Source: Paenirhizobium cremeum (GTDB taxonomy: Bacteria; Pseudomonadota; Alphaproteobacteria; Rhizobiales; Rhizobiaceae). From it: DNA of 64,000 nucleotides. The stretch is taken from assembly GCF_022884085.1 (NCBI RefSeq), contig NZ_JAGGCS010000008.1, positions 62,001 to 126,000 on the forward strand, written 5' to 3'. Below the pieces are notes generated by a model that worked only from the letters and a program-made list of their open reading frames with translations, was not told the DNA's origin and ran no database searches. Positions 1-64,000 of this stretch are shown here, piece by piece. Both the position numbers and the translations under genes were made by a program. Positions within the stretch are counted from its first letter, which is position 1; every line of letters begins with the position of its first letter.

Positions 1-330
1 GGGGAGGATCTCGCGCGTGCCTCTGGTGTGGATGCAGGCCAAACGCGGCTTTTGCTGATGGTGCTCGGCGTGGCGCTGACGGCGCTTGTGACCGCCACGG
101 CGGGACCTATTTCCTTCATCGCGCTCTGCGCCCCGCAGATTGCCCGCCGCATGACCCGCTCGGCCGGTGTCGCGCTCCTTCCCTCTGCACTGACCGGCGG
201 GCTGCTGTTGCTGGCCGCAGACTGGGCCGTCCAGCATGCGCTTGGCATGCAGCTTCCCGTTGGCGTGATGACGGTCGGCATCGGCGGGTTCTACTTCCTC
301 TGGCTTCTCATTCGCGAGGGTCGCAAATGA
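1..330 (+). CDS. FecCD-family iron/siderophore ABC permease, C-terminal part
   Basis: Only the last 109 residues are present; the frame is open from base 1, so the gene starts outside the window. The visible part carries the FecCD/BtuC-family signature GPISFIALCAPQIARR (visible residues 35-50) followed by hydrophobic helices and the usual GGFYFLWLL-type end. The family forms the inner-membrane channel for ferric siderophores, heme or cobalamin; the substrate cannot be told from this fragment. Its stop overlaps the start of the following ATPase gene (ATGA), so the two are translationally coupled. The FecE-like neighbour favours an iron complex as cargo. Confidence 0.9.
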   Translation, partial: GEDLARASGVDAGQTRLLLMVLGVALTALVTATAGPISFIALCAPQIARRMTRSAGVALLPSALTGGLLLLAADWAVQHALGMQLPVGVMTVGIGGFYFLWLLIREGRK

Positions 331-1181
331 CCAGTTCCCAATCCGGCTCTGGCCGCCTGCATGCCGACACCATCACCCTGCGCTACGACGAGCGCACGAT
401 CTCCCGCGATCTCTCCGTTGCCATTCCCGATGGCGCCTTCACCGTCATTGTTGGGCCGAATGCCTGCGGCAAGTCCACCCTGCTGCGCGCGCTGTCGCGG
501 CTGCTCGCCCCTGCCGCAGGTCAGGTGATCCTCGACGGCCGCAGCCTGCGCGATCACCCGTCAAAGGAGGTGGCTCGTCGCCTTGGCCTTCTGCCGCAGT
601 CTTCCAGCGCTCCGGAGGGCATCACGGTTGCGGATCTGGTGGCGCGGGGCCGCTATCCGCACCAGTCTTTGCTGCGGCAATGGTCGAAGGCGGACGAGGA
701 GGCGGTGGTTGACGCGATGGCGGCAACCCGTGTGACGGATCTCTCCGGGCGGCTGGTGGATGCGCTATCCGGTGGGCAGCGGCAGCGTGTCTGGATTGCC
801 ATGGTGCTGGCGCAGCAGACGCCGATCCTGCTGCTCGACGAGCCGACCACCTTCCTCGATATCGCCCATCAGATCGAGCTGATGGACCTGCTGGCCGATC
901 TCAACGCTCAAGGTCGCACGATCGTCGCCGTGCTGCACGATCTCAATCAGGCCTGCCGTTATGCCACGCATCTGATCGCCATGAAGGATGGAGCAGTCCT
1001 TGCCGAAGGGCACCCGTCTTCGATCATCACGGAGCGACTGGTCGAGAAGGTCTTCGGCTTGCCTTCCGTCATCATTCCCGATCCCGTCACCGGTTCTCCG
1101 CTCATCGTGCCGAAGGGACGCACCATGCTGCCGGACACCTCTTCGGATTTTTGCGTAGACAAGGAAGGGACGGCGTCGTGA
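327..1181 (+). CDS. FecE-like siderophore ABC transporter ATP-binding protein
   Basis: A 284-residue cytoplasmic ATPase that should power the FecCD permease encoded just upstream. Walker A is GPNACGKST (residues 43-51), the signature is LSGGQRQR near residue 147, Walker B is LLLDEPTTFLD near 168, and the switch histidine lies in VLHDLNQACRYA. The LDIAHQIELMDLL stretch after Walker B is typical of the FecE/FepC/FhuC group. The gene starts at an ATGA overlap with the permease and ends in a 4-base GTGA overlap with the next ABC exporter, so three transport genes sit in one transcript. Iron-siderophore uptake is a family-level inference. Confidence 0.9.
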   Translation: MTSSQSGSGRLHADTITLRYDERTISRDLSVAIPDGAFTVIVGPNACGKSTLLRALSRLLAPAAGQVILDGRSLRDHPSKEVARRLGLLPQSSSAPEGITVADLVARGRYPHQSLLRQWSKADEEAVVDAMAATRVTDLSGRLVDALSGGQRQRVWIAMVLAQQTPILLLDEPTTFLDIAHQIELMDLLADLNAQGRTIVAVLHDLNQACRYATHLIAMKDGAVLAEGHPSSIITERLVEKVFGLPSVIIPDPVTGSPLIVPKGRTMLPDTSSDFCVDKEGTAS

Positions 1182-2908
1182 AGGACCTCCTGACGCGGTT
1201 CGCCGCCTATTACCGCCCCCATCGCGGCCTGTTTGTGCTCGATTTTTCCTCCGCCGTTGCCGCCGGGTTGCTGGAGCTCGCATTTCCCGTGGCGGTGACG
1301 GTCTTCATCGACAGGCTGCTTCCCACAAACCAGCTCGGTGTGATCGTGCTGGCGTCGCTCGGCCTGCTCCTTATTTACGTTCTCAACGCCGGGCTACAGG
1401 TTATTGTCACCTACTGGGGCCATATGCTCGGTCTGAGGATCGAGACAGAGATGCGTCGCAAGGCCTTCGATCATCTTCAGAAGCTCTCTTTCGGGTTCTT
1501 CGACAACATGAAGACCGGCCATCTGGTGGCGCGGCTTACCAAGGATCTGGAGGAGATCGGCGAGGTGGCCCATCACGGGCCGGAGGATCTCTTCATCGCC
1601 TTGATGACGCTGATCGGCGCTTTGCTGCTGATGCTGTGGGTGCATGTACCATTGGCGTTCATTACAGCGATCCTCGTGCCGGTCACTGCCATTCTCACGA
1701 CCGTCTACGGTCAGAGGATGACGGAGACCTGGCATGCTCTCTATGGCCGGGTGGCGGAATTCAACGCCCGTATCGAGGAAAATGTCGGCGGTATCCGCGT
1801 CGTGCAGGCCTTCGCCAACGAAGATCACGAGCGGGCGCTGTTTGCGCAGAACAACCGCAACTACCTTGCGACCAAGCTCGAAGCCTACAGGGTGATGGCG
1901 GCCTCGATGTCGCTCTCCTATCTGTCGATGCGCTTCGTACAGGTCGTCGTGATGCTGGCTGGCGCATGGTTCGTGGTGCGGGGGGAACTGACTGCGGGCG
2001 GCTTCGTCGGCTTCCTGCTCCTGCTCAACGTCTTCTTCAGCCCGCTCGAGAAGATCAACTCGATCATCGAGACCTATCCCAAAGGTCTCGCCGGTTTTCA
2101 GCGCTATTGCCATTTCCTCGATACGAGACCGGATATTAGCGATCACGACACCGCACAAACCGTCGCGCGGCTGGAAGGAGCCATTGATTACCGTAACGTG
2201 AGTTTCGGCTATCAGGCCGAAAGGCCGGTGCTGACGGGGTTGAACCTGTCGATCAAGGCGGGCGAGACGGTTGCTTTTGTCGGTTCGTCGGGGGCGGGCA
2301 AGACAACCATCTGTTCGCTTCTGCCGCGCTTCTACGAGGTGACGGAGGGGGCGATCCTGATCGACGGGATCGACATTCGCGACATGACCCTGAAGTCGCT
2401 GCGATCGAACATCGGCATCGTTGCTCAGGATGTATTTCTGTTCGCCGGCACGATCCGTAACAACATCGCCTACGGCCGTCTGGACGCCACGGAAGCGGAG
2501 ATATTGGAGGCAGCCCGTCGTGCGCGGCTGGACAGCCTGATCGCATCGCTTCCGGCGGGCCTCGACACCGTCATCGGGGAGCGGGGGGTGAAGCTATCGG
2601 GCGGTCAGAAGCAGCGATTTGCCATCGCGCGCATCTTCCTCAAGAACCCGCCGATCCTGATCCTCGATGAGGCGACCTCGGCGCTCGACACCGAGACGGA
2701 ACGCGCCATCCAGCAGTCTCTGGCGGAGCTGGCGGAAGGACGCACGACCCTGATCGTGGCCCACCGGCTTGCCACCGTTGCCCATGCGGATCGTATCCTC
2801 GTCGTGGAAGACGGCCACATCATCGAACAGGGAACCCACTCCGAGCTGATCGCCGGTGCGGGTGGTCGCTATAGGCAGCTTCACGCAGGGCAATCGCCGG
2901 TCAAATGA
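1178..2908 (+). CDS. ABC exporter, fused membrane and ATPase domains
   Basis: A 576-residue half-transporter of the MsbA/LmrA exporter type: a six-helix membrane domain (about residues 1-320) followed by an ATPase with Walker A GSSGAGKTT (about 369), signature LSGGQKQR (about 473) and Walker B ILILDEATSALD (about 493). I chose the GTG at 1178 because AAGGAAGGGA lies 7 bases upstream and the start overlaps the fecE-like stop; an upstream in-frame ATG at 1151 would overlap more and lacks this site. Coupling to iron-siderophore import genes suggests export of a siderophore, or YbtP/YbtQ-like handling of one, but the substrate is unknown. It probably acts as a homodimer. Confidence 0.9.
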   Translation: MKDLLTRFAAYYRPHRGLFVLDFSSAVAAGLLELAFPVAVTVFIDRLLPTNQLGVIVLASLGLLLIYVLNAGLQVIVTYWGHMLGLRIETEMRRKAFDHLQKLSFGFFDNMKTGHLVARLTKDLEEIGEVAHHGPEDLFIALMTLIGALLLMLWVHVPLAFITAILVPVTAILTTVYGQRMTETWHALYGRVAEFNARIEENVGGIRVVQAFANEDHERALFAQNNRNYLATKLEAYRVMAASMSLSYLSMRFVQVVVMLAGAWFVVRGELTAGGFVGFLLLLNVFFSPLEKINSIIETYPKGLAGFQRYCHFLDTRPDISDHDTAQTVARLEGAIDYRNVSFGYQAERPVLTGLNLSIKAGETVAFVGSSGAGKTTICSLLPRFYEVTEGAILIDGIDIRDMTLKSLRSNIGIVAQDVFLFAGTIRNNIAYGRLDATEAEILEAARRARLDSLIASLPAGLDTVIGERGVKLSGGQKQRFAIARIFLKNPPILILDEATSALDTETERAIQQSLAELAEGRTTLIVAHRLATVAHADRILVVEDGHIIEQGTHSELIAGAGGRYRQLHAGQSPVK

Positions 2909-3317
2909 TGGCTGTTAACCATCGGAATCTAACCGCTGCATCGCTTGCGGCTTAGTGTGAGCAAGGGGAGGAATACGACTGACACGCAGGCCAACCTGAA
3001 ATAGCCATCACCATCCCGTCTTCTTTCGCAGGCGCGACGCACACAACGGTTCCTAAGTGAGGCACGATGTGCACTGTCCGCCGGGTGACGTCTGACATAG
3101 CGTAACGCGACGGCCGCTTGTAGTTCCGGAGCCACATGCGTTGTGTGTTCACCGCATACACCGAAGTCCTGCCAGGAGATTGCCGGACAAAGTCCGTACC
3201 TTCGCGTGAACTATCCAAGCGGGTCCCCGGTTCGTATCCCTTCAGACTTTCTAAGGAATTATCCGTCCCTGAAGTGCTGGCGACTGGACAAACAGGCTTC
3301 CACGACACCCTGATCAA
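2909..3317. other. Intergenic stretch without recognisable gene
   Basis: About 400 bases between the ABC exporter and the convergent GntR gene. The open frames on both strands have no recognisable protein features. A weak hairpin GATGG/CCATC at 2907-2923 overlaps the exporter stop but has no T tract. No RNA gene or mobile-element end is visible. Confidence 0.5.
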
Positions 3318-4034
3318 TCACTCTTCCTCGAGAAGTCGGACCACGCTCTGCTTCATGTGGAAGTTCATGGCCGAACGCGCGCCTTCAACGTCACCGGCCT
3401 TGATCGCTTCCAATATAACTCTGTGCTCATCGACGACGCGCGGCACGACCTGATCGGGCGGACGATCCTGGAGCTTCCTGGTAAATTCGATGGTGAGGCG
3501 GATCTGGTCTTTCAGCGATCGCAAGGTGAAAGCGAAATAGGGATTCGCAGTAGCCTGAGCAATCGCAAGGTGAAAGGCAAAGTCTGCCTCAAAGACGCTT
3601 TCCCCCGGAGGCAGCGCAAGCATTCGATCATACGCCGTCTGGATGGCGGCGGTTGCGTGGGGATCATGCACCCTTGCCGCGTCTTCGGCTGCGCCACATT
3701 CGATGACCTCGCGGAAACGCAGGCAACGCCTCATGTCGAAAACGGTCTGGATCGACGGGCCCTGTCCGTCGGCGGCAGCCGGCAGGATATCGGCCTTCGG
3801 CTGAACGAAATTGGCTGAGCCGCGCCGCGAAACAATCCTTCCTGCATCACGCATCTGAACAAGCGCCTTACGCAGCACCGGTCGGGAAACGCCGAACTGT
3901 TGCGCCAGTTCTGCCTCGGGCGGAAGGCGTCCCCCATTGTGCCAAGCTGGCTGTGCCAGCATGGTTTCAAGCTGCGCAAGGACATGTGAGGACATGTCCC
4001 TCAGGGGTCGAATCTGCTGGCTGCTCTGGTTCAT
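3318..4034 (-). CDS. GntR-family (FCD subfamily) transcriptional regulator
   Basis: A 238-residue DNA-binding protein. The winged helix is at about residues 15-80 (LPPEAELAQQFGVSRPVLRKAL), followed by an all-helical FCD effector domain with the metal/ligand residues in ADFAFHLAIA, the EHRVILEAI stretch and a late FHMKQSV. FCD regulators commonly repress sugar-acid catabolism genes. It is transcribed divergently from gudD, and the 157-base gap holds a perfect 8+8 inverted repeat over the gudD -35 element. I infer that it is the D-glucarate-pathway repressor, with a sugar acid or pathway intermediate as the inducer. Confidence 0.88.
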   Translation of the reverse strand: MNQSSQQIRPLRDMSSHVLAQLETMLAQPAWHNGGRLPPEAELAQQFGVSRPVLRKALVQMRDAGRIVSRRGSANFVQPKADILPAAADGQGPSIQTVFDMRRCLRFREVIECGAAEDAARVHDPHATAAIQTAYDRMLALPPGESVFEADFAFHLAIAQATANPYFAFTLRSLKDQIRLTIEFTRKLQDRPPDQVVPRVVDEHRVILEAIKAGDVEGARSAMNFHMKQSVVRLLEEE

Positions 4035-4091
4035 CTTTTCACTCTAACGTCTTCTGGACGAAAGCTCCATAGTTCTCAAATTTACACATTA

Positions 4092-4128
4092 TAACTAATA
4101 TTGACAAATTAGTTACGATGCGTAGGAT
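4092..4128 (+). promoter_or_regulatory. gudD promoter with embedded inverted-repeat operator
   Basis: TAACTAAT (4092-4099) and ATTAGTTA (4108-4115) form a perfect inverted repeat with an 8-base spacer. The spacer and first bases of the right arm surround a -35 TTGACA (4101-4106), with TAGGAT (4123-4128) as -10 at 16 bases spacing. A repressor on the repeat would block polymerase. The divergent GntR protein is the natural candidate. Confidence 0.6.
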
Positions 4129-4191
4129 CGGGGCAGGTGATGAGGACATCTCTCTTTCTTGAGATGATTGGAATGACGGAGGAGGACCTAA

Positions 4192-5565
4192 ATGTTTGCG
4201 GCGTCAGTAGAAGCGCAGGATAACGCGTTGTATCCAGTAGCGGGCGCTCCGGTCATCAAGTCGTTGAAGGCCATCCCGGTTGCAGGCCGCGACAGCATGC
4301 TCCTCAACCTCAGCGGAGCTCACGCACCATTCTTCACGCGCAACCTCGTGGTCATCACCGACAGTGCCGGCAATACGGGAATTGGCGAAGTCCCGGGCGG
4401 CGAGGCGATCAGGAAGACGCTCGAAGAGTCCGAGCCCTTGTTGGTCGGGAAATCGATCGGGAACTACAAGGCCCTGCTCGAGGCCGTCCACGTCGCTTTC
4501 ATGGATCGCGACGCCGGCGGTCGTGGTCTGCAGACCTTCGACCTGCGCACGACAATCCACGTCGTGACCGCGATCGAGGCGGCGCTTCTGGATCTTTTGG
4601 GCAAGCACCTGGGCGTTCCGGTCGCGGCGTTGCTCGGCGATGGGCAGAAGCGGGATCGCGTTCAGATGCTCGGCTATCTGTTCTATGTCGGAGACAGTGG
4701 TAAGACCGATCTGCCGTATCGCAACGGGGAAGGAGCCGTCGATGAGTGGACCCGGCTCCGTGACCGGGAGGCGCTCACTCCGGAAGCCATCGTTCGCCTC
4801 GCCGAGGCCGCACAGGAGCGATACGGCTTCCAGGACTTCAAGTTGAAGGGCGGCGTCCTTGCCGGCGAAAAGGAGATCGAGGCGGTAACGGCCCTGGCCA
4901 AGCGTTTCCCGGGAGCGCGCATAACCCTCGATCCGAATGGGGCTTGGTCACTCGAGGAAGCGATCCGTCTCTGCAAGGGCCGCAACGATGTCCTGTCCTA
5001 TGCGGAAGACCCTTGCGGGGCGGAGCAGGGTTTCTCCGGCCGTGAGGTGATGGCCGAATTCCGCAGAGCCACCGGGCTGCCCACGGCGACCAACATGGTT
5101 GCAACCGATTGGCGACAGATGGCGCATGCCATCCAATTGCAGTCAGTCGATATTCCCCTGGCCGATCCGCATTTTTGGACGATGCAGGGATCCGTACGAG
5201 TGGCTCAGCTTTGCGAAGCATTCGGAATGACCTGGGGGTCACACTCGAACAATCATTTTGACGTCTCACTTGCCATGTTCACCCACGTTGGAGCGGCAGC
5301 ACCCGGACGGGTCACGGCGCTGGATACCCACTGGATTTGGCAGGACGGTCAGCGGTTGACACGTGAACCCTTCGAGATTGTGGATGGCTATGTGACGGTG
5401 CCGACAAAGCCAGGCCTTGGCATCGAACTCGACATGGACCGCGTGGAGGAGGCGCATCAACTCTATCTGAAACATGGGTTGGGCGCGCGCGATGATGCGG
5501 GGGCAATGCAGTATCTCGTCAAGGACTGGCGCTTCGACAACAGGCGCCCATGCCTCGTGAGGTAG
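4192..5565 (+). CDS. gudD: Glucarate dehydratase
   Basis: A 457-residue enolase-superfamily enzyme that dehydrates D-glucarate (and L-idarate) to 5-dehydro-4-deoxy-D-glucarate in the cytoplasm. It closely follows the E. coli GudD sequence as I recall it: [18 protein letters not shown] near the N-terminus, [16 protein letters not shown], the KxK pair in DFKLKGG (K217/K219), [17 protein letters not shown], and the catalytic histidine in [10 protein letters not shown] (H351). The start has a strong site, GGAGGAGG, 7-8 bases upstream. It opens a run of same-strand genes (tctC, tctB, tctA, kdgD) that together import and degrade the sugar acid. Confidence 0.96.
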
Positions 5566-5642
5566 CCGCCGAGAAGTAATGCCGTGTCGGCGCAAGCCGA
5601 AGCGGAACGGGAGACCAGCAACACTTAAGGAGGAGAAGTGGC

Positions 5643-6611
5643 ATGACGAAGAGGACACTACTGGGACTGGCCTTCGGCCTGACGATCGGCTTTGCGGCTC
5701 AACTGGTTTCGGCAAATGCGCAGGAACAGGTAACAATTATCGTTCCGTTCCCGCCGGGCGGCGCAACCGACACGACCGCGCGTTTTATCGAGCCGAAACT
5801 TTCTGCGACACTCGGGCAGCCGGTCGTCATCGACAACAGGCCGGGTGCCACCGGAGCCATCGGCGCAGGTCTCGTCGCTCAGGCCGCAGCGGATGGAAAG
5901 ACGCTGCTGGTCGCATCGCTCGGCACGTTTGCAACCAATCCCTTCCTGCAGAAGAACCTCTCCTACGATCCGCTCAAGGATTTCGACCTGCTCACAGTCG
6001 CGGTCAGCACGCCGAACGTCTTGGTGACGCATCCCGGCTTTAAAGCGACGACGGTTGAGGAGTTGGTCGCCACCATGAAGGAAAATCCGGATACCGTGAG
6101 CTTCGCCAATTCCGGTAATGGCTCGTCTGACCATTTGACGGCCGCACTCTTCTTCCAGGCGACAGACACGAAGGGCGTTCACGTCTCGTACAAGGGCGGG
6201 TCTGCTGCGCAGGCCGACCTGATCGGTGGTCATGTCGACGTTTCTTTCCAGAATCTTGGCGCGATCATCAATTACGTCAAGGAAGGGCAGATGAAAGCGC
6301 TGGCCCAGACGGGTGAAACCCGTCACCCGCTCCTTCCTGACGTACCGACGCTGACAGAACTTGGCTATAAGGACATCGTTGTCAGCGCCTGGCAGGGTGT
6401 TGCAGCGCCGAAAGGTCTGCCTGCCGAAACCAAGGCCAAGCTCAACGAAGGCCTCAAAGCAGCGCTCTCCGATCCGGACGTCATCGCCAAGTTCAACGAG
6501 ATCGGCTTCCAGGTCGTCGGAAATTCCAACGAGGAGTTCTCGGCCTTCCTTCAGGAGGATATGGCCCGCTGGAAGAACGTCATCGAAACCGGAAACATCA
6601 CAGCTGAATAA
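5643..6611 (+). CDS. tctC: Tripartite tricarboxylate transporter (TTT) periplasmic binding protein
   Basis: A 322-residue Bug/TctC-family solute receptor with a clear signal peptide (cleavage near residue 27, after SANAQ). The family hallmarks IIVPFPPGGATDTTAR (about 31-46) and IDNRPGATGAIGA (about 62) form the carboxylate-binding loops. The start follows AAGGAGGAGAAG. It lies between gudD and the tctB/tctA membrane genes, so I infer that it binds glucarate, galactarate or a related sugar acid rather than citrate. A stem-loop follows the gene (6620-6647), which could protect this cistron so that the receptor is made in excess. Confidence 0.93.
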   Translation: MTKRTLLGLAFGLTIGFAAQLVSANAQEQVTIIVPFPPGGATDTTARFIEPKLSATLGQPVVIDNRPGATGAIGAGLVAQAAADGKTLLVASLGTFATNPFLQKNLSYDPLKDFDLLTVAVSTPNVLVTHPGFKATTVEELVATMKENPDTVSFANSGNGSSDHLTAALFFQATDTKGVHVSYKGGSAAQADLIGGHVDVSFQNLGAIINYVKEGQMKALAQTGETRHPLLPDVPTLTELGYKDIVVSAWQGVAAPKGLPAETKAKLNEGLKAALSDPDVIAKFNEIGFQVVGNSNEEFSAFLQEDMARWKNVIETGNITAE

Positions 6612-6619
6612 GCTAGGCG

Positions 6620-6647
6620 GGCGTGGTCGCAGCACGGCGGCCACGCC
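6620..6647 (+). other. Stem-loop between tctC and tctB
   Basis: GGCGTGGTC (6620-6628) pairs with GGCCACGCC (6639-6647) with one wobble pair and a 10-base loop. No T tract follows, so an mRNA-stabilising or attenuating hairpin after the receptor gene is more likely than a full terminator. Confidence 0.5.
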
Positions 6648-6711
6648 TCCTCATATCGACAAACGTGGTGAGAGGTCTCTCAGGCCTGCCCGCTGCGAAG
6701 GGAGAAATGTG

Positions 6712-7176
6712 ATGCTTTCCTTTGTAAATGGACCGAAAGATTTCTGGGCCGGAATAGTCTACGTCTGCCTCGGCACAGGGTTTGCCCTCGTGGCCCGAGA
6801 CTATTCCCTGGGAACGGCAACAAGAATGGGTCCAGGCTATTTCCCGACCGTATTGGGAGGCCTCCTCGCATGCGTTGGTCTGATCTCGGTCGCCCGAGGG
6901 ATCACCCGCAGCGGAGAACCGCTGGAAGCGTTTGCCTGGCGGCCAGTCGTCTTCGTATCGCTCTCCCTCATCCTGTTTGCCGTTCTCCTGATGGGAGCCG
7001 GATTGATCCTTGCATTGGCAGCGCTCCTGCTCACCGCTCCGATGGCGGCGCAATCATTCAAGTATTCCGTCACCGGCGCGATGGCGGCGATCGCCCTGAT
7101 TGCATTTTGTGCGTTGGTCTTTGTCGAAGCGCTTGGGCTTCCATTGCCGTTGATCGGCAACTGGTTTGGAGGCTGA
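6712..7176 (+). CDS. tctB: TTT transporter small membrane subunit TctB
   Basis: A 154-residue protein with four predicted transmembrane helices. The N-terminal pattern DFWAGIVYVCLG...TRMGPGYFP is diagnostic of TctB. I chose the ATG at 6712 because GGGAGAAATGTG precedes it; the longer open frame has a non-hydrophobic, unrelated leader. TctB pairs with the large channel TctA and the receptor TctC, and the subunit order C-B-A is the family norm. It uses an ion gradient rather than ATP. Confidence 0.9.
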   Translation: MLSFVNGPKDFWAGIVYVCLGTGFALVARDYSLGTATRMGPGYFPTVLGGLLACVGLISVARGITRSGEPLEAFAWRPVVFVSLSLILFAVLLMGAGLILALAALLLTAPMAAQSFKYSVTGAMAAIALIAFCALVFVEALGLPLPLIGNWFGG

Positions 7177-7186
7177 GGGAACTGTG

Positions 7187-8686
7187 ATGGACTTTTCAGG
7201 GATCATCCTGGGCGCAACCGCGGCCTTCAGCGCCTATAATCTGCTGTATTGCCTGATCGGGTGCTTTCTCGGCACGGCTATCGGCGTTCTCCCCGGACTG
7301 GGGCCAGTCGCCACGATTTCGATGCTGCTGCCGATCACGTTCGGCCTTCCGCCCGAGACCGCCTTAATCATGCTGGCTGGCATTTTCTACGGCGCACAGT
7401 ATGGCGGCTCCACGACGGCAATTCTCGTCAATCTTCCGGGCGAAGCCTCCTCAGTGGTCACCGCTCTGGACGGCTACCAGATGGCTCGACAGGGAAAGGG
7501 GGGGCAGGCCCTTGCGACTGCTGCCATCGGATCCTTCATTGCCGGTACGCTGGCAACACTGCTGGTAGGGTTTGTCGCCCCGATCTTGTCCCTGTTCGCG
7601 CTTAAGTTCGGTCCTGCAGAATATTTTTCGCTGATGGTTCTCGGACTGATCGCGGCGATCGTTCTCGCTCATGGCTCGGTGCTGCATGCTTTCGGGATGA
7701 TGCTGCTTGGTCTGCTTCTTGGCCTTGTCGGAACGGACGTCAATTCCGGCGTGCAGCGCTTCACCGGTGGGACGCCGCAGCTTCTGGATGGCATAAGCTT
7801 TGTGATCGTTGCGATGGGCATATTCGGCATCGGCGAGATCATCGCCAATCTCGGTGACCGCAAAAGCGAAAACACGCAACTGGCCCAGATCACGAGACTG
7901 ATGCCGACCCTTTCCGAGCTTCGCGCCATGCTACCGCCGGTATTGAGAGGCACAGCCTTGGGCTCCGTTCTGGGCATCCTGCCGGGCGGAGGCGCGACGT
8001 TAGCTTCGTTCTCCGCCTATGCGCTGGAGAAGAAAGTCTCCTCGAAACCCGAAGAGTTCGGTCACGGGGCTTTGGCAGGACTTGCTGGCCCGGAATCGGC
8101 AAACAATGCCGCGGCACAAACCTCGTTCATTCCGATGCTGACGCTTGGTATCCCGTCGAACCCGGTCATGGCCCTGATGATCGGCGCGTTGATCATGCAG
8201 GGCATTCAGCCCGGCCCTTCGGTGATCCATGAACAGCCGATGCTGTTCTGGGCCATCGTGATCTCGATGTGGATCGGCAATGTCATGCTGCTGGTTTTGA
8301 ACCTGCCATTGATCGGGATCTGGGTCAAAATGATCTCGGTGCGCTACAGCCTGCTGTTCCCGGCGATCCTGGTGTTTTGCGCAGTCGGTGTGTTCAGCAT
8401 CAACAAGTCTCTTTTCGACGTCTACCTTATGGTCGGTTTTGGGCTCGCGGGTTACATGCTCCGCCGTCTGGATTGTGAACCCGCACCATTGCTGCTCGGC
8501 TTCATCCTGGGCCCGATGATGGAAGAATATCTTCGACGGGCCATGCTTCTCGCCAAAGGCGATCCGACTGTCTTCCTCACGCACCCCATCAGCGCGGTGA
8601 TGCTCCTGATTGCTGCGGTTCTTCTGCTGACTATGGCAGCACCGGCGGTCAGGCGCAAAAGGGAGGAAGCCTTCGTGGAGGAATAG
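7187..8686 (+). CDS. tctA: TTT transporter large permease subunit TctA
   Basis: A 499-residue polytopic membrane protein with about a dozen helices and the two TctA glycine motifs, GVLPGLGPVATISMLLP near residue 31 and GILPGGGATLASFSAYA near residue 265. I prefer the ATG at 7187, preceded by GGAGGCTGAGGGA; an in-frame TTG at 7166 lies inside the end of tctB. It should form the secondary-active channel of the sugar-acid importer. The neighbours gudD and kdgD make glucarate-type substrates likely, which differs from the well-known MFS glucarate permease GudP. Confidence 0.93.
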   Translation: MDFSGIILGATAAFSAYNLLYCLIGCFLGTAIGVLPGLGPVATISMLLPITFGLPPETALIMLAGIFYGAQYGGSTTAILVNLPGEASSVVTALDGYQMARQGKGGQALATAAIGSFIAGTLATLLVGFVAPILSLFALKFGPAEYFSLMVLGLIAAIVLAHGSVLHAFGMMLLGLLLGLVGTDVNSGVQRFTGGTPQLLDGISFVIVAMGIFGIGEIIANLGDRKSENTQLAQITRLMPTLSELRAMLPPVLRGTALGSVLGILPGGGATLASFSAYALEKKVSSKPEEFGHGALAGLAGPESANNAAAQTSFIPMLTLGIPSNPVMALMIGALIMQGIQPGPSVIHEQPMLFWAIVISMWIGNVMLLVLNLPLIGIWVKMISVRYSLLFPAILVFCAVGVFSINKSLFDVYLMVGFGLAGYMLRRLDCEPAPLLLGFILGPMMEEYLRRAMLLAKGDPTVFLTHPISAVMLLIAAVLLLTMAAPAVRRKREEAFVEE

Positions 8687-8700
8687 AATTCGGCGCCTGA

Positions 8701-9753
<1,053 letters not shown>

Positions 9754-9799
9754 AGTCCCGCATGCGCTTCTGGTGTGGGCGGTACAATACTTTTGCCTC

Positions 9800-9839
9800 A
9801 GCGATAACGCGTCGGGCACCAGTCCGACGCGTTATCGCT
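9800..9839. terminator. Long perfect palindrome downstream of kdgD
   Basis: AGCGATAACGCGTCGG (9800-9815) and CCGACGCGTTATCGCT (9824-9839) are perfect 16-base inverted arms with an 8-base loop, about 46 bases after the kdgD stop. No T tract follows on either strand, so it may be a factor-dependent terminator or mRNA end-protecting structure. Confidence 0.5.
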
Positions 9840-10091
9840 GCTGGTACAGTTCGCTCCGTGTACACACTTCCGACATGCTGCTTCAAACCAGTCTGCTGAT
9901 AAGCACTGTGGCCGCATTGCGCCGCATCTTGCTTGCCTTTTGCCGGCCGGAGTTTGCCAGCGATCAACTCAACCGTAATTGTTTCGGGATGGCTCCCTCC
10001 CAAACCGGTCGTTCTTTCGCAGATCGCGAACCTAAACAACTTTTTGTATGGCTAATTAAGGGATCGACGGTTCATATCTTTTCAAGACCTG

Positions 10092-10392
10092 ATGTTCGCT
10101 GCTTCATCGATCGATTTGTGGCGAAACTCGCAGGCGTGACGATTTCCTTCATGAGCAGGATGAAAGAGGTGGGGCTCGCCATGCCGGGCGATCTTTCGAT
10201 CGTTTCCTTCGATGGCTCGCCTGTCTGCGCCTTCTGCTCGCCGCCGCGATCGACGATCGAGCAGCCTACGGAAGAAATGGGTAAGACCGCCGTTGAAATG
10301 CTTCTTGAATCTATTGAGAATATGGAAAGCCCATCGCCCATGCGCAGGGTTATTCCCAGTCCCCTGATCGTTCGGGAGAGCAAGGCCGGTGA
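10092..10392 (+). pseudogene. C-terminal remnant of a LacI-family regulator
   Basis: Frame 2 encodes a stretch that reads as the end of a LacI-family effector domain: FMSRMKEVGLAMPGDLSIV, then SFDG, then a proline-rich turn with STIEQPTEEMGKTAVEMLL, and finally a PLIVRES end. Nothing upstream encodes the DNA-binding domain or the rest of the effector domain. The frame stays open past the remnant only because it runs antisense to the next LacI gene. It probably marks a deleted regulator of the glucarate operon or an older neighbour. There is no sign that it is translated. Confidence 0.7.
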
Positions 10393-10488
10393 TCCTGCAG
10401 CGGTTATTGTATCGTCCTCCATCGACGATCAGCGAATTCGTGGATTGAGGGGCATCCGCGTCCGTCCGCCCGAGGGCGATGAAGGTGC

Positions 10489-11568
10489 CTACTCCCTCGT
10501 CGTGATATCGCTCAAGGCAATACCGCGCGGCGGCGCGGTTGAGGCGCGGGGCACGAGATGGCATGCAAGCTCCACGCGCCGTGGCGGCGCCGGGATACCG
10601 GAGAGCGTGTCGCGCAGCAGGTCGAGCGCGACCGAGCCGATCTCGCGCATGGGAATATGCATCGTCGTAAGTGGCGGATTGAGGAACGCCGCCTGCGGCA
10701 GGTCGTCCATGCCCATCACCGAGACATCTCCCGGCACCGAAAAACCCTTCTGCTGGATGCCGAGCATGGCGCCCACTGCAAGACTGTCGCCGGCGGCCAG
10801 AACCGCGGTGAAATCCAGTCCCCGCTCGGCGATACGCTGCATGATCGCCTGCGTCGCCAGTTCCGGCAGCCAGTCCTCGACGGTCATGAGCAGGTCATCC
10901 GAAACGGGCAATCCCTTCGCCAGAAGCCCGTCGCGCCAGCCCTCGTAACGCCGCTCGATGGTCCGGCGCCCCGGCCGCATCAGAAACAGGATGCGCTCAT
11001 GTCCGAGTTCGGTCAGATGATCGGTGGCAAGCCGCGCGCTCGAGCGATTGCAGGGCGTTACGCTTGAAAGCCGCATGAAGGGATCGTCGCCGTTGAGCAG
11101 CACGACCGGCTTGTCGAAGCCGCTCGTCGCGGCGAGCATGTCTTCGTCGTCTATGGTGAGAAACAGCAGGCCGGCGACATTGTCGGTCTCCTGGGCCTCG
11201 GCGAGCACCGCCAGTTCCTCGCTCTGGTCCGCGATCGGCCGTGTGACGATTTCGAGGTCGAGAGCCTGAGCCCGTTCCTTCAGCCCTTCCAGCACGTAGT
11301 GGGTGAACTGGTTGCGCACATAGTCGATCATCGCGGCACTGGATGCGGCGACAATGACCTGCTGCCCGGCAACGGCCGTCGGTACGACGTAGTTGGCGTT
11401 CTTGGCCGCCTCCAGCACCCGTTGGCGGATTTCCGGACGGACGCCCTTTTCGCCGGCGAGCGCCCGCGACGCGGTGCTGAGCGACACGCCGCAGGTTTCG
11501 GCAATGTCCTCAAGTCTAACCCGCTTGCTTTTTTTTCCACGTTTGCCCGGCTGCGGTTTTGCAGTCAT
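10489..11568 (-). CDS. LacI-family transcriptional regulator of the pectin-oligomer operon
   Basis: A 359-residue repressor-type protein. The LacI helix-turn-helix is VRLEDIAETCGVSLSTASRA (about residues 17-36) with the hinge-helix region after it, then a periplasmic-binding-protein-like effector domain ending in PLTTMHIPMREIGSVA. I placed the start at 11568 because GGAGGACCCA sits just before that ATG; a longer frame reaches 11751 but has no matching leader. It is divergent from the GH105-kduI operon, and a TTGCGCAA palindrome lies between them. It most likely represses that operon until pectin-derived oligomers appear. Confidence 0.9.
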   Translation of the reverse strand: MTAKPQPGKRGKKSKRVRLEDIAETCGVSLSTASRALAGEKGVRPEIRQRVLEAAKNANYVVPTAVAGQQVIVAASSAAMIDYVRNQFTHYVLEGLKERAQALDLEIVTRPIADQSEELAVLAEAQETDNVAGLLFLTIDDEDMLAATSGFDKPVVLLNGDDPFMRLSSVTPCNRSSARLATDHLTELGHERILFLMRPGRRTIERRYEGWRDGLLAKGLPVSDDLLMTVEDWLPELATQAIMQRIAERGLDFTAVLAAGDSLAVGAMLGIQQKGFSVPGDVSVMGMDDLPQAAFLNPPLTTMHIPMREIGSVALDLLRDTLSGIPAPPRRVELACHLVPRASTAPPRGIALSDITTRE

Positions 11569-11604
11569 TGGGTCCTCCATTGCGACAGAATGAGAAAAAT
11601 TTTC

Positions 11605-11618
11605 ATGTTGCGCAAGAA
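11605..11618. promoter_or_regulatory. Candidate LacI-family operator
   Basis: The perfect palindrome TTGCGCAA (11608-11615), with the central CG typical of LacI-family sites, lies in the 115-base gap between the LacI gene and the GH105 gene. A second AT-rich palindrome, GAAAAATTTTC, is at 11594-11604. Which of the two is bound is not known. Confidence 0.4.
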
Positions 11619-11683
11619 AAATCTTCATGCCTTTAATCGCTCCAACAGACCGACGGAAGAGCGGCATAAAACGGAGGAGCACC

Positions 11684-12784
11684 ATGGGCCCGAACGCCCA
11701 CGACATTCGCATGGGTCTCGATCGTCTTGTCGGCGGCATGACCGGCCTCAAGCATGACGGCCGGTTCGTCGAGCCGAACCTTGACGGAACCGCGGGCGAC
11801 TATATCAGCTTCGACAGTTGGGAATGGCCCCAAGGCGTCGGCCTTTATGGCCTAATCCGGCTCTGGCTGTTCACCGGTCGCGGCGATCTGCGCCAGTTGA
11901 TCGAGGGCTGGTACGAGGCAAGGCTCGCTGCCGGCCTTCCGGAGCTCAATGTCAACACGACAGCGCCGATGCTCGGACTTTCGGTGCTCTGGGCGAAGAC
12001 GGGTGATCCGCGCTGGAAACCGCTTCTCGACGACTGGGCGGACCGTGTGATCGGAGAGATGGGACGCACCTCGGAAGGCGGTTTCGAACACCACGTTTCC
12101 GACAAGGTCAACGACAACGAACTCTGGGACGACACGCTCTACATGGTTGCGCTGTTTCTGGCCTCTTATGGCCAGGCAAGCGGCCGGCGCGAACTCGTCG
12201 ACGAGGCCTCGCGGCAATTTCTCGTGCATGCCCGTTATCTCGCGGACACCCATTCCGGCCTCTGGTTTCACGGTTGGACCTTCGACGGCCGGCATAATTT
12301 CGCAAGGGCCCGCTGGGCGCGCGGTAACGCCTGGATCACTGCTGGCATGCTCGACTTCTTCGACCTCGCCGAGATTGCGGTCCCGGTCAAACAATATCTG
12401 CTTGGCGTGCTCGTCACCCAGGTCGAGGCGCTGCTGCCATTGCAGACCGCATCCGGCGCCTGGCGCACGCTTCTCGACGACACCACGTCCTACGAGGAAA
12501 TATCCGCGACAGCCGGCATCGGCTACGGCCTGCTCAAAGGCTATCGCCTGGGCTACGGCATGCCGGCCTGGCGCGCTGCCGGTCTCCGGGCGCTTGAGGC
12601 GGTGATGCGCAACATCGACGAAAGCGGCACCGTGCTCAACGTCTCCTACGGCACCCGCATGGGCCACGACCTGCAATTCTACAAGGACATTCCCATTCAG
12701 CCGACCGGCTACGGCCAGGCATTGGCAATCCTGTGCCTGTCGGAAGCCTTGCACCATGTTGGCGAGCAAGGACAGGCAGCATGA
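11684..12784 (+). CDS. Unsaturated rhamnogalacturonyl hydrolase (GH105/GH88-type)
   Basis: A 366-residue (alpha/alpha)6-barrel glycoside hydrolase. It removes the unsaturated uronic acid left at the non-reducing end of pectic oligomers by lyases. Family marks are the acidic pair in ELWDDTLYMV, the WARGNAWI motif, and SATAGIGYGLLKG. No signal peptide is seen, so it acts on imported oligomers in the cytoplasm. The ATG at 11684 has ACGGAGGAGC upstream. It is first in the operon and overlaps kduI by ATGA. KduI, the next gene product, processes the released 4-deoxy-5-keto-uronate. GH105 rather than GH88 is favoured by overall similarity to YteR/YesR. Confidence 0.88.
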   Translation: MGPNAHDIRMGLDRLVGGMTGLKHDGRFVEPNLDGTAGDYISFDSWEWPQGVGLYGLIRLWLFTGRGDLRQLIEGWYEARLAAGLPELNVNTTAPMLGLSVLWAKTGDPRWKPLLDDWADRVIGEMGRTSEGGFEHHVSDKVNDNELWDDTLYMVALFLASYGQASGRRELVDEASRQFLVHARYLADTHSGLWFHGWTFDGRHNFARARWARGNAWITAGMLDFFDLAEIAVPVKQYLLGVLVTQVEALLPLQTASGAWRTLLDDTTSYEEISATAGIGYGLLKGYRLGYGMPAWRAAGLRALEAVMRNIDESGTVLNVSYGTRMGHDLQFYKDIPIQPTGYGQALAILCLSEALHHVGEQGQAA

Positions 12785-13617
12785 CGATGAAGGTTCTCTA
12801 CGGGGCGAACCCCGATGACATCAAGGCTTTTGACACGCAGCGCCTGCGCCGCGAGTTCCTGGTAAGCGATCTCTTCATGCAGGACGCAGTGAGCTTCACC
12901 TACACCCATGTCGACCGGCTGATCCTTGGCGGCGCGATGCCGATGACCGGGAGCGTATCCTTCGGGTCGGGCGCCGATATCGGAACGCCCTTTCTGCTTT
13001 CCGCCCGCGAAATGGGTATTGCCAATCTCGGCGGCACCGGCACCGCCACCGTCGACGGAAAGAGCTTCGTGCTTGAAAACCGCGACGTTCTCTATGTCGG
13101 GCGCGGCGCGCAGGAAGTCGTCGTTGCCAGCCATGCCGCCGACAAGCCGGCGCGCTTCTACATGAACTCCGTGCCGGCCGGCGCGGACCTGCCGCACCGG
13201 CTGGTCAAGAAGGCCGAGGCAAAGGCGATTGAACTCGGAGACGCCAAGCGCTCGAACAAGCGCCGTCTCGCCATGTACATCCATCCGGAAGTGATGCCGT
13301 CCTGCCTGCTCTTGATGGGCATTACCGATCTTGCCGAAGGCAGCGCGTGGAACACCATGCCGCCGCATGTGCACGAGCGACGGATGGAGGCTTACTGCTA
13401 TTTCGACATGGCGCCCGAAGACCGGATCGTCCACCTGATGGGCCAGCCGGAAGAGACACGGCACCTGATCGTCGCCGATGGCGATGCGGTGCTTTCGCCC
13501 GCCTGGTCGATCCACATGGGCGCCGGCACCGGACCCTATGCCTTCGTTTGGGGCATGACCGGTGAGAACCAGGAATACAACGACGTCACCCCCGTAGCCT
13601 TGGCTGAACTGAAATGA
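12781..13617 (+). CDS. kduI: 5-keto-4-deoxyuronate isomerase
   Basis: A 278-residue cupin-type isomerase of the same length as E. coli KduI. It converts 5-keto-4-deoxyuronate to 2,5-diketo-3-deoxygluconate. The zinc ligands are in place: H196, H198 and E203 in PPHVHERRMEAY and H245 in SPAWSIHMG, the same numbers as in E. coli. The start is in an ATGA overlap with the GH105 gene, and the stop overlaps the next start in the same way, so all three are coupled. KduD, which catalyses the next step, is at the far end of the operon. Confidence 0.96.
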   Translation: MTMKVLYGANPDDIKAFDTQRLRREFLVSDLFMQDAVSFTYTHVDRLILGGAMPMTGSVSFGSGADIGTPFLLSAREMGIANLGGTGTATVDGKSFVLENRDVLYVGRGAQEVVVASHAADKPARFYMNSVPAGADLPHRLVKKAEAKAIELGDAKRSNKRRLAMYIHPEVMPSCLLLMGITDLAEGSAWNTMPPHVHERRMEAYCYFDMAPEDRIVHLMGQPEETRHLIVADGDAVLSPAWSIHMGAGTGPYAFVWGMTGENQEYNDVTPVALAELK

Positions 13618-16100
13618 CCGATATGACTTTCCATATGAAGAAGAGCCTCGTTGCGGGGCAAGCGATCAGCTACTGGCAACTCGGCACGATTGCCGAGGAG
13701 CGCTTCGATGTGCCCGACCAGCCGATGAAGGGCGAAATGGACCCCTTCTTCTTCCTGACCAAGCACAAGAACTTCATTCCGCACGAATATCCCTGCCGCA
13801 CGATCTTTGCCGAACGGTATCGCGACAAGCGGCCCGAGGTGCGTGGTTCGTTTGAAGCCAGCCGCTGGTGGCTGCCCTTCGGTTCGCCGCGTCTCGATCT
13901 TTCCGGCTTCTGGTTCCGGCCGACGCGGCTTGCCACCTGGGCTCGCACCTCTATCGAGGCCGACACCGCAGGGCCGGCGACGGTCCGCCTCGGCACCTGC
14001 GGCGGTGCGGTGATCTGGCTGAACGGCGCTGAAGTCGGCTGGATGGCGCCCTATAGCCGTAACCTCGAGGCCAAGGCGGAATTCGAACTGCCGCTCAAGG
14101 CCGGTCTCAACGAGATCACGATCTTCTTCGACGACCTTGCCGAACGGGACGCCCGCTATTTCTTCGAACTCGACTATCTCGACGGACCGACCGCGCGCGT
14201 CGCGTTGCCTGTTCCCTGCCAGAGTGCGGCGGCCGCGGATATCGAAACCGCGCTCGACGGCATGCATTTCGATCGCACCGCCTATTTCGAGGGTGATATC
14301 ACACTCAACTTCGCCAAGGCACTGCCGCTAGACGTCAAGGTCAATGTGGCGGTCGAAGGCGACTTCATGTCGACGGAGCGCTTCGACCACGACTTTGTCG
14401 TGAAGGCCGGCGACACGAGGCTGACGGTCGGTCCGTCGGAAGAGACGCCGGCAGATTTCCGCCATTTCCGCATCACGCTCGACGCCGGCGGTTTCGTCGC
14501 CTCGCGCTCGCTCGGTGTCGAAATCTGCCATGCCGGACGCCAGGGCACCCCCCCAGAAACGCTTGCCGGCCGTATTCGCGAAACGCTTGACGAAATCTCC
14601 GGTTTTTCCGAGCGGGATACGGTGCGGGCCTTTGCACGGCTTGCCAGCGGTCGCGGCGGCGCCGACACCGACGCGATGATCGAGGAGATCCTTCCCTCGA
14701 TCGAGGACTGCCACGACTGCGCCGACTTTTCGCTCGTGCCGCTGATCTGGTCGCGCACAGTCTGGGGCCGCGACATCGGCGAGCGGACCCGCGACCGCAT
14801 CGACCAGGCGATCCTGAATTTCCGCTACTGGATGGATGAGCCCGGCAATGACGTGCAGTGGTATTTTTCCGAGAACCACGCGCTGCTGTTCCACACCTCG
14901 GCCTATCTCGCCGGCCATCTTTTCCCCGAGGCGACCTTCCGGCGTTCGGGGCGCAAGGGACGCGAGCAAAGCGCCGTCGGCGCCGAACGGGTTCGCGCCT
15001 GGCTTGATCATTTCGAGGCGTGGGAAATGGCGGAATTCAACTCCGCGCCCTATTTCCCGATCGACCTCAAGGGCCTGACGGCGCTCGCGGCGCTCTCGCC
15101 CGATGCCGATATCGCCGAACGGGCGAATAAGGGCATTGTCCGGCTGTGCGAGATCATCGCCCGCTCCGCCCATCACGGCATGGTCACGGCTGCTCAGGGG
15201 CGCTCCTACGAGCACACGCTCTGCGCCGGTCGTTCGCTCGAGCTTTCGGGTGTGGCCCGCCTGCTCTGGGGCCGGGGCTGGTATGGCCGCCGTGTGCACG
15301 CGCTGCCGCAGCTTGCCGTCTGCCTTCGCGATCATGGCCTCGTCGTGCCGGAAGCGCTTGCCGCGGTTGCCTGCCATGAAAACGAGGACACCCACCAGGA
15401 ATGGCGCTTTGCCCAGGGCGAAAACCGCTTCGCGGCGCTTTACCATTACAAGGGTCGCCACTTCGCCATCGGATCGGCGGCGCATTATCGCTGGAACGAA
15501 TGGGGTTACCAGGAAACGGTGCTGCACCTGAGGCTTGGTGAGCGTCCGGAAGCGGCGATCTGGATTAACCATCCGGGCGAAACCATTCAGTTCGGGTACG
15601 GCCGGCCCTCCTATTGGGGTGGTTGCGGCACCCTCCCACGTGCCCACCAGTATAGGGGGCTGGCCGTACTCGATTTTGTCACCGTTCGCGAGCAGCCGGA
15701 TTTCACCCATGCGTGGTTCCCGGTCGCCGAGTTCGACGAGAGCAGGGTCGAGGGCAGGCTTGCGCTTGCCCGCAGCGGCCGAGGTGCCGTCGCCCTGATC
15801 GGCGGTGGTGAACTGGTGCCGGTCACCGATGGTCCGTCGACGAATGCGGAGTTGCGTCAATCCGGCCACAGGACGCGATGGATCGTGCGGGTCTGCGAAG
15901 CCGAAGAACTCGGCGACGTCAAAGCCAGGTTCGCCGCGCTCGCGGTCGAGGAAACCGCCGATGGCGCCTTCGTCGTCGACGACCCCGAATACGGCCGGGT
16001 CGTCTTTCATGGCGACGGCAGGACGGAAGCCGAGGGGCGCACGCTTATCGCCAGGGATTTCACCGTAATAGGCGAGGTTACAATGTTGCCCGCCGCCTAG
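13614..16100 (+). CDS. Large unassigned protein of the pectin-oligomer operon
   Basis: An 828-residue protein I cannot assign to a named family. No signal peptide is seen, so it is probably cytoplasmic. The first third looks like a beta-sandwich (VIWLNGAEVGW, then LKAGLNEITIFFDD, a pattern seen in jelly-roll domains of large glycosidases). The middle resembles an alpha-helical toroid with aromatic/acidic motifs WYFSENHALLFH (from W416, with E420 and H422) and SYEHTLCAGRSLEL (Y532, E533, H534). The tail is again beta-rich. Its place between kduI and the importer genes, coupled by ATGA, suggests a glycoside hydrolase or polysaccharide lyase acting on imported oligomers. A binding or debranching role is also possible. 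Confidence 0.75.
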   Translation: MTDMTFHMKKSLVAGQAISYWQLGTIAEERFDVPDQPMKGEMDPFFFLTKHKNFIPHEYPCRTIFAERYRDKRPEVRGSFEASRWWLPFGSPRLDLSGFWFRPTRLATWARTSIEADTAGPATVRLGTCGGAVIWLNGAEVGWMAPYSRNLEAKAEFELPLKAGLNEITIFFDDLAERDARYFFELDYLDGPTARVALPVPCQSAAAADIETALDGMHFDRTAYFEGDITLNFAKALPLDVKVNVAVEGDFMSTERFDHDFVVKAGDTRLTVGPSEETPADFRHFRITLDAGGFVASRSLGVEICHAGRQGTPPETLAGRIRETLDEISGFSERDTVRAFARLASGRGGADTDAMIEEILPSIEDCHDCADFSLVPLIWSRTVWGRDIGERTRDRIDQAILNFRYWMDEPGNDVQWYFSENHALLFHTSAYLAGHLFPEATFRRSGRKGREQSAVGAERVRAWLDHFEAWEMAEFNSAPYFPIDLKGLTALAALSPDADIAERANKGIVRLCEIIARSAHHGMVTAAQGRSYEHTLCAGRSLELSGVARLLWGRGWYGRRVHALPQLAVCLRDHGLVVPEALAAVACHENEDTHQEWRFAQGENRFAALYHYKGRHFAIGSAAHYRWNEWGYQETVLHLRLGERPEAAIWINHPGETIQFGYGRPSYWGGCGTLPRAHQYRGLAVLDFVTVREQPDFTHAWFPVAEFDESRVEGRLALARSGRGAVALIGGGELVPVTDGPSTNAELRQSGHRTRWIVRVCEAEELGDVKARFAALAVEETADGAFVVDDPEYGRVVFHGDGRTEAEGRTLIARDFTVIGEVTMLPAA

Positions 16101-16189
16101 CGGGACGAGGAGTTGCGCCGGCCGGGAGAAGCCGGCGCGAAACAGAACGAGCGGGAGGACGCTCGTCAACGGACAAGAGGAGGAAGACA

Positions 16190-17458
16190 ATGACCAAGAC
16201 CAGAACAATGCTCGCGGCTCTTGCCGTCGGGCTGATGACATCGACGGCAGCGATCGCCGGCGACGTGCGCATCATGTGGTATTCCGATGGCGTCGAGGGC
16301 GAGGTGCTGAAGGATCTGCTCGATCGCTTCATGAAGGAAAACCCCGACATCAAGGTGACGCTCGACAACGTTTCCTACAGCGTCGTCCGGGAGCAACTGC
16401 CGGTACAGCTCGAAGCCGGCAACGGGCCGGATATCGCCCGTGTCACCAACCTCAAAGCCCTCAGCCAGCACTGGTTGGACCTGAGGCCGCTGGTCGCCGA
16501 TCCCGCCTATTGGGACGAGAATTTCGGTGGACAGGCCGATTGGATGCGTCCAGATGGCACCAATCAGATTTCCGGCTTCATGACGCAGATCACGATTGCC
16601 GGAGGCTTCGCCAACAAGACGCTGTTCGACCAGGCCGGCGTTCCGATCCCGGGCAAGGACGCGACCTGGGACGATTGGGCGAAGGCTGCAAAGCAGGTCG
16701 CGGAAAGCCAGCAGGTTCCCTTCCCGATGGCTCTTGATCGGTCCGGCCATCGTCTCAGCGGTCCGAACCTTGCCTATGGCGGCAACTATATCGGCGCCGA
16801 CGGCAAGCCGGCACCGCTCGACGAGGGCTCGAAGAATTTCCTCAAAACCTTTGTCGGCTGGGTTGCCGACGGCACGATGAGCAAGGATGTCTGGGTTTCT
16901 GCGGCCGGTTCGACCTATCGCGCCGCCGCCGACGACTTCATCAACGGTCAGCTCGTCTATTATTACTCCGGCTCCTGGCAGGTTCCGAACTTCTCGACGA
17001 AGATTGGCACCAACTTCGACTGGGTTGCGACCGGCAGCCCCTGTGGCCCCGCCAACTGCACCGGCATGACCGGCGGCGCGGGATTGGTTGCAGTCAAATA
17101 CACCAAAAACCCGAAGGACGTCGCCAAGGTGATGGACTACCTCGCGAGCGAGGCCGTGGTGAAGGAGTTCTCCGAGCGCACCCTGTTCCTGCCGGCGCAT
17201 AAGGGAGTCCTTGCCAAGGGGCTCGACTTCAAGACCGACGATGCCCAGGCAAAGGCGGCCCTCAACGCCTTCGTCGAGGCGAGCAAGTCGCTCTCCGAGC
17301 TCGCACGCAAGCTGCCCGGATGGCACTGGTCCGACACCTTCTACGGCGCGCTCGTCACCCGCGTCAGCCAGGCGGCTGCGGGCGAGATGGAGATTGACGA
17401 GGCGTTCAAGCGCATCGACTCCGATATCGCGGCAAAGGTGAAGGATTCCGGGAACTGA
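16190..17458 (+). CDS. ABC sugar transporter periplasmic binding protein
   Basis: A 422-residue family-1 extracellular solute-binding protein with a signal peptide ending near residue 23 (TAAIAG). Typical features are the early IMWYSDGVEGEVLKDLLDRF segment, the hinge EAGNGPDIARVTN, and a C-terminal lobe rich in lysine and aromatic residues. The ATG at 16190 has AAGAGGAGGAAGACA before it. It follows the large unassigned gene and precedes two permease genes and an ATPase gene. I infer it captures unsaturated galacturonan or rhamnogalacturonan oligomers. Two stem-loops follow the gene. Confidence 0.9.
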   Translation: MTKTRTMLAALAVGLMTSTAAIAGDVRIMWYSDGVEGEVLKDLLDRFMKENPDIKVTLDNVSYSVVREQLPVQLEAGNGPDIARVTNLKALSQHWLDLRPLVADPAYWDENFGGQADWMRPDGTNQISGFMTQITIAGGFANKTLFDQAGVPIPGKDATWDDWAKAAKQVAESQQVPFPMALDRSGHRLSGPNLAYGGNYIGADGKPAPLDEGSKNFLKTFVGWVADGTMSKDVWVSAAGSTYRAAADDFINGQLVYYYSGSWQVPNFSTKIGTNFDWVATGSPCGPANCTGMTGGAGLVAVKYTKNPKDVAKVMDYLASEAVVKEFSERTLFLPAHKGVLAKGLDFKTDDAQAKAALNAFVEASKSLSELARKLPGWHWSDTFYGALVTRVSQAAAGEMEIDEAFKRIDSDIAAKVKDSGN

Positions 17459-17479
17459 TCGGCGTTGCCGACACCCGTT

Positions 17480-17508
17480 GCCTGGCGGCGCAGCATATGC
17501 CGTCAGGC
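17480..17508 (+). other. Stem-loop after the sugar-binding-protein gene
   Basis: GCCTGGCGGC (17480-17489) pairs with GCCGTCAGGC (17499-17508) with one wobble pair, 22 bases after the stop codon. A second hairpin, TGCCTGC/GCAGGCA, is at 17608-17625. Both lie in the 245-base gap before the permease genes and could limit read-through or protect the upstream mRNA. Confidence 0.5.
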
Positions 17509-17703
17509 CGGCGTTTCGCACCCGCGACGGCGACGCCCCTTGTTTGAGCAGGCATTGAGTTGCCGGGAGCACTCGATCGGCGCCCCGTCCTCCCGCACAT
17601 CTGCGATTGCCTGCCCTTGCAGGCAGTCGCTCAAGAAATCTGGCGACGATATTTGCTTATAGCTCAGGCCACCACGCACGGCCTGTAGGGTGAGGAGGCT
17701 GCA

Positions 17704-18732
17704 ATGAAGGCAGATGTACCAATACGAAGTGGCCCCGGCCTCGGCGAAGCGGCCATGATGCCCTTTCGCCTCCTGATGGGCGCCATCGATGCGCCGTTGC
17801 GCTGGGTGCAGCGACGGCTTGGCATCGGTGGTATGGCGACCTTCTTCCTGCTGCCGAACATGCTGATCTTCGGCGTTTTCGTGCTGCTGCCGTTTTTCAT
17901 CAACTTTGCCTATTCCATGACAGGGGGCACCGCGCTCTTCCTGTCGGACAGGAGCTTCGTCGGCGGCGAGCAATATGCGCGCCTGTTCGACTGCGTGAAT
18001 TACACCGATCCGAACAGCTGCACCGAGGACACCTTCTGGACCGCCGTCGGCAATACGGCCTGGTTTGTCGTGCTTCAGGTCAGCCTGATGATCCTTTTCT
18101 CGCTGGTGACCGCCCTGATCCTCAACCGCGATCTGATGGCGCGCAGTTTCTGGCGGGCGGTCTTCTTCTTTCCCGTGCTGCTCTCGCCCGTGGTCGTTGG
18201 CCTCATCTGGAAGTGGATTTTGCAGCGCCAGGGCCTGCTCAATTTCGGTCTCTACAGCCTGGGCTTCGAGCCCTATACCTGGCTCAACGATCGCAACTGG
18301 TCCTTTGCCGCGACTGTCGGTGTCTCGATCTGGGCGCATATGGGTTTCTACACGCTGATCCTGCTGGCCGGCCTCCAGGCTATCCCGAAGGATCTCTACG
18401 AGGCGGCTGAAATGGACGGCACCCGCCCGGCGCGCGCCTTCTGGCGGATTACGCTGCCGCTTTTGATGCCCAACCTGCTCGTCGTCGTTGTGCTCGTCCT
18501 GATCCGGGCGGTGCAGATATTCGACGAGGTCTATGTGCTGACCGGAGGCGGACCGGGCACCAGCACGCTCTATCTCACCCAGTATATCTACGAGACGGGC
18601 TTTGCCACGCAGTTGCGCAATCCCGGCCTTGCCGCGGCGGCTTCGATCCTGATGGGCATCGTGCTGGTGATCCTCACCCTGGTCCAGCTTGGCCTCGGCC
18701 GCAAAGGCGAGAAGAAGGGAGCCCGCAAATGA
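17704..18732 (+). CDS. ABC sugar transporter permease (MalF type)
   Basis: A 342-residue inner-membrane protein with a cytoplasmic leader of about 40 residues and six predicted helices. The EAA loop that contacts the ATPase is EAAEMDGTRPARAFWRITLP, starting near residue 233. A periplasmic loop between helices 1 and 2 contains two cysteines (FDCVNYTDPNSCTED) that could pair. The start follows GAGGAGGCTGCA. It overlaps the next permease gene by four bases (ATGA) and should form a heterodimer with it. Confidence 0.92.
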   Translation: MKADVPIRSGPGLGEAAMMPFRLLMGAIDAPLRWVQRRLGIGGMATFFLLPNMLIFGVFVLLPFFINFAYSMTGGTALFLSDRSFVGGEQYARLFDCVNYTDPNSCTEDTFWTAVGNTAWFVVLQVSLMILFSLVTALILNRDLMARSFWRAVFFFPVLLSPVVVGLIWKWILQRQGLLNFGLYSLGFEPYTWLNDRNWSFAATVGVSIWAHMGFYTLILLAGLQAIPKDLYEAAEMDGTRPARAFWRITLPLLMPNLLVVVVLVLIRAVQIFDEVYVLTGGGPGTSTLYLTQYIYETGFATQLRNPGLAAAASILMGIVLVILTLVQLGLGRKGEKKGARK

Positions 18733-19781
18733 ACCGTGTAGTCGAGTTTGTCTTTCGCCGCCGCGGCGGTCGGGGCTGGCACTGGACCGATATCTTCACC
18801 TGGGTCTGGCTGATCGGCGGCCTGTTCGTCATGTTCGGCCCGGCGGTCTGGCTCGTCGGCTCATCGTTCAAGTCGCCGGCCGCCCTTGCCGAATTCCCGC
18901 CGACGATCATGCCCTATGTGACGCAGAAGGCGACCGTAGAAGGCTACGACAAGCCGCTCGACCTTTACGAGGTGACGCTGCCCGACGGCAGCAAGACAGT
19001 GCTCGCCGAGGTACGCCGCATCGGCATCGTCAGCCAGATGGTTGCGCCGGACAAGCCGACCGAGATCGTCAAGGTCAACATCGCCGAGCGGACGCCAGTG
19101 CGCACCATGTCCTTCGCGACGAACAACTACACGGAGCCTTTCACCCATTTCGATTTTGTCCGTTATCTCTGGAACTCGGTCTTCGTCACGGTGACGGCGA
19201 CACTGATTACGCTGGTGGTCAATTCGATGGCCGCCTTCGCGCTCAGCAAATACGAGTTTCGCGGCCGAACCTTCGCCATGCTCCTGATCCTCGCGACCCT
19301 GATGGTGCCCCTGTCGGTGATTATGGTGCCGCTTTACTCGATCGTCTCGGCACTCGGCCTGTTCAACAATCTCTGGGGTGTCATTCTGCCGACGGTGGCC
19401 ACGCCGACGGGGGTCTTCATCCTGCGCCAATACATGCTGACCATCCCCGACGAGCTGATCGATGCGGCACGCATGGACAAGGCCTCGGAATGGCAGATCT
19501 ACTGGCGCATCGTCCTGCCGCTGACCGCGCCGGCGCTTGCCGTGCTTGCGATCTTTTCCATCGTCTGGCGCTGGAACGACTTCCTCTGGCCGTTGATCGT
19601 GCTGTCGCGCAAGGAACTCTACACGCTGCAGGTCGGACTCAGCATCTATTCGGGCGAACTGAACGTCCAGTGGCATTTCATCCTCGCCATGACCGTGGTG
19701 ACGATGATCCCGGTCGTCCTGGTCTTCATTTTCCTGCAACGCTTCATCACCACCGGCATCGCCGGCACCGGACTGAAATAA
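18729..19781 (+). CDS. ABC sugar transporter permease (MalG type) with periplasmic insert
   Basis: A 350-residue partner permease, longer than the usual 270-290. The first helix (about 25-42) is followed by a polar insert of roughly 85-90 residues before helix 2. The insert reads like a small beta-rich periplasmic domain (segments such as [20 protein letters not shown]). The EAA loop is [20 protein letters not shown]. Start and stop arrangements couple it to the upstream permease and, across a 10-base gap, to the ATPase. Similar long MalG homologues exist in rhizobial pectin-oligomer importers, as far as I recall; the insert may contact the binding protein. Confidence 0.9.
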
Positions 19782-19791
19782 GGGGGGCACC

Positions 19792-20877
19792 ATGGGCCAC
19801 ATCCAGCTAACCAACGTGACCAAGTCTTTCGGCGCCATCGACGTGCTTCATGACATCAACCTGGAGATCAAGGACGGTGAATTCGTCGTTTTCGTTGGGC
19901 CTTCGGGCTGTGGCAAGTCGACGCTCCTGCGCATGATCGCCGGCCTGGAGAAGCCGAGCGGCGGCGAACTTGCGATCGACGGCAAGGTCGTCAACGACGT
20001 GCCGGCCGCCGACCGGGGTCTTGCCATGGTCTTTCAATCCTACGCGCTCTATCCGCATATGAGTGTGCGCCAGAACCTCGCCTTTGGCCTCGAAAACACC
20101 CGGATGCCGAAGGGGGAAATTGCCGAGCGCATCGCCGAAGCCGCGCGCATGCTCGAGATTGAACCCTATCTCGATCGCCGACCCGGCCAGCTTTCCGGCG
20201 GCCAGCGGCAGCGCGTTGCAATCGGCCGCGCGATCGTTCGGCGCCCCGTCGCCTTCCTGCTCGACGAGCCGCTGTCGAATCTCGACGCGGAGTTGCGCGG
20301 CTCCACCCGCGCGGAGCTCGCTGCCTTGCACGCACGCCTCTCGGCGACGATGATCTATGTGACGCACGATCAGGTCGAAGCGATGACGCTCGCCGACCGG
20401 ATCGTGGTCTTGCGCGCCGGCCGTATCGAGCAGATCGGGACGCCGATCGAACTCTATAACCGGCCGGCCAATCGGTTCGTCGCCGGCTTCATCGGCTCGC
20501 CCCATATGAACTTCCTCGAAGGCACGCTCGAAGCGGTGAACGACGACACGGCGGTCGCGACACTCAAGGGGGGCCACCGGCTTCAGGTTCCGGTCCGGGG
20601 CGGTATGGTTGCCGCCGGATCGCCTGTGACCGTGGGCGTTCGACCGCAGCACATCACCCTTGAGCGCGGTGAAAACAGCATTCCCGCGACGGTCCGCCTC
20701 GTCGAGGCGCTCGGCCACGAAACCGTGTTGCATGCCGATGTCGCAGGCCAGAAACTTTTAGTGGTCGCCCCAGGCCAACACGACCTCGCGCCGGGCGCCG
20801 ACATCAATCTATCGCTGGCCGCCGCCCCCATCCATCTTTTCGACGATAAGGGAATTCGCCTTGAATACGCTGTTTGA
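19792..20877 (+). CDS. ABC sugar transporter ATP-binding protein (MsmX/UgpC type)
   Basis: A 361-residue ATPase with Walker [10 protein letters not shown] (36-44), signature LSGGQRQRV, Walker [12 protein letters not shown] and a C-terminal OB-like regulatory domain of the MalK/UgpC class (about 235-361). It energises the two permeases upstream. Its 3' end overlaps kduD by 17 bases in another frame, so transport and catabolism are translated from one message. Confidence 0.93.
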
Positions 20878-21619
20878 CCTCACCGGCAAGACCGCCCTCG
20901 TGACCGGGGCGCGGACAGGCCTCGGCCAAGGCATGGCGCTCGCGCTGGCGCGGGCCGGCGCCGATATAACGGCGCTCGGTTCGTCGCCGATGCCGGAAAC
21001 GGCAAGCCTGGTCCGGGAAGCCGGCAGGCGATTTCACAGCCTGATTGTCGACCTCTCCAAACCCTTCGATACGTCCGCGATCGTCACCGAAGTCTCGGCA
21101 GCATTCGGTGGTGTCGACATCCTCGTCAACAATGCCGGCATCATCCGCCGCAGCGACCTGCTCGACTACTCCGAGCAGGACTGGGACAGCGTGCTCGACG
21201 TCAACCTGAAGGCCGCCTTCCTGCTGTCGCAGGCGGTTGCGCGGCACATGGTCTCGACCGCGCGTGCGGGACGAATCATCAATGTCGCCTCCATGCTGAC
21301 ATTCCAGGGTGGAATTCGCGTGCCCGCTTATGCCGCGTCGAAGCATGGTATCGCCGGCCTCACCAAGGCCATGGCCAACGAATTGGCGCCCCATGGCATT
21401 ACCGTGAATGCCGTCGCGCCAGGTTATATGGCGACCGACAACACGGAAGCGTTGCGCAACGATCCAGAGCGCAATGCGCAAATCTCCGCTCGTATTCCGA
21501 TGGGACGCTGGGGAACGCCGGACGACCTGGCGACCGGGGTGATCTTCTTCGCCGCGCCGGCCTCCGGTTACGTCACCGGCACCGTGCTGCCGGTCGATGG
21601 CGGCTGGCTGGTCCGCTAG
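20861..21619 (+). CDS. kduD: 2-dehydro-3-deoxy-D-gluconate 5-dehydrogenase (KduD)
   Basis: A 252-residue short-chain dehydrogenase that interconverts 2,5-diketo-3-deoxygluconate and 2-keto-3-deoxygluconate, the step after KduI. The nucleotide loop is [10 protein letters not shown] (15-24), followed by NNAG, then Y157 and K161 in YAASKHG; the segments [15 protein letters not shown] and [11 protein letters not shown] match E. coli KduD closely. The start is a TTG inside the ATPase gene: it gives the family-length N-terminus, has ATAAGGGA upstream, and no ATG fits before the nucleotide loop. The rare start and overlap may hold its level below that of the transporter ATPase. It ends the operon. 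Confidence 0.94.
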
Positions 21620-21722
21620 GGCAATTCAGGCAGTGGTGGAAGCCGGTCTCGCCCGAAATACCGCGATACTTTTTACGGTTGAATGGGATCGAAGCACTGG
21701 CGTTTTCTGGTGGGTGGGGAGC

Positions 21723-21737
21723 ACCGGCCGGGCCGGT
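21723..21737. terminator. Hairpin between convergent kduD and the ROK gene
   Basis: ACCGGC (21723-21728) and GCCGGT (21732-21737) form a compact GC-rich hairpin immediately before the ROK stop codon, and about 100 bases after kduD. It could serve both converging transcripts, though neither side has a T tract. Confidence 0.4.
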
Positions 21738-22880
21738 TCACCAATCCAATTGCGCCAGATTGTGGAGGATCATCGCGGCGGCTCCGAACGCGACCGCATC
21801 TGTGGCCGAGACCTCTGGCAGCAAAAGCTCCGGCTGAACGACGCGCGCCCCGTCGAACGGATCGGAGTTGGCGAAATCCAGCCAACGGAGGAGTTGCTCG
21901 CGCACCAGGCGCGGTAGCGTCCCCCCGATATAGATGGCGGAGGGGGCGAGGATTGCGGTGACCGCAAAGGCCAAGCGTGCTGTTTCCGGTCCCGCGCGCT
22001 CAAGCCAGGTGTCGAGAACGGTCCGGTGGGCGGTCAGATAATCCATCCAGGATTCAGGCGATCGGCCGGTCGGAACATGACCGATGTGGCCGGCGCACCA
22101 TTCGGCAAGATCCTCAAACGAGGGCCTCGACAAACCACGAGGGCGCAACGCTCCGATCTCGCCGGCATTACCGAAATTGCCTCGATAAAGCTCCCTGTCG
22201 ATGATGATGCCGCTTCCGATACCCTCCGAGAGATAGAGATAGACAAAGTTTTCGTGGCCGACGCTGTTGCCGAGCGTGAATTCCCCCATGGCGGCGGCAT
22301 TCGCATCGTTTTCGATGACAACCGGACAGCCAAGCGCCTGACGCAGCGAAATGTTCAGGTCCGATCCGGCCCAGGATATCACCTCCTGCGCAAGATCGAG
22401 GCTCGCGGTGCCCCGCCGGAAACGGGTCGGCATGGCTATGCCCGCGCCAATCAGCAGGTCGCCTGCAATCTTGTTTCTGCCAAGCAGTTCTTCCTTGCCC
22501 TCTTGGATCTTCGATTGAACATCGGCGAAAGTGTCGTAGCTCCCCGGCAATTGCAGTTCGCCCACCATCTCGCCGCTGAAATCAAGCAGGGTGAGCGTGA
22601 CCATGAAACGGTTCGCATGGGCTCCGAGAGCGTAACCGACTGAGGGATCGAGCGTGAGATCGATATGCGGCGCTCCGCGGCCGGCCTGACGGCGGGCGCC
22701 TTCCACCACAATCCCGCGCTCGATGAGATCGCGCGTCATCATGCTGACGGCCGCCGCGGTCACGCCGCAGAGCTCGGCGATTTCGGCGCGTGATGCGGAC
22801 CGTTTGCGGCGAAGATAGCGCAGTACGGCTGCCTGGGTATTCCCTATTCCGTCAAAAGGCATGCGTCTGTCAGTTGCCAC
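21738..22880 (-). CDS. ROK-family transcriptional regulator
   Basis: A 380-residue protein with an N-terminal winged helix (about 15-75: SRAEIAELCGVTAAAVSMMTRDL) fused to a sugar-kinase-like ROK domain (IENDANAAAMGE, then EGIGSGIIID). The zinc-binding cysteine cluster usual in ROK proteins is absent: the region after GNFGNAGEIGALRPRG lacks cysteines. It is therefore more likely a regulator than an active kinase. The start is GTG at 22880 or ATG at 22862. It is divergent from the ABC importer operon beginning at 22974 and most likely represses it. Confidence 0.88.
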   Translation of the reverse strand: MATDRRMPFDGIGNTQAAVLRYLRRKRSASRAEIAELCGVTAAAVSMMTRDLIERGIVVEGARRQAGRGAPHIDLTLDPSVGYALGAHANRFMVTLTLLDFSGEMVGELQLPGSYDTFADVQSKIQEGKEELLGRNKIAGDLLIGAGIAMPTRFRRGTASLDLAQEVISWAGSDLNISLRQALGCPVVIENDANAAAMGEFTLGNSVGHENFVYLYLSEGIGSGIIIDRELYRGNFGNAGEIGALRPRGLSRPSFEDLAEWCAGHIGHVPTGRSPESWMDYLTAHRTVLDTWLERAGPETARLAFAVTAILAPSAIYIGGTLPRLVREQLLRWLDFANSDPFDGARVVQPELLLPEVSATDAVAFGAAAMILHNLAQLDW

Positions 22881-22927
22881 GATCCGCTCTCCACATCACG
22901 GGATCGGCGATGTCATACTCTCGTTAC

Positions 22928-22940
22928 TTAAGCAACTTAA
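22928..22940. promoter_or_regulatory. Candidate ROK operator
   Basis: TTAAG-CAA-CTTAA is a perfect 5+5 inverted repeat in an AT-rich 93-base gap between the ROK gene and the binding-protein gene it faces. AT-rich palindromes are typical of NagC/Mlc-class targets. No convincing -10/-35 pair could be fixed. Confidence 0.4.
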
Positions 22941-22973
22941 TTAAATAAAAATCATCAACCGGATTGACGCACC

Positions 22974-24347
22974 ATGACCAAATCTCTTGCCTTCCTCGCC
23001 ACTGTGGCGATCTCCGCTCTTTCCGCCGCGTCGGCGCATGCCGAAGACATCAAGATCAAGATCTCCACGCTGGCGGAGCGCAGCGCGCCGGGCCGCGTCA
23101 CCAATATCGAAGGTGCCGCGGAGATCATGAACCGGCAGTTCAAGGCGGCCGGCGTGGACAAGCGCATCGTCATCGAGGCCAACAACAGCGCCGTCAAGGG
23201 CTGGGACGATCTGGCGCTCGAAACCCTGAAGGCGCTTTCTGTCGGTCAAGGGCCGGATATCTACGTCTTGCCGCATGAGTGGATCGGCCAGTTTGCCCAG
23301 GACGGATATGCCCTCGCGATGGACGACAGGATCGCTGCCGCTCCCTGGGTCTATGGCGATATCCTGCCGGTGCTGTGGGATGCGGCCAAGGCCACGGATG
23401 GCAAGATCTATGGCGTACCGCAGGATGCAGAAATCCGCATGTTCTTCTATAACAAGGACATGCTGCGCAAGATCGGCAAGGACGAAACCTTTATCGAGGG
23501 CCTGCCGGCCAAGGTCGAGGCGGGTGAATTCACGCTCGATGACCTGACGGCCCTTTCCAAGGAAGTCGTCGACGGCAAGGCGGCCCAGTACGGCATGCTG
23601 CATCGTCCGAATGTCGGCATCGATTACCTAATGGTCTTCCAGTCTTATGGCGTGAAGTTCATGGACGAGAAGACCGGCAAGCTGGTGTTTCCGAAGGCCG
23701 AGATGACCAAGGCGCTCGGCTGGTACGAGCGCAATGCCAAGGAAGGCGTGACCCCGGTCGACAACACCGCCATGAGCTGGGAGGCCATCCAGGGTGCCTT
23801 CAAGCAGGAAAAGGCGTTCGTCTTCCATCAGGGTGTCTGGGCGGTTGCCTGGCAGCTCGGCGAAAAGAACGGCGCGACCTGGCCGACAGACAAGGAAGGT
23901 TATTTCAACAAGATCGGCTGGATTCCGGCGCCGGCCGCCGAAAAGGGCGGAAAGCCCGCCAACCTGTCGCATCCGCTGCTCTACACGGTCAACGCCAAGA
24001 GCAAGAATGCCGACATTGCCGCCGATCTCGTGGCGCTTGCCTCGCTGCCGTATTTCAACAACGAGCATGCTGTGACGTCCTACCACACTGCGATCAGCAA
24101 TGCGCAGACGGCCATGCCGAAATACAAGGACAACTGGGTGTTGTCGGCGGCTTCCCCGATGATGCAGCATGCCCGGTTCGTGCCGAACCACACGAAGTTC
24201 GGCAGCTATAACAAGGTCCTGTTCAGCGGTCTGCAGGCTGTGGAGACCGGCAAGATGACGGCCGAGGAGGCTGTCGAATTCATCGCGGACGAGCTTGATC
24301 TGCAGTTTGGCGACGACATCGAAATCCGCGACGCCGCCAGCAACTAA
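22974..24347 (+). CDS. ABC transporter periplasmic binding protein, second importer
   Basis: A 457-residue family-1 solute-binding protein with a signal peptide ending at SAHAE (about residue 23). The segment GWDDLALETLKALSVGQGPDIYVLPHEWIGQF is the usual first-lobe hinge region of maltose/G3P-type receptors. A hairpin follows the gene. It shares an operon with two permeases, an ATPase and a glycerophosphodiester phosphodiesterase, which suggests a glycerophosphodiester or glycerol-phosphate type ligand. A sugar ligand is equally compatible with the ROK regulator. Confidence 0.9.
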   Translation: MTKSLAFLATVAISALSAASAHAEDIKIKISTLAERSAPGRVTNIEGAAEIMNRQFKAAGVDKRIVIEANNSAVKGWDDLALETLKALSVGQGPDIYVLPHEWIGQFAQDGYALAMDDRIAAAPWVYGDILPVLWDAAKATDGKIYGVPQDAEIRMFFYNKDMLRKIGKDETFIEGLPAKVEAGEFTLDDLTALSKEVVDGKAAQYGMLHRPNVGIDYLMVFQSYGVKFMDEKTGKLVFPKAEMTKALGWYERNAKEGVTPVDNTAMSWEAIQGAFKQEKAFVFHQGVWAVAWQLGEKNGATWPTDKEGYFNKIGWIPAPAAEKGGKPANLSHPLLYTVNAKSKNADIAADLVALASLPYFNNEHAVTSYHTAISNAQTAMPKYKDNWVLSAASPMMQHARFVPNHTKFGSYNKVLFSGLQAVETGKMTAEEAVEFIADELDLQFGDDIEIRDAASN

Positions 24348-24363
24348 GCCAGGTCGCGATCCC

Positions 24364-24390
24364 TGCCGTCCGGCCCCGAGTCGGACGGCA
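24364..24390 (+). other. Stem-loop after the second binding-protein gene
   Basis: TGCCGTCCG (24364-24372) and CGGACGGCA (24382-24390) are perfect 9-base arms with a 9-base loop, followed by TCGACTTTTC. It lies between the binding protein and its permeases and could attenuate read-through so that the receptor outnumbers the channel. Confidence 0.6.
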
Positions 24391-24414
24391 TCGACTTTTC
24401 ACCGGTATTCCAGA

Positions 24415-25326
24415 ATGTCGAACTTCCAGATCAGGCCCCATCGGCCGGCTCGGCCGCTATTCTATCTCGCGCCAGCGATTGCGCTTCTCGCCGTGTTTTT
24501 CCTGGCGCCGATCGTCGTCAATACGGTGATCGCCTTTACCGATATGGGTCCAAATCTTCGGGTCGGCGAGTTCACGTTCCAGAATTTCGAGCGGATCGTG
24601 CAGCGCGACGCGCGCATCCCGATCGTTCTCCTGACGACGCTGATCTATGTGGCGGCCACGCTTTTCGTCTTCAATGTCGGCCTCGGTGCGCTCCTTGCCA
24701 TGACCTCGACGGCGATCCCCGACCGACTCGGCAATTTCTTCCGCGGTCTGTGGCTTCTGCCGCGCATGTCGCCGGCCGTGCTCTATGGTATCTTGTGGAT
24801 CTGGATTGCCGATCCGACGCCCTCGGGCCTGCTCAATCGGGTCACCGGCACGCTCGGCCTGCCGCCGGTCAATCTGCGCAACGATTTTCCGTTGTTTCTG
24901 GTCATCCTGGCGAATGGCGTCGTCGGCGCGTCCTTCGCCATGGTCATCCTCACCTCGTCGATCCGCTCCATCCCTTCCCATCTTGCCAATGCCGCGCGCG
25001 TAGACGGCGCAAGCGAATGGGGTGTGCTGCGCCATGTCGTGGCGCCGGCGCTGTCGCAGCCGATCCGCTTCATTACGATCTATCAGGCGCTCTCGCTGAT
25101 GACGACCTACGAATATATCCTGCTGATTACCGGCGGGGGCCCGGTCTACGATTCCACGCCTTACGCGCTCTACATCTACCGTCGTGCCTTCGAAAACGGC
25201 GCTTATGCCTATGGGGCGGCGCTGGCGCTCGGGCTGATGGTGATCGGCATCACCTTTACGCTCCTGCAATGGCGCGTCACGAATATGCGCTCCACCTTCG
25301 CTGCTCCCAAGATCGAGGTGCTGTGA
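24415..25326 (+). CDS. ABC transporter permease (MalF/UgpA type)
   Basis: A 303-residue inner-membrane protein with six helices and the ATPase-contact loop ANAARVDGASEWGVLRHVVAP. I start it at the ATG at 24415, which gives the family N-terminus (FYLAPAIALLAVFFLAPIV is helix 1); the longer open frame lies in the hairpin and the end of the previous gene. Its stop overlaps the start of the next permease by one base (TGATG). Confidence 0.92.
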   Translation: MSNFQIRPHRPARPLFYLAPAIALLAVFFLAPIVVNTVIAFTDMGPNLRVGEFTFQNFERIVQRDARIPIVLLTTLIYVAATLFVFNVGLGALLAMTSTAIPDRLGNFFRGLWLLPRMSPAVLYGILWIWIADPTPSGLLNRVTGTLGLPPVNLRNDFPLFLVILANGVVGASFAMVILTSSIRSIPSHLANAARVDGASEWGVLRHVVAPALSQPIRFITIYQALSLMTTYEYILLITGGGPVYDSTPYALYIYRRAFENGAYAYGAALALGLMVIGITFTLLQWRVTNMRSTFAAPKIEVL

Positions 25327-26405
25327 TGGCCATTTCTCAAACCGGTACGCTTCTGCCCGCGCCCGCCACGTCGGACCATTGGGCACGTCTCGAACGCCGG
25401 GGAGCCGTCAATCGCGTCGGCTTTATGTCCGCGATCATCCTCTTTTTGACCATCGTTTCCGTACCGGTTCTCCTGCCTTATCTCTGGCTGCTGGTGAAAT
25501 CGCTGACTTCGTCGGACGATGCCCTCGGCCGCCTGATCCTCTGGCGCAGCACCGCAATCGCCGCCGTCGCCTATATCGGGGCCATCGGGCTCGCATTCCT
25601 GGTGGACCGGCTGCGCAAACCGGCGCTCTGCTGGGCCGGGCTCGCTATTGTGGTTGTCATTCTGGTGGCGATTTTCCTTGCACCGCACCTGACCTTCAAC
25701 AACTACCGTTTTCTCTGGAATCGCGACATCGCCGATACCGGTACCAGCCGCATGGACCTGATGCCGTCCATATGGGCAGCGCTCGGCAGCTCGCTTGTCT
25801 TTGCCGTGGCCCAGACGCTGATCGTGACGGTCGTCGCCACGCCTGCGGCCTACGCCCTGTCGCGCTTCGCCTTCGCAGGCCGCGAAAACTTCCTTCGCGG
25901 CCTTCTGTTGCTGCACGCTTTTCCGGCGCTGGCGCTCACCGTCGCCATCTTTATCCAGCTTCATTACATGGGCCTGCTCAACAATCTGATGGGCGTCGTG
26001 CTGGTCATGAGCGCGCTGGAACTGCCGTTTGCAATTTTCGTGCTGAAGGGCTTCTTCGATAATGTGCCCTGGGACATCGAAATGAGCGCGGTGACGGACG
26101 GCGCCACCCGCGCGCAGGCCTTTCGCTTGGTCGTGCTGCCACAGGTGCGCAGCGGCCTGATCGCAGTCGCCACCTTCACCTTTTTGAAGGGCTGGGAGGA
26201 ATACGTCTTCGTCCAGACCCTGCTCATCGACAAAAGCCAGATGACGATGAGCCTTTATCTTTTCTTCGTCGCACAGGACAACATGGGCGCGGATTACGGC
26301 ATGATCGCCGCCGTCGGTGTCGTCTATCTCCTGCCTGTGCTGGTCCTCTACACCTTTTCGCAAAAATACATCACCCAGATGAGTTTTGGCGGGATCAAGG
26401 GATAA
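25326..26405 (+). CDS. ABC transporter permease (MalG/UgpE type) with apparent extra helices
   Basis: A 359-residue permease, about 75 residues longer than usual. After helix 1 (about 33-55) come two additional hydrophobic segments (about 72-90 and 96-116) where MalG-type proteins normally have only a periplasmic loop. The normal core follows from about residue 145, with the coupling loop MSAVTDGATRAQAFRLVVLP. Eight membrane helices rather than six are therefore likely. The start overlaps the upstream permease stop by one base. Confidence 0.9.
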   Translation: MAISQTGTLLPAPATSDHWARLERRGAVNRVGFMSAIILFLTIVSVPVLLPYLWLLVKSLTSSDDALGRLILWRSTAIAAVAYIGAIGLAFLVDRLRKPALCWAGLAIVVVILVAIFLAPHLTFNNYRFLWNRDIADTGTSRMDLMPSIWAALGSSLVFAVAQTLIVTVVATPAAYALSRFAFAGRENFLRGLLLLHAFPALALTVAIFIQLHYMGLLNNLMGVVLVMSALELPFAIFVLKGFFDNVPWDIEMSAVTDGATRAQAFRLVVLPQVRSGLIAVATFTFLKGWEEYVFVQTLLIDKSQMTMSLYLFFVAQDNMGADYGMIAAVGVVYLLPVLVLYTFSQKYITQMSFGGIKG

Positions 26406-26410
26406 CAATC

Positions 26411-27523
26411 ATGGCCAGGATCACCCTCGACAACGTCACGAAAAACTGGGGCGAAACCCAGGTCCTAAAACCGATGAACCTCGCCATCGAGAACGGCGAA
26501 TTCGTTGCCATTCTCGGTCCTTCCGGTTGCGGAAAATCGACGACGCTTTTTCTGCTCGCCGGCCTTTATGCCCCAAGCGGCGGCGAGATCGCCTTCGACG
26601 GACACAATGTCAACCGCATTGATGCCCGGGACCGCAATGTCGGCATCGTCTTCCAGTCCTATGCGCTCTATCCGAACCTGACGGTGCGCGAGAACATCGC
26701 CTTTCCGCTGCGCTTCAAGGCGATGGAAAGGGACGAGATTGCCACACGCGTGGAAGAGGCCGCAAAACTCGTGCAGATCGACGCCTTGCTCGACCGCCGT
26801 CCTTCGCAGCTGTCCGGCGGCCAGCAGCAGCGCGTGGCACTGGCCCGCGCGCTCGTCAAGGAGCCGAATATCCTCCTGCTTGACGAACCGCTGTCCAATC
26901 TCGATGCCACCTTGCGCATCACTATGCGGGCAGAGCTGAAAAACATCCAGAAGCGTCTCGGCTTCACGACGCTGCTCGTCACCCATGACCAGATTGAGGC
27001 GATCACCATGGCGGACCGGATCATCTGCATGAACAACGGTGAAATCGTCCAGATCGGTACGCCCGAAGATCTTTACCGTCGTCCCGACAATCTGTTCGTC
27101 GCGGGCTTTATCGGTACGCCGCCGATGAACCTGCTGAAGGGCCAGGCCAATGGACGCCGTTTGCAGCTCGGTGAAGCCGCGCTCGGTCTCAATGGGGAAT
27201 GCGATGGCGCCGTGATATTCGGCCTTCGCCCGGAAGACCTCACGCTTATCACTGCTCAGAAAACCTCGCTCCGGGGCGAGATCGTCACCGTCGAACCGAT
27301 GGGCCGCGAAGTCTTCTATTCGATCGCCACACCGGCCGGCCTGATCCATGCCCTGGAATACGGCGAGGCCGTACAGCATGCACCCGGCGCCAAAGTCGGC
27401 ATTACTTGCAAACCCGAGCTGACGCTCGTCTTCGACGCTTCCGGAAATCGCCTTGCCGATCTCCACGCACATTTCTCACACCACGCCGAACGTCAGGCCA
27501 GAGAGCTCGAACCGGCAAACTGA
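26411..27523 (+). CDS. ABC transporter ATP-binding protein (UgpC/MsmX type)
   Basis: A 370-residue ATPase with Walker [10 protein letters not shown], signature LSGGQQQRV, Walker [12 protein letters not shown] and the C-terminal regulatory domain of the MalK class. It drives the two permeases just upstream. It is followed, 12 bases on, by the phosphodiesterase gene, as in Ugp-type clusters where the imported glycerophosphodiester is cleaved at once. Confidence 0.93.
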   Translation: MARITLDNVTKNWGETQVLKPMNLAIENGEFVAILGPSGCGKSTTLFLLAGLYAPSGGEIAFDGHNVNRIDARDRNVGIVFQSYALYPNLTVRENIAFPLRFKAMERDEIATRVEEAAKLVQIDALLDRRPSQLSGGQQQRVALARALVKEPNILLLDEPLSNLDATLRITMRAELKNIQKRLGFTTLLVTHDQIEAITMADRIICMNNGEIVQIGTPEDLYRRPDNLFVAGFIGTPPMNLLKGQANGRRLQLGEAALGLNGECDGAVIFGLRPEDLTLITAQKTSLRGEIVTVEPMGREVFYSIATPAGLIHALEYGEAVQHAPGAKVGITCKPELTLVFDASGNRLADLHAHFSHHAERQARELEPAN

Positions 27524-27535
27524 CAGGATTTTTCA

Positions 27536-28258
27536 GTGACTAAGATCGTATCGCATCGCGGCGCCAACACACGGGCGCCGGAAAACACCTTTGCTGCCGC
27601 CGACCTTGCCCTCGAACAGGGCGCCGACTACATTGAGCTCGATGTGCGCGAAAGTGCCGACGGCGTGCTTTACGTCATCCACGACGAAACGCTGGATCGT
27701 ACGACCAATGGCACCGGTCCGGTCGGACACACGCTGTCGAGCGAGATCGATATGCTCGATGCCGGCGAATGGTTCCATGAGAAGTTCAAGGGTGCGGTTG
27801 TGCCGCGGCTCGATGCGTATCTGGAACATCTGCGCCACCGCGCCGGCGTCTATATCGAATTGAAGCATTGTGATCCGGCCAAGGTCGTGGCCCTGGTGCG
27901 CGATCTCGGCATGGTGCGCGACACGTTCTATTTCTCCTTTTCCGAGGAGATGCGTTTTCAGCTGCAACAGATCGCTCCGGAATTCCGGAAGATGATGACG
28001 CTCAATATCGCCAAGTCTCCTTCTCTGGTCGGCGCAGTGCATCACGCTTCGATCATCGAGATCACGCCGGAGCAGATGCGTCGCCCCGCTATTGTCGAGG
28101 CAAGCCGTATGGCCGGTCTTGAGATAATGGTCTATTACGGCGGTGATGACATGGACGTTCACCGCGAGATCGCAGCCGCCGGCGTCGACTACGTCAATCT
28201 TGACCGCCCGGACCTGTTCGCCGCCGCCCGCCGCGCCCTGAACGGCGTCGCCGCCTAG
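27536..28258 (+). CDS. Glycerophosphodiester phosphodiesterase (UgpQ-like)
   Basis: A 240-residue GDPD-family TIM barrel that hydrolyses glycerophosphodiesters to sn-glycerol-3-phosphate and an alcohol. The catalytic set is visible: H7 in SHRGA, E34 and D36 in YIELDV, H48 in VIHDETLDR, and later IELKH. There is no signal peptide, so it works on imported substrate. It starts with GTG, 12 bases after the ATPase gene. Its presence is the best clue to the substrate of this importer. Some GDPD-like proteins cleave other phosphodiesters, including plant opine-type sugar phosphodiesters, so that option stays open. Confidence 0.92.
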   Translation: MTKIVSHRGANTRAPENTFAAADLALEQGADYIELDVRESADGVLYVIHDETLDRTTNGTGPVGHTLSSEIDMLDAGEWFHEKFKGAVVPRLDAYLEHLRHRAGVYIELKHCDPAKVVALVRDLGMVRDTFYFSFSEEMRFQLQQIAPEFRKMMTLNIAKSPSLVGAVHHASIIEITPEQMRRPAIVEASRMAGLEIMVYYGGDDMDVHREIAAAGVDYVNLDRPDLFAAARRALNGVAA

Positions 28259-28603
28259 CGCGGACTCAAAGGGGTAACGGCACGGTCGGCAAGATCGTTT
28301 CTGCGTAAATGGCCGTTGAACAAGGCTGTCGTATATCCGGCATTCCGTGTGTTCCCGAGGGGTTTCGCACGGCGTGCAGAGACGGCACATGCTTCCGGGC
28401 TGGCGCCGATCTATAAATCAGCATGCCGCGATGTGTTGTTTCTGTTTCCTCCAACCCCATACGGTAAGCCGACCACTACGGATTCAGCCGTCTTTCCGCC
28501 TGTTTCCCTAACAACGCTCCCATCGCCTGACTGGATGGGGCGCTCAAAATGGCCGAATTGTTCGGGTCGGCTGCCACCATGCTCTCGCGGGGGAGGCAGG
28601 GTT
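28259..28603. other. Intergenic stretch between convergent genes, no gene seen
   Basis: About 345 bases between the phosphodiesterase and the convergent TetR gene. I see no RNA gene, strong terminator or mobile-element end; CCGAA/TTCGG at 28553-28565 is the only small hairpin. The open frames here have no recognisable protein features. Confidence 0.5.
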
Positions 28604-29296
28604 CTACTCGCGGGGGGGAGGGCCTACCCACACGCCCGCCGGTATCGAGGGAATGCTGTTCGCCAGTCCATTCAGCATGCCTTGCAGGACGCTTTCGCTC
28701 AGCTCATCCATCTTCTCGCGAGGTCCGACGAGGCGGTCTACCAGCAACAATGTCAGGCCATGCATCTGTGACCAAAAAATGAGAATGGCGCCGTCAATCT
28801 CACTCTTGTTTGCCGCGAAGGTTGGAATGAGGCGCCCGAGAGCTCCGTTACTTATCGCGTCTACCAGAAGCGTTTTCATGTTCTCAGCCGCAGTTCTTTC
28901 AATCGCGGGCCGTCTATCGTCCTGACCGGTGAGATAACCGCCAAACATCAACCGGTAGAGCGCGGGATTGTTGACGCCGCCGCGCACATAAGCACGCGCC
29001 ATGGCTGCCAGCCGCTCGCGTGGACTGTCGTGTTTCTGCGTCGCTTCGGTCATCTGCTTTGCGAGGAGCTCAAAACCAGCGGCCGAGACGGCCGCCAGCA
29101 AATCGCGCTTGTCGGCGAAGTGTTTGTAAGGGGCATTATGACTGACGCCCGCTCGGCGGGAGAGTTCACGGAGCGAGAACTCCGTGCTCTGGGATTCGCT
29201 CAGGACATCCAGCGCGGCATCTACGATTGCCCTCTGCAGGTCACCGTGGTGGTAGGGGCGCGGATCTGCGGTGGTCGTGGATTTGGTCATACCCAT
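28604..29296 (-). CDS. TetR-family transcriptional regulator of the RND efflux operon
   Basis: A 230-residue protein with an N-terminal TetR helix-turn-helix (FSLRELSRRAGVSHNAPYKHF, about residues 40-60) and a helical ligand-binding domain of the TetR_C/WHG type (AYVRGGVNNPALYRLMFGG). It is divergent from two membrane-fusion genes and an RND pump gene. The gap contains four copies of an ATGTTG/CAACAT half-site, two of them beside or over the efflux promoter. It is very likely the local repressor, released by a toxic compound. The start is ATG 29296 or 29290; no clear ribosome site precedes either. Confidence 0.9.
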   Translation of the reverse strand: MGMTKSTTTADPRPYHHGDLQRAIVDAALDVLSESQSTEFSLRELSRRAGVSHNAPYKHFADKRDLLAAVSAAGFELLAKQMTEATQKHDSPRERLAAMARAYVRGGVNNPALYRLMFGGYLTGQDDRRPAIERTAAENMKTLLVDAISNGALGRLIPTFAANKSEIDGAILIFWSQMHGLTLLLVDRLVGPREKMDELSESVLQGMLNGLANSIPSIPAGVWVGPPPRE

Positions 29297-29310
29297 CTGT
29301 CTAGGTCTTC

Positions 29311-29388
29311 ATGTTGCGCGCGTCAACATTTTCGCCGAAGCAATGTTGACGTCGTCTACTTTAATCTATAAGTGGACGATGTCAACAT
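29311..29388. promoter_or_regulatory. Operator array and promoter of the RND operon
   Basis: Four half-sites are present: ATGTTG (29311-29316), CAACAT (29324-29329), ATGTTGAC (29343-29350) and GTCAACAT (29381-29388). The last two are the outer ends of arms ATGTTGACGTCGTC and GACGATGTCAACAT, which pair with one mismatch. Between them, TTGACG (29346-29351) and TATAAG (29367-29372) form a 15-base-spaced promoter for the efflux genes, so bound repressor would cover it. The first pair lies close to the TetR start and could serve autoregulation. Confidence 0.65.
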
Positions 29389-29473
29389 AACCATGGCCCT
29401 GAAAACCATCAGATTTGAAGTCTGCAGAATGACTGTCGGCTCTCTGAGGGTTGCAAACGGCATCGGAGAAAAA

Positions 29474-30538
29474 ATGAAACCCCTTCGAATTCTGGGAATT
29501 GGTCTCGCCTGCGCCTGTCTCGCGGCATGCGATGACACAACTGAGGCCGCACCGCCGCCGCAACAGGTGCGGGTCATCTCGGCGGCTTCGGCTCAATATC
29601 AGCCGATTGCGGAAATCACAGGTGAGGTAAAGGCGAGAATCCAGACCGAGCTCTCATTCCGTGTCAGTGGCAGGGTGATCGAGAGGCGGGTTGATGTGGG
29701 TGCGCATGTTCGCGCCGGCGAGGTTCTCGCACGCCTCAACGATACCGAGCAGCAAGCCGATGTCAGCGTGGCCAGAGCTGCTTTGGAGTCGGCGCGGGCG
29801 GTGGTCAAACAGAGGACGCTGGCATTCGAGCGAGCAAAGGGCCTCGTGCAGTTGCAGGTCATCTCTCAAGAAACCTTCGACGAAGCTCGAAAGGATCTGA
29901 CGAGTGCCCAGGCCTCCTTGGAGGCGGCTGCGGCCGGGCTTGCAACAGCCGAGGATGCACTGTCCTACACGGAATTGAAGGCTGAGGCCGACGGGATCGT
30001 CACGGCCCGCAGCCTGGAAGTGGGGCAGGTTGTCTCGGCGGCGCAGTCGGTGCTCACGCTCGCTCATGACGGCTCGAGAGATGTGGTGTTTGATGTCTTC
30101 GAGGCTTTCTTTCTGGGCGGCCCGCCATTGACGGATGTCGCGGTGGCCCCGGTTGGCGACCGTGCGCAAGAGGTGAAGGGGAAGATCCGCGAAGTCTCCC
30201 CGGTCATCGACACCAAAGCCGGCACAATCAGGATCAAGGTGGCGTTGCCGGAGGCCGCGCGGTGGCCTCTTGGCACGCCTGTGGTTGGCAAACTGCGCTC
30301 AGCACCGGCTGACGGGATCGTACTGCCCTACAGCGCGATGACTTCCGCCAGGGGGGAACCCGCCGTGTGGCTGGTCAACTCCGACAATAGCTCCGTATCG
30401 CTCCGCAAGGTTTCGGTCGCCCGCTATCGCAGGAGCGACTTCGTTGTGGCTAACGGCCTTTCTCCCAACGATCTGGTCGTGAGCGAAGGCGGAAAATTTC
30501 TCAGGGAAGGCCAGGCGGTCGCTTGGGAAGGTAAGTGA
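29474..30538 (+). CDS. RND efflux membrane-fusion lipoprotein 1
   Basis: A 354-residue HlyD/AcrA-type adaptor with a lipoprotein signal (lipobox LAAC, lipidated Cys19). The barrel-sandwich halves are near residues 45-80 and 160-185 around a coiled-coil hairpin (about 85-155). The segment FRVSGRVIERRVDVGAHVRAG is the first lipoyl-like half. The ATG at 29474, after CGGAGAAAAA, gives the lipoprotein signal directly; an upstream ATG at 29372 does not. It bridges the inner-membrane pump and an outer-membrane channel that is not encoded here. Confidence 0.9.
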   Translation: MKPLRILGIGLACACLAACDDTTEAAPPPQQVRVISAASAQYQPIAEITGEVKARIQTELSFRVSGRVIERRVDVGAHVRAGEVLARLNDTEQQADVSVARAALESARAVVKQRTLAFERAKGLVQLQVISQETFDEARKDLTSAQASLEAAAAGLATAEDALSYTELKAEADGIVTARSLEVGQVVSAAQSVLTLAHDGSRDVVFDVFEAFFLGGPPLTDVAVAPVGDRAQEVKGKIREVSPVIDTKAGTIRIKVALPEAARWPLGTPVVGKLRSAPADGIVLPYSAMTSARGEPAVWLVNSDNSSVSLRKVSVARYRRSDFVVANGLSPNDLVVSEGGKFLREGQAVAWEGK

Positions 30539-30539
30539 G

Positions 30540-31640
30540 ATGACGCTAAACCGCCTATACAGTTTTCTTCCTCTTCTGCTGTCGATTTCGCTCCTTGGTG
30601 GCTGCGATCAAAGCTCGGCCGCAGGCGAAGAGGCAGGTCCTCGTCCGGTAAAAACCATCACGGCGACAGCCGCGCGGGAGCAAGCGGGAAGCTTGCCCGG
30701 CGTTGTGCATGCCCGCGTGGAGACCGACCTCGCATTCCGCACACTCGGGCGAATCATATCGCGCAAAGTGGAGGTCGGCGACCTCGTGCACAAAGGCGAC
30801 CTTGTCGCCGAGATCGATCCGCTGACGCTCCAACTCGCCGTCAGGAGCGCGGAAGCCGATCTGCGGGAAGCTCAAGCACAACTCGATAATGCGGTCATGA
30901 CCGAACGGCGCAAGCGGACTCTCTCACACACGAGCGCCGCCAGCGTTGCCGATTACGATCTTGCAGAGCAGCAGCTGAAATCGGCCGAGGCAAACGTCGA
31001 GAAGGAACAGGCCAGTCTCGCCAAGGTGCAAGAGCAGCTCGCTTACGCGGAGCTGAAGGCAGAGTTCGACGGCGTTGTCACCGCCACGTTTGCGGAAATG
31101 GGACAGACGGTCGCGGCAGGTCAGCCGATCCTGAGACTGGCGCGTCCGGAAGAGCGCGACGTGGTTCTCGACCTGCCCGAGGCGCAATTGCGATCCACGC
31201 GCCTGAACGACAGGTTCGGCATCGCCCTCCAGCTCGACAGCAATCTGCGGGCGGATGGCATCGTACGCGAGATTGCGCCGCAGGCGGAACCCAATACCCG
31301 CACCCATCGGGTGAAGATTGCCATTGACGATGCCCCGGAGGTGTTCCGCCTGGGTGCCGTCGTGACCGCAACGCCGGTGGCCATAGAGGGAAGGCAAGCA
31401 ATCACCCTGCCGAGTTCCGCAATCATCGAAAAGGAGGGTGTCACGGACGTCCTGGTCGTGGACCGGTCGACGGCAACGGTCCGGCTGAGAGCCGTTCAAC
31501 TCGACAGCCAGACGGCCGATGGCCTTGTCGTCCGGGTCCGGTCCGGGCTGCGGGAAGGAGAAGAAATCGTGGTGGCCGGCGTCAATGAACTGGCCGATGG
31601 ACAAAAGGTGAAACTCGAAGAGGAGCCCGCCAGTGAGTAA
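30540..31640 (+). CDS. RND efflux membrane-fusion lipoprotein 2
   Basis: A 366-residue second adaptor, similar in layout to the first but clearly diverged: lipobox LGGC (Cys22), a first half FRTLGRIISRKVEVGDLVHKG, a coiled-coil hairpin, and a beta-barrel with ANTRTHRVKIA-like turns (seen as EPNTRTHRVKIA). It starts one base after the previous stop and overlaps the pump gene by 8 bases. Two adaptors for one pump may form a mixed hexamer. Confidence 0.9.
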   Translation: MTLNRLYSFLPLLLSISLLGGCDQSSAAGEEAGPRPVKTITATAAREQAGSLPGVVHARVETDLAFRTLGRIISRKVEVGDLVHKGDLVAEIDPLTLQLAVRSAEADLREAQAQLDNAVMTERRKRTLSHTSAASVADYDLAEQQLKSAEANVEKEQASLAKVQEQLAYAELKAEFDGVVTATFAEMGQTVAAGQPILRLARPEERDVVLDLPEAQLRSTRLNDRFGIALQLDSNLRADGIVREIAPQAEPNTRTHRVKIAIDDAPEVFRLGAVVTATPVAIEGRQAITLPSSAIIEKEGVTDVLVVDRSTATVRLRAVQLDSQTADGLVVRVRSGLREGEEIVVAGVNELADGQKVKLEEEPASE

Positions 31641-34600
31641 ATTCAATCTTTCAGACTGGGCGCTCGAGCATCGCTCTCTCGTCTGGTATTTCATGGTCAT
31701 CTTCCTGGTGGCGGGCGCCTATGCTTATCTGGCCCTTGGCCGCGAGGAGGACCCGTCCTTCACCATCAAGACGATGGTCATCCAGGCCCAGTGGCCCGGC
31801 GCTTCCGCCCAGGAGGTGACGCAGCAGGTAACCGATCGCATCGAAAGGAAGCTCCAGGAACTTGGCAATCTCGAACATACCCGCAGCATCACCACCGCTG
31901 GGCAAACCATTGTCTTCGTCGATCTGCTGCCGAGGACGAATGCCCAGGATGTGAAACCGACATGGAGTCGGGTGCGCAACCTGATCGACGATATCAAGCA
32001 CGAGTTCCCGCAGGGCGTCATCGGTCCTTTCTTCGATGATGCGTTCGGAGACGTCTACGGCAATATCTTTGCCTTCACCGCCAACGGGTTGAGCTTCAGG
32101 GAACTGCGCGACTTCGCGGAGGATGCCAGAACAGAGATCCTCAATATCCCCGATGTGGGCAAGGTCGACATCGTTGGTGCCCAGGACGAGGTTATCTATC
32201 TCGAATTTTCGACGCGCAAGATGGCTGCCCTCGGTCTTGACCGTGCGGACGTCATCTCCACGCTGCAGGCCCAGAATGCCGTCACCCAGTCGGGGTTTGT
32301 CCAGACGGGGCCGGAACGAATCGCGCTGCGTGTTGGAGGGCGGTTTATCTCCGAGGATACGCTGCGCAACATCAACCTCAGGGTAAACGACCGGTTCTTC
32401 CCGCTGACGGATATCGCCACCATCACGCGCGGATACGTCGATCCGCCGGCATCGCTCTTCCGCTTCAACGGAAGGCCGGCGATCGGGCTGGCGATCGGCA
32501 TGAAGACCGGCGGCAATGTGCTGGATTTCGGTGAAGCTCTCGAAAAGACGATGGTCGGGATCGTTCAGAAGATGCCGGTCGGAGTTACGGTCGAAAAGGT
32601 ATCCGACCAGCCGAAAGTTGTCGAAGAAGCTGTAGGCGGCTTCACGAAGGCCCTGTTCGAGGCCGTCGCCATTGTGCTCGCGATCAGTTTCGTCAGCCTT
32701 GGCTTCAGGGCAGGGCTGGTCGTCTCGATCGCCATTCCGCTGGTGCTTGCCATCACCTTCGTGGTCATGCTCGATGCGGGCATTTCGCTGCAACGCATCT
32801 CGCTCGGGGCGCTCATCATCGCGCTCGGCCTTCTGGTCGACGATGCCATGATTGCGGTTGAGATGATGGTGGCGCGGCTGGAGATGGGCGACAGTCTGAG
32901 GAAGGCCGCCACCTATGTTTACACATCGACCGCATTCCCAATGCTGACGGGAACTCTTGTGACCGTTGCAGGCTTCATTCCGGTCGCGTTCAACAAAAGC
33001 AATGCGGGCGAATTTACCTTCACTCTCTTCGTCGTCATCGCCGTATCGCTCGTCGTTTCCTGGGTCGTTGCGGTGGTTTTCACGCCGCTGATCGGTGTGA
33101 CGATCCTGCCGAAGTCGATGAAGAAGCATGCCGAACACAAGAGCTTTTCCGCGAAGGTGTTTTCGAGCCTGCTGCATTTCTGCCTGCGGTGGCGCTGGAT
33201 GACGATCGCCGCGACCACCCTTCTTTTCGCGGCATCCTTCGCCGGCCTGTCGATGGTGCAGCAGCAGTTTTTTCCGAGTTCGGACCGGCCGGAACTGATC
33301 GTCGACTGGAATCTGCCGCAAAACAGCTCGATTGCCGAGACGAGCCGCCAGATTGGACAGTTTGAGCGAGAGATGCTGGCAGGTAACGCTGCGATCGACC
33401 ATTGGTCGACATATGTGGGGCGAGGCGCGCCGCGCTTCATTCTTTCCTTTGACGTGCAGCCGGCTGACGCTGCTTTCGGCCAGACTGTCATCGTCACAAA
33501 GGGGCTCGCCGAACGGGACAGGCTGAAGGAAGAAGTGGAAGCTTATCTCCAGAAGACGTTTCCCGGGACCGATGCGTATGTGAAGCTGCTGGAAGTGGGG
33601 CCGCCCGTCGGCAAGCCGATTCAGTATCGTGTATCCGGCGAGGATCTCCAGACGGTGCGCGAACTCGCGCAGAAGCTGGCATCCGTTATCGGCACCTATC
33701 CGTCGCTAAAGAATCTCGCATTCGATTGGAACGAACCGGCGCGCGTCGTGAAAATCGACGTCTTGCAGGACAAGGCGCGACAGCTCGGCGTGTCCTCCCA
33801 GGATATCGCGATGGCGCTCAACACCGTTGTACAGGGCAATGCGATCACCCAGGTGCGCGACGACATCTATCTGGTGGATGTGGTGGGCCGGGCTTCGGAA
33901 AAGGAACGCCGGTCGATCGACACCCTGCTCGATCTGCAACTGCAGGGCAGTGGCGGCCAGTCCGTCCCGCTCTCCTCGGTGGCCACCTTCCGCTATGAAC
34001 TCGAGCAACCCACGATCTGGAGGCGTGACAGGATCCCCACCATTACGCTTAAGGCGGGCATCCGGGACGCGACGCAGCCGGCCACCGTTGTGAAGGATCT
34101 CGCCGAGAAGGTTGCCGCCTTTGAAAAGGCGCTGCCGCCCGGATATTCCCTCAAGATTGGCGGCGCGGTCGAAGAAAGCGCCAAGTCGCAGGGGCCTATT
34201 GCACAGGTGGCGCCCGCCATGTTCCTCATCATGGCGACCCTGCTGATGATCCAGCTTCAGAGCTTCCATCGCCTGTTCCTGGTCTTCTCGGTTGCTCCGC
34301 TTGCGCTTATCGGCGTTGTCGCAGCTCTGCTCGTCAGCCATACCCCGCTGGGCTTTGTCGCGCTCCTCGGCGTGCTGGCTCTTGTTGGTATTCTCATCCG
34401 CAACTCGGTCATCCTGATCGTACAGATCGAGGAACTGCGAAAGGAGGGAATGTCGCCATGGAAAGCCGTTGTCGAAGCGACGGAACATCGAATGAGGCCG
34501 ATCATGCTTACCGCCGCGGCCGCGACGCTTGCGCTGATCCCGATCTCGCACGAGATCTTCTGGGGACCCATGGCCTACGCCATGATGGGGGGTATCGTCG

Positions 34601-34683
34601 TGGGCACGGCGCTCACGCTTCTTTTCCTGCCGGCGCTCTACGTTGCCTGGTTCCGTATTCCACGTGAGGTCGAGACATATTGA
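31633..34683 (+). CDS. RND-family multidrug efflux transporter
   Basis: A 1016-residue inner-membrane pump of the AcrB/HAE superfamily: twelve helices with two large periplasmic loops (about 40-330 and 550-860). The proton-relay pair is D403-D404 in LLVDDAMIAVEMM. It begins with GTG inside the end of the second adaptor gene. The substrate range cannot be read from sequence, and no outer-membrane factor is linked, so a TolC-like channel elsewhere is required. It is co-transcribed with the adaptors and followed by a hydrolase lipoprotein gene. Confidence 0.95.
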   Translation: MSKFNLSDWALEHRSLVWYFMVIFLVAGAYAYLALGREEDPSFTIKTMVIQAQWPGASAQEVTQQVTDRIERKLQELGNLEHTRSITTAGQTIVFVDLLPRTNAQDVKPTWSRVRNLIDDIKHEFPQGVIGPFFDDAFGDVYGNIFAFTANGLSFRELRDFAEDARTEILNIPDVGKVDIVGAQDEVIYLEFSTRKMAALGLDRADVISTLQAQNAVTQSGFVQTGPERIALRVGGRFISEDTLRNINLRVNDRFFPLTDIATITRGYVDPPASLFRFNGRPAIGLAIGMKTGGNVLDFGEALEKTMVGIVQKMPVGVTVEKVSDQPKVVEEAVGGFTKALFEAVAIVLAISFVSLGFRAGLVVSIAIPLVLAITFVVMLDAGISLQRISLGALIIALGLLVDDAMIAVEMMVARLEMGDSLRKAATYVYTSTAFPMLTGTLVTVAGFIPVAFNKSNAGEFTFTLFVVIAVSLVVSWVVAVVFTPLIGVTILPKSMKKHAEHKSFSAKVFSSLLHFCLRWRWMTIAATTLLFAASFAGLSMVQQQFFPSSDRPELIVDWNLPQNSSIAETSRQIGQFEREMLAGNAAIDHWSTYVGRGAPRFILSFDVQPADAAFGQTVIVTKGLAERDRLKEEVEAYLQKTFPGTDAYVKLLEVGPPVGKPIQYRVSGEDLQTVRELAQKLASVIGTYPSLKNLAFDWNEPARVVKIDVLQDKARQLGVSSQDIAMALNTVVQGNAITQVRDDIYLVDVVGRASEKERRSIDTLLDLQLQGSGGQSVPLSSVATFRYELEQPTIWRRDRIPTITLKAGIRDATQPATVVKDLAEKVAAFEKALPPGYSLKIGGAVEESAKSQGPIAQVAPAMFLIMATLLMIQLQSFHRLFLVFSVAPLALIGVVAALLVSHTPLGFVALLGVLALVGILIRNSVILIVQIEELRKEGMSPWKAVVEATEHRMRPIMLTAAAATLALIPISHEIFWGPMAYAMMGGIVVGTALTLLFLPALYVAWFRIPREVETY

Positions 34684-34742
34684 TGGCCGTAACCAGACCC
34701 TTTGTCCCCGGGCGGTTCGCCCGGGGATTGCAGGCATGTTCG

Positions 34743-35960
34743 ATGTATCGGAAAGCTTCGCGAAGAGCGGTCGCTCTCCTGCTTGTGACATGCCTCGTCG
34801 CGCCAGGCTGTGCAAACCGGGTGCAGGATGTATTTCAACCGCTTGCTTCGGCACCCAGCGACACGAGCAGGATCTCCATGTTGGTTGCGACGACACGCAA
34901 ATCGTCGAAAAACCCGGGCCAACTCTATTCGGGAGACCGAGGCACCGCGATTTCGCTCAACAGCGTCACGGTGTCGATACCGCCGGATAAGAACCGAAAG
35001 ATCGGGGAGGTCCAATGGCCGTCGCGCCTGCCGCCGAACCCGGAAAGGGAATTTGCGGTGCTGGACGTGGTCAAGGCCGAATCCGAGCGCCAGATACTGG
35101 AATGGTTCCGCCAGCATCGGAACTCCAAGCGTCAGGTGCTTATCTTCGTCCACGGCTTCAACAATAGCTATAGCGACGCCGTCTTCCGCTTTGCCCAGGT
35201 CGTGCATGATTCCGGAACCGATGCAGTGCCTACTCTCTTTACCTGGCCGTCGCGGGGCCGGGTTTTCGACTATCTCTATGACAAGGAAAGCGCCAACTAT
35301 TCACGTCGGGCGCTGGAGGATCTGATTATCCAGGCAGCGAAAAGCCCGGATGTCGAAGACGTTACCATCCTTGCCCACTCGATGGGAGGCTGGCTGGCGG
35401 CGGAAGCGCTGCGCGGCGTTGCCATGCGTGAAAAATCGATCCCGGCCAAGGTCAAGAACGTCATTCTGGCATCGCCGGATATCGACATCGACGTATTTCG
35501 TCGCCAGTTCATCGAGATGGGGCCGAAGCGGCCGCATTTCGCAATCCTCACTTCGACGCGAGACAAGGCCCTCGAGATTTCGGGATGGCTGTCTGGTGGC
35601 ATCGACCGTGTGGGCGGTTCTGATCTCAGGCCCTACGCCCCGATCCTGGAAGAACTTGGCGTGACGGTCATCGATACGAGTTCCATCGCGGCGAGCGATC
35701 CGTTGGGCCATAATGCCTTTGCCGACAGCCCCGAGGTCGTACGCCTGCTGGGGCGGCGGTTGGCAGGGCAATCCCTGGAGGGAAGCGAGGTAACGTTCGC
35801 CGATCAGGTTGGTGTCGCTGCCGCCAATTTCGCCGGCTCGGCGGCGCGCGTGGCCGTCGCGGCTCCTGTCTCGATCATCAGCGGCGAAGCTCGCGAAGTG
35901 TTGAAACGCGAGTTGACGCCGTCGACCGACCGGATGGTGGACGGGCAGATCGCTTACTAG
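34743..35960 (+). CDS. Alpha/beta-hydrolase lipoprotein (DUF900 family)
   Basis: A 405-residue putative esterase-type protein. It has an apparent lipoprotein signal (MYRKASRRAVALLLVTCLVA, then PGC) and the hydrolase core FVHGFNNSYSDA (oxyanion region), AHSMGGWLAAEAL (nucleophile serine) and a late DPLGHNAF histidine. I prefer the ATG at 34743 because it starts the signal peptide; an ATG at 34683 overlapping the pump stop is possible and would add 20 residues. DUF900 proteins are uncharacterised alpha/beta hydrolases. Its co-transcription with the efflux pump suggests processing of a pump substrate or envelope maintenance. Confidence 0.85.
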   Translation: MYRKASRRAVALLLVTCLVAPGCANRVQDVFQPLASAPSDTSRISMLVATTRKSSKNPGQLYSGDRGTAISLNSVTVSIPPDKNRKIGEVQWPSRLPPNPEREFAVLDVVKAESERQILEWFRQHRNSKRQVLIFVHGFNNSYSDAVFRFAQVVHDSGTDAVPTLFTWPSRGRVFDYLYDKESANYSRRALEDLIIQAAKSPDVEDVTILAHSMGGWLAAEALRGVAMREKSIPAKVKNVILASPDIDIDVFRRQFIEMGPKRPHFAILTSTRDKALEISGWLSGGIDRVGGSDLRPYAPILEELGVTVIDTSSIAASDPLGHNAFADSPEVVRLLGRRLAGQSLEGSEVTFADQVGVAAANFAGSAARVAVAAPVSIISGEAREVLKRELTPSTDRMVDGQIAY

Positions 35961-36021
35961 GTGTTGAGGCCTCGCATTGGAGGGATTGGATCGGGCCTGA
36001 AACGGTCGCGCTTCTGTCCGG

Positions 36022-36906
36022 TCACTTCGAATTCGGCCGGACCATGCCCCGCAACTCGATAAGGCGCTCCAGCGATTGCAGCGTCTCGTCCGGCTGCACG
36101 GCGGAATAGGCGACGTGCAGCAGTTCCGCTGCGATCAGCGACGGAGCATGGAGGGCAATGCGTTCCGACTTTGCCCGAGGAAGGATCACGGCCTCGCGCG
36201 CGTGGTCCCGCAAAGGGCTGTCCTGCTTGCCGAGGAACATCACGATGGGAATGCGGAGCCGCTCTGCTTCTGCGATTGCGGCCATGGCTTCACGATGCGC
36301 CCGCCCGTGCAGCATCATGATCAACAATTGTCCCTCACGCATCACCATAAGCTGCTCTGCGAGCGCAATGCCCGTGGCGTTCAACACATGGCTTCGCAGT
36401 CCGGATCGGGAAAACAGGCGTGCGGCGTATTCTGCGATCAGGCCCGAGGCGCCGATCCCGAAGAAGCAGATTTCCTGCGCCTCGACGAGGAGGCGTACCA
36501 TCCCGGCAATCGCCTTCCGGTTTTCGGCGGATGCCAACGCTTCCATCGTTTGCGCGTTGGTTTGGAGCACAAAATCGATTGCCTGGTCCGACTGTCCATC
36601 CACGTCCCGTAAGGTAGCGGCCATCTTTTCGATCGGGCTGTCGGTCTCGCCGAGCCAGGCTTCCAGGACATCCTTCAGCTCGCGCAATCCGCTGTAGCCG
36701 AGGGACTGGATTGCACGAATGACGGTGGCGTCCGAGGCACCGGTTTCAAATCCGATTTCAAGCGCGGAAAGTCCGAGCACACGGTGCCGATGGGCATCGA
36801 TGAATTCGGCCACTCTCAGTAGGCTTGGCGACAGGCGACCACGGCGCTTCGCCAGCTGTTCGGCAAACCGGTCCTTGACGCGTGGGGAACTGTTGATATC
36901 GGACAT
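36022..36906 (-). CDS. RpiR/MurR-family transcriptional regulator
   Basis: A 294-residue protein with an N-terminal RpiR helix-turn-helix (about 15-90: GLSALEIGFETGASDATVIRAI) and a SIS sugar-phosphate-binding domain (about 125-255: ICFFGIGASGLIAEYAARL). The ATG at 36906 follows AAGGAAGC. Such regulators sense phosphosugars. Neither neighbour is an obvious sugar gene: the divergent gene is a siderophore receptor 570 bases away, so its target may lie elsewhere. Confidence 0.88.
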   Translation of the reverse strand: MSDINSSPRVKDRFAEQLAKRRGRLSPSLLRVAEFIDAHRHRVLGLSALEIGFETGASDATVIRAIQSLGYSGLRELKDVLEAWLGETDSPIEKMAATLRDVDGQSDQAIDFVLQTNAQTMEALASAENRKAIAGMVRLLVEAQEICFFGIGASGLIAEYAARLFSRSGLRSHVLNATGIALAEQLMVMREGQLLIMMLHGRAHREAMAAIAEAERLRIPIVMFLGKQDSPLRDHAREAVILPRAKSERIALHAPSLIAAELLHVAYSAVQPDETLQSLERLIELRGMVRPNSK

Positions 36907-37477
36907 GAAGCTTCCTTGGGGAGCACGCCTCATCCCTAACGGACGACGTATTCAATCACAATAGCAGCTTTGTAGGGCTGGGCTCCGTTGGCCGTTGGCC
37001 GTTCTTGCCATTGTTGTCATGTTGAAACGCGCAGCGCAGGAATTCGAATCGCTCCTCCGGCCCGTGCTTTTCAGCGATCTCTTGCTTCCCTTGGGCCCAG
37101 AGGTCGAGAATCTACAGGAATGTAGTAGTCGACCATTTAGGGGCGCATTTTTCCAGAACGGCGAGAGACCATGCGGATTGCGATAGCGCCCGGCCGAGCA
37201 GCAGGGGTCTTGTGCCCGATGGTTCTGGAGTGGGCGGAGTCAGGTGCGCCCGATAGAGCGTTGTGATAAAACATTGTTTTTTCCTGTGAATTTCATGTGC
37301 CCCGGTTTTCGTCTATGGCCTGGCTGCATAATGTCAATGCCGACCGTGCCATTGGCAGAAAGGCTAGACGGCTCGGCAATGTCGCTTGCTCATGACAATG
37401 CATGCGAGGTAAAACTTGACTACTACATTCCACTATTCGAGAACCGCGCAATCTTTTCCGATATCGCTCGAAGTGGC
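36907..37477. other. Long control/relic region before the TonB-receptor gene
   Basis: About 570 bases without a recognisable gene. It contains a 14-base inverted repeat: GGAATGTAGTAGTC (37117-37130) and GACTACTACATTCC (37418-37431), 287 bases apart. The right copy overlaps CTTGAC, a possible -35 for the receptor gene, but no fitting -10 was found. No full transposase or RNA gene is visible. Confidence 0.45.
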
Positions 37478-39631
37478 ATGAACATGATACCCCGCAATTC
37501 CGTTTCGATCTTGTACGGCACCCTTGCCGTTAGCGTTTCCGCCCTGGCCCTCAACAGTCACGCTTTTGCGGACGACACCACGACGACAGAACTGGGCGAG
37601 ATCGTTGTCAGAGCCGATACCGGCACGGCGAATTCGAAGTCTTACAAAGCCTCGCGCACGTCAACGGCAACCCGCAGCGATGCATCCGTTCTGGAAATTC
37701 CCCAGGCCGTGACAACGGTCACTTCGCAAGCGATCAAGGACAAGGCGGCGAACGATCTCGACGACGTGTTGTCGGATGTTAGTGGCGTCACGCAGACCAA
37801 CACGATCGCCGGCGCCAATGACGCGATCATCCGTCGGGGTTTCGGCGAAGCCGGAGACGAGTCGATCCTGACCGATGGATTGAATACCGTGCTCCCGCAT
37901 AGCTTCAATGCGACCACGGACTACGTAGAGGTTCTCAAGGGTCCTGCATCCACGCTTTATGGCATTCTCGACCCTGGCGGAATGGTCAATGTCGTGACGA
38001 AAAAGCCGGAAGATGCGTTCTCAGCCGAGGCCTGGTCGACCTTTTCCGCCTATGGTGCCGGTCGCTATTCCAGCAAGGCCGGTTTCGATGTCACAGGACC
38101 GGTCGGCGACACCGGCTTTTCCTATAGGCTGATTGCCGAAGGCGAAGACGGCGACTATTGGCGAAACTTTGGAACGAACAAGAACTGGCTGATATCACCC
38201 TCTCTCAAATGGGAGGGCGACGACACAGAGCTCCTGCTCTCCTATACCCATCAGGACTACCTGAACCCCTACGACCGGGGAACGATCTACGACACTGCGA
38301 ATGGAAGCTTTCTCGATATCAGCCCTCGCCAGCGGCTCGACGAGGCGTGGTCGGAGGTCGATGGCGAAGCTGACCTCTTCAAGGCCTCCCTGACACGTCA
38401 ACTCGGTGGTAACTGGGAATTTTCGCTCAATTATGCCTACAGCAGGAACGACTTTTCCGCCGACCAGACACGTGCGCTGTCCTACAACGCAGCGACAGGC
38501 TTGTTGACTAGGCGCTCGGATGTGCGCGGTTATGACGAAACGACGGAACATGCTGTTCGCGCCGACCTGACCGGCAGCGAGACGCTCTTCGGCCTTGAGC
38601 ACGAATTCCTTTTCGGTTCCGCCCTGCGTTATGAGGAAGTTTCGCGCTCCGAGCTTCAGCGCTGCAACACCCGCGCTTCTCTCGATGTATATGATCCCAC
38701 CTACGGCACGATTTCGCCCTGTGTGTATGACGCTTCGAATTCGGTGCGGGAATACGAATACATGCGCACCCAATCGCTCTATGCGCAGGATCGTATCCAC
38801 CTGACGGAGCAACTCACGGCGGTCGGCGGTATTCGTCTCGAGCACTACGATATCGAGGCGGGAAGCGGAGATACGGTCAACACCGATACAGACGGTTACG
38901 CTTTGGTCCCCAATGCCGGTCTGGTCTGGCAGTTCCATCCCGACATGTCGCTTTATACGAATGTCGCCAAGACCTTCCGGCCGAATAGTTCGATCAACAG
39001 TGCCTATGGCAGCCTCGATCCCGAGGAAGGAATTTCCTATGAAGTCGGCTCTAAGGTCGATTTCACCGATTGGCTGAGCGGCACTCTTGCCCTCTACTAT
39101 TCGGAGAAGAAGAATGTCGCCTATTCCGAGACGACGACCTCTGGCGATACCGTTTACCGCACGGCCGGCCTCGTTCGCTCGAAGGGGATCGAACTGGATC
39201 TTGCAGGACAACTCACCGACGATCTGCAACTGGTGGCAAGTTACGGCTTCACCGATGCGGAAGTGGTCGATGATCCCGATTATGCAGGAAACGCGCTTGC
39301 CAACGTGGCACGCAACACGGCCGCGCTACGTCTTGCCTACGACTATGGCGAGGTATTCGGTGGCGCCGGCAGTTTGCGCTTCGGCGGCGGCATCAGGGCC
39401 GTGGGCAAACGCGCCGGTGATGCCGACAACAGTTTCTATCTGCCGGGTTATGGCGTGGTCGATCTCTTTGCGACCTACACGATCGAGCGGGAACATCCAG
39501 TCGAGATCCAGCTCAGTCTGAATAACATCTTCGACAAGACCTATTATACCTCGTCGATTGGAAATTCGACTTACGGCATCGCCGTTGGCGAACCCTTCAA
39601 CGCTGCCTTGAGCCTGCGGGTGAAGTATTGA
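37478..39631 (+). CDS. TonB-dependent siderophore receptor
   Basis: A 717-residue outer-membrane receptor with a signal peptide ending near AFA-DD, a TonB-box-like ELGEIVVRA segment, a plug domain (PQAVTTVTSQAIKDK, VEVLKGPASTLYG, GGMVNVVTKKP) and a 22-strand barrel ending in the aromatic LSLRVKY. The order of motifs matches the FhuA/FoxA-type ferric-siderophore receptors. The start at 37478 (or 37484) gives the signal peptide; the longer frame to 37244 has no export features. It stands alone, next to the nif island, and could supply iron for nitrogenase, though no direct link is seen. Confidence 0.92.
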   Translation: MNMIPRNSVSILYGTLAVSVSALALNSHAFADDTTTTELGEIVVRADTGTANSKSYKASRTSTATRSDASVLEIPQAVTTVTSQAIKDKAANDLDDVLSDVSGVTQTNTIAGANDAIIRRGFGEAGDESILTDGLNTVLPHSFNATTDYVEVLKGPASTLYGILDPGGMVNVVTKKPEDAFSAEAWSTFSAYGAGRYSSKAGFDVTGPVGDTGFSYRLIAEGEDGDYWRNFGTNKNWLISPSLKWEGDDTELLLSYTHQDYLNPYDRGTIYDTANGSFLDISPRQRLDEAWSEVDGEADLFKASLTRQLGGNWEFSLNYAYSRNDFSADQTRALSYNAATGLLTRRSDVRGYDETTEHAVRADLTGSETLFGLEHEFLFGSALRYEEVSRSELQRCNTRASLDVYDPTYGTISPCVYDASNSVREYEYMRTQSLYAQDRIHLTEQLTAVGGIRLEHYDIEAGSGDTVNTDTDGYALVPNAGLVWQFHPDMSLYTNVAKTFRPNSSINSAYGSLDPEEGISYEVGSKVDFTDWLSGTLALYYSEKKNVAYSETTTSGDTVYRTAGLVRSKGIELDLAGQLTDDLQLVASYGFTDAEVVDDPDYAGNALANVARNTAALRLAYDYGEVFGGAGSLRFGGGIRAVGKRAGDADNSFYLPGYGVVDLFATYTIEREHPVEIQLSLNNIFDKTYYTSSIGNSTYGIAVGEPFNAALSLRVKY

Positions 39632-39637
39632 GCGGAG

Positions 39638-39657
39638 CTCCTGCCATAAGGCAGGAG
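39638..39657 (+). terminator. Hairpin after the TonB-receptor gene
   Basis: CTCCTGCC (39638-39645) and GGCAGGAG (39650-39657) form perfect 8-base arms around ATAA, 7 bases after the stop. No T tract follows. It separates the receptor gene from the nifB control region. Confidence 0.6.
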
Positions 39658-39708
39658 ACTCATCGCCCGGCTTTCTCCGGATAGGGTCTCTTGTCGGTCC
39701 GACATCCG

Positions 39709-39812
39709 TGTCGCGTCCCCGACAAATCGGTTGCGGCATCCGACAATTGTTCTGGCAGTTCTGATGCTGTGAATTGAAATCATTGGGTAAATTGAAATGG
39801 CACGGTGATTGC
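39709..39812 (+). promoter_or_regulatory. NifA site and sigma-54 promoter of nifB
   Basis: The NifA upstream activator site TGTCGCGTCCCCGACA (39709-39724) fits TGT-N10-ACA exactly. The sigma-54 -24/-12 element TGGCACGGTGATTGC (39798-39812) matches TGGCAC-N5-TTGC exactly. They are 74 bases apart, the same distance as in the fixA promoter. A shorter palindrome TGTCGGTCCGACA is at 39692-39704. Confidence 0.9.
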
Positions 39813-39854
39813 TGCTCCTTTCGGCATGGTTCAACCACGTGAAAGGAGATGCCG

Positions 39855-41336
39855 ATGTCAGCCCCGATGATCTCGCTTGATAGTCTCGCTCCCGCCTCAT
39901 CCATGGATGCCATGCTGGCCAAGGCGACATCCGGCGGCTGCTCGTCGTCTTCCTGCGGCTCTTCCGCCAAACCGGAGGACATGGACACCGCTATCTGGGA
40001 AAAGATCAAGGATCATCCCTGTTATTCGGAAGAGGCCCATCACTATTTCGCCCGCATGCATGTCGCCGTTGCGCCCGCCTGCAACATCCAATGCAACTAT
40101 TGCAATCGCAAATACGATTGTGCCAACGAGAGCCGACCCGGTGTCGTCTCCGAGAAACTCACTCCGGACCAAGCCCGCCGCAAGGTGATCGCGGTGGCAA
40201 ACGAGGTGCCGCAGCTTTCCGTCCTCGGAATCGCAGGCCCGGGCGACGCCTGCTACGACTGGCGCAAGACCAAGGCGACTTTCGAGGAGGTGTCGCGCGA
40301 CATTCCCGATATCAAGCTCTGCATCTCGACGAACGGTCTTGCCCTGCCGGATCACGTCGATGAGCTTGTCGAGATGAATGTCGATCATGTGACGATTACC
40401 ATCAACATGGTCGATCCCGAGATCGGCACGAAGATCTATCCTTGGATCTTCTACCGGAACCGCCGTTACACCGGCCTCGAGGCTTCCCGGATCCTGCATG
40501 AGAGGCAGATGCTCGGGCTCGAAATGCTGACCGCCCGCGGCATTCTCACCAAGATCAATTCGGTGATGATTCCCGGCGTCAACGATGAGCACCTGCTGGA
40601 AGTGAACAAATGGGTGAAGGAACGCGGCGCCTTCCTGCACAACGTCATGCCGCTGATCTCGGACCCCGCGCACGGCACCCATTTCGGGCTCACCGGCCAG
40701 CGTGGCCCGAAGGCGATGGAACTGAAAGCCCTGCAGGACAAGCTGGAGGGCGGAGCCAAGCTTATGCGCCACTGCCGCCAGTGTCGTGCCGATGCGGTCG
40801 GGCTTCTGGGCGAGGACCGCGGCCAGGAGTTCACCCTCGATCAGATCCCCGACGAAGTGGCCTATGATCCCGCTCGGCGCGAGACCTATCGCGAAGTGGT
40901 GGCGCGGGAGCGGGGAGACCACGCCGCGGCAAAACAGGCCGCCGTCAATACCGTGAAGGAAACCGAGGCCGCCGGCTCGCTGCTGGTTGCCGTCGCCACA
41001 AAGGGCGGCGGACGTATCAACGAGCATTTCGGCCACGCCCGGGAATTCCAGGTCTATGAAGCATCGCCCAAAGGCATCGTCTTCGTCGGCCATCGCAAGG
41101 TCGAGCAGTATTGCATGGGCGGTTTCGGAGAGGATGCAAGCCTGGACGGGGTGATTGAGGCGCTCGAGGGCATCGATGTGGTGCTTTGCGCTAAGATCGG
41201 CGACTGCCCGAGCGACAGCCTTGCTGCCGCGGGAATCCGCGCCACGGATGCCTATGGATTTGACTACATCGAGGCCGCGATCGGAGCGCTCTATGCCGCG
41301 GAATTCGGGCTGGAGTTGCTGGCCGAGAGTGCCTGA
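39855..41336 (+). CDS. nifB: Nitrogenase cofactor biosynthesis protein NifB
   Basis: A 493-residue radical-SAM enzyme that builds NifB-co, the iron-sulfur-carbide precursor of FeMo-co. The SAM cluster ligands are C76, C80 and C83 in CNIQCNYC; the following NRKYDCANESRPGV and GIAGPGDAC stretches are NifB hallmarks. The last 120 residues form a NifX-like domain (ATKGGGRINEHFGHAREF). The start at 39855 has AAAGGAG with 6-base spacing; the ATG at 39849 directly abuts that site. It is the first gene of a NifA/sigma-54-controlled transcript. Confidence 0.97.
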   Translation: MSAPMISLDSLAPASSMDAMLAKATSGGCSSSSCGSSAKPEDMDTAIWEKIKDHPCYSEEAHHYFARMHVAVAPACNIQCNYCNRKYDCANESRPGVVSEKLTPDQARRKVIAVANEVPQLSVLGIAGPGDACYDWRKTKATFEEVSRDIPDIKLCISTNGLALPDHVDELVEMNVDHVTITINMVDPEIGTKIYPWIFYRNRRYTGLEASRILHERQMLGLEMLTARGILTKINSVMIPGVNDEHLLEVNKWVKERGAFLHNVMPLISDPAHGTHFGLTGQRGPKAMELKALQDKLEGGAKLMRHCRQCRADAVGLLGEDRGQEFTLDQIPDEVAYDPARRETYREVVARERGDHAAAKQAAVNTVKETEAAGSLLVAVATKGGGRINEHFGHAREFQVYEASPKGIVFVGHRKVEQYCMGGFGEDASLDGVIEALEGIDVVLCAKIGDCPSDSLAAAGIRATDAYGFDYIEAAIGALYAAEFGLELLAESA

Positions 41337-41378
41337 TGCACCGGTTCCCTGACTGAAGCTGCCGAAAGGAGATGGAAA

Positions 41379-41573
41379 ATGGCTTTCAAGATTATCGCTT
41401 CGCAATGCACCCAGTGTTCCGCCTGTGAGTTCGAATGCCCGACCGGGGCGATCAAATTCAAGGGGGAGACCTATGTCATCGATCCGAACAAATGCACCGA
41501 ATGCGAGGGTTACTTCGATACGCAGCAATGTGCGGCTGTCTGTCCGGTGCCGAAAACTTGCGTTCCCGCCTGA
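41379..41573 (+). CDS. fdxN: 2[4Fe-4S] ferredoxin FdxN
   Basis: A 64-residue bacterial-type ferredoxin with cysteine groups [11 protein letters not shown] near the N-terminus and CTECEGYF...[11 protein letters not shown] later, typical of the FdxN downstream of nifB. It is thought to deliver electrons for NifB-co synthesis or to nitrogenase. The ATG follows GAAAGGAGATGGAAA. A 10-base-pair stem-loop overlaps its stop codon. Confidence 0.95.
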
Positions 41574-41590
41574 TTCCATCCAGGCGGGAA
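41563..41590 (+). terminator. Strong stem-loop over the fdxN stop codon
   Basis: TTCCCGCCTG (41563-41572) and CAGGCGGGAA (41581-41590) are perfect 10-base arms with an 8-base loop; the fdxN TGA is at 41571-41573. A second hairpin AGCCGG/CCGGCT is at 41633-41657. Without a T tract this is likely an attenuator or mRNA-processing boundary between nifB-fdxN and the following genes. Confidence 0.6.
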
Positions 41591-41715
41591 ACACCCGGCT
41601 GCCGCTCTCGGACCTTGAATCCTTGTGGGGGTAGCCGGGCTCGTCTTTCGGCCGGCTGACTACCGGCATCCCCGGTGACGTCGATGCAAAGCGACGGCGG
41701 ATGTGAGGAGATGGC

Positions 41716-42501
41716 ATGAGCGCAGACAGCAGAGGCTCGAGGCATAGGGACGATGAAATGCCGCCGGCTGTCGATTGGCTTGGCAATCCCGTTTCCTGCG
41801 CGGACTGTCCGCACGAGGAAAATCGTGTCTCGGGTCTCTGCGATCTCGGACGGGCCTGTGTTCGCGACCTGCGCGCGCGCCGGATCGACCGGTTCTTTTC
41901 GCTCAATCCGGCGCTTGCCGACAACTATCTCGATCATCCGTTCTTCGAGGTGCGCAGCATCGCCGCCCGTTACGCAACGCCGTTCAGATTGCTGCCGCTT
42001 TTGTTCGATGTCGAGCCGGATGTGCGGGCCATGGCGCTGAGCCGACTGCCGGCGGCGCGTGTACTTGCACTGCGGTCCGATCCCGATCGCCGGGTAAGGA
42101 TCGCCCTTGCCCGCAAGCTTGCCGGAGAGGATCTGCTGCCCCTGCTGCGCGATCCCGACTACCAGGTGAGGTTGACTGCGGCGCGATCCGCCACCGAAGC
42201 ATTGCTGGTCGGGCTGCTTGACGATCCCGAACCGGATATCCGGCGCGAGGCGGCACGGCGGGTTCCGCTCACCCATCTGCCGGCGATGATCGCCGATCCG
42301 GAGCCGCTGGTACGGATCGAGGTCGCCCGCAGGCTGGAGCCGGCGCGGCTGCATCTTCTAGCCGGCGATCCGGATTTTCGCGTGCGCTATGTGATCGTCG
42401 AACGCATTGCCCTCGATGAACTCGGTCCGTTTCTGAACGATGGCGACGAGGCGGTTCGGGAACTGGCGCGAGACAGGGCGACACTGGAACACAAGGAGTA
42501 A
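41716..42501 (+). CDS. Leucine-rich-repeat-variant (LRV) [4Fe-4S] protein
   Basis: A 261-residue protein with an N-terminal Fe-S motif, C28-X2-C31-X10-C42-X5-C48, followed from about residue 60 by a chain of 20-25-residue helical repeats (units such as RSIAARYATPFRLLPLLF and RRVRIALARKLAGEDLL). This is the layout of the LRV protein from Azotobacter vinelandii, whose gene is also nif-linked. Its biochemical role is not established; a redox-sensing or docking function is inference. It lies in the nifB transcript before nifZ. Confidence 0.88.
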   Translation: MSADSRGSRHRDDEMPPAVDWLGNPVSCADCPHEENRVSGLCDLGRACVRDLRARRIDRFFSLNPALADNYLDHPFFEVRSIAARYATPFRLLPLLFDVEPDVRAMALSRLPAARVLALRSDPDRRVRIALARKLAGEDLLPLLRDPDYQVRLTAARSATEALLVGLLDDPEPDIRREAARRVPLTHLPAMIADPEPLVRIEVARRLEPARLHLLAGDPDFRVRYVIVERIALDELGPFLNDGDEAVRELARDRATLEHKE

Positions 42502-42507
42502 CCCGGC

Positions 42508-42819
42508 ATGGGGCTTGGACGAGAACAGGAAGTCGAAATCCGCAAACCGCCGGTCTTTCGGCCCGGCGAGCATGTTAGGGCGACACGGCATGTCAGGAAC
42601 GACGGCACCTATCCCGGCAAGGAAATAGGGGAAAACCTCGTACGCAAGGGGGATGTCGGCTATGTGCGCGACATCGGCACCTTCCTGCAGCAGTTCTACA
42701 TCTACTCGGTCGAATGGGTCGGCCGGGGCACGCTGGTCGGCATGCGGGCGCGGGAACTCGCCAGTCTCGACCGGCCCGACGCGGCAGATGCCGCCGATAC
42801 GCAGGGAAGCGAACGATGA
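42508..42819 (+). CDS. nifZ: Nitrogenase accessory protein NifZ
   Basis: A 103-residue soluble protein with the NifZ core PGEHVRATRHVRNDGTYPG, then RKGDVGYVRDIGTFLQ. NifZ helps assemble the second P-cluster of NifDK. It begins 6 bases after the LRV gene and overlaps nifT by four bases (ATGA), so translation is coupled. Confidence 0.93.
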   Translation: MGLGREQEVEIRKPPVFRPGEHVRATRHVRNDGTYPGKEIGENLVRKGDVGYVRDIGTFLQQFYIYSVEWVGRGTLVGMRARELASLDRPDAADAADTQGSER

Positions 42820-43028
42820 AGGTCATGATCCGCAAGTCCGAGCGCGGTTTTTCCGCCTATGTGCCGAAGAAGGATCTCGAGGAGCCGATCGTCGGTTCCG
42901 AAACACAGGAACTCTGGGGCGGCGTGGTCACGCTCAAGAACGGCTGGCGCCTCGATCTGCCGGCGATGCCGGCGGATACGCGACTGCCGATCACCGTCGA
43001 GGCCCGCAAGCTCGCAGACGACGAATAG
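42816..43028 (+). CDS. nifT: Nitrogen fixation protein NifT/FixU
   Basis: A 70-residue protein recognisable by MKVMIRKSERGFSAYVPKKD and the WGGVVTLKNGWRLDLP segment. NifT is widely conserved in nif clusters but its function is unknown and it is often dispensable. The start is set by the ATGA overlap with nifZ; longer open frames upstream read through nifZ. Confidence 0.92.
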   Translation: MKVMIRKSERGFSAYVPKKDLEEPIVGSETQELWGGVVTLKNGWRLDLPAMPADTRLPITVEARKLADDE

Positions 43029-43071
43029 GACAACCGACGAACGACCCACCGGGACCGGAAGGAATGAGGCC

Positions 43072-44001
43072 ATGAACGCGATACTACACAAGGATTTCCT
43101 GTTCTGCGTCAGCGGCGACGAGGCAAGAAGCACCCTTCTCGATGTCAGGGCCGGATTGGAGAAGGGTGCGATCGCTCCCTATCTCGGGCCGGGCCTCGTT
43201 GCGCTTGCAGCCAGCGAGGCATCCGTGCCCGCTTCACCCGAGGCCGTTGCGGCGGCTCTCAACACCAAAGCGCCGGCACCGTCGCGCATCCGCACGAATA
43301 TGTGGGGAGTAGCCCAGTATATCGAACAACGACGTCACAGGAATACGCTCAAGGCGTGGATGGCCGAAATCTTCGCTGCCGAGCCGAGGCCGTTGGCGCT
43401 GCATCGCTGGCTGGCGACCCTCTCACTGCCGCTCATCGTCGACAGCTGGTATGACGGAGCCATGCGTGCGGCGCTGAAGGAAAGCGGCCGGCAGGACTTC
43501 ATCAGCGTCCAGGGAATAACCCGGGCCGGGGAGGTTCGCGACATATGGAGCCGGGTCTATTTCGCAGATGATACACCTGCCGGGGACGCTTCCGTCCCGC
43601 AGGCCGATACAGTCCTCTATGAGCCTCACGGCAGCGCACGCCCGGCCGGCAATTTTCTGGTGGCCGATTCCGACTACGTTGAAGTTCTGACTGAGATCGA
43701 CATTCAGACGCCGATTCCCGACAGCGTCAAGGAGAGGCGCGGGAACCTTGGTTTCGTGTTTCTCGGCTGCCGGTTCCACGACCAGATGTTGCGCACCTAT
43801 GCCCGGCAGATCATCAAGCGTTCGAAGGGGCCGTATTATGCAGTCATGGACGGGGTGGCCCTGAGCAGAAACGAACGTCGCTTCCTTGCCGAAAACGGTA
43901 TCACCCTGATCGACATGCCACTCTCCGATGCGGCTGCGGTACTTGCAGGAGAAGAAGATGCACCCGGGTTGGCGCCCGGAGTACCGGTCAAAACTTCTTG
44001 A
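43072..44001 (+). CDS. SIR2-like domain protein of the nif island
   Basis: A 309-residue cytoplasmic protein that fits the SIR2_2-type NAD-binding fold: the glycine loop PYLGPGL (GPG 39-41), an IVDSWYDGAMRAAL segment where family members usually have a TTNYD core, a conserved histidine H186 in YEPHGS followed by DSDYVEVL, and FLGCRFHDQMLR (about 230-241). Proteins of this fold cleave or bind NAD, and some act in phage defence. Here it is last in the nifB transcript, with a good ribosome site (GGAAGGAATGAGG), and its 3' end overlaps that of nifA on the other strand by 14 bases. A role tied to nitrogen fixation is likely but unproven. Confidence 0.8.
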   Translation: MNAILHKDFLFCVSGDEARSTLLDVRAGLEKGAIAPYLGPGLVALAASEASVPASPEAVAAALNTKAPAPSRIRTNMWGVAQYIEQRRHRNTLKAWMAEIFAAEPRPLALHRWLATLSLPLIVDSWYDGAMRAALKESGRQDFISVQGITRAGEVRDIWSRVYFADDTPAGDASVPQADTVLYEPHGSARPAGNFLVADSDYVEVLTEIDIQTPIPDSVKERRGNLGFVFLGCRFHDQMLRTYARQIIKRSKGPYYAVMDGVALSRNERRFLAENGITLIDMPLSDAAAVLAGEEDAPGLAPGVPVKTS

Positions 44002-45724
44002 CCGGTATGTCGTGGCGCCGCAGGGCGTAACCTACCTGGCGCGGGGTAAGGCCGAGAATGCGGGCGGCCTTCGCCTGCACCCATCCGGAACGCTCCATCG
44101 CTTCGACCAGACGTTCGCGTTCGGTGAGGCGGCTGCCATTGGCGGGACAGGCGGGATCGGCCGGATTGCATGGGTTTCCGCCAGGCATGATGGCCGTTTC
44201 CCGTGACTTCGAGGAGGGTGCCGGAACGCCAGCCGGCAAAATATGGCCACTGGCGAGCATGTCGATATCGTTGTGCTGGACCTTGCCGTTGCCCTTCCAT
44301 AGAAGGGCGGACAGACACTGCCCGCTGCTGCAGGCGAAGTCGTTTGGGCCGATGACCTCCGAACGGGTGAGTGTCGCGGTGCGCTGCACGCAGTTTTCCA
44401 GTTCGCGGACATTGCCGGGAAAATAACAGCGGGAAATCAGATCGAGCGAGGTCCGGCTGAAACTCAGGCGCCGGCTGTTCTGGCGGTTGAAGCGTTCCAG
44501 GAACGCTTCGGCCAGCCGCGGAATGTCGCCCGGCCGTTCCCGAAGAGGCGGCAGTGCAACCGGCACGACACTGATCCGGTAGTAGAGGTCGGCGCGGAAT
44601 TCCCCCTTGCGTACGGCGTCCTCCAGATCCCGGTTTGTCGCACAGATCAGCCGTACGTCCACTTTCAGCGTCTTGTTGCCGCCGACACGCTCGAATTCCC
44701 CCTCCTGCAGAACCCGCAGCAGCTTGGCCTGGAAGGCGGGAGAAATCTCACCGATCTCGTCCAGCAGCAGCGTGCCGCCATGGGCCAGCTCAAAACGGCC
44801 GGCACGCTGGTTCGTTGCGCCGGTGAAGGCGCCTTTTTCATGCCCGAAAAGTTCGGATTCGAGTACGGTTTCAGGAAGGGCGGCACAGTTGAGTTTGACG
44901 AAAGGCTTGTCGTGGCGAGGCGAAAGTTCGTGAATGGTTTGGGCGAACAACTCCTTGCCCGTGCCGCTTTCCCCACGCAGCAGCACTGTAGAATTGGTTT
45001 TGGCGACGATGTTGATGATGTCGAGAACGCTCTTCACCGAGGGGCTTTCGCCGACGATGCGACTGGTCTTGCCGGCTGCCCGGCGGGGACGTGCCTCGGC
45101 ATTGCCGTCGAAGGATTTTTCCAGCCGCCGCTTTTCATCGATCAGGCGTTGTCGGTCCTCGCTCAAAATGCGGTGGAGACGGATGGTCTGGCCGGCAAGG
45201 TTGGCGACCATGGTCAGGAAACGCATGTCGTCGTCGAGTGTGAAATCGGCGCCTTCCTTACGGGTCCTGTCGATCGACAGCGTACCGAGCACCGTGTGGT
45301 TGGCCTTGACCGGGATGCCGATGAAGCAGACACCCGGCTCACTTCCGGGAAAGAGCTGCGAGCGGCCCGTATCGGGAATGACCAGCGGCGTCGCCGTTGC
45401 CACGATCTGGTCGATGACCGTTTGCGGGATCGGCATGAAATGGTCTTCGCCGGGCTTGTGGCAATAGCCGGCAGTGGCGACGATCTCCGGCAGGCCGTCG
45501 TCATCAAGCACGATCAGCGCGCCCTGGCGCATCTGCAGGAAAGAAGAGAGAATGTTCACGACATTGGCGAGCGTGATCTCGAGACGTGCCGGTTCCGCAA
45601 GCACCTTGGAGATCTCGTAAATGCCACTGAGGGAAACAGTTGCGCGCCGGCTCGACTTGACGGCGTCGTCGGAAAGAGCCTTTTCCCTGCCCGGCGGACT
45701 GACATGCTCGACGTAACGGTTCAT
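43988..45724 (-). CDS. nifA: Nif-specific transcriptional activator NifA
   Basis: A 578-residue sigma-54 activator: GAF domain (about 45-185), AAA+ domain with Walker A GESGTGKE (251-258) and the sigma-54 loop GAFTGA (299-304), and a C-terminal Fis-type helix-turn-helix (about 545-570). Cysteines C433, C445, C465 and C470 give C-X11-C-X19-C-X4-C, the metal/oxygen-sensing pattern of rhizobial NifA, so activity should be lost in air without a separate NifL. It follows fixX on the same strand after 150 bases and meets the SIR2 gene tail to tail. Confidence 0.97.
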   Translation of the reverse strand: MNRYVEHVSPPGREKALSDDAVKSSRRATVSLSGIYEISKVLAEPARLEITLANVVNILSSFLQMRQGALIVLDDDGLPEIVATAGYCHKPGEDHFMPIPQTVIDQIVATATPLVIPDTGRSQLFPGSEPGVCFIGIPVKANHTVLGTLSIDRTRKEGADFTLDDDMRFLTMVANLAGQTIRLHRILSEDRQRLIDEKRRLEKSFDGNAEARPRRAAGKTSRIVGESPSVKSVLDIINIVAKTNSTVLLRGESGTGKELFAQTIHELSPRHDKPFVKLNCAALPETVLESELFGHEKGAFTGATNQRAGRFELAHGGTLLLDEIGEISPAFQAKLLRVLQEGEFERVGGNKTLKVDVRLICATNRDLEDAVRKGEFRADLYYRISVVPVALPPLRERPGDIPRLAEAFLERFNRQNSRRLSFSRTSLDLISRCYFPGNVRELENCVQRTATLTRSEVIGPNDFACSSGQCLSALLWKGNGKVQHNDIDMLASGHILPAGVPAPSSKSRETAIMPGGNPCNPADPACPANGSRLTERERLVEAMERSGWVQAKAARILGLTPRQVGYALRRHDIPVKKF

Positions 45725-45787
45725 CCGAAGACCTCTTGGACTATCCCATACTGGACCGTTCCAAGGGCAACCTCCCCAAACCGAATT

Positions 45788-45832
45788 TTGTTATATGACA
45801 AAGCAGAGTACGCCTATACCATCGGTTGTCAA
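45788..45832 (-). promoter_or_regulatory. Candidate nifA promoter with FNR-family-like box
   Basis: Read on the minus strand, TTGACA (45832-45827) and TACTCT (45810-45805) form a 16-base-spaced weak housekeeping-type promoter. Directly downstream lies TTGTCATATAACAA (45801-45788), which fits the FNR/FixK-family frame TTG-N8-CAA but differs from the FNR consensus. It would let nifA be expressed apart from fixABCX. Confidence 0.4.
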
Positions 45833-45874
45833 TTCGATTCAGGCCGGAGCCCGTTTCAGCAAAACCTACGGAAG

Positions 45875-46174
45875 TCATCCGAACTTGAAGAGCACGCCGT
45901 AGCCGCCTCTCGGATAGTTCCATTCAATCTCGCCGGACGGTTCGCAAAGCACTCGGCAGGTGCCGCATTCCATGCAGCCGTCAGCGGTAATCTCCACCTG
46001 GCCCTTGTCGTTCTGCTCGTAGCATTTCGCAGGGCAGATCCTTGTCAGCGCGAGAAGATTGGGGCTCGGCGTTTCGTGCGGTCGCACCGTGATGTGCGGA
46101 CGGCCAACGTCCACGAGGTAGCGGTTCTGGAAAAGCTTGTCCTCGACCCGGACATTCTTGACGGCAATGGTCAT
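45875..46174 (-). CDS. fixX: Ferredoxin-like protein FixX
   Basis: A 99-residue [4Fe-4S] protein with [15 protein letters not shown] and the upstream [10 protein letters not shown] segment, as in FixX and the Fe-S domain of ETF-quinone oxidoreductase. It forms the FixABCX complex with FixC and the FixA/FixB flavoproteins, which bifurcates electrons from NADH to quinone and to the low-potential donor of nitrogenase. It is the last fix gene, 150 bases before nifA. Confidence 0.95.
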
Positions 46175-46216
46175 TTCGGAACTCCTCGTTCTATAGGTTG
46201 GGTTTTGGAGCCTGCA

Positions 46217-47524
46217 TCAGCGCCAGGCGAAGGCGAGTCTGACGGCATCGGATACCATGCCCCAGCGGCTGCGGTTCTTCACGAACTGGGCGACCGTCGC
46301 CTTTTCCTTGTCTATCTTCGGCGTGCCGTCGACCCTGACGAAACTCTGTGCCGCCGCCGAGATGAGCTGCGGATAGGTCATGAAGAAATTCTGCGAATTG
46401 GTGTGCAGCAGGGCGGGCATGTCCTTGTGCTTTTTCAGGTCCTTCATGACGAAGGATTCCTCCAGCATCTTCCTGTAGTGCGCGAGGTTTTCGGCGGTCA
46501 TCGGATCTTTGCGACTCTTGATCTGGAAGATCGCCTCCGCGGCGATCCGGCCGGAGGTCATGGCAAGGTTGGAGCCCTCGCGGTGGACGGCGTTGTTGAG
46601 CTGTGCGGCATCACCGACTACGACCCAACCGTCGCCGAAGAGCTGCGGGATCGCCTTGTATCCGCCCTCGGGGATCAGATGCGCGGCATATTCCTTGACC
46701 TCGGAGCCGGCGAGCAGCGGCCTGACCGAGGGATGGTTCTTGAATTCCTCCAGCAGCGCATAGGGGCTTTCCATGGTTTTGGCATAGTCGGACACCAGGC
46801 AGCCGACGCCGAGCGAGATCGATTCCTTGTTGGTGTAGAGAAAGGCCAGGCCCGTCATGCCCTGCGAAAAGGTGCCGGCGGCCTCGATCACGCAACCCTC
46901 GTTACCGGTGAGGCCGAAGCGCTGACAGATGACTTCCTCCGGCAGGAAGTGCATTTCCTTGACTGCGAGCGCCACCGTTTCCGGCTTTGGCATGTCACGC
47001 AGGCCGGCGCGGGTTCCGAGCAGGCCGTTTACGCCTTCCGCAAGCACCACCACGTCCGCGAAAATCGCGCCGCCGCGGCGGTCGGTATGGACGCCGATCA
47101 CCTTGCCGGTGGTATCGCGGGCAAGCTCGGTCACCGTCGTTTCGCAAAGCACTGTCGCGCCCGCTTCCTTGACCTTGCTCGAAAACCATTTGTCGAACTG
47201 GGCGCGGATGATCGTATAGCGGTTCGGCTTTTCCTCGTTGAAGTCGGAGGAGCGGTAATGCATGCCGGTATGGGAGGTGTCGTCCATCATCCAGAAGCGC
47301 TGTTCGACCAGATGCCGTTCCAGCGGCGCATCCTCGCGGAAATCCGGGATAATCTTCTCCAGCATGCTGGCATACATGATGGCGCCCTGAACATTCTTCG
47401 AACCGGCATATTCGCCCCGTTCGAGCTGCAGCACCTTCAGCCCGCGGCTTGCCAGCGTATAGGCGGCGGCATTGCCGGACATGCCGGCTCCGATGACGAT
47501 GGCATCGAATTTTTCCTCGATCAT
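46217..47524 (-). CDS. fixC: Electron-transfer flavoprotein-quinone oxidoreductase FixC
   Basis: A 435-residue FAD protein with the nucleotide-binding [13 protein letters not shown] near residue 10, the conserved [18 protein letters not shown] (FAD ribityl region) and a membrane-facing C-terminal half. It passes electrons from the FixAB ETF to quinone and to FixX. The ATG at 47524 follows GGAGATGTGACC; the longer frame reads into fixB. The gap to fixB is 13 bases. Confidence 0.96.
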
Positions 47525-47537
47525 GGTCACATCTCCG

Positions 47538-48647
47538 TCAGCTGGCGAGCTTGTCGCGGTTATGGGGCGAGAGGCGCCGGACGAAGGCCTCGGTGAGTGC
47601 TGGCAGGAAGCGCACGGCGTCCGTGACGAGGCCGACATGGGCGAAATCGAAGATCGGCGCGTTGGGATCGGTGTTGATCGCGACGATCAGGTCGGCGCCC
47701 TCGACGCCGACACGATGCTGGATGGCGCCAGAAATGCCGGCGGCGATGTAGAGCTTCGGGCGGATCGTCTTGCCGGTCTGGCCTATCTGGCGTTCGGACG
47801 GCATCCAGCCCTTCTGCACGACCGGCCGCGAACAGCCGTATTCTGCGCCAAGTGTGGAGGCGAGATTGCGGATCAACTGGAAGTTCTCGGCGGCGCCGAG
47901 GCCAAGGCCACCCGCCACGACGATATCGGCATAGGCGAGGTTGACCTTGGAGGACTGGCCGTCAGGAATGAAGCTCAGCACCTTGGTGACGATATCCTCC
48001 TCCGTCATCGACAGCTTGTGCTGGATGACGCGGCCGACCGGCCTTTCCTGCCGCTCCGGCATCGGCATGACGCGGGGCCGGACGGTCGCCATCTGGGGCC
48101 TGTAGTTCAGCGTGTAGATCGTGCAGAGCAGCGAGCCGCCGAAAGTCGGCCGGGTGGCAGCGAGCGACTTGTCGTCGTCGACGTCGAGTTCGGTGCAGTC
48201 GGCAGTGAGGCCGGTCCTGAGGGTGGTTGCCACGGAACCCGCGAGGTCGCGGCCGAGCGTGGTTGCCCCAAGCAGCAGGATCTCCGGCTGGTAGGTGTTG
48301 ACGAGGTCGGTCAGTGCCTTCGAATAGGGCTCGTTGCGGTAATCCTTCAGGATCGGGTCCTCAACCAGGTAGACCATGTCGGCGCCGTAGGCGAAGGCCT
48401 CCGCCACTGCATGCCATGTCGCCTCCCCCGGCGGGCCGATCACGGCACCCGCCAGTTGAACCCCGAGCTTGTCCGCGAGCGTGCGGCCGCAGCCGAGCAG
48501 TTCATAGGAGACCGGGTGCACCTGTCCTCGTTCCAGCTCGATCGCCACCCAGACATGCTTGTAGGATTTGAAGTGCTCGGGCAATTCCTTCTTCATGCCC
48601 GCCCGGCCGGCGGCCGGCGCTGCTGGTTTTTTTGCCTCTTCGGTCAT
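47538..48647 (-). CDS. fixB: Electron transfer flavoprotein alpha subunit FixB
   Basis: A 369-residue ETF-alpha. The C-terminal FAD-binding domain shows [41 protein letters not shown] and a terminal [17 protein letters not shown]. It pairs with FixA. I use the ATG at 48647, preceded by AAGGATGAGGAC; an in-frame ATG further upstream would run into fixA. An alanine- and lysine-rich leader of about 30 residues precedes the conserved domain. Confidence 0.96.
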
Positions 48648-48660
48648 GTCCTCATCCTTC

Positions 48661-49515
48661 CTAGGCGGCGCAGTTTTCGACGGCGAGGGCCGTTTCAAGG
48701 GCGGGTTTGCGGGTGAAGATCTCGCTGATCAGTCCATCGGCGAGATCGCGCGCGCTGTCGCCCGGCTCCCCGAGGATCTTTGCCTTCTCCTGGCGGGCCG
48801 TCGGCGCGAAAACCCTTTTCACCACGGTCGGAGATCCGCGCAGGCCGCATTTTGTCAGGTCCTCGATGCCCGCATCGGCTGCGCTCCAGGTGATGATCTC
48901 TGCGCGGGCGGCGCGCAGCGCATCGTTCAGCGTGCCCCGACGGATCTCGTTCGAGCCTTCCAGCATGGTAACGAGACAGGGCAATTTCGTCTGGAGCATC
49001 TGTGTGCCGCCCTCCGCGCGTCGCTCGACGGTGATTTCGCGCGCGGCCGGATCGACAGATGCGATCTTCGCCACGTAGGTCAGCTGCAGGAGATCGAGGC
49101 GTTTGGCGATGCCGGGACCGACCTGGGCGGTGTCCCCGTCGATGGTCTGCTTGCCGGCGAAGATCACGTCCGGCTTACCGTAAACCTGGCCGATCTTCTC
49201 GATTGCCGCGGAAAGGGCGAATGAGGTGGCAAGCGTATCGGAGCCGGCGAAGAAGCGGTCCGTCAGCAGTACGCCGCGATCGGCGCCGAAGGTCAGGGCC
49301 TTGCGCAGCGAGTCCGAGGCCATCGGCGGTCCCATAGTCAGCACCGTGACCTCTCCGCCATGGGCGTCACGCATCCTCAGCGCTTCCTCCAGCGAGAAGA
49401 GGTCGAAAGGGTTGATGATGGTCGGAACGCCCTGTCGCATGATGGTATTCGTCACGGGATGGACGCGGATCTGCGCCGAATCCGGCACTTGCTTGATACA
49501 GACGACGATATGCAT
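48661..49515 (-). CDS. fixA: Electron transfer flavoprotein beta subunit FixA
   Basis: A 284-residue ETF-beta with the family N-terminus [13 protein letters not shown] and the segment [18 protein letters not shown]. It begins the fixABCX run. The ATG at 49515 follows GGAGGTGCGCGGC, and a NifA/sigma-54 promoter stands 48 bases upstream, so fixABCX responds to NifA. Nothing obviously terminates transcription before nifA, which would create a positive loop. Confidence 0.96.
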
Positions 49516-49562
49516 GCCGCGCACCTCCATCATGGTTGTTTGAAAGCTCTGACGGTTCATCA

Positions 49563-49666
49563 GCATAAACCGTGCCAGCCTTGAAAAAAGACCGTAAATA
49601 TTTGAAAAGAAAGACGATATTTTCTGACGTTCCGGTAGGTCGGAGTGTTTTGTCGCGTTCTCGACA
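49563..49666 (-). promoter_or_regulatory. NifA site and sigma-54 promoter of fixABCX
   Basis: Read on the minus strand: NifA site TGTCGAGAACGCGACA (49666-49651; TGT-N10-ACA) and -24/-12 element TGGCACGGTTTATGC (49577-49563). The -12 reads ATGC instead of TTGC. The spacing between the two elements is 74 bases, identical to that at nifB. Confidence 0.85.
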
Positions 49667-49724
49667 ATGTCGCGTCGGGTCCGCGGCAAGGATGTGGTGC
49701 GACATAGCCTGTCGGGCGATCCAC

Positions 49725-49754
49725 AAAAAAAGCCGGCCGCGAGGGCGGTCCGGC
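49725..49754 (-). terminator. Rho-independent terminator after nifW
   Basis: On the minus strand a GC-rich stem (GCCGGACCGC with GCGGCCGGC, one bulged base) is followed by seven T. It starts 27 bases after the nifW stop and ends the iscA-nifW transcript before the fixA control region. Confidence 0.85.
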
Positions 49755-49780
49755 CGAGTCGGGGGTCAAGTGGCAGGTGC

Positions 49781-50164
49781 TTACTGTTCGGCAAAGGGCT
49801 TGAGCGCGGCATCGAGCGAGACGAAGGCGCCGCGCCTTTCGGCCGGCTTGTCCGGATCGTGATCCTTCAGCACCTTGAACAGCCGCTGGGAGAGCGGCGA
49901 GGTTGCCTCGAAGTCGGAATAGGCGCGCTCCAGAGTCGAGCGGGCACGGGCTGCGATCACCCGGTCGGGAAGACCTTCGAAATCCTCTTCCGCGAGATAT
50001 TGTCCCATGCGTTTCAGGATATGCAGGCGCGCGACGTTCAGCACCCTTTCGTCATAGAGAATGCCGAGCGTGTGGAAGAAATCCTCCGCCGAGGACAGGC
50101 CGCGCAGGCGCTCGAGAATGTTGTCGACCTCGATCGGGCGGGAATTGGACGAGCAGTCACTCAT
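49781..50164 (-). CDS. nifW: Nitrogenase-stabilising/protective protein NifW
   Basis: A 127-residue protein with the NifW pattern [34 protein letters not shown], split here by nothing unusual. NifW helps protect or mature the NifDK protein, particularly under oxygen. The ATG at 50164 lies 8 bases inside the end of the cysE gene, so it is translationally coupled. It is last in its operon. Confidence 0.93.
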
Positions 50165-50984
50165 GATGGGCTCCCTGGGGTTGCAAAGGGTTGGCGATGA
50201 ATGCGGCCGGAACTTCGGCGTTTTCCGGTTGCCGGCGGTTGAACTGGGCCTGCAGGTGAGCGAGACGCACTTCAAGGAAGTCGATGCGGTCGACGAGGGC
50301 CGCGATCGCTTCGCCGACGGGATCCGGCATCAGGTGATGCTCGAGGTCGATGCGGCCGTTGCCTACGCGCCGGCGGTCTTTGGCCGGCTTCACCACCCGG
50401 CCGGGAATCCCGATCACCGTCATGTCAGGAGCGACATCCTCGATCACGACGGAGTTGGCGCCGATCCGGCAACCGGCGCCGACGGTGATCGGGCCGAGGA
50501 TCTTGGCGCCGGCGCCGACTAGCACGCCCGATCCGAGTGTCGGATGCCGCTTGCCGGGAGACCAGGACGTGCCTCCGAGGGTTACGCCGTGATAAAGCGT
50601 GACGTCGTCGCCGATTTCGGCCGTCTCGCCGATCACCACGCCGGCGCCGTGATCGATGAAAAAGCGCTCGCCAATCACCGCTCCGGGATGAATGTCGATA
50701 TTGGTGAGAAGCCGCGAGAACCACGAAAGGAAGCGCGCCGGAAAGCGCAGCCGCCTTTCCCACAGCCGGTGCGACATGCGATGCCAGATGATCGCATGCA
50801 CGCCCGGATAGGTCAGCAACACCTCGAGGGCGAAGCGGGCCGCCGGATCGCGCGCCCGCACACAGGCGATGTCGTCGCGGATCATCGCAAACGCGCCCTT
50901 CCGGCTCGGGGGCTCAGGGTCCTGCCTGTCGCGCGATCTGCTATCGCGCGCCTTGGCGCTGCTTGTCAGCATGACGAACGACAT
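50157..50984 (-). CDS. cysE: Serine O-acetyltransferase (nif-linked CysE/NifP)
   Basis: A 275-residue left-handed beta-helix acetyltransferase: [35 protein letters not shown], and [21 protein letters not shown] are SAT hallmarks. It makes O-acetylserine for cysteine. Nif-linked copies (NifP in Azotobacter) boost cysteine supply for NifS and Fe-S cluster assembly. The ATG at 50984 is preceded by GGAAGGAGCGGAC and lies inside the 3' end of nifV. The C-terminal tail has a short coiled-coil stretch. Confidence 0.93.
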
Positions 50985-52138
50985 GTCCGCTCCTTCCTGT
51001 CGGGGGAGGCCTGCAGGCCATCGAAGAGGCGGACGAGGTCGTCGGGCGGTATCGTCGCCTTCATCTCGACGGCAAGCCGTCTGACATCCGCAAGAAGTCC
51101 CGCGAGCATTTTCCGGTCTCCCGCCCTGCCATTCTGGACGAGGACATGGGCGAGTGCGGCCGCGCCCGAATGCTTGCCGATGGCGATACGGTGATTTCGC
51201 CCGAACTCCGCCGGATCGAGTCCCTGGTAGGTCTGGCGATCGCTCAGCAGGCCGGCGACGTGAATGCCGGACTCATGCGTGAAGACATTGGCCCCGGTGA
51301 TCGGTTTGGCCGGAGACAAAGCCTGCCGCGCACAACGGGCGACGAGGGCGGCAAGGCCTGGAAAGGCGGTAAGATCGAGCCCTGTCGAAATACCGTACAT
51401 CAGTTGCAGTACGGCTGCCACTTCTTCCAGCGGGGCATTGCCCGCCCGTTCGCCAAGTCCTGACACGGTGACGGAAAGGTGTCGGGCGCCGGCCCTGAAG
51501 GCGGCAACCGAGTTCGCCGTCGCGAGGCCGAAATCGTTGTGGGCATGAAATTCGAGCGGCACAGGTGCGCGCCGTGCCAGCGGCTCGATCAGCGCGACGG
51601 TCGAAAAGGGATCGAGAATGCCGACGGTGTCGGCAAGCCTCACCCGGCCGGCGCCGGCGGAAGCGGCAACCGTTATCACCCGTTCCAGGTGTTCCGGATC
51701 TGCGCGCGATGCATCCTCGCAGCCGACCGCCACGAATAGGCCGGCCTTCGAAGCCTTCCGGACCATTGCCTCGATCATCCTCAGGGCTTCGTCGCGGTCG
51801 ATGCCGAGCTTTGCGGAAAGCTGTAGATCCGAGGCGGGCAGCGACAGATTGACCGCCGCAACCCCGCTACGAAGGGCCGCGTCGAGATCCTGTTCCGTCA
51901 TCCGGCACCAGGCCATCACCCGCATCGGCAGATTGAGTGAGACGACGGCGCTGATCGCGGTCGCCTCATCTTCCCCCATGGCCGGTGTGCCAACCTCGAT
52001 CTCGGGAATGCCGGCAGCCGCAAGGGCTTCGGCAAGCTCGAGTTTCTCCGAAAGGGAGAATGCGACGCCCGGCGCCTGCTCGCCATCGCGCAGGGTCGTG
52101 TCGTTTAGGAATACTGCCGGCTTCGAGGCGGTGTGCAT
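50966..52138 (-). CDS. nifV: Homocitrate synthase NifV
   Basis: A 390-residue enzyme of the isopropylmalate/homocitrate synthase family with [19 protein letters not shown] at the N-terminus, the metal-site HAHND motif in [11 protein letters not shown], and [17 protein letters not shown]. It condenses 2-oxoglutarate and acetyl-CoA to homocitrate, the organic ligand of FeMo-co. The ATG at 52138 has GAGGGAAATCC upstream; starts at 52156 or 52162 overlap nifS. Many legume symbionts lack nifV and rely on plant homocitrate, so this gene points to fixation outside nodules. Confidence 0.94.
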
Positions 52139-52148
52139 TGGATTTCCC

Positions 52149-53339
52149 TCAGGCATGGACAAGACCGGAAGGCTGGTTGAAAGGCTGGCTGGGCATCGGC
52201 TTGCGCAGTCGCCCGACGATCTCGGGCATGACGGCGAGCACTCTTGCGATGTCGGCTTCGCCGGTATCGTGAGACAGCGAGAACCGCACGGCGCCGCGCA
52301 GGAATTGCGGCGGTACTGCCATCGCTTTCAATACGTGGCTGGGTTCCGTCGAGCCGGAAGTACAGGCCGAGCCGGACGAGCAGGCTATGCCGGCGCGGTC
52401 GAGCAGCGCCACCAGGGCTTCGCTCTCAACGCCTTCGAAGGCGATATTGCAGGTGTTCGGCAACCGCGCGGTCGTATCGCCGTTCACATGCGTACCGTCG
52501 ATGCGTTGTTGCAGCCCCTGTTCGAGCCGGTCGCGAAGCCTGGCGATCCGTGGCCCTTCGGCGCTCACGGTGTCTATGGCGCATTCCGCAGCCTTGCCGA
52601 GACCGACAATGCCCGGAACGTTTTCCGTGCCGGCCCGTCGTGCGCGCTCCTGGCGACCGCCAAGGACCGATGGAGCAAAGGGCGTGCCGCGCCGGACATA
52701 GAGCGCGCCGACACCCTTCGGCCCATGCAGTTTGTGTGCAGACAGCGACAGCATGTCTATCCGGGTCTCCTTCAGGTCGACCGGAAGCTTGCCGACGGCC
52801 TGGACGGCATCCGTGTGAAACAGGGCTCCGACCGTCCTCGTCATTTCCGCCAGTTCGGCGACCGGAAAGATCACGCCGGTTTCATTGTTGGCCCACATGA
52901 GCGACACGATGGCCGTGCGCGCCGACAGCACCGCCTGAAAAGCGTCGACATCCAACCGCCCGCGACTGTCCACCGGAATAACGCGGACCTTTACGCCACG
53001 GTCGGATTCCAGATGCCGGCAGAGCGTAAGGACCGCGGGATGCTCGACGGCGGAGACCACTACCTCGTCGCGGCCGGCCATGACATCGAGCGCCGAAAGG
53101 ATGGCCGTATTGTCGCTCTCCGTGCCGCCCGAGGTGAAGACGATCTCGTGGTCATGAGCCGCGCCCACCAGGGCCTGCACCCGTTTGCGCGCGCTGCGGA
53201 CAGCGGCGGCCGCTGCCGAGCCGAAGGCATAGCCCGAGGAAGGGTTGCCGAAGCATTCGGTGAAACAGGGCAGCATCGCCTCGACAACCGCCGGATCGGT
53301 CCGGGTGGTGGCGTTGTTGTCGAGATAGACGGGCTGCAT
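52149..53339 (-). CDS. nifS: Cysteine desulfurase NifS
   Basis: A 396-residue PLP enzyme that supplies sulfur for nitrogenase clusters. The PLP lysine is K203 in SAHKLHGPKG and the persulfide cysteine is C326 in SSGSACTSG; the start YLDNNATTRTDP is classic NifS. It lies 12 bases after the short nifU-like gene and just before nifV. Confidence 0.96.
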   Translation of the reverse strand: MQPVYLDNNATTRTDPAVVEAMLPCFTECFGNPSSGYAFGSAAAAAVRSARKRVQALVGAAHDHEIVFTSGGTESDNTAILSALDVMAGRDEVVVSAVEHPAVLTLCRHLESDRGVKVRVIPVDSRGRLDVDAFQAVLSARTAIVSLMWANNETGVIFPVAELAEMTRTVGALFHTDAVQAVGKLPVDLKETRIDMLSLSAHKLHGPKGVGALYVRRGTPFAPSVLGGRQERARRAGTENVPGIVGLGKAAECAIDTVSAEGPRIARLRDRLEQGLQQRIDGTHVNGDTTARLPNTCNIAFEGVESEALVALLDRAGIACSSGSACTSGSTEPSHVLKAMAVPPQFLRGAVRFSLSHDTGEADIARVLAVMPEIVGRLRKPMPSQPFNQPSGLVHA

Positions 53340-53351
53340 GGTCCGGCTCCC

Positions 53352-53750
53352 TCAATTGACCGGAATGACGCGAAGCGGCATGCCGACCGCCTCGATCAGC
53401 TTTTGGCGAACGCCGTTGACGGTGACGGCGGCGAGCTGGCAGCCGACACAGGCGCCGGAGAGGCGGATATACACCGCATCTCCGTCCAACCTGACTAACT
53501 GGCAATCGCCGCCGTCGCGCTTCAGGTTCGGGCGGATCGCTTCAAGAGCTGCCTCGATCAGGGGTTTGCGGCTGGCAACGAGCGCGGCGCGCAGAGCCAA
53601 GGCGTCGCGATCGGCAGTCTCGAGGGGTTGCGATGGCGGTGCGTGGCCCCGCGGACCGATCTGCTGCGGCGTTGCGGTCGGCCTTGACGATCGGCCGGCC
53701 AGCCCATCGAACAGAGTGATGCGCGCCGTACGGGCTTGTTCGTGCATCAT
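53352..53750 (-). CDS. nifU: Short NifU: C-terminal Nfu-type domain only
   Basis: A 132-residue protein whose second half (about 55-132) is the NifU C-terminal domain, with the cluster-binding pair C101/C104 in GACVGCQLAAVTVNG. The IscU-like scaffold domain and the central [2Fe-2S] domain of full NifU are missing; the first 50 residues are low-complexity and proline-rich. It can probably still carry a transient [4Fe-4S] cluster. It sits between iscA and nifS. The start is ATG 53750 or 53747, after GGGAGACG. Confidence 0.88.
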   Translation of the reverse strand: MMHEQARTARITLFDGLAGRSSRPTATPQQIGPRGHAPPSQPLETADRDALALRAALVASRKPLIEAALEAIRPNLKRDGGDCQLVRLDGDAVYIRLSGACVGCQLAAVTVNGVRQKLIEAVGMPLRVIPVN

Positions 53751-53760
53751 CGTCTCCCGC

Positions 53761-54081
53761 TCAGCCGAAGGATTTGCCACAGGCACATTTGTCTGCGGCG
53801 TTCGGGTTGTCGAAGACGAAGCCGGAGGATTCGAGACCGGTGACGAAATCGACGGTCATGCCCGCCACATGGGGCTGGGAGCGGGTATCGACATAGACCT
53901 TGACGCCGTCGGCATCGATGACGGCGTCGCCGTCCCGAACCGTCGATTCCAACCCCATCATGTATTTGAAGCCGGCACAACCGCCGGCCTCGACCATGAT
54001 ACGGAGCCCTTCGGCGGGCTCCAAAGCCTTCGACAATGCGGACTTGACGGCGGAAATGGCATTCTCGGTGAGAGTGATCAT
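53761..54081 (-). CDS. iscA: IscA/HesB-type Fe-S carrier of the nif cluster
   Basis: A 106-residue A-type carrier with the three conserved cysteines C35 (GGCAGFKY), C99 and C101 (KCACGKSFG). Such nif-linked proteins (IscA-nif) pass Fe-S clusters to nitrogenase proteins. The ATG at 54081 has AAAGGAGAAATGCACC upstream. It is the first gene after the divergent nif promoter region and opens iscA-nifU'-nifS-nifV-cysE-nifW. Confidence 0.93.
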   Translation of the reverse strand: MITLTENAISAVKSALSKALEPAEGLRIMVEAGGCAGFKYMMGLESTVRDGDAVIDADGVKVYVDTRSQPHVAGMTVDFVTGLESSGFVFDNPNAADKCACGKSFG

Positions 54082-54106
54082 GGTGCATTTCTCCTTTTCG
54101 TCATGA

Positions 54107-55363
<1,257 letters not shown>

Positions 55364-55380
55364 GTGAACGATTCAACCGG

Positions 55381-55401
55381 GCGCCGGCCTTGACCCGGCG
55401 C
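55381..55401 (+). other. Stem-loop between nifH and nifD
   Basis: GCGCCGG (55381-55387) and CCGGCGC (55395-55401) pair perfectly with a 7-base loop, 17 bases after the nifH stop. Such structures are known to raise nifH mRNA abundance relative to nifDK; here that role is inferred. Confidence 0.6.
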
Positions 55402-55448
55402 TCCAGTCGAAACGGCGGTCAGCCGCCATCAGCGAGGGATCGCAAGCC

Positions 55449-56960
55449 ATGAGCCTCGACTACGAAAACGACAGCCAGCTCCACGAAAAACTAATCGAAG
55501 AAGTGCTGTCCCAGTATCCCGACAAGACGGCCAAGCGCCGCAAGAAGCATCTCAATGTCGCCAAGGCGGGCGGCGAGGTCGATCAGGAAGAGGGCAGACC
55601 TCTCTCCGAATGCGACGTGAAGTCGAACATCAAGTCCATTCCGGGCGTCATGACCATTCGCGGCTGCGCCTATGCCGGCTCCAAGGGCGTGGTCTGGGGA
55701 CCTGTCAAGGACATGGTCCACATCTCCCATGGCCCGGTCGGCTGCGGGCAATATTCGTGGTCTCAGCGCCGCAACTACTACATCGGCACCACCGGCATAG
55801 ATACCTTCGTCACCATGCAGTTCACCTCCGATTTCCAGGAGAAGGACATCGTCTTCGGCGGCGACAAGAAGTTGGAAAAAGTTATCGACGAGATCGAGCA
55901 GCTCTTTCCGCTCAACAACGGCGTGACGATTCAGTCCGAATGTCCAATCGGCCTGATCGGCGACGATATCGAAGCCGTCTCGCGCAAGAAGAAGAAAGAG
56001 CTGAACAAGACGATCGTGCCCGTCCGCTGCGAAGGTTTCCGCGGCGTCTCGCAGTCGCTCGGCCACCACATTGCCAATGACGCGATCCGCGACTGGGTGT
56101 TCTCCGGCGAGGACAAGCATGCCGAATTCGAGACCGGTCCTTACGACGTCAACATCATCGGCGACTACAATATCGGCGGCGACGCCTGGGCGTCCCGCAT
56201 CCTGCTTGAGGAAATGGGCCTGCGCGTGGTCGGCAACTGGTCCGGCGATGCGACGCTCGCCGAAATCGAACGGGCACCGAAGGCCAAGCTCAACCTCATC
56301 CATTGCTACCGGTCGATGAACTACATCTGCCGCCACATGGAAGAGAAATACGGAATCGCCTGGACGGAATACAACTTCTTCGGTCCCTCCCAGATCGAGG
56401 CGTCGCTCCGCAAGATCGCCAAGCATTTCGGTCCGGAGATCGAAGCGAACGCCGAAGCGGTTATCGCCAAGTACCGCCCGCTGGTCGATGCGGTGATCGA
56501 GAAGTACCGCCCGCGTCTCGAAGGCAAGACGGTGATGCTCTATGTCGGCGGCCTTCGCCCCCGCCACGTCATCACGGCCTATGAAGACCTTGGCATGGAG
56601 ATCGTCGGTACCGGCTACGAGTTCGGCCACAACGACGACTACCAGCGCACCAGTCACTACGTGAAGAACGGTACGCTGATCTATGACGACGTGACGGGCT
56701 ACGAACTCGAGAAGTTCATCGAGGGCATCCGCCCGGACCTCGTCGGCTCCGGCATCAAGGAAAAGTATCCCGTCCAGAAGATGGGCATCCCCTTCCGCCA
56801 GATGCACAGCTGGGACTATTCCGGCCCCTACCATGGCTATGACGGCTTTGCGATCTTCGCCCGCGACATGGACCTTGCGATCAACAACCCGGTCTGGGGC
56901 CTCTACGACGCTCCCTGGAAGAAAAAGCAGGCCGAGCCGCTACCGATTGCCGCCGAATGA
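55449..56960 (+). CDS. nifD: Nitrogenase MoFe protein alpha chain NifD
   Basis: A 503-residue subunit. P-cluster ligands are C73 (RGCAYAG), C99 (GPVGCG) and C165 (SECPIG). FeMo-co ligands are C286 ([10 protein letters not shown]) and H453 ([10 protein letters not shown]). The family catalytic histidine lies in [18 protein letters not shown]. All are intact, so the enzyme should be functional. The start has GCGAGGGATCGC upstream. Confidence 0.98.
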
Positions 56961-56990
56961 CGGTTCCGTCCTCGCCGCAGGGCGGGGGCA

Positions 56991-57040
56991 GGGGCTCGTG
57001 CGAGCCCCGGTACATAAAGAACGCCCACGGGAAAACCCGT
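56991..57040 (+). other. Two stem-loops between nifD and nifK
   Basis: GGGGCTCG (56991-56998) with CGAGCCCC (57001-57008), and ACGGG (57027-57031) with CCCGT (57036-57040), lie in the 153-base gap between nifD and nifK, which is unusually long for this tightly paired set. Confidence 0.55.
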
Positions 57041-57113
57041 TCGGGACCTGTCGAAACGTCATTGTCCCGGTGCCGCCGTATGGCGTGGCCCGCAAGGATG
57101 GAGGTGACCAGTC

Positions 57114-58655
57114 ATGCCGCAGTCAGCCGAAAAAGTCCTCGACCATGCTCCGCTCTTCCGCGAGCCTGAATATGTCGAGATGCTGAAGAACAAGAAGGAA
57201 AACTTCGAATGCCCGCATCCGGGCGAATGGGTCGACGATCAGCGCGAGCTGACCAAGACCTGGGAATATCGCGAGAAGAACCTCGCCCGCGAGGCGCTCG
57301 TCGTCAATCCGGCCAAGGCCTGCCAGCCGCTTGGCGCCGTCTTCGCCGCTGCCGGTTTTGAGAAGACCATGTCCTTCGTCCACGGTTCTCAAGGCTGCGT
57401 CGCCTATTACCGTTCGCACCTGTCGCGCCACTTCAAGGAACCGTCCTCGGCCGTCTCCTCGTCGATGACGGAAGACGCGGCGGTGTTCGGCGGGCTCAAG
57501 AACATGATCGACGGCCTTGCCAACACATATACGCTTTATGAGCCGAAGATGATTGCGGTGTCCACCACCTGCATGGCGGAAGTCATCGGCGACGACCTGC
57601 GCAGCTTCATCGAGAACGCCAAGAACGAAGGCTCGGTGCCGGTCGACTACGACGTGCCCTTCGCCCACACGCCGGCTTTTGTGGGCAGCCATGTCGATGG
57701 TTACGACAACATGGTGCGCGGCGTGTTCGAGCATTTCTGGAAGGGCCGTACGCGGACCGAAGTAAAAGGGCGCTTCAACCTGATCCCCGGCTTCGACGGC
57801 TTCTGCGTCGGCAACAACCGCGAAATCAAGCGCATGCTGTCGCTGATGGGTGTCGATTACACCTTCATCCAGGATGCCTCGGACCAGTATGACACGCCGT
57901 CCGACGGCGAATACCGCATGTATGACGGCGGCACGAAGATCGATGACGTCAAGGATGCGCTGAACGCCGAATGGACGCTGTCGCTGCAGCATTATTGCAC
58001 CCGCAAGACCGAAGAATATTGCGCGGAGGTTGGCCAGAAGGTCGCCTCGCTGCATTATCCGCTCGGCGTTCGCGGCACCGACGACTTCCTGATGAAGGTC
58101 TCGGAAATGACCGGCAAGGACATTCCGGAGGCTCTTCGTCTGGAACGTGGTCGCCTGGTCGATGCCATGGCTGATAGTCAGGCCTATCTGCACGGCAAGA
58201 AATACGCGATCTACGGCGATCCGGATTTCGTCTATGGCATGGCCCGCTTCATTCTGGAAACGGGCGGCGAGCCGACCCATTGCCTCGCGACCAACGGTTC
58301 CACGGCCTGGGAAGCCGAGATGAAGGAACTCTTCGCCTCCTCGCCGTTCGGCAAGGATTGCCAGGTCTGGGCGGGCAAGGATCTCTGGGCCATGCGCTCG
58401 CTGCTGTTCACCGAGCCGGTCGATCTCCTGATCGGCAGCTCCTACGGGAAGTATCTGGAACGCGACACCGGCACGCCGCTCCTGCGTCTCACCTTCCCGA
58501 TCTTCGACCGCCATCATCATCATCGTTTTCCGCTGATGGGCTATCAGGGCGGCCTGCGCGTGCTGACGACGATCCTCGACAAGTTCTTCGACGTCTACGA
58601 CCAGCAGACGATCCTCCCGTCGAAGACCGACTATTCCTTCGATTTGACACGCTGA
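57114..58655 (+). CDS. nifK: Nitrogenase MoFe protein beta chain NifK
   Basis: A 513-residue subunit with P-cluster ligands C70 (NPAKACQP), C95 (GSQGCVAY) and C153 (STTCMAE), the same positions as in the standard enzyme. The early segment [20 protein letters not shown] is typical. The ATG follows GGATGGAGGTGACC. It forms the alpha2-beta2 dinitrogenase with NifD. Confidence 0.98.
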
Positions 58656-58663
58656 TCCTTGCC

Positions 58664-58681
58664 GGCCCCCGAGTGGGGGCC
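58664..58681 (+). other. Stem-loop between nifK and nifE
   Basis: GGCCCCC (58664-58670) and GGGGGCC (58675-58681) pair perfectly around GAGT, 8 bases after the nifK stop. It probably lowers read-through or marks an mRNA processing point between the enzyme genes and the cofactor-scaffold genes. Confidence 0.6.
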
Positions 58682-58722
58682 TGCTTCCAACGGTTTCAAC
58701 TTCCATGGTGGAGACAGGTGCG

Positions 58723-60228
58723 ATGTCGGCATTGAAGGCGAAGATCGAGGATGTGTTCAACGAGCCCGGTTGCGACAAGAACCAGGGCAAGGACGCCAAG
58801 GCTCGCAAGAAGGGCTGTTCCAAGCCGCTGACGCCGGGGGCGGCGGCCGGCGGCTGCGCCTTCGACGGCGCCAAGATCGTGCTGCAACCGGTGACCGACG
58901 TCGCCCATCTCATCCATGCGCCGCTCGCCTGCGAGGGCAACAGCTGGGATAACCGGGGCGCCGCCTCGTCCGGCTCCAGCCTCTGGCGCACCAGTTTCAC
59001 CACGGATCTCACCGAACTCGACATCGTCATGGGGCAGGGGGAGCGGAAACTATTCAGGGCGATCCGAGAGATTGCCGAGCGCTACGCACCACCGGCCATC
59101 TTCGTCTATTCCACCTGCGTGACCGCATTGATCGGCGACGATATCGAGGCGGTCTGTCGGCGCGCGGCGGAAAAGTTCGGCCTGCCGGTCGTTCCGGTCA
59201 ATGCGCCTGGCTTCGTCGGCTCGAAGAATCTTGGCAACAAGCTTGCCGGCGAGGCTCTGCTCGACCACGTGATCGGCACGGAAGAGCCCGATGATGTCAC
59301 GCCCTACGACATCAATATTCTCGGTGAGTTCAATCTTTCCGGCGAATTCTGGATGGTGAAGCCGCTTCTCGAAAAACTTGGCATGCGCGTCAGGGCCTGC
59401 ATTCCCGGCGACGCCCGTTACCGCGATATCGCCACCGCCCACCGGGCCAAGGCGACGATGATGGTCTGTTCGACAGCCCTCATCAATCTCGCCCGCAAGA
59501 TGGAGGAGCGCTTCGGCATCCCCTATTTCGAGGGTTCATTCTACGGAATCTCCGATACCTCGGAGGCGTTGCGGCAGCTTGCTGCCTTGCTGGTACAACA
59601 AGGAGCGCCCCCTGAGCTCCTTGACCGGACGGAATCCCTCATCGCGGAGGAGGAGGCCAGAGCCTGGGCCGCACTCGAGGGATTCCGTCCCCGCCTTGAA
59701 GGCAAGCGCGTACTGCTCAACACCGGTGGGGTGAAGAGCTGGTCGGTTGTCCATGCGCTTCAGGAAATCGGCGTGGAGATCGTCGGCACCTCGGTCAAGA
59801 AGTCGACGCCCGAGGACAAGGAGCGCATCAAGCAGATCCTCAAGGACGAGAACCACATGTTCGATTCCATGGCGCCGCGCGACCTTTACGCCATGCTCGC
59901 CGAACACAAGGCCGACATCATGCTGTCGGGCGGGCGCACCCAGTTCATCGCGCTGAAGGCGAAGATGCCCTGGCTCGATATCAACCAGGAACGGCACCAC
60001 CCCTATGCCGGCTATGACGGCATGGTGGAACTGGCGCGCCAGATCGACATCGCCATCCACAATCCCGTCTGGGAGACCGTGCGCGAGGCCTCGCCATGGG
60101 ACGCAGACGGCAATCTGGTCTCAAGCGCACCGAACCTCGGCGAAAACGACGACACGCCGCTTGCCGAGCCAGTGCACGCCTTCCGCAAGTTCGCCAATTC
60201 CAATGCCGATGAAATGGGAGAATGCTGA
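58723..60228 (+). CDS. nifE: FeMo-co scaffold protein NifE
   Basis: A 501-residue NifD-like scaffold subunit on which NifB-co is matured. The N-terminal cysteine-containing segment CDKNQGKDAKARKKGC and GGCAFDGAK, then PLACEGNSWDNRG and VYSTCVTALIGDD, identify NifE. The ATG at 58723 has GGAGACAGGTG upstream; an ATG at 58705 lacks a site. The stop overlaps the nifN start by one base. Confidence 0.96.
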   Translation: MSALKAKIEDVFNEPGCDKNQGKDAKARKKGCSKPLTPGAAAGGCAFDGAKIVLQPVTDVAHLIHAPLACEGNSWDNRGAASSGSSLWRTSFTTDLTELDIVMGQGERKLFRAIREIAERYAPPAIFVYSTCVTALIGDDIEAVCRRAAEKFGLPVVPVNAPGFVGSKNLGNKLAGEALLDHVIGTEEPDDVTPYDINILGEFNLSGEFWMVKPLLEKLGMRVRACIPGDARYRDIATAHRAKATMMVCSTALINLARKMEERFGIPYFEGSFYGISDTSEALRQLAALLVQQGAPPELLDRTESLIAEEEARAWAALEGFRPRLEGKRVLLNTGGVKSWSVVHALQEIGVEIVGTSVKKSTPEDKERIKQILKDENHMFDSMAPRDLYAMLAEHKADIMLSGGRTQFIALKAKMPWLDINQERHHPYAGYDGMVELARQIDIAIHNPVWETVREASPWDADGNLVSSAPNLGENDDTPLAEPVHAFRKFANSNADEMGEC

Positions 60229-61616
60229 TGGCCCGTATTGTGCATCAGACGAAACAAGTCGCGATCAATCCGCTCAAGTCCTCGCAGCCACTCGGGGCCG
60301 CCTTCGCCTATCTCGGGGTCGATGGCGCCATGCCGCTCTTTCACGGCAGCCAGGGCTGCACCTCCTTCGCGCTCGTCCTGTTCGTCCGCCATTTCAAGGA
60401 AACGATCCCGTTGCAGACGACGGCAATGGACGAAGTCGCCACCATTCTCGGCGGCGCCGATCATCTGGAGGAGGCGATCCTCAACCTCAAGAACCGCACG
60501 AAGCCGAGCCTGATCGGTATCTGCACCACTGCGCTGGTCGAAACCCGGGGCGAGGATTTCGCCGGCGATCTCGCGAGGATCAAGGCGAAGCGCGCGGAAG
60601 AACTCGCCGGCACCGAGGTGGTGCTATCCAACACGCCGGATTTCGACGGTGCGATGGAGGAAGGCTGGGCCAAGGCCGTGACCTCGATGATCGAAGGCGT
60701 CACCATTCCCGGGGAGCGGGTGCGGGACCCGAAAAAGATCGCCATCCTGCCCGGCTGGCACCTGACGGTCGCCGACATCGAGAATATCCGCGAGACGGTG
60801 GAGAGCTTCGGCCTCACCCCGATAATTCTACCGGACATTTCCGGCGCGCTCGACGGCACGGTTCCCGACCGCTGGATACCGACCACCTATGGCGGCACGA
60901 AAGTCGAGGACATCCGCAATCTCGGCGAATGCTTCCAGGCGATCGCGATCGGCGAGCACATGCGCGGGCCGGCGGAGGCGCTGCAGGCGGCGACCGGTGT
61001 TCCCTATGCGCTCTTCCAGCAGCTTTCCGGCATGAAGGCGATCGACCGCTTCATCACCATGCTGGCAATGATTTCCGGCAATCCCGTGCCGGCGAAGGTG
61101 CGACGCCGCCGAGCCCAGTTGCAGGATGCGCTGCTCGACGGGCACTTTCATTTCGGTGGCAAGCGGATCGCGATCGCGGCCGAACCGGACCACCTTTACC
61201 AGCTTTCGACCTTCTTCACCGGACTTGGCGCTGAGATCGCTGTCGCAGTCACTACCACGGGCACCAGCGGCATCCTGCAGAAAGTACAGACCGAGGTGGT
61301 GCAGGTGGGTGACCTCGCCGATCTGGAGGCGATGGCGCAAGCCGCCGAAGCCGATCTGATCGTGGCCCATTCCCACGGCCGCCAGGCGGCGGAAAGGATC
61401 GGCGTGCCGCTGATGCGGGTCGGTTTCCCGATCTTCGACCGGCTGGGCAGCCAGCACAAGCTCACCGTTCTCTACGAAGGCGCGCGCGACATGATCTTCG
61501 AGGCGGCCAACATCTTCCAGTCCGTCCAGCACCAGCCCACCCCGGAAGAGCTCAATCCTTTCCGCAACAGGGAGACCGACAATGACAGCCGTCCGACGTC
61601 TTTCACTCGTCACTGA
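60228..61616 (+). CDS. nifN: FeMo-co scaffold protein NifN
   Basis: A 462-residue NifK-like partner of NifE. Characteristic segments are NPLKSSQPLGAAFAYLG, LFHGSQGCTSFALVLFVRHF and IPDRW-type TVPDRWIPTTYGG. It retains the single cysteine of the HGSQGC motif. The ATG at 60228 has GGGAGAATGCTG upstream, better placed than the ATG at 60222. Its last 35 bases overlap nifX. Confidence 0.96.
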   Translation: MARIVHQTKQVAINPLKSSQPLGAAFAYLGVDGAMPLFHGSQGCTSFALVLFVRHFKETIPLQTTAMDEVATILGGADHLEEAILNLKNRTKPSLIGICTTALVETRGEDFAGDLARIKAKRAEELAGTEVVLSNTPDFDGAMEEGWAKAVTSMIEGVTIPGERVRDPKKIAILPGWHLTVADIENIRETVESFGLTPIILPDISGALDGTVPDRWIPTTYGGTKVEDIRNLGECFQAIAIGEHMRGPAEALQAATGVPYALFQQLSGMKAIDRFITMLAMISGNPVPAKVRRRRAQLQDALLDGHFHFGGKRIAIAAEPDHLYQLSTFFTGLGAEIAVAVTTTGTSGILQKVQTEVVQVGDLADLEAMAQAAEADLIVAHSHGRQAAERIGVPLMRVGFPIFDRLGSQHKLTVLYEGARDMIFEAANIFQSVQHQPTPEELNPFRNRETDNDSRPTSFTRH

Positions 61617-62079
61617 CGAGGGGCCAGCGCCTGCACCGGACCGCCCGAAAGGCGCCTTGCGCATTGCCATCGCCACGCAGGACATGAAAGGCCTCAACGC
61701 CCATTTCGGCTCTGCCAAGCTGTTTGCCGTCTATGACATCACGCCTGAAAGCTGGACCTTCGTCGAGGCTGTCGGTTTCGGCGAGGTCTCCGACGAGAGC
61801 GGCAAGCACAAGACGGAGGGCGATGACCGGATCACGCCTAAGGTCGAGGCGCTGAAGGGCTGCCACCTTCTGTTTTGTCTCGCGATCGGTGGTCCCTCCG
61901 CAGCCAAGGTGGTGTCCGCGAAGATCCATCCGATCAAGGTTCCGCAGCCTTCCTCCATCGAGGAGGTGCTGTCGCGCACCCAGACCATGCTGAAAACCGC
62001 GCCGCCCCCCTGGCTGCGCAAGGTGCTGGCCGAGGCCGGCGTTTCCGTCACCAAGCCATCCTTCGATGATGAAGACTGA
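61582..62079 (+). CDS. nifX: FeMo-co carrier protein NifX
   Basis: A 165-residue protein of the NifX/NafY domain family with RIAIATQDMKGLNAHFGSAK and a late HPIKVPQPSSIEEVLSR. NifX binds and shuttles NifB-co or the VK-cluster between NifB and NifEN. The start at 61582 overlaps nifN; an N-terminal extension of about 25 residues precedes the domain. Confidence 0.95.
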   Translation: MTAVRRLSLVTDEGPAPAPDRPKGALRIAIATQDMKGLNAHFGSAKLFAVYDITPESWTFVEAVGFGEVSDESGKHKTEGDDRITPKVEALKGCHLLFCLAIGGPSAAKVVSAKIHPIKVPQPSSIEEVLSRTQTMLKTAPPPWLRKVLAEAGVSVTKPSFDDED

Positions 62080-62094
62080 AAAAGGAGATTGCCC

Positions 62095-62580
62095 ATGACC
62101 CCGACTGCCGTTCTTGAAAAGACCGCCGCCAACGACGACGTCGACGCCATGGCGACGCCGTTCATGAAATGCCTCGTCCGGCTGATGCGTGCGCAGGATA
62201 CCTATGACGCCTGGGAAGGGCGCTCCGATGCTTCCATCCTCGGCGATTTCATTGTGACGAAAGAGCAGCGCAAGGAAATCCCGATCATCGGCGATCCGGA
62301 CCCGGATGTGTTGTGGCGGCTGGAAATCTTCTATTCGGCGGTCGGACTTGCCATCGAGCAGGAGACCGGGATCATCGCGTCGCCGATGATGAAGATGAGC
62401 CATGAGGGGTTCGGGCGCGTGCTGCTGACGGCCGGGCGTCTTGTCGTCGTGCTGAAATCCCTGCGCGACGTCCACCGCTTCGGTTTCGAGACCCTGACCA
62501 AGCTTGCCGATGCCGGCAACAAGCTTGTGCAGGATGCCGTCGAAATGATCGGCAAATTCCCTGAAGTCGCCAGATACTGA
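62095..62580 (+). CDS. NifX-associated nitrogen fixation protein (DUF269)
   Basis: A 161-residue soluble protein typically found directly after nifX. Recognisable parts are [40 protein letters not shown] and the helical tail [14 protein letters not shown]. Function is unproven; genetic context points to cofactor assembly. The ATG at 62095 follows AAAGGAGATT; an in-frame TTG at 62089 is less likely. Confidence 0.92.
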
Positions 62581-62595
62581 CAGGGGGAGGCGAAC

Positions 62596-62796
62596 ATGTC
62601 CGAACTTGAGGAACTCCAGAAAAAGGTCCGAAAGCTCAACTCCAGGGCCGGAAATGCCAAGATGGAGCTACACGACCTTGCAGAGGATCTGCCGGTCAAC
62701 TGGACCGAGATCAGGGCGGTCGCCGAACGCACCTACGCCGTCTTTGCCGAACTGGAGGCCGCCAAGGCCGAGTTGGCGGCCTTGGAGGGTGTATGA
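62596..62796 (+). CDS. Small nif-cluster protein (DUF683 / CCE_0567 family)
   Basis: A 66-residue, highly charged, two-helix protein (MSELEELQKKVRKLNSRAGN... to ...AKAELAALEGV) matching the small metalloprotein family first structurally studied as CCE_0567. The ATG follows GGGGGAGGCGAAC. Its stop overlaps the fdxB start (ATGA). A role in metal or cluster handling is suggested only by context. Confidence 0.9.
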   Translation: MSELEELQKKVRKLNSRAGNAKMELHDLAEDLPVNWTEIRAVAERTYAVFAELEAAKAELAALEGV

Positions 62797-63116
62797 TGAG
62801 CGGTTCCTTCTCCACCCGCGACGGCTCTCCATGGATGCCGGAATACCTGACGGCGATCGATGGCAGGACCTGCATCGGCTGCGGCCGCTGCTACAAGGTC
62901 TGTTCGCGCGATGTGATGCATCTCCATGGCGTGAACGAGGAAGGGGAGATCCTCGGGCTCTACGATGAGGAGGAGGGGGACGACTTCGATGGCGAACTCA
63001 ACCGCATGATTATGGTCGTCGATCACGCTGGCGCCTGCATCGGCTGCGGTGCCTGCGCGCGCGTCTGTCCGAAAAACTGCCAGACCCACGTCGCGGCGGG
63101 CGAACTCGCCGCATGA
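62793..63116 (+). CDS. fdxB: Nif-specific ferredoxin III FdxB
   Basis: A 107-residue 2[4Fe-4S] ferredoxin with CIGCGRCYKVC and CIGCGACARVC separated by an acidic insert (LYDEEEGDDFDGELN), typical of FdxB in alphaproteobacterial nif operons. It may deliver electrons to nitrogenase or cofactor assembly. The start is ATG 62793 (or 62796), coupled to the preceding gene. Confidence 0.94.
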   Translation: MMSGSFSTRDGSPWMPEYLTAIDGRTCIGCGRCYKVCSRDVMHLHGVNEEGEILGLYDEEEGDDFDGELNRMIMVVDHAGACIGCGACARVCPKNCQTHVAAGELAA

Positions 63117-63133
63117 CCTGAAGGAGACATCCG

Positions 63134-63760
63134 ATGTTTGCCGATCATTATGCCTGCCTGATCGCCGGCCAGTGGCCGGCCATCGATGCCGACACCGCTT
63201 TCGACCGCCACGCGCTGGCCTGCGTCCTGTCGATTGCGCGCGACGAAGACCTTTCGGGCCGTGCGACCATCGCCGAGGCGACAGGCCTCGGTCCGAAGGA
63301 ACTGATGCGCCTCGTCGCCCGCAATTTTCCTGCCGTTCCCTTCGACAGCTTCGGCATCGATCCGGACGAGGCCGAGCCCGAACGGGACGAGGAAGAGGAA
63401 ATCCTGTTCGAACTGCTCCGGCAGCATCGCAATCCGGGGATTGCGGCGAGCCTGCACTTTGCCCGCATCGTTGCCCGCCGTGCCATGCGTGATGACCATC
63501 TCTGGCAGGATCTCGGCCTGTTCGAACGCGCCGAGCTCACGCGGCTCCTGAATCGCCACTTTCCGATGCTGGCGGCAGGAAACACCGGGAACATGAAGTG
63601 GAAGAAGTATTTCTATCGCAGGCTCTGCGAGGCGGAAGGCTTTTCGCTCTGCACGGCGCCGAGCTGCCGTGAATGCGGCGACTTCAATGCTTGTTTCGGC
63701 GAGGAAACCGGCGAGAGTCGTCTGGCGCGCCTGAAAAACGGGGTGGTTCAATGGGCCTGA
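63134..63760 (+). CDS. nifQ: Molybdenum-handling protein NifQ
   Basis: A 208-residue protein with the NifQ cysteine motif C173-X4-C178-X2-C181-X5-C187 near the C-terminus, preceded by MKWKKYFYRRLCEAEGFSLC, here split as the motif region. NifQ holds a Mo-Fe-S cluster and donates molybdenum to FeMo-co on NifEN. It is the last gene of the nifH-to-nifQ run. Confidence 0.95.
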   Translation: MFADHYACLIAGQWPAIDADTAFDRHALACVLSIARDEDLSGRATIAEATGLGPKELMRLVARNFPAVPFDSFGIDPDEAEPERDEEEEILFELLRQHRNPGIAASLHFARIVARRAMRDDHLWQDLGLFERAELTRLLNRHFPMLAAGNTGNMKWKKYFYRRLCEAEGFSLCTAPSCRECGDFNACFGEETGESRLARLKNGVVQWA

Positions 63761-63765
63761 CGGTC

Positions 63766-63792
63766 ATCACCGGTCCGGTCGCCGGGTTTTTG
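63766..63792 (+). terminator. Possible terminator after nifQ
   Basis: A short GC-rich stem (CCGG pairing with CCGG across TCCGGTCG) is followed by GTTTTT, just after the nifQ stop. The stem is weak, so termination may be partial. Confidence 0.35.
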
Positions 63793-63814
63793 TAGCAATC
63801 GCGACCACGGCAGT

Positions 63815-63906
63815 TGTCTGGTTCACGACAATGTCGGGCCTGCTCGTCTGTTCTTCATATCAAAGTATTGCTTTTAATTGATTATTTCAATTGGAATGGA
63901 AATTGC
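63815..63906 (+). promoter_or_regulatory. NifA site and sigma-54 promoter of the last, partial gene
   Basis: NifA site TGTCTGGTTCACGACA (63815-63830) and -24/-12 element TGGAATGGAAATTGC (63892-63906; the -12 TTGC is perfect, the -24 deviates) lie before an ATG at 63975. A NifA-controlled gene therefore starts at the right edge. Confidence 0.75.
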
Positions 63907-63974
63907 TCCCGATCGTTTATCGGTTCTGGTCACCGATATGAAGTCAAACTTCCTAACGATTGATCGAGGTTTCC

Positions 63975-64000
63975 ATGCGTCCAAACTCACTGCGCCCCGT
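63975..64000 (+). CDS. Start of a NifA-controlled gene, cut by the window end
   Basis: Only eight codons plus two bases are present (MRPNSLRP). The start is supported by GATCGAGGTTTCC before the ATG and by the NifA/sigma-54 promoter upstream. The product cannot be identified from this fragment. Confidence 0.5.

Follow-up and report, generated by a model that had tools for sequence, protein, structure and literature searches.

A putative lyase-type protein family encoded beside GH105 hydrolases in rhizobia and other Proteobacteria

The 828-residue protein encoded between kduI and a set of ABC importer genes in the window (the whole 64,000-nucleotide stretch of Paenirhizobium cremeum DNA that was analyzed) is probably a cytoplasmic β-elimination enzyme of the toroid-type lyase fold class. 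It would act on an imported uronic acid oligosaccharide, making the unsaturated end that is taken up by the GH105 enzyme encoded nearby. The gene is intact and conserved. The evidence comprises the predicted fold, a set of invariant residues lying in register with the motifs of known lyases, and the repeated proximity of GH105 genes.

The gene, its neighbors and its relatives

The translated ORF has no internal stop, and its start shares four bases with the stop of kduI (gaaATGAcc at 13614–13617). This ATGA overlap, together with the neighbors assigned by Pfam and NCBIfam, bears out a sequence-only reading of this DNA, in which the ORF was translationally coupled to kduI and followed by importer genes. 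The order on the forward strand is GH105, kduI, the 828-aa ORF, the ABC importer genes and kduD (Table 1). The true start of the GH105 ORF is probably near 11687; that of the LacI-family ORF is probably nearer 11577, since its HTH begins at residue 80 of the ORF. The nearest PDB relatives of the Glyco_hydro_88 hydrolase bear the name GH105. Its NCBIfam label is "beta-galactosidase BglB", the origin of which was not traced in the open-access PMC literature. No signal peptide was seen by eye in the 828-aa protein, as had been claimed.

Table 1. Positions in the window of the 828-aa ORF, its candidate active-site codons and the surrounding genes.
Feature	Position	Strand	Assignment or candidate role	Basis
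828-aa protein	13614..16100	+	GH2-like sugar-binding domain, ~13–191; further β domain, ~205–305; (α/α) toroid, ~315–590; antiparallel β-sheet domain, ~593–826	Structure models
N421-H422 codons	14874..14879	+	Candidate carboxylate neutralizer; His a possible base	Alignment, heparinase profile, table in PMC12088678
E474 to Y480 codons (E-F-N-S-A-P-Y)	15033..15053	+	Y480 a candidate general acid	Alignment, heparinase profile
GH105	11627..12784	+	GH88/GH105-type unsaturated uronyl hydrolase	Pfam Glyco_hydro_88; PDB relatives
KduI	12781..13617	+	5-dehydro-4-deoxy-D-glucuronate isomerase	Pfam/NCBIfam; GH105 stop overlapped by first ATG
SBP	16190..17458	+	ABC importer sugar-binding protein	Pfam/NCBIfam; start checked
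BPD	17704..19781	+	Two ABC permeases	Pfam/NCBIfam
MalK-type ATPase	19792..20877	+	ABC ATPase	Pfam/NCBIfam
KduD	20861..21619	+	2-dehydro-3-deoxy-D-gluconate 5-dehydrogenase	Pfam/NCBIfam
LacI-family regulator	10489..11751	-	Divergent regulator	Pfam/NCBIfam

Relatives were found in Alpha- and Gammaproteobacteria and in one archaeon. In a collection of genome contigs, 217 of the 218 stretches matching the search pattern encoded a relative, so the ORF represents a conserved protein and not a chance reading frame; the best 80 of the 217, which were kept, are 62–90% identical to it. Relatives were detected in 31 of the 199 genomes from its own taxonomic family and in 9 of the 398 from its phylum (the genome of the window being counted in both), and within the same class in that genome only (1/289). 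The profile matched in 34 of 392 genomes of another family, f187, part of them with shortened or broken forms, and relatives were also present in 200 of 72,556 plasmid records. Viral contigs gave 39 pattern matches and no relatives, and the DNA of two f187 relatives used as query gave no match in complete E. coli genomes. By identity, and not by a tree, the relatives split into a nearer group (at least 50% identical to the 828-aa protein) and a farther group (~28–34%). The most distant relative, from the archaeon Haladaptatus, has 661 residues and lacks the N-terminal domains.

The 79-row alignment (A1) excluded L053, in which codon 825 is a stop, and L056, whose match falls into two pieces, and A3 consists of 70 of these 79 rows. 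The 111-row alignment contains 12 full-length f187 rows whose ORFs were chosen through the motif SENH, which biases those rows toward N421-H422. Its other 99 rows came from tblastn, with ORFs of at least 500 aa, and include the 828-aa protein, the broken L056 and the 661-aa L109; shortened forms were left out.

The neighborhood was assessed in the loci with at least 4 kb upstream, which left 77 of the best 80 rhizobial loci (L056, L063 and L073 being set aside). GH105 and KduI lie upstream in 62 of the 77. The remaining 15 keep the gene, with GH105 and KduI both missing from the stretch; they belong to Rhizobium species usually placed in the leguminosarum/etli group. One of them, Rhizobium johnstonii 3841, has a farther-group gene on another replicon, accompanied there by GH105 and a GH28-like gene. 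Among 16 further loci, GH105 was found in 15 and KduI in five, L169 having merely a fragment resembling the start of a GH105. In 17 places taken from 16 of the 34 matching f187 genomes, GH105 was present in all and KduI in none of the stretches; KduI is present in L161 of f187. The same search detected neither gene in the Haladaptatus locus. Altogether, GH105 accompanied 94 of 111 assessable loci, whose lineages are not independent, at a distance of 1.2 kb or less in 92 and of ~6 kb in L162 and L163. The importers were of several kinds: ABC in the best 80 rhizobial loci, TRAP with a LamB porin in L162, and an MFS_2 carrier in L112. Since the importers vary, GH105 is the constant partner, more so than the importer or KduI.

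Five f187 loci (L221–L225) encode a shortened form in which the second β domain and the C-terminal β domain are missing, and GH105 adjoins it in all five. L221 and L223 (346 and 386 aa) have lost the N421-H422 or the Y480 region, and L222 and L224 keep N421-H422, E474 and a Tyr, S477 not being kept. These four relatives point both ways as to whether the motif depends on an intact module.

Sequence searches and predicted fold

The 828-aa protein had no Pfam match above the cut-off and no NCBIfam match at E ≤ 1, and a single-sequence search of PDB sequences returned merely five unrelated chains (E 0.86–1.4). Below the Pfam cut-off lay Pentapeptide_3 (E 0.018) and BetaGal_gal-bd (E 0.13), the latter consistent with a GH2-like domain. 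When 13 diverse members were scanned singly, no NCBIfam match was found at E ≤ 0.01, and the Pfam matches were weak and scattered (among them PA14, seen in two members with a best E of 0.0005). The Heparinase II/III families PF07940 and PF16889 were absent at E ≤ 1 from the 828-aa protein and from these members, as was PF14583, the PL22 oligogalacturonate lyase family, from the 828-aa protein at the same threshold. Two profiles, of 79 and of 13 members, gave no match to PDB sequences at E ≤ 10, and thus no similarity to solved members of PL17, PL12, PL15, PL35 or PL8; PL26, PL27 and PL42 were found neither there nor among the Foldseek and VIA matches listed. No paper about the gene or its family appeared among the matches listed in the open-access PMC literature (titles and beginnings of abstracts). 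The failure to match a named family, reported from the sequence alone, was thus upheld, and these proteins are probably a new lyase-type family as judged against Pfam, NCBIfam and PDB sequences.

The structure models agree with the β-rich start, toroid middle and β-rich tail that had been anticipated. The AlphaFold model of the whole protein reached a pLDDT of 80.5 and a pTM of 0.83, and that of residues 306–828 reached 86.2 and 0.88. The latter is predicted to form an (α/α)n toroid followed by an antiparallel β-sheet domain, the polysaccharide lyase fold seen in the PL17 oligoalginate lyase Alg17c, the PL35 GAGases, the PL12 heparinase III, PL15, PL21, PL33 and PL8. Foldseek placed 18 PDB chains at E ≤ 0.001 with this model, namely 17 chains of toroid-type lyases (PL8, 12, 15, 17, 33 and 35 and a chondroitinase) and a dermatan sulfate epimerase. 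Part of these PL numbers come from entry titles and PMC12088678. A chain of cellulose synthase subunit C, which is unrelated, sits among the lyases in the same list (E 2.0e-3).

With VIA, the best matches of residues 306–828 were 8khw (Z 12.0, rmsd 6.8, 381 aligned), 9o3q (Z 11.8, rmsd 7.7, 373 aligned) and the dermatan sulfate epimerase 6hzn (Z 10.9, rmsd 6.5, 431 aligned); 49 of the 50 matches listed were lyases, the remaining one being the epimerase. The TM-scores of the 18 best Foldseek chains were 0.31–0.43 and the Z-scores middling, so the region matches a fold class and is not thereby a member of one family. In the whole model, VIA superposed residues 315–814 on a PL8 hyaluronate lyase (434 aligned, Z 11.7, rmsd 5.6). 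The stretch 13–191 was superposed on the sugar-binding domain of a GH2 glucuronidase (4jkm, 123 aligned, Z 9.9, rmsd 3.1); the TIM barrel of the GH2 enzymes is missing from the 828-aa protein. The second β domain is not firmly common to GH2, because the GH2 alignments that reach ~305 have an rmsd of 13–14. The top 50 whole-protein Foldseek matches listed were GH2 enzymes throughout (TM 0.09–0.15), and the lyase fold was visible solely through VIA and the 306–828 model. Three candidate active-site loops (169–174, 222–234 and 352–364 in the numbering of the domain model) have a pLDDT below 50.

Invariant residues and the candidate active site

Among the residues fixed in all 111 rows are W416, E420, N421, H422, F426, H427, E474, S477, Y480, D484, R530, Y532, Q633, N652, H653, W668 and H699. 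Two motifs had been singled out as conserved from the sequence alone. The first, WYFSENHALLFH, held fully, as it contains the six positions from W416 to H427, and the second, SYEHTLCAGRSLEL, only in part, with Y532 fixed and L536, E543 and L544 kept in 110 of 111 rows.

A profile of 40 pooled heparinase II/III-type proteins aligned with the family over 121 columns, NH falling on NH and E..S..Y on E.S..Y. This match is weak on its own (score 28.5, E 0.014, probability 3%); none of the 48 scored controls exceeded 25.4. The 18 diverged PF07940 proteins scored 27.7. The match was gone with the 22 proteins selected by PF16889 alone (19.7), and the alignment with 30 strong PF07940 proteins from Rhizobiaceae was not meaningful (15 columns, 18.2). 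The NH and E.S..Y motif of a heparinase-type protein aligns in turn with the solved heparinase III. In the genome of the window, PF07940 had one match, and PF16889, PL22 and PF08124 (PL8 N) had none, the last having none in the controls either and so being uninformative.

At this weak profile score, N421-H422 and E474-x-x-S-x-x-Y480 lie in register with the heparinase-type Asn/His and Tyr motifs, and the heparinase motifs NH and E.SP.YH recur in the same order and spacing, the distance from E to Y being one residue longer in the 828-aa protein. From Asn to Tyr the distance is 59 (421/480), compared with 53–57 in PL12, PL15, PL17, PL35 and PL39 as tabulated in PMC12088678 (Table 4). The Asn/Tyr/His positions given in that table are 240/294/424 for PL12, 201/258/413 for PL17, 192/246/401 for PL35, 186/239/405 for PL39 and 336/390/555 for PL15. 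In a PL17 enzyme, PMC4765187 describes an Asn and a His as neutralizers, another His as the base and a Tyr as the acid. The family does not clearly keep the catalytic His that is usual in such lyases, because position 632 (+211 from N421) is Tyr in 90, His in 20 and Phe in one of the 111 rows. H653 is invariant and stands at +232, the catalytic His of toroid-type lyases coming ~184–219 after the Asn. The 828-aa protein thus shares with these lyases the Asn(-His) and E-x-S-x-Tyr motifs in order and similar spacing, but differs from them in its GH2-like N-terminal domain, in not clearly keeping the third catalytic His, and in being paired with GH105 and often with KduI as well.

Proposed function and alternatives

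Both the predicted fold and the motif match toroid-type polysaccharide lyases, so a β-eliminating enzyme that feeds GH105 is likelier than a glycosidase. A uronic acid oligosaccharide would be imported and then acted on by the 828-aa protein in the cytoplasm. N421, with H422, would neutralize the uronic acid carboxylate, the C5 proton would pass to a base (residue 632, H653 or H422 being candidates), and Y480 would protonate the leaving group at C4. This would yield a product with a 4,5-unsaturated uronyl at its non-reducing end. The neighboring GH105 would hydrolyze this end to 5-keto-4-deoxyuronate, which would pass to KduI and then to KduD. GH105 is described as acting on an unsaturated uronyl end (PMC8511951), and a cytoplasmic eliminating enzyme working just ahead of it would explain the pairing of the two genes. 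Fold and neighborhood support the earlier proposal of a new carbohydrate-active family and tie it to the catabolism of unsaturated uronates. As to the substrate, the GH28 gene adjoining farther-group genes (L111) points to pectic oligomers as putative substrates; arabinogalactan caps or exopolysaccharide oligomers are possible, and rhamnogalacturonan, put forward from the sequence alone, is a candidate.

The leaving group is most likely a sugar, which would make the protein an oligosaccharide lyase. A dehydratase is less likely: the elimination would be the same with water leaving, so that a saturated uronic acid cap would become an unsaturated cap for GH105. We consider an oligosaccharide dehydratase unlikely, although it would fit both the GH105 pairing and the finding of no other glycosidase among the operon genes scanned in the window. 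There is also a precedent, P29_PDnc of ulvan degradation, which works with a GH105 and would likewise supply the unsaturated uronyl cap (PMC8511951). According to the same source, however, its activity is killed by changes of Asp, Arg and Lys and not by the sole Tyr change, Y306F, a pattern unlike the N-H/Y set proposed here. We know of no solved dehydratase with a toroid fold. That a new polysaccharide lyase family uses the toroid lyase fold to dehydrate oligosaccharides in the cytoplasm is slightly less likely again; if it did, bacteria lacking a suitable glucuronidase or galacturonidase could use saturated oligomers. Both a lyase and a dehydratase are kept in view because the latter can also make an unsaturated end (PMC8511951).

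A toroid-fold glycoside hydrolase, for example a glucuronidase or galacturonidase trimming oligosaccharides before or after GH105, seems improbable. E474 and D484 are invariant, the N-terminal domain resembles the sugar-binding domain of GH2 β-glucuronidases, and toroid glycosidases of GH78, GH9 and GH146 occur lower in the fold list. These stand far below the lyases in score, however, the first being a GH78 at E 3.7e-3, and the lyase N-H and Y belong to the invariant set. A C5-epimerase that works on uronyl residues of imported oligosaccharides, with the fold of dermatan sulfate epimerase 1 (6hzn, the eighth Foldseek and third VIA match), is very improbable, as it would leave the frequent pairing with GH105 without a clear reason, the residue that GH105 acts on being unsaturated and having no C5 stereocenter.

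The PL22 oligogalacturonate lyase is cytoplasmic and stands upstream of KduI, a role like that proposed here, and its PF14583 is not matched by the 828-aa protein. Rhamnogalacturonan or arabinogalactan caps would be turned into substrates for GH105 by the PL26 exo-rhamnogalacturonan lyase and the PL27 and PL42 rhamnose-glucuronate lyases. GH105 needs an unsaturated uronic acid end, and the intracellular origin of that end is often unclear. For rhizobia and some Gammaproteobacteria, a direct candidate for this missing step is a family that lies near GH105 in most of the loci examined, whatever the importer; its genes, annotated today as hypothetical, would thereby gain a name.

Genes flanking the uronate operon

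The uronate operon is adjoined by a cluster that, in the domain scan of the window ORFs, comprised an FCD regulator, an enolase-superfamily (MR_MLE) protein, a TctA transporter and a DHDPS-family enzyme, and looks like a set for the catabolism of sugar diacids (glucarate-type). Since the Peripla_BP_3 match of a further ORF was limited to residues 121–203 and covered solely the last part of a LacI-type ligand domain, this ORF is likely the remnant of a second regulator. Beyond kduD, the domain scan detected, in order, a ROK regulator, a second sugar-type binding protein and, farther along, a GDPD phosphodiesterase; permease- and ATPase-like ORFs sit between these scanned genes.

Coordinates of the features described
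Feature	Sequence	Position
Sugar-diacid-type cluster	window	3318-9753
Candidate regulator remnant	window	9773-10945
GH105-type gene	window	11627-12784
Genes beyond kduD	window	21738-28258
Second GH28/GH105 operon (L198)	G000 contig 3	61000-80000
Archaeal relative	L109	9791-11776

GH105-type genes of the genome

The GH105-type protein of the window matched the NCBIfam equivalog “beta-galactosidase BglB” (538 bits vs. a cut-off of 420), a label that conflicts with the uronate operon around the gene. A second operon, with GH28 and a GH105-type gene, was found in the same genome, and a relative of the 828-aa protein was absent from it.

Relatives of the 828-aa protein

The archaeal relative, from Haladaptatus, consists of the catalytic module alone, and its neighbors are Gfo/Idh/MocA oxidoreductases and sugar isomerases, instead of GH105. 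GH105 adjoins the shortened relatives at L221–L225 (genome family f187). At L221–L223 these are also adjoined by an additional protein of 556–557 aa, whose L221 copy gave no match in a Pfam scan at E ≤ 0.1, and which is possibly a replacement enzyme.
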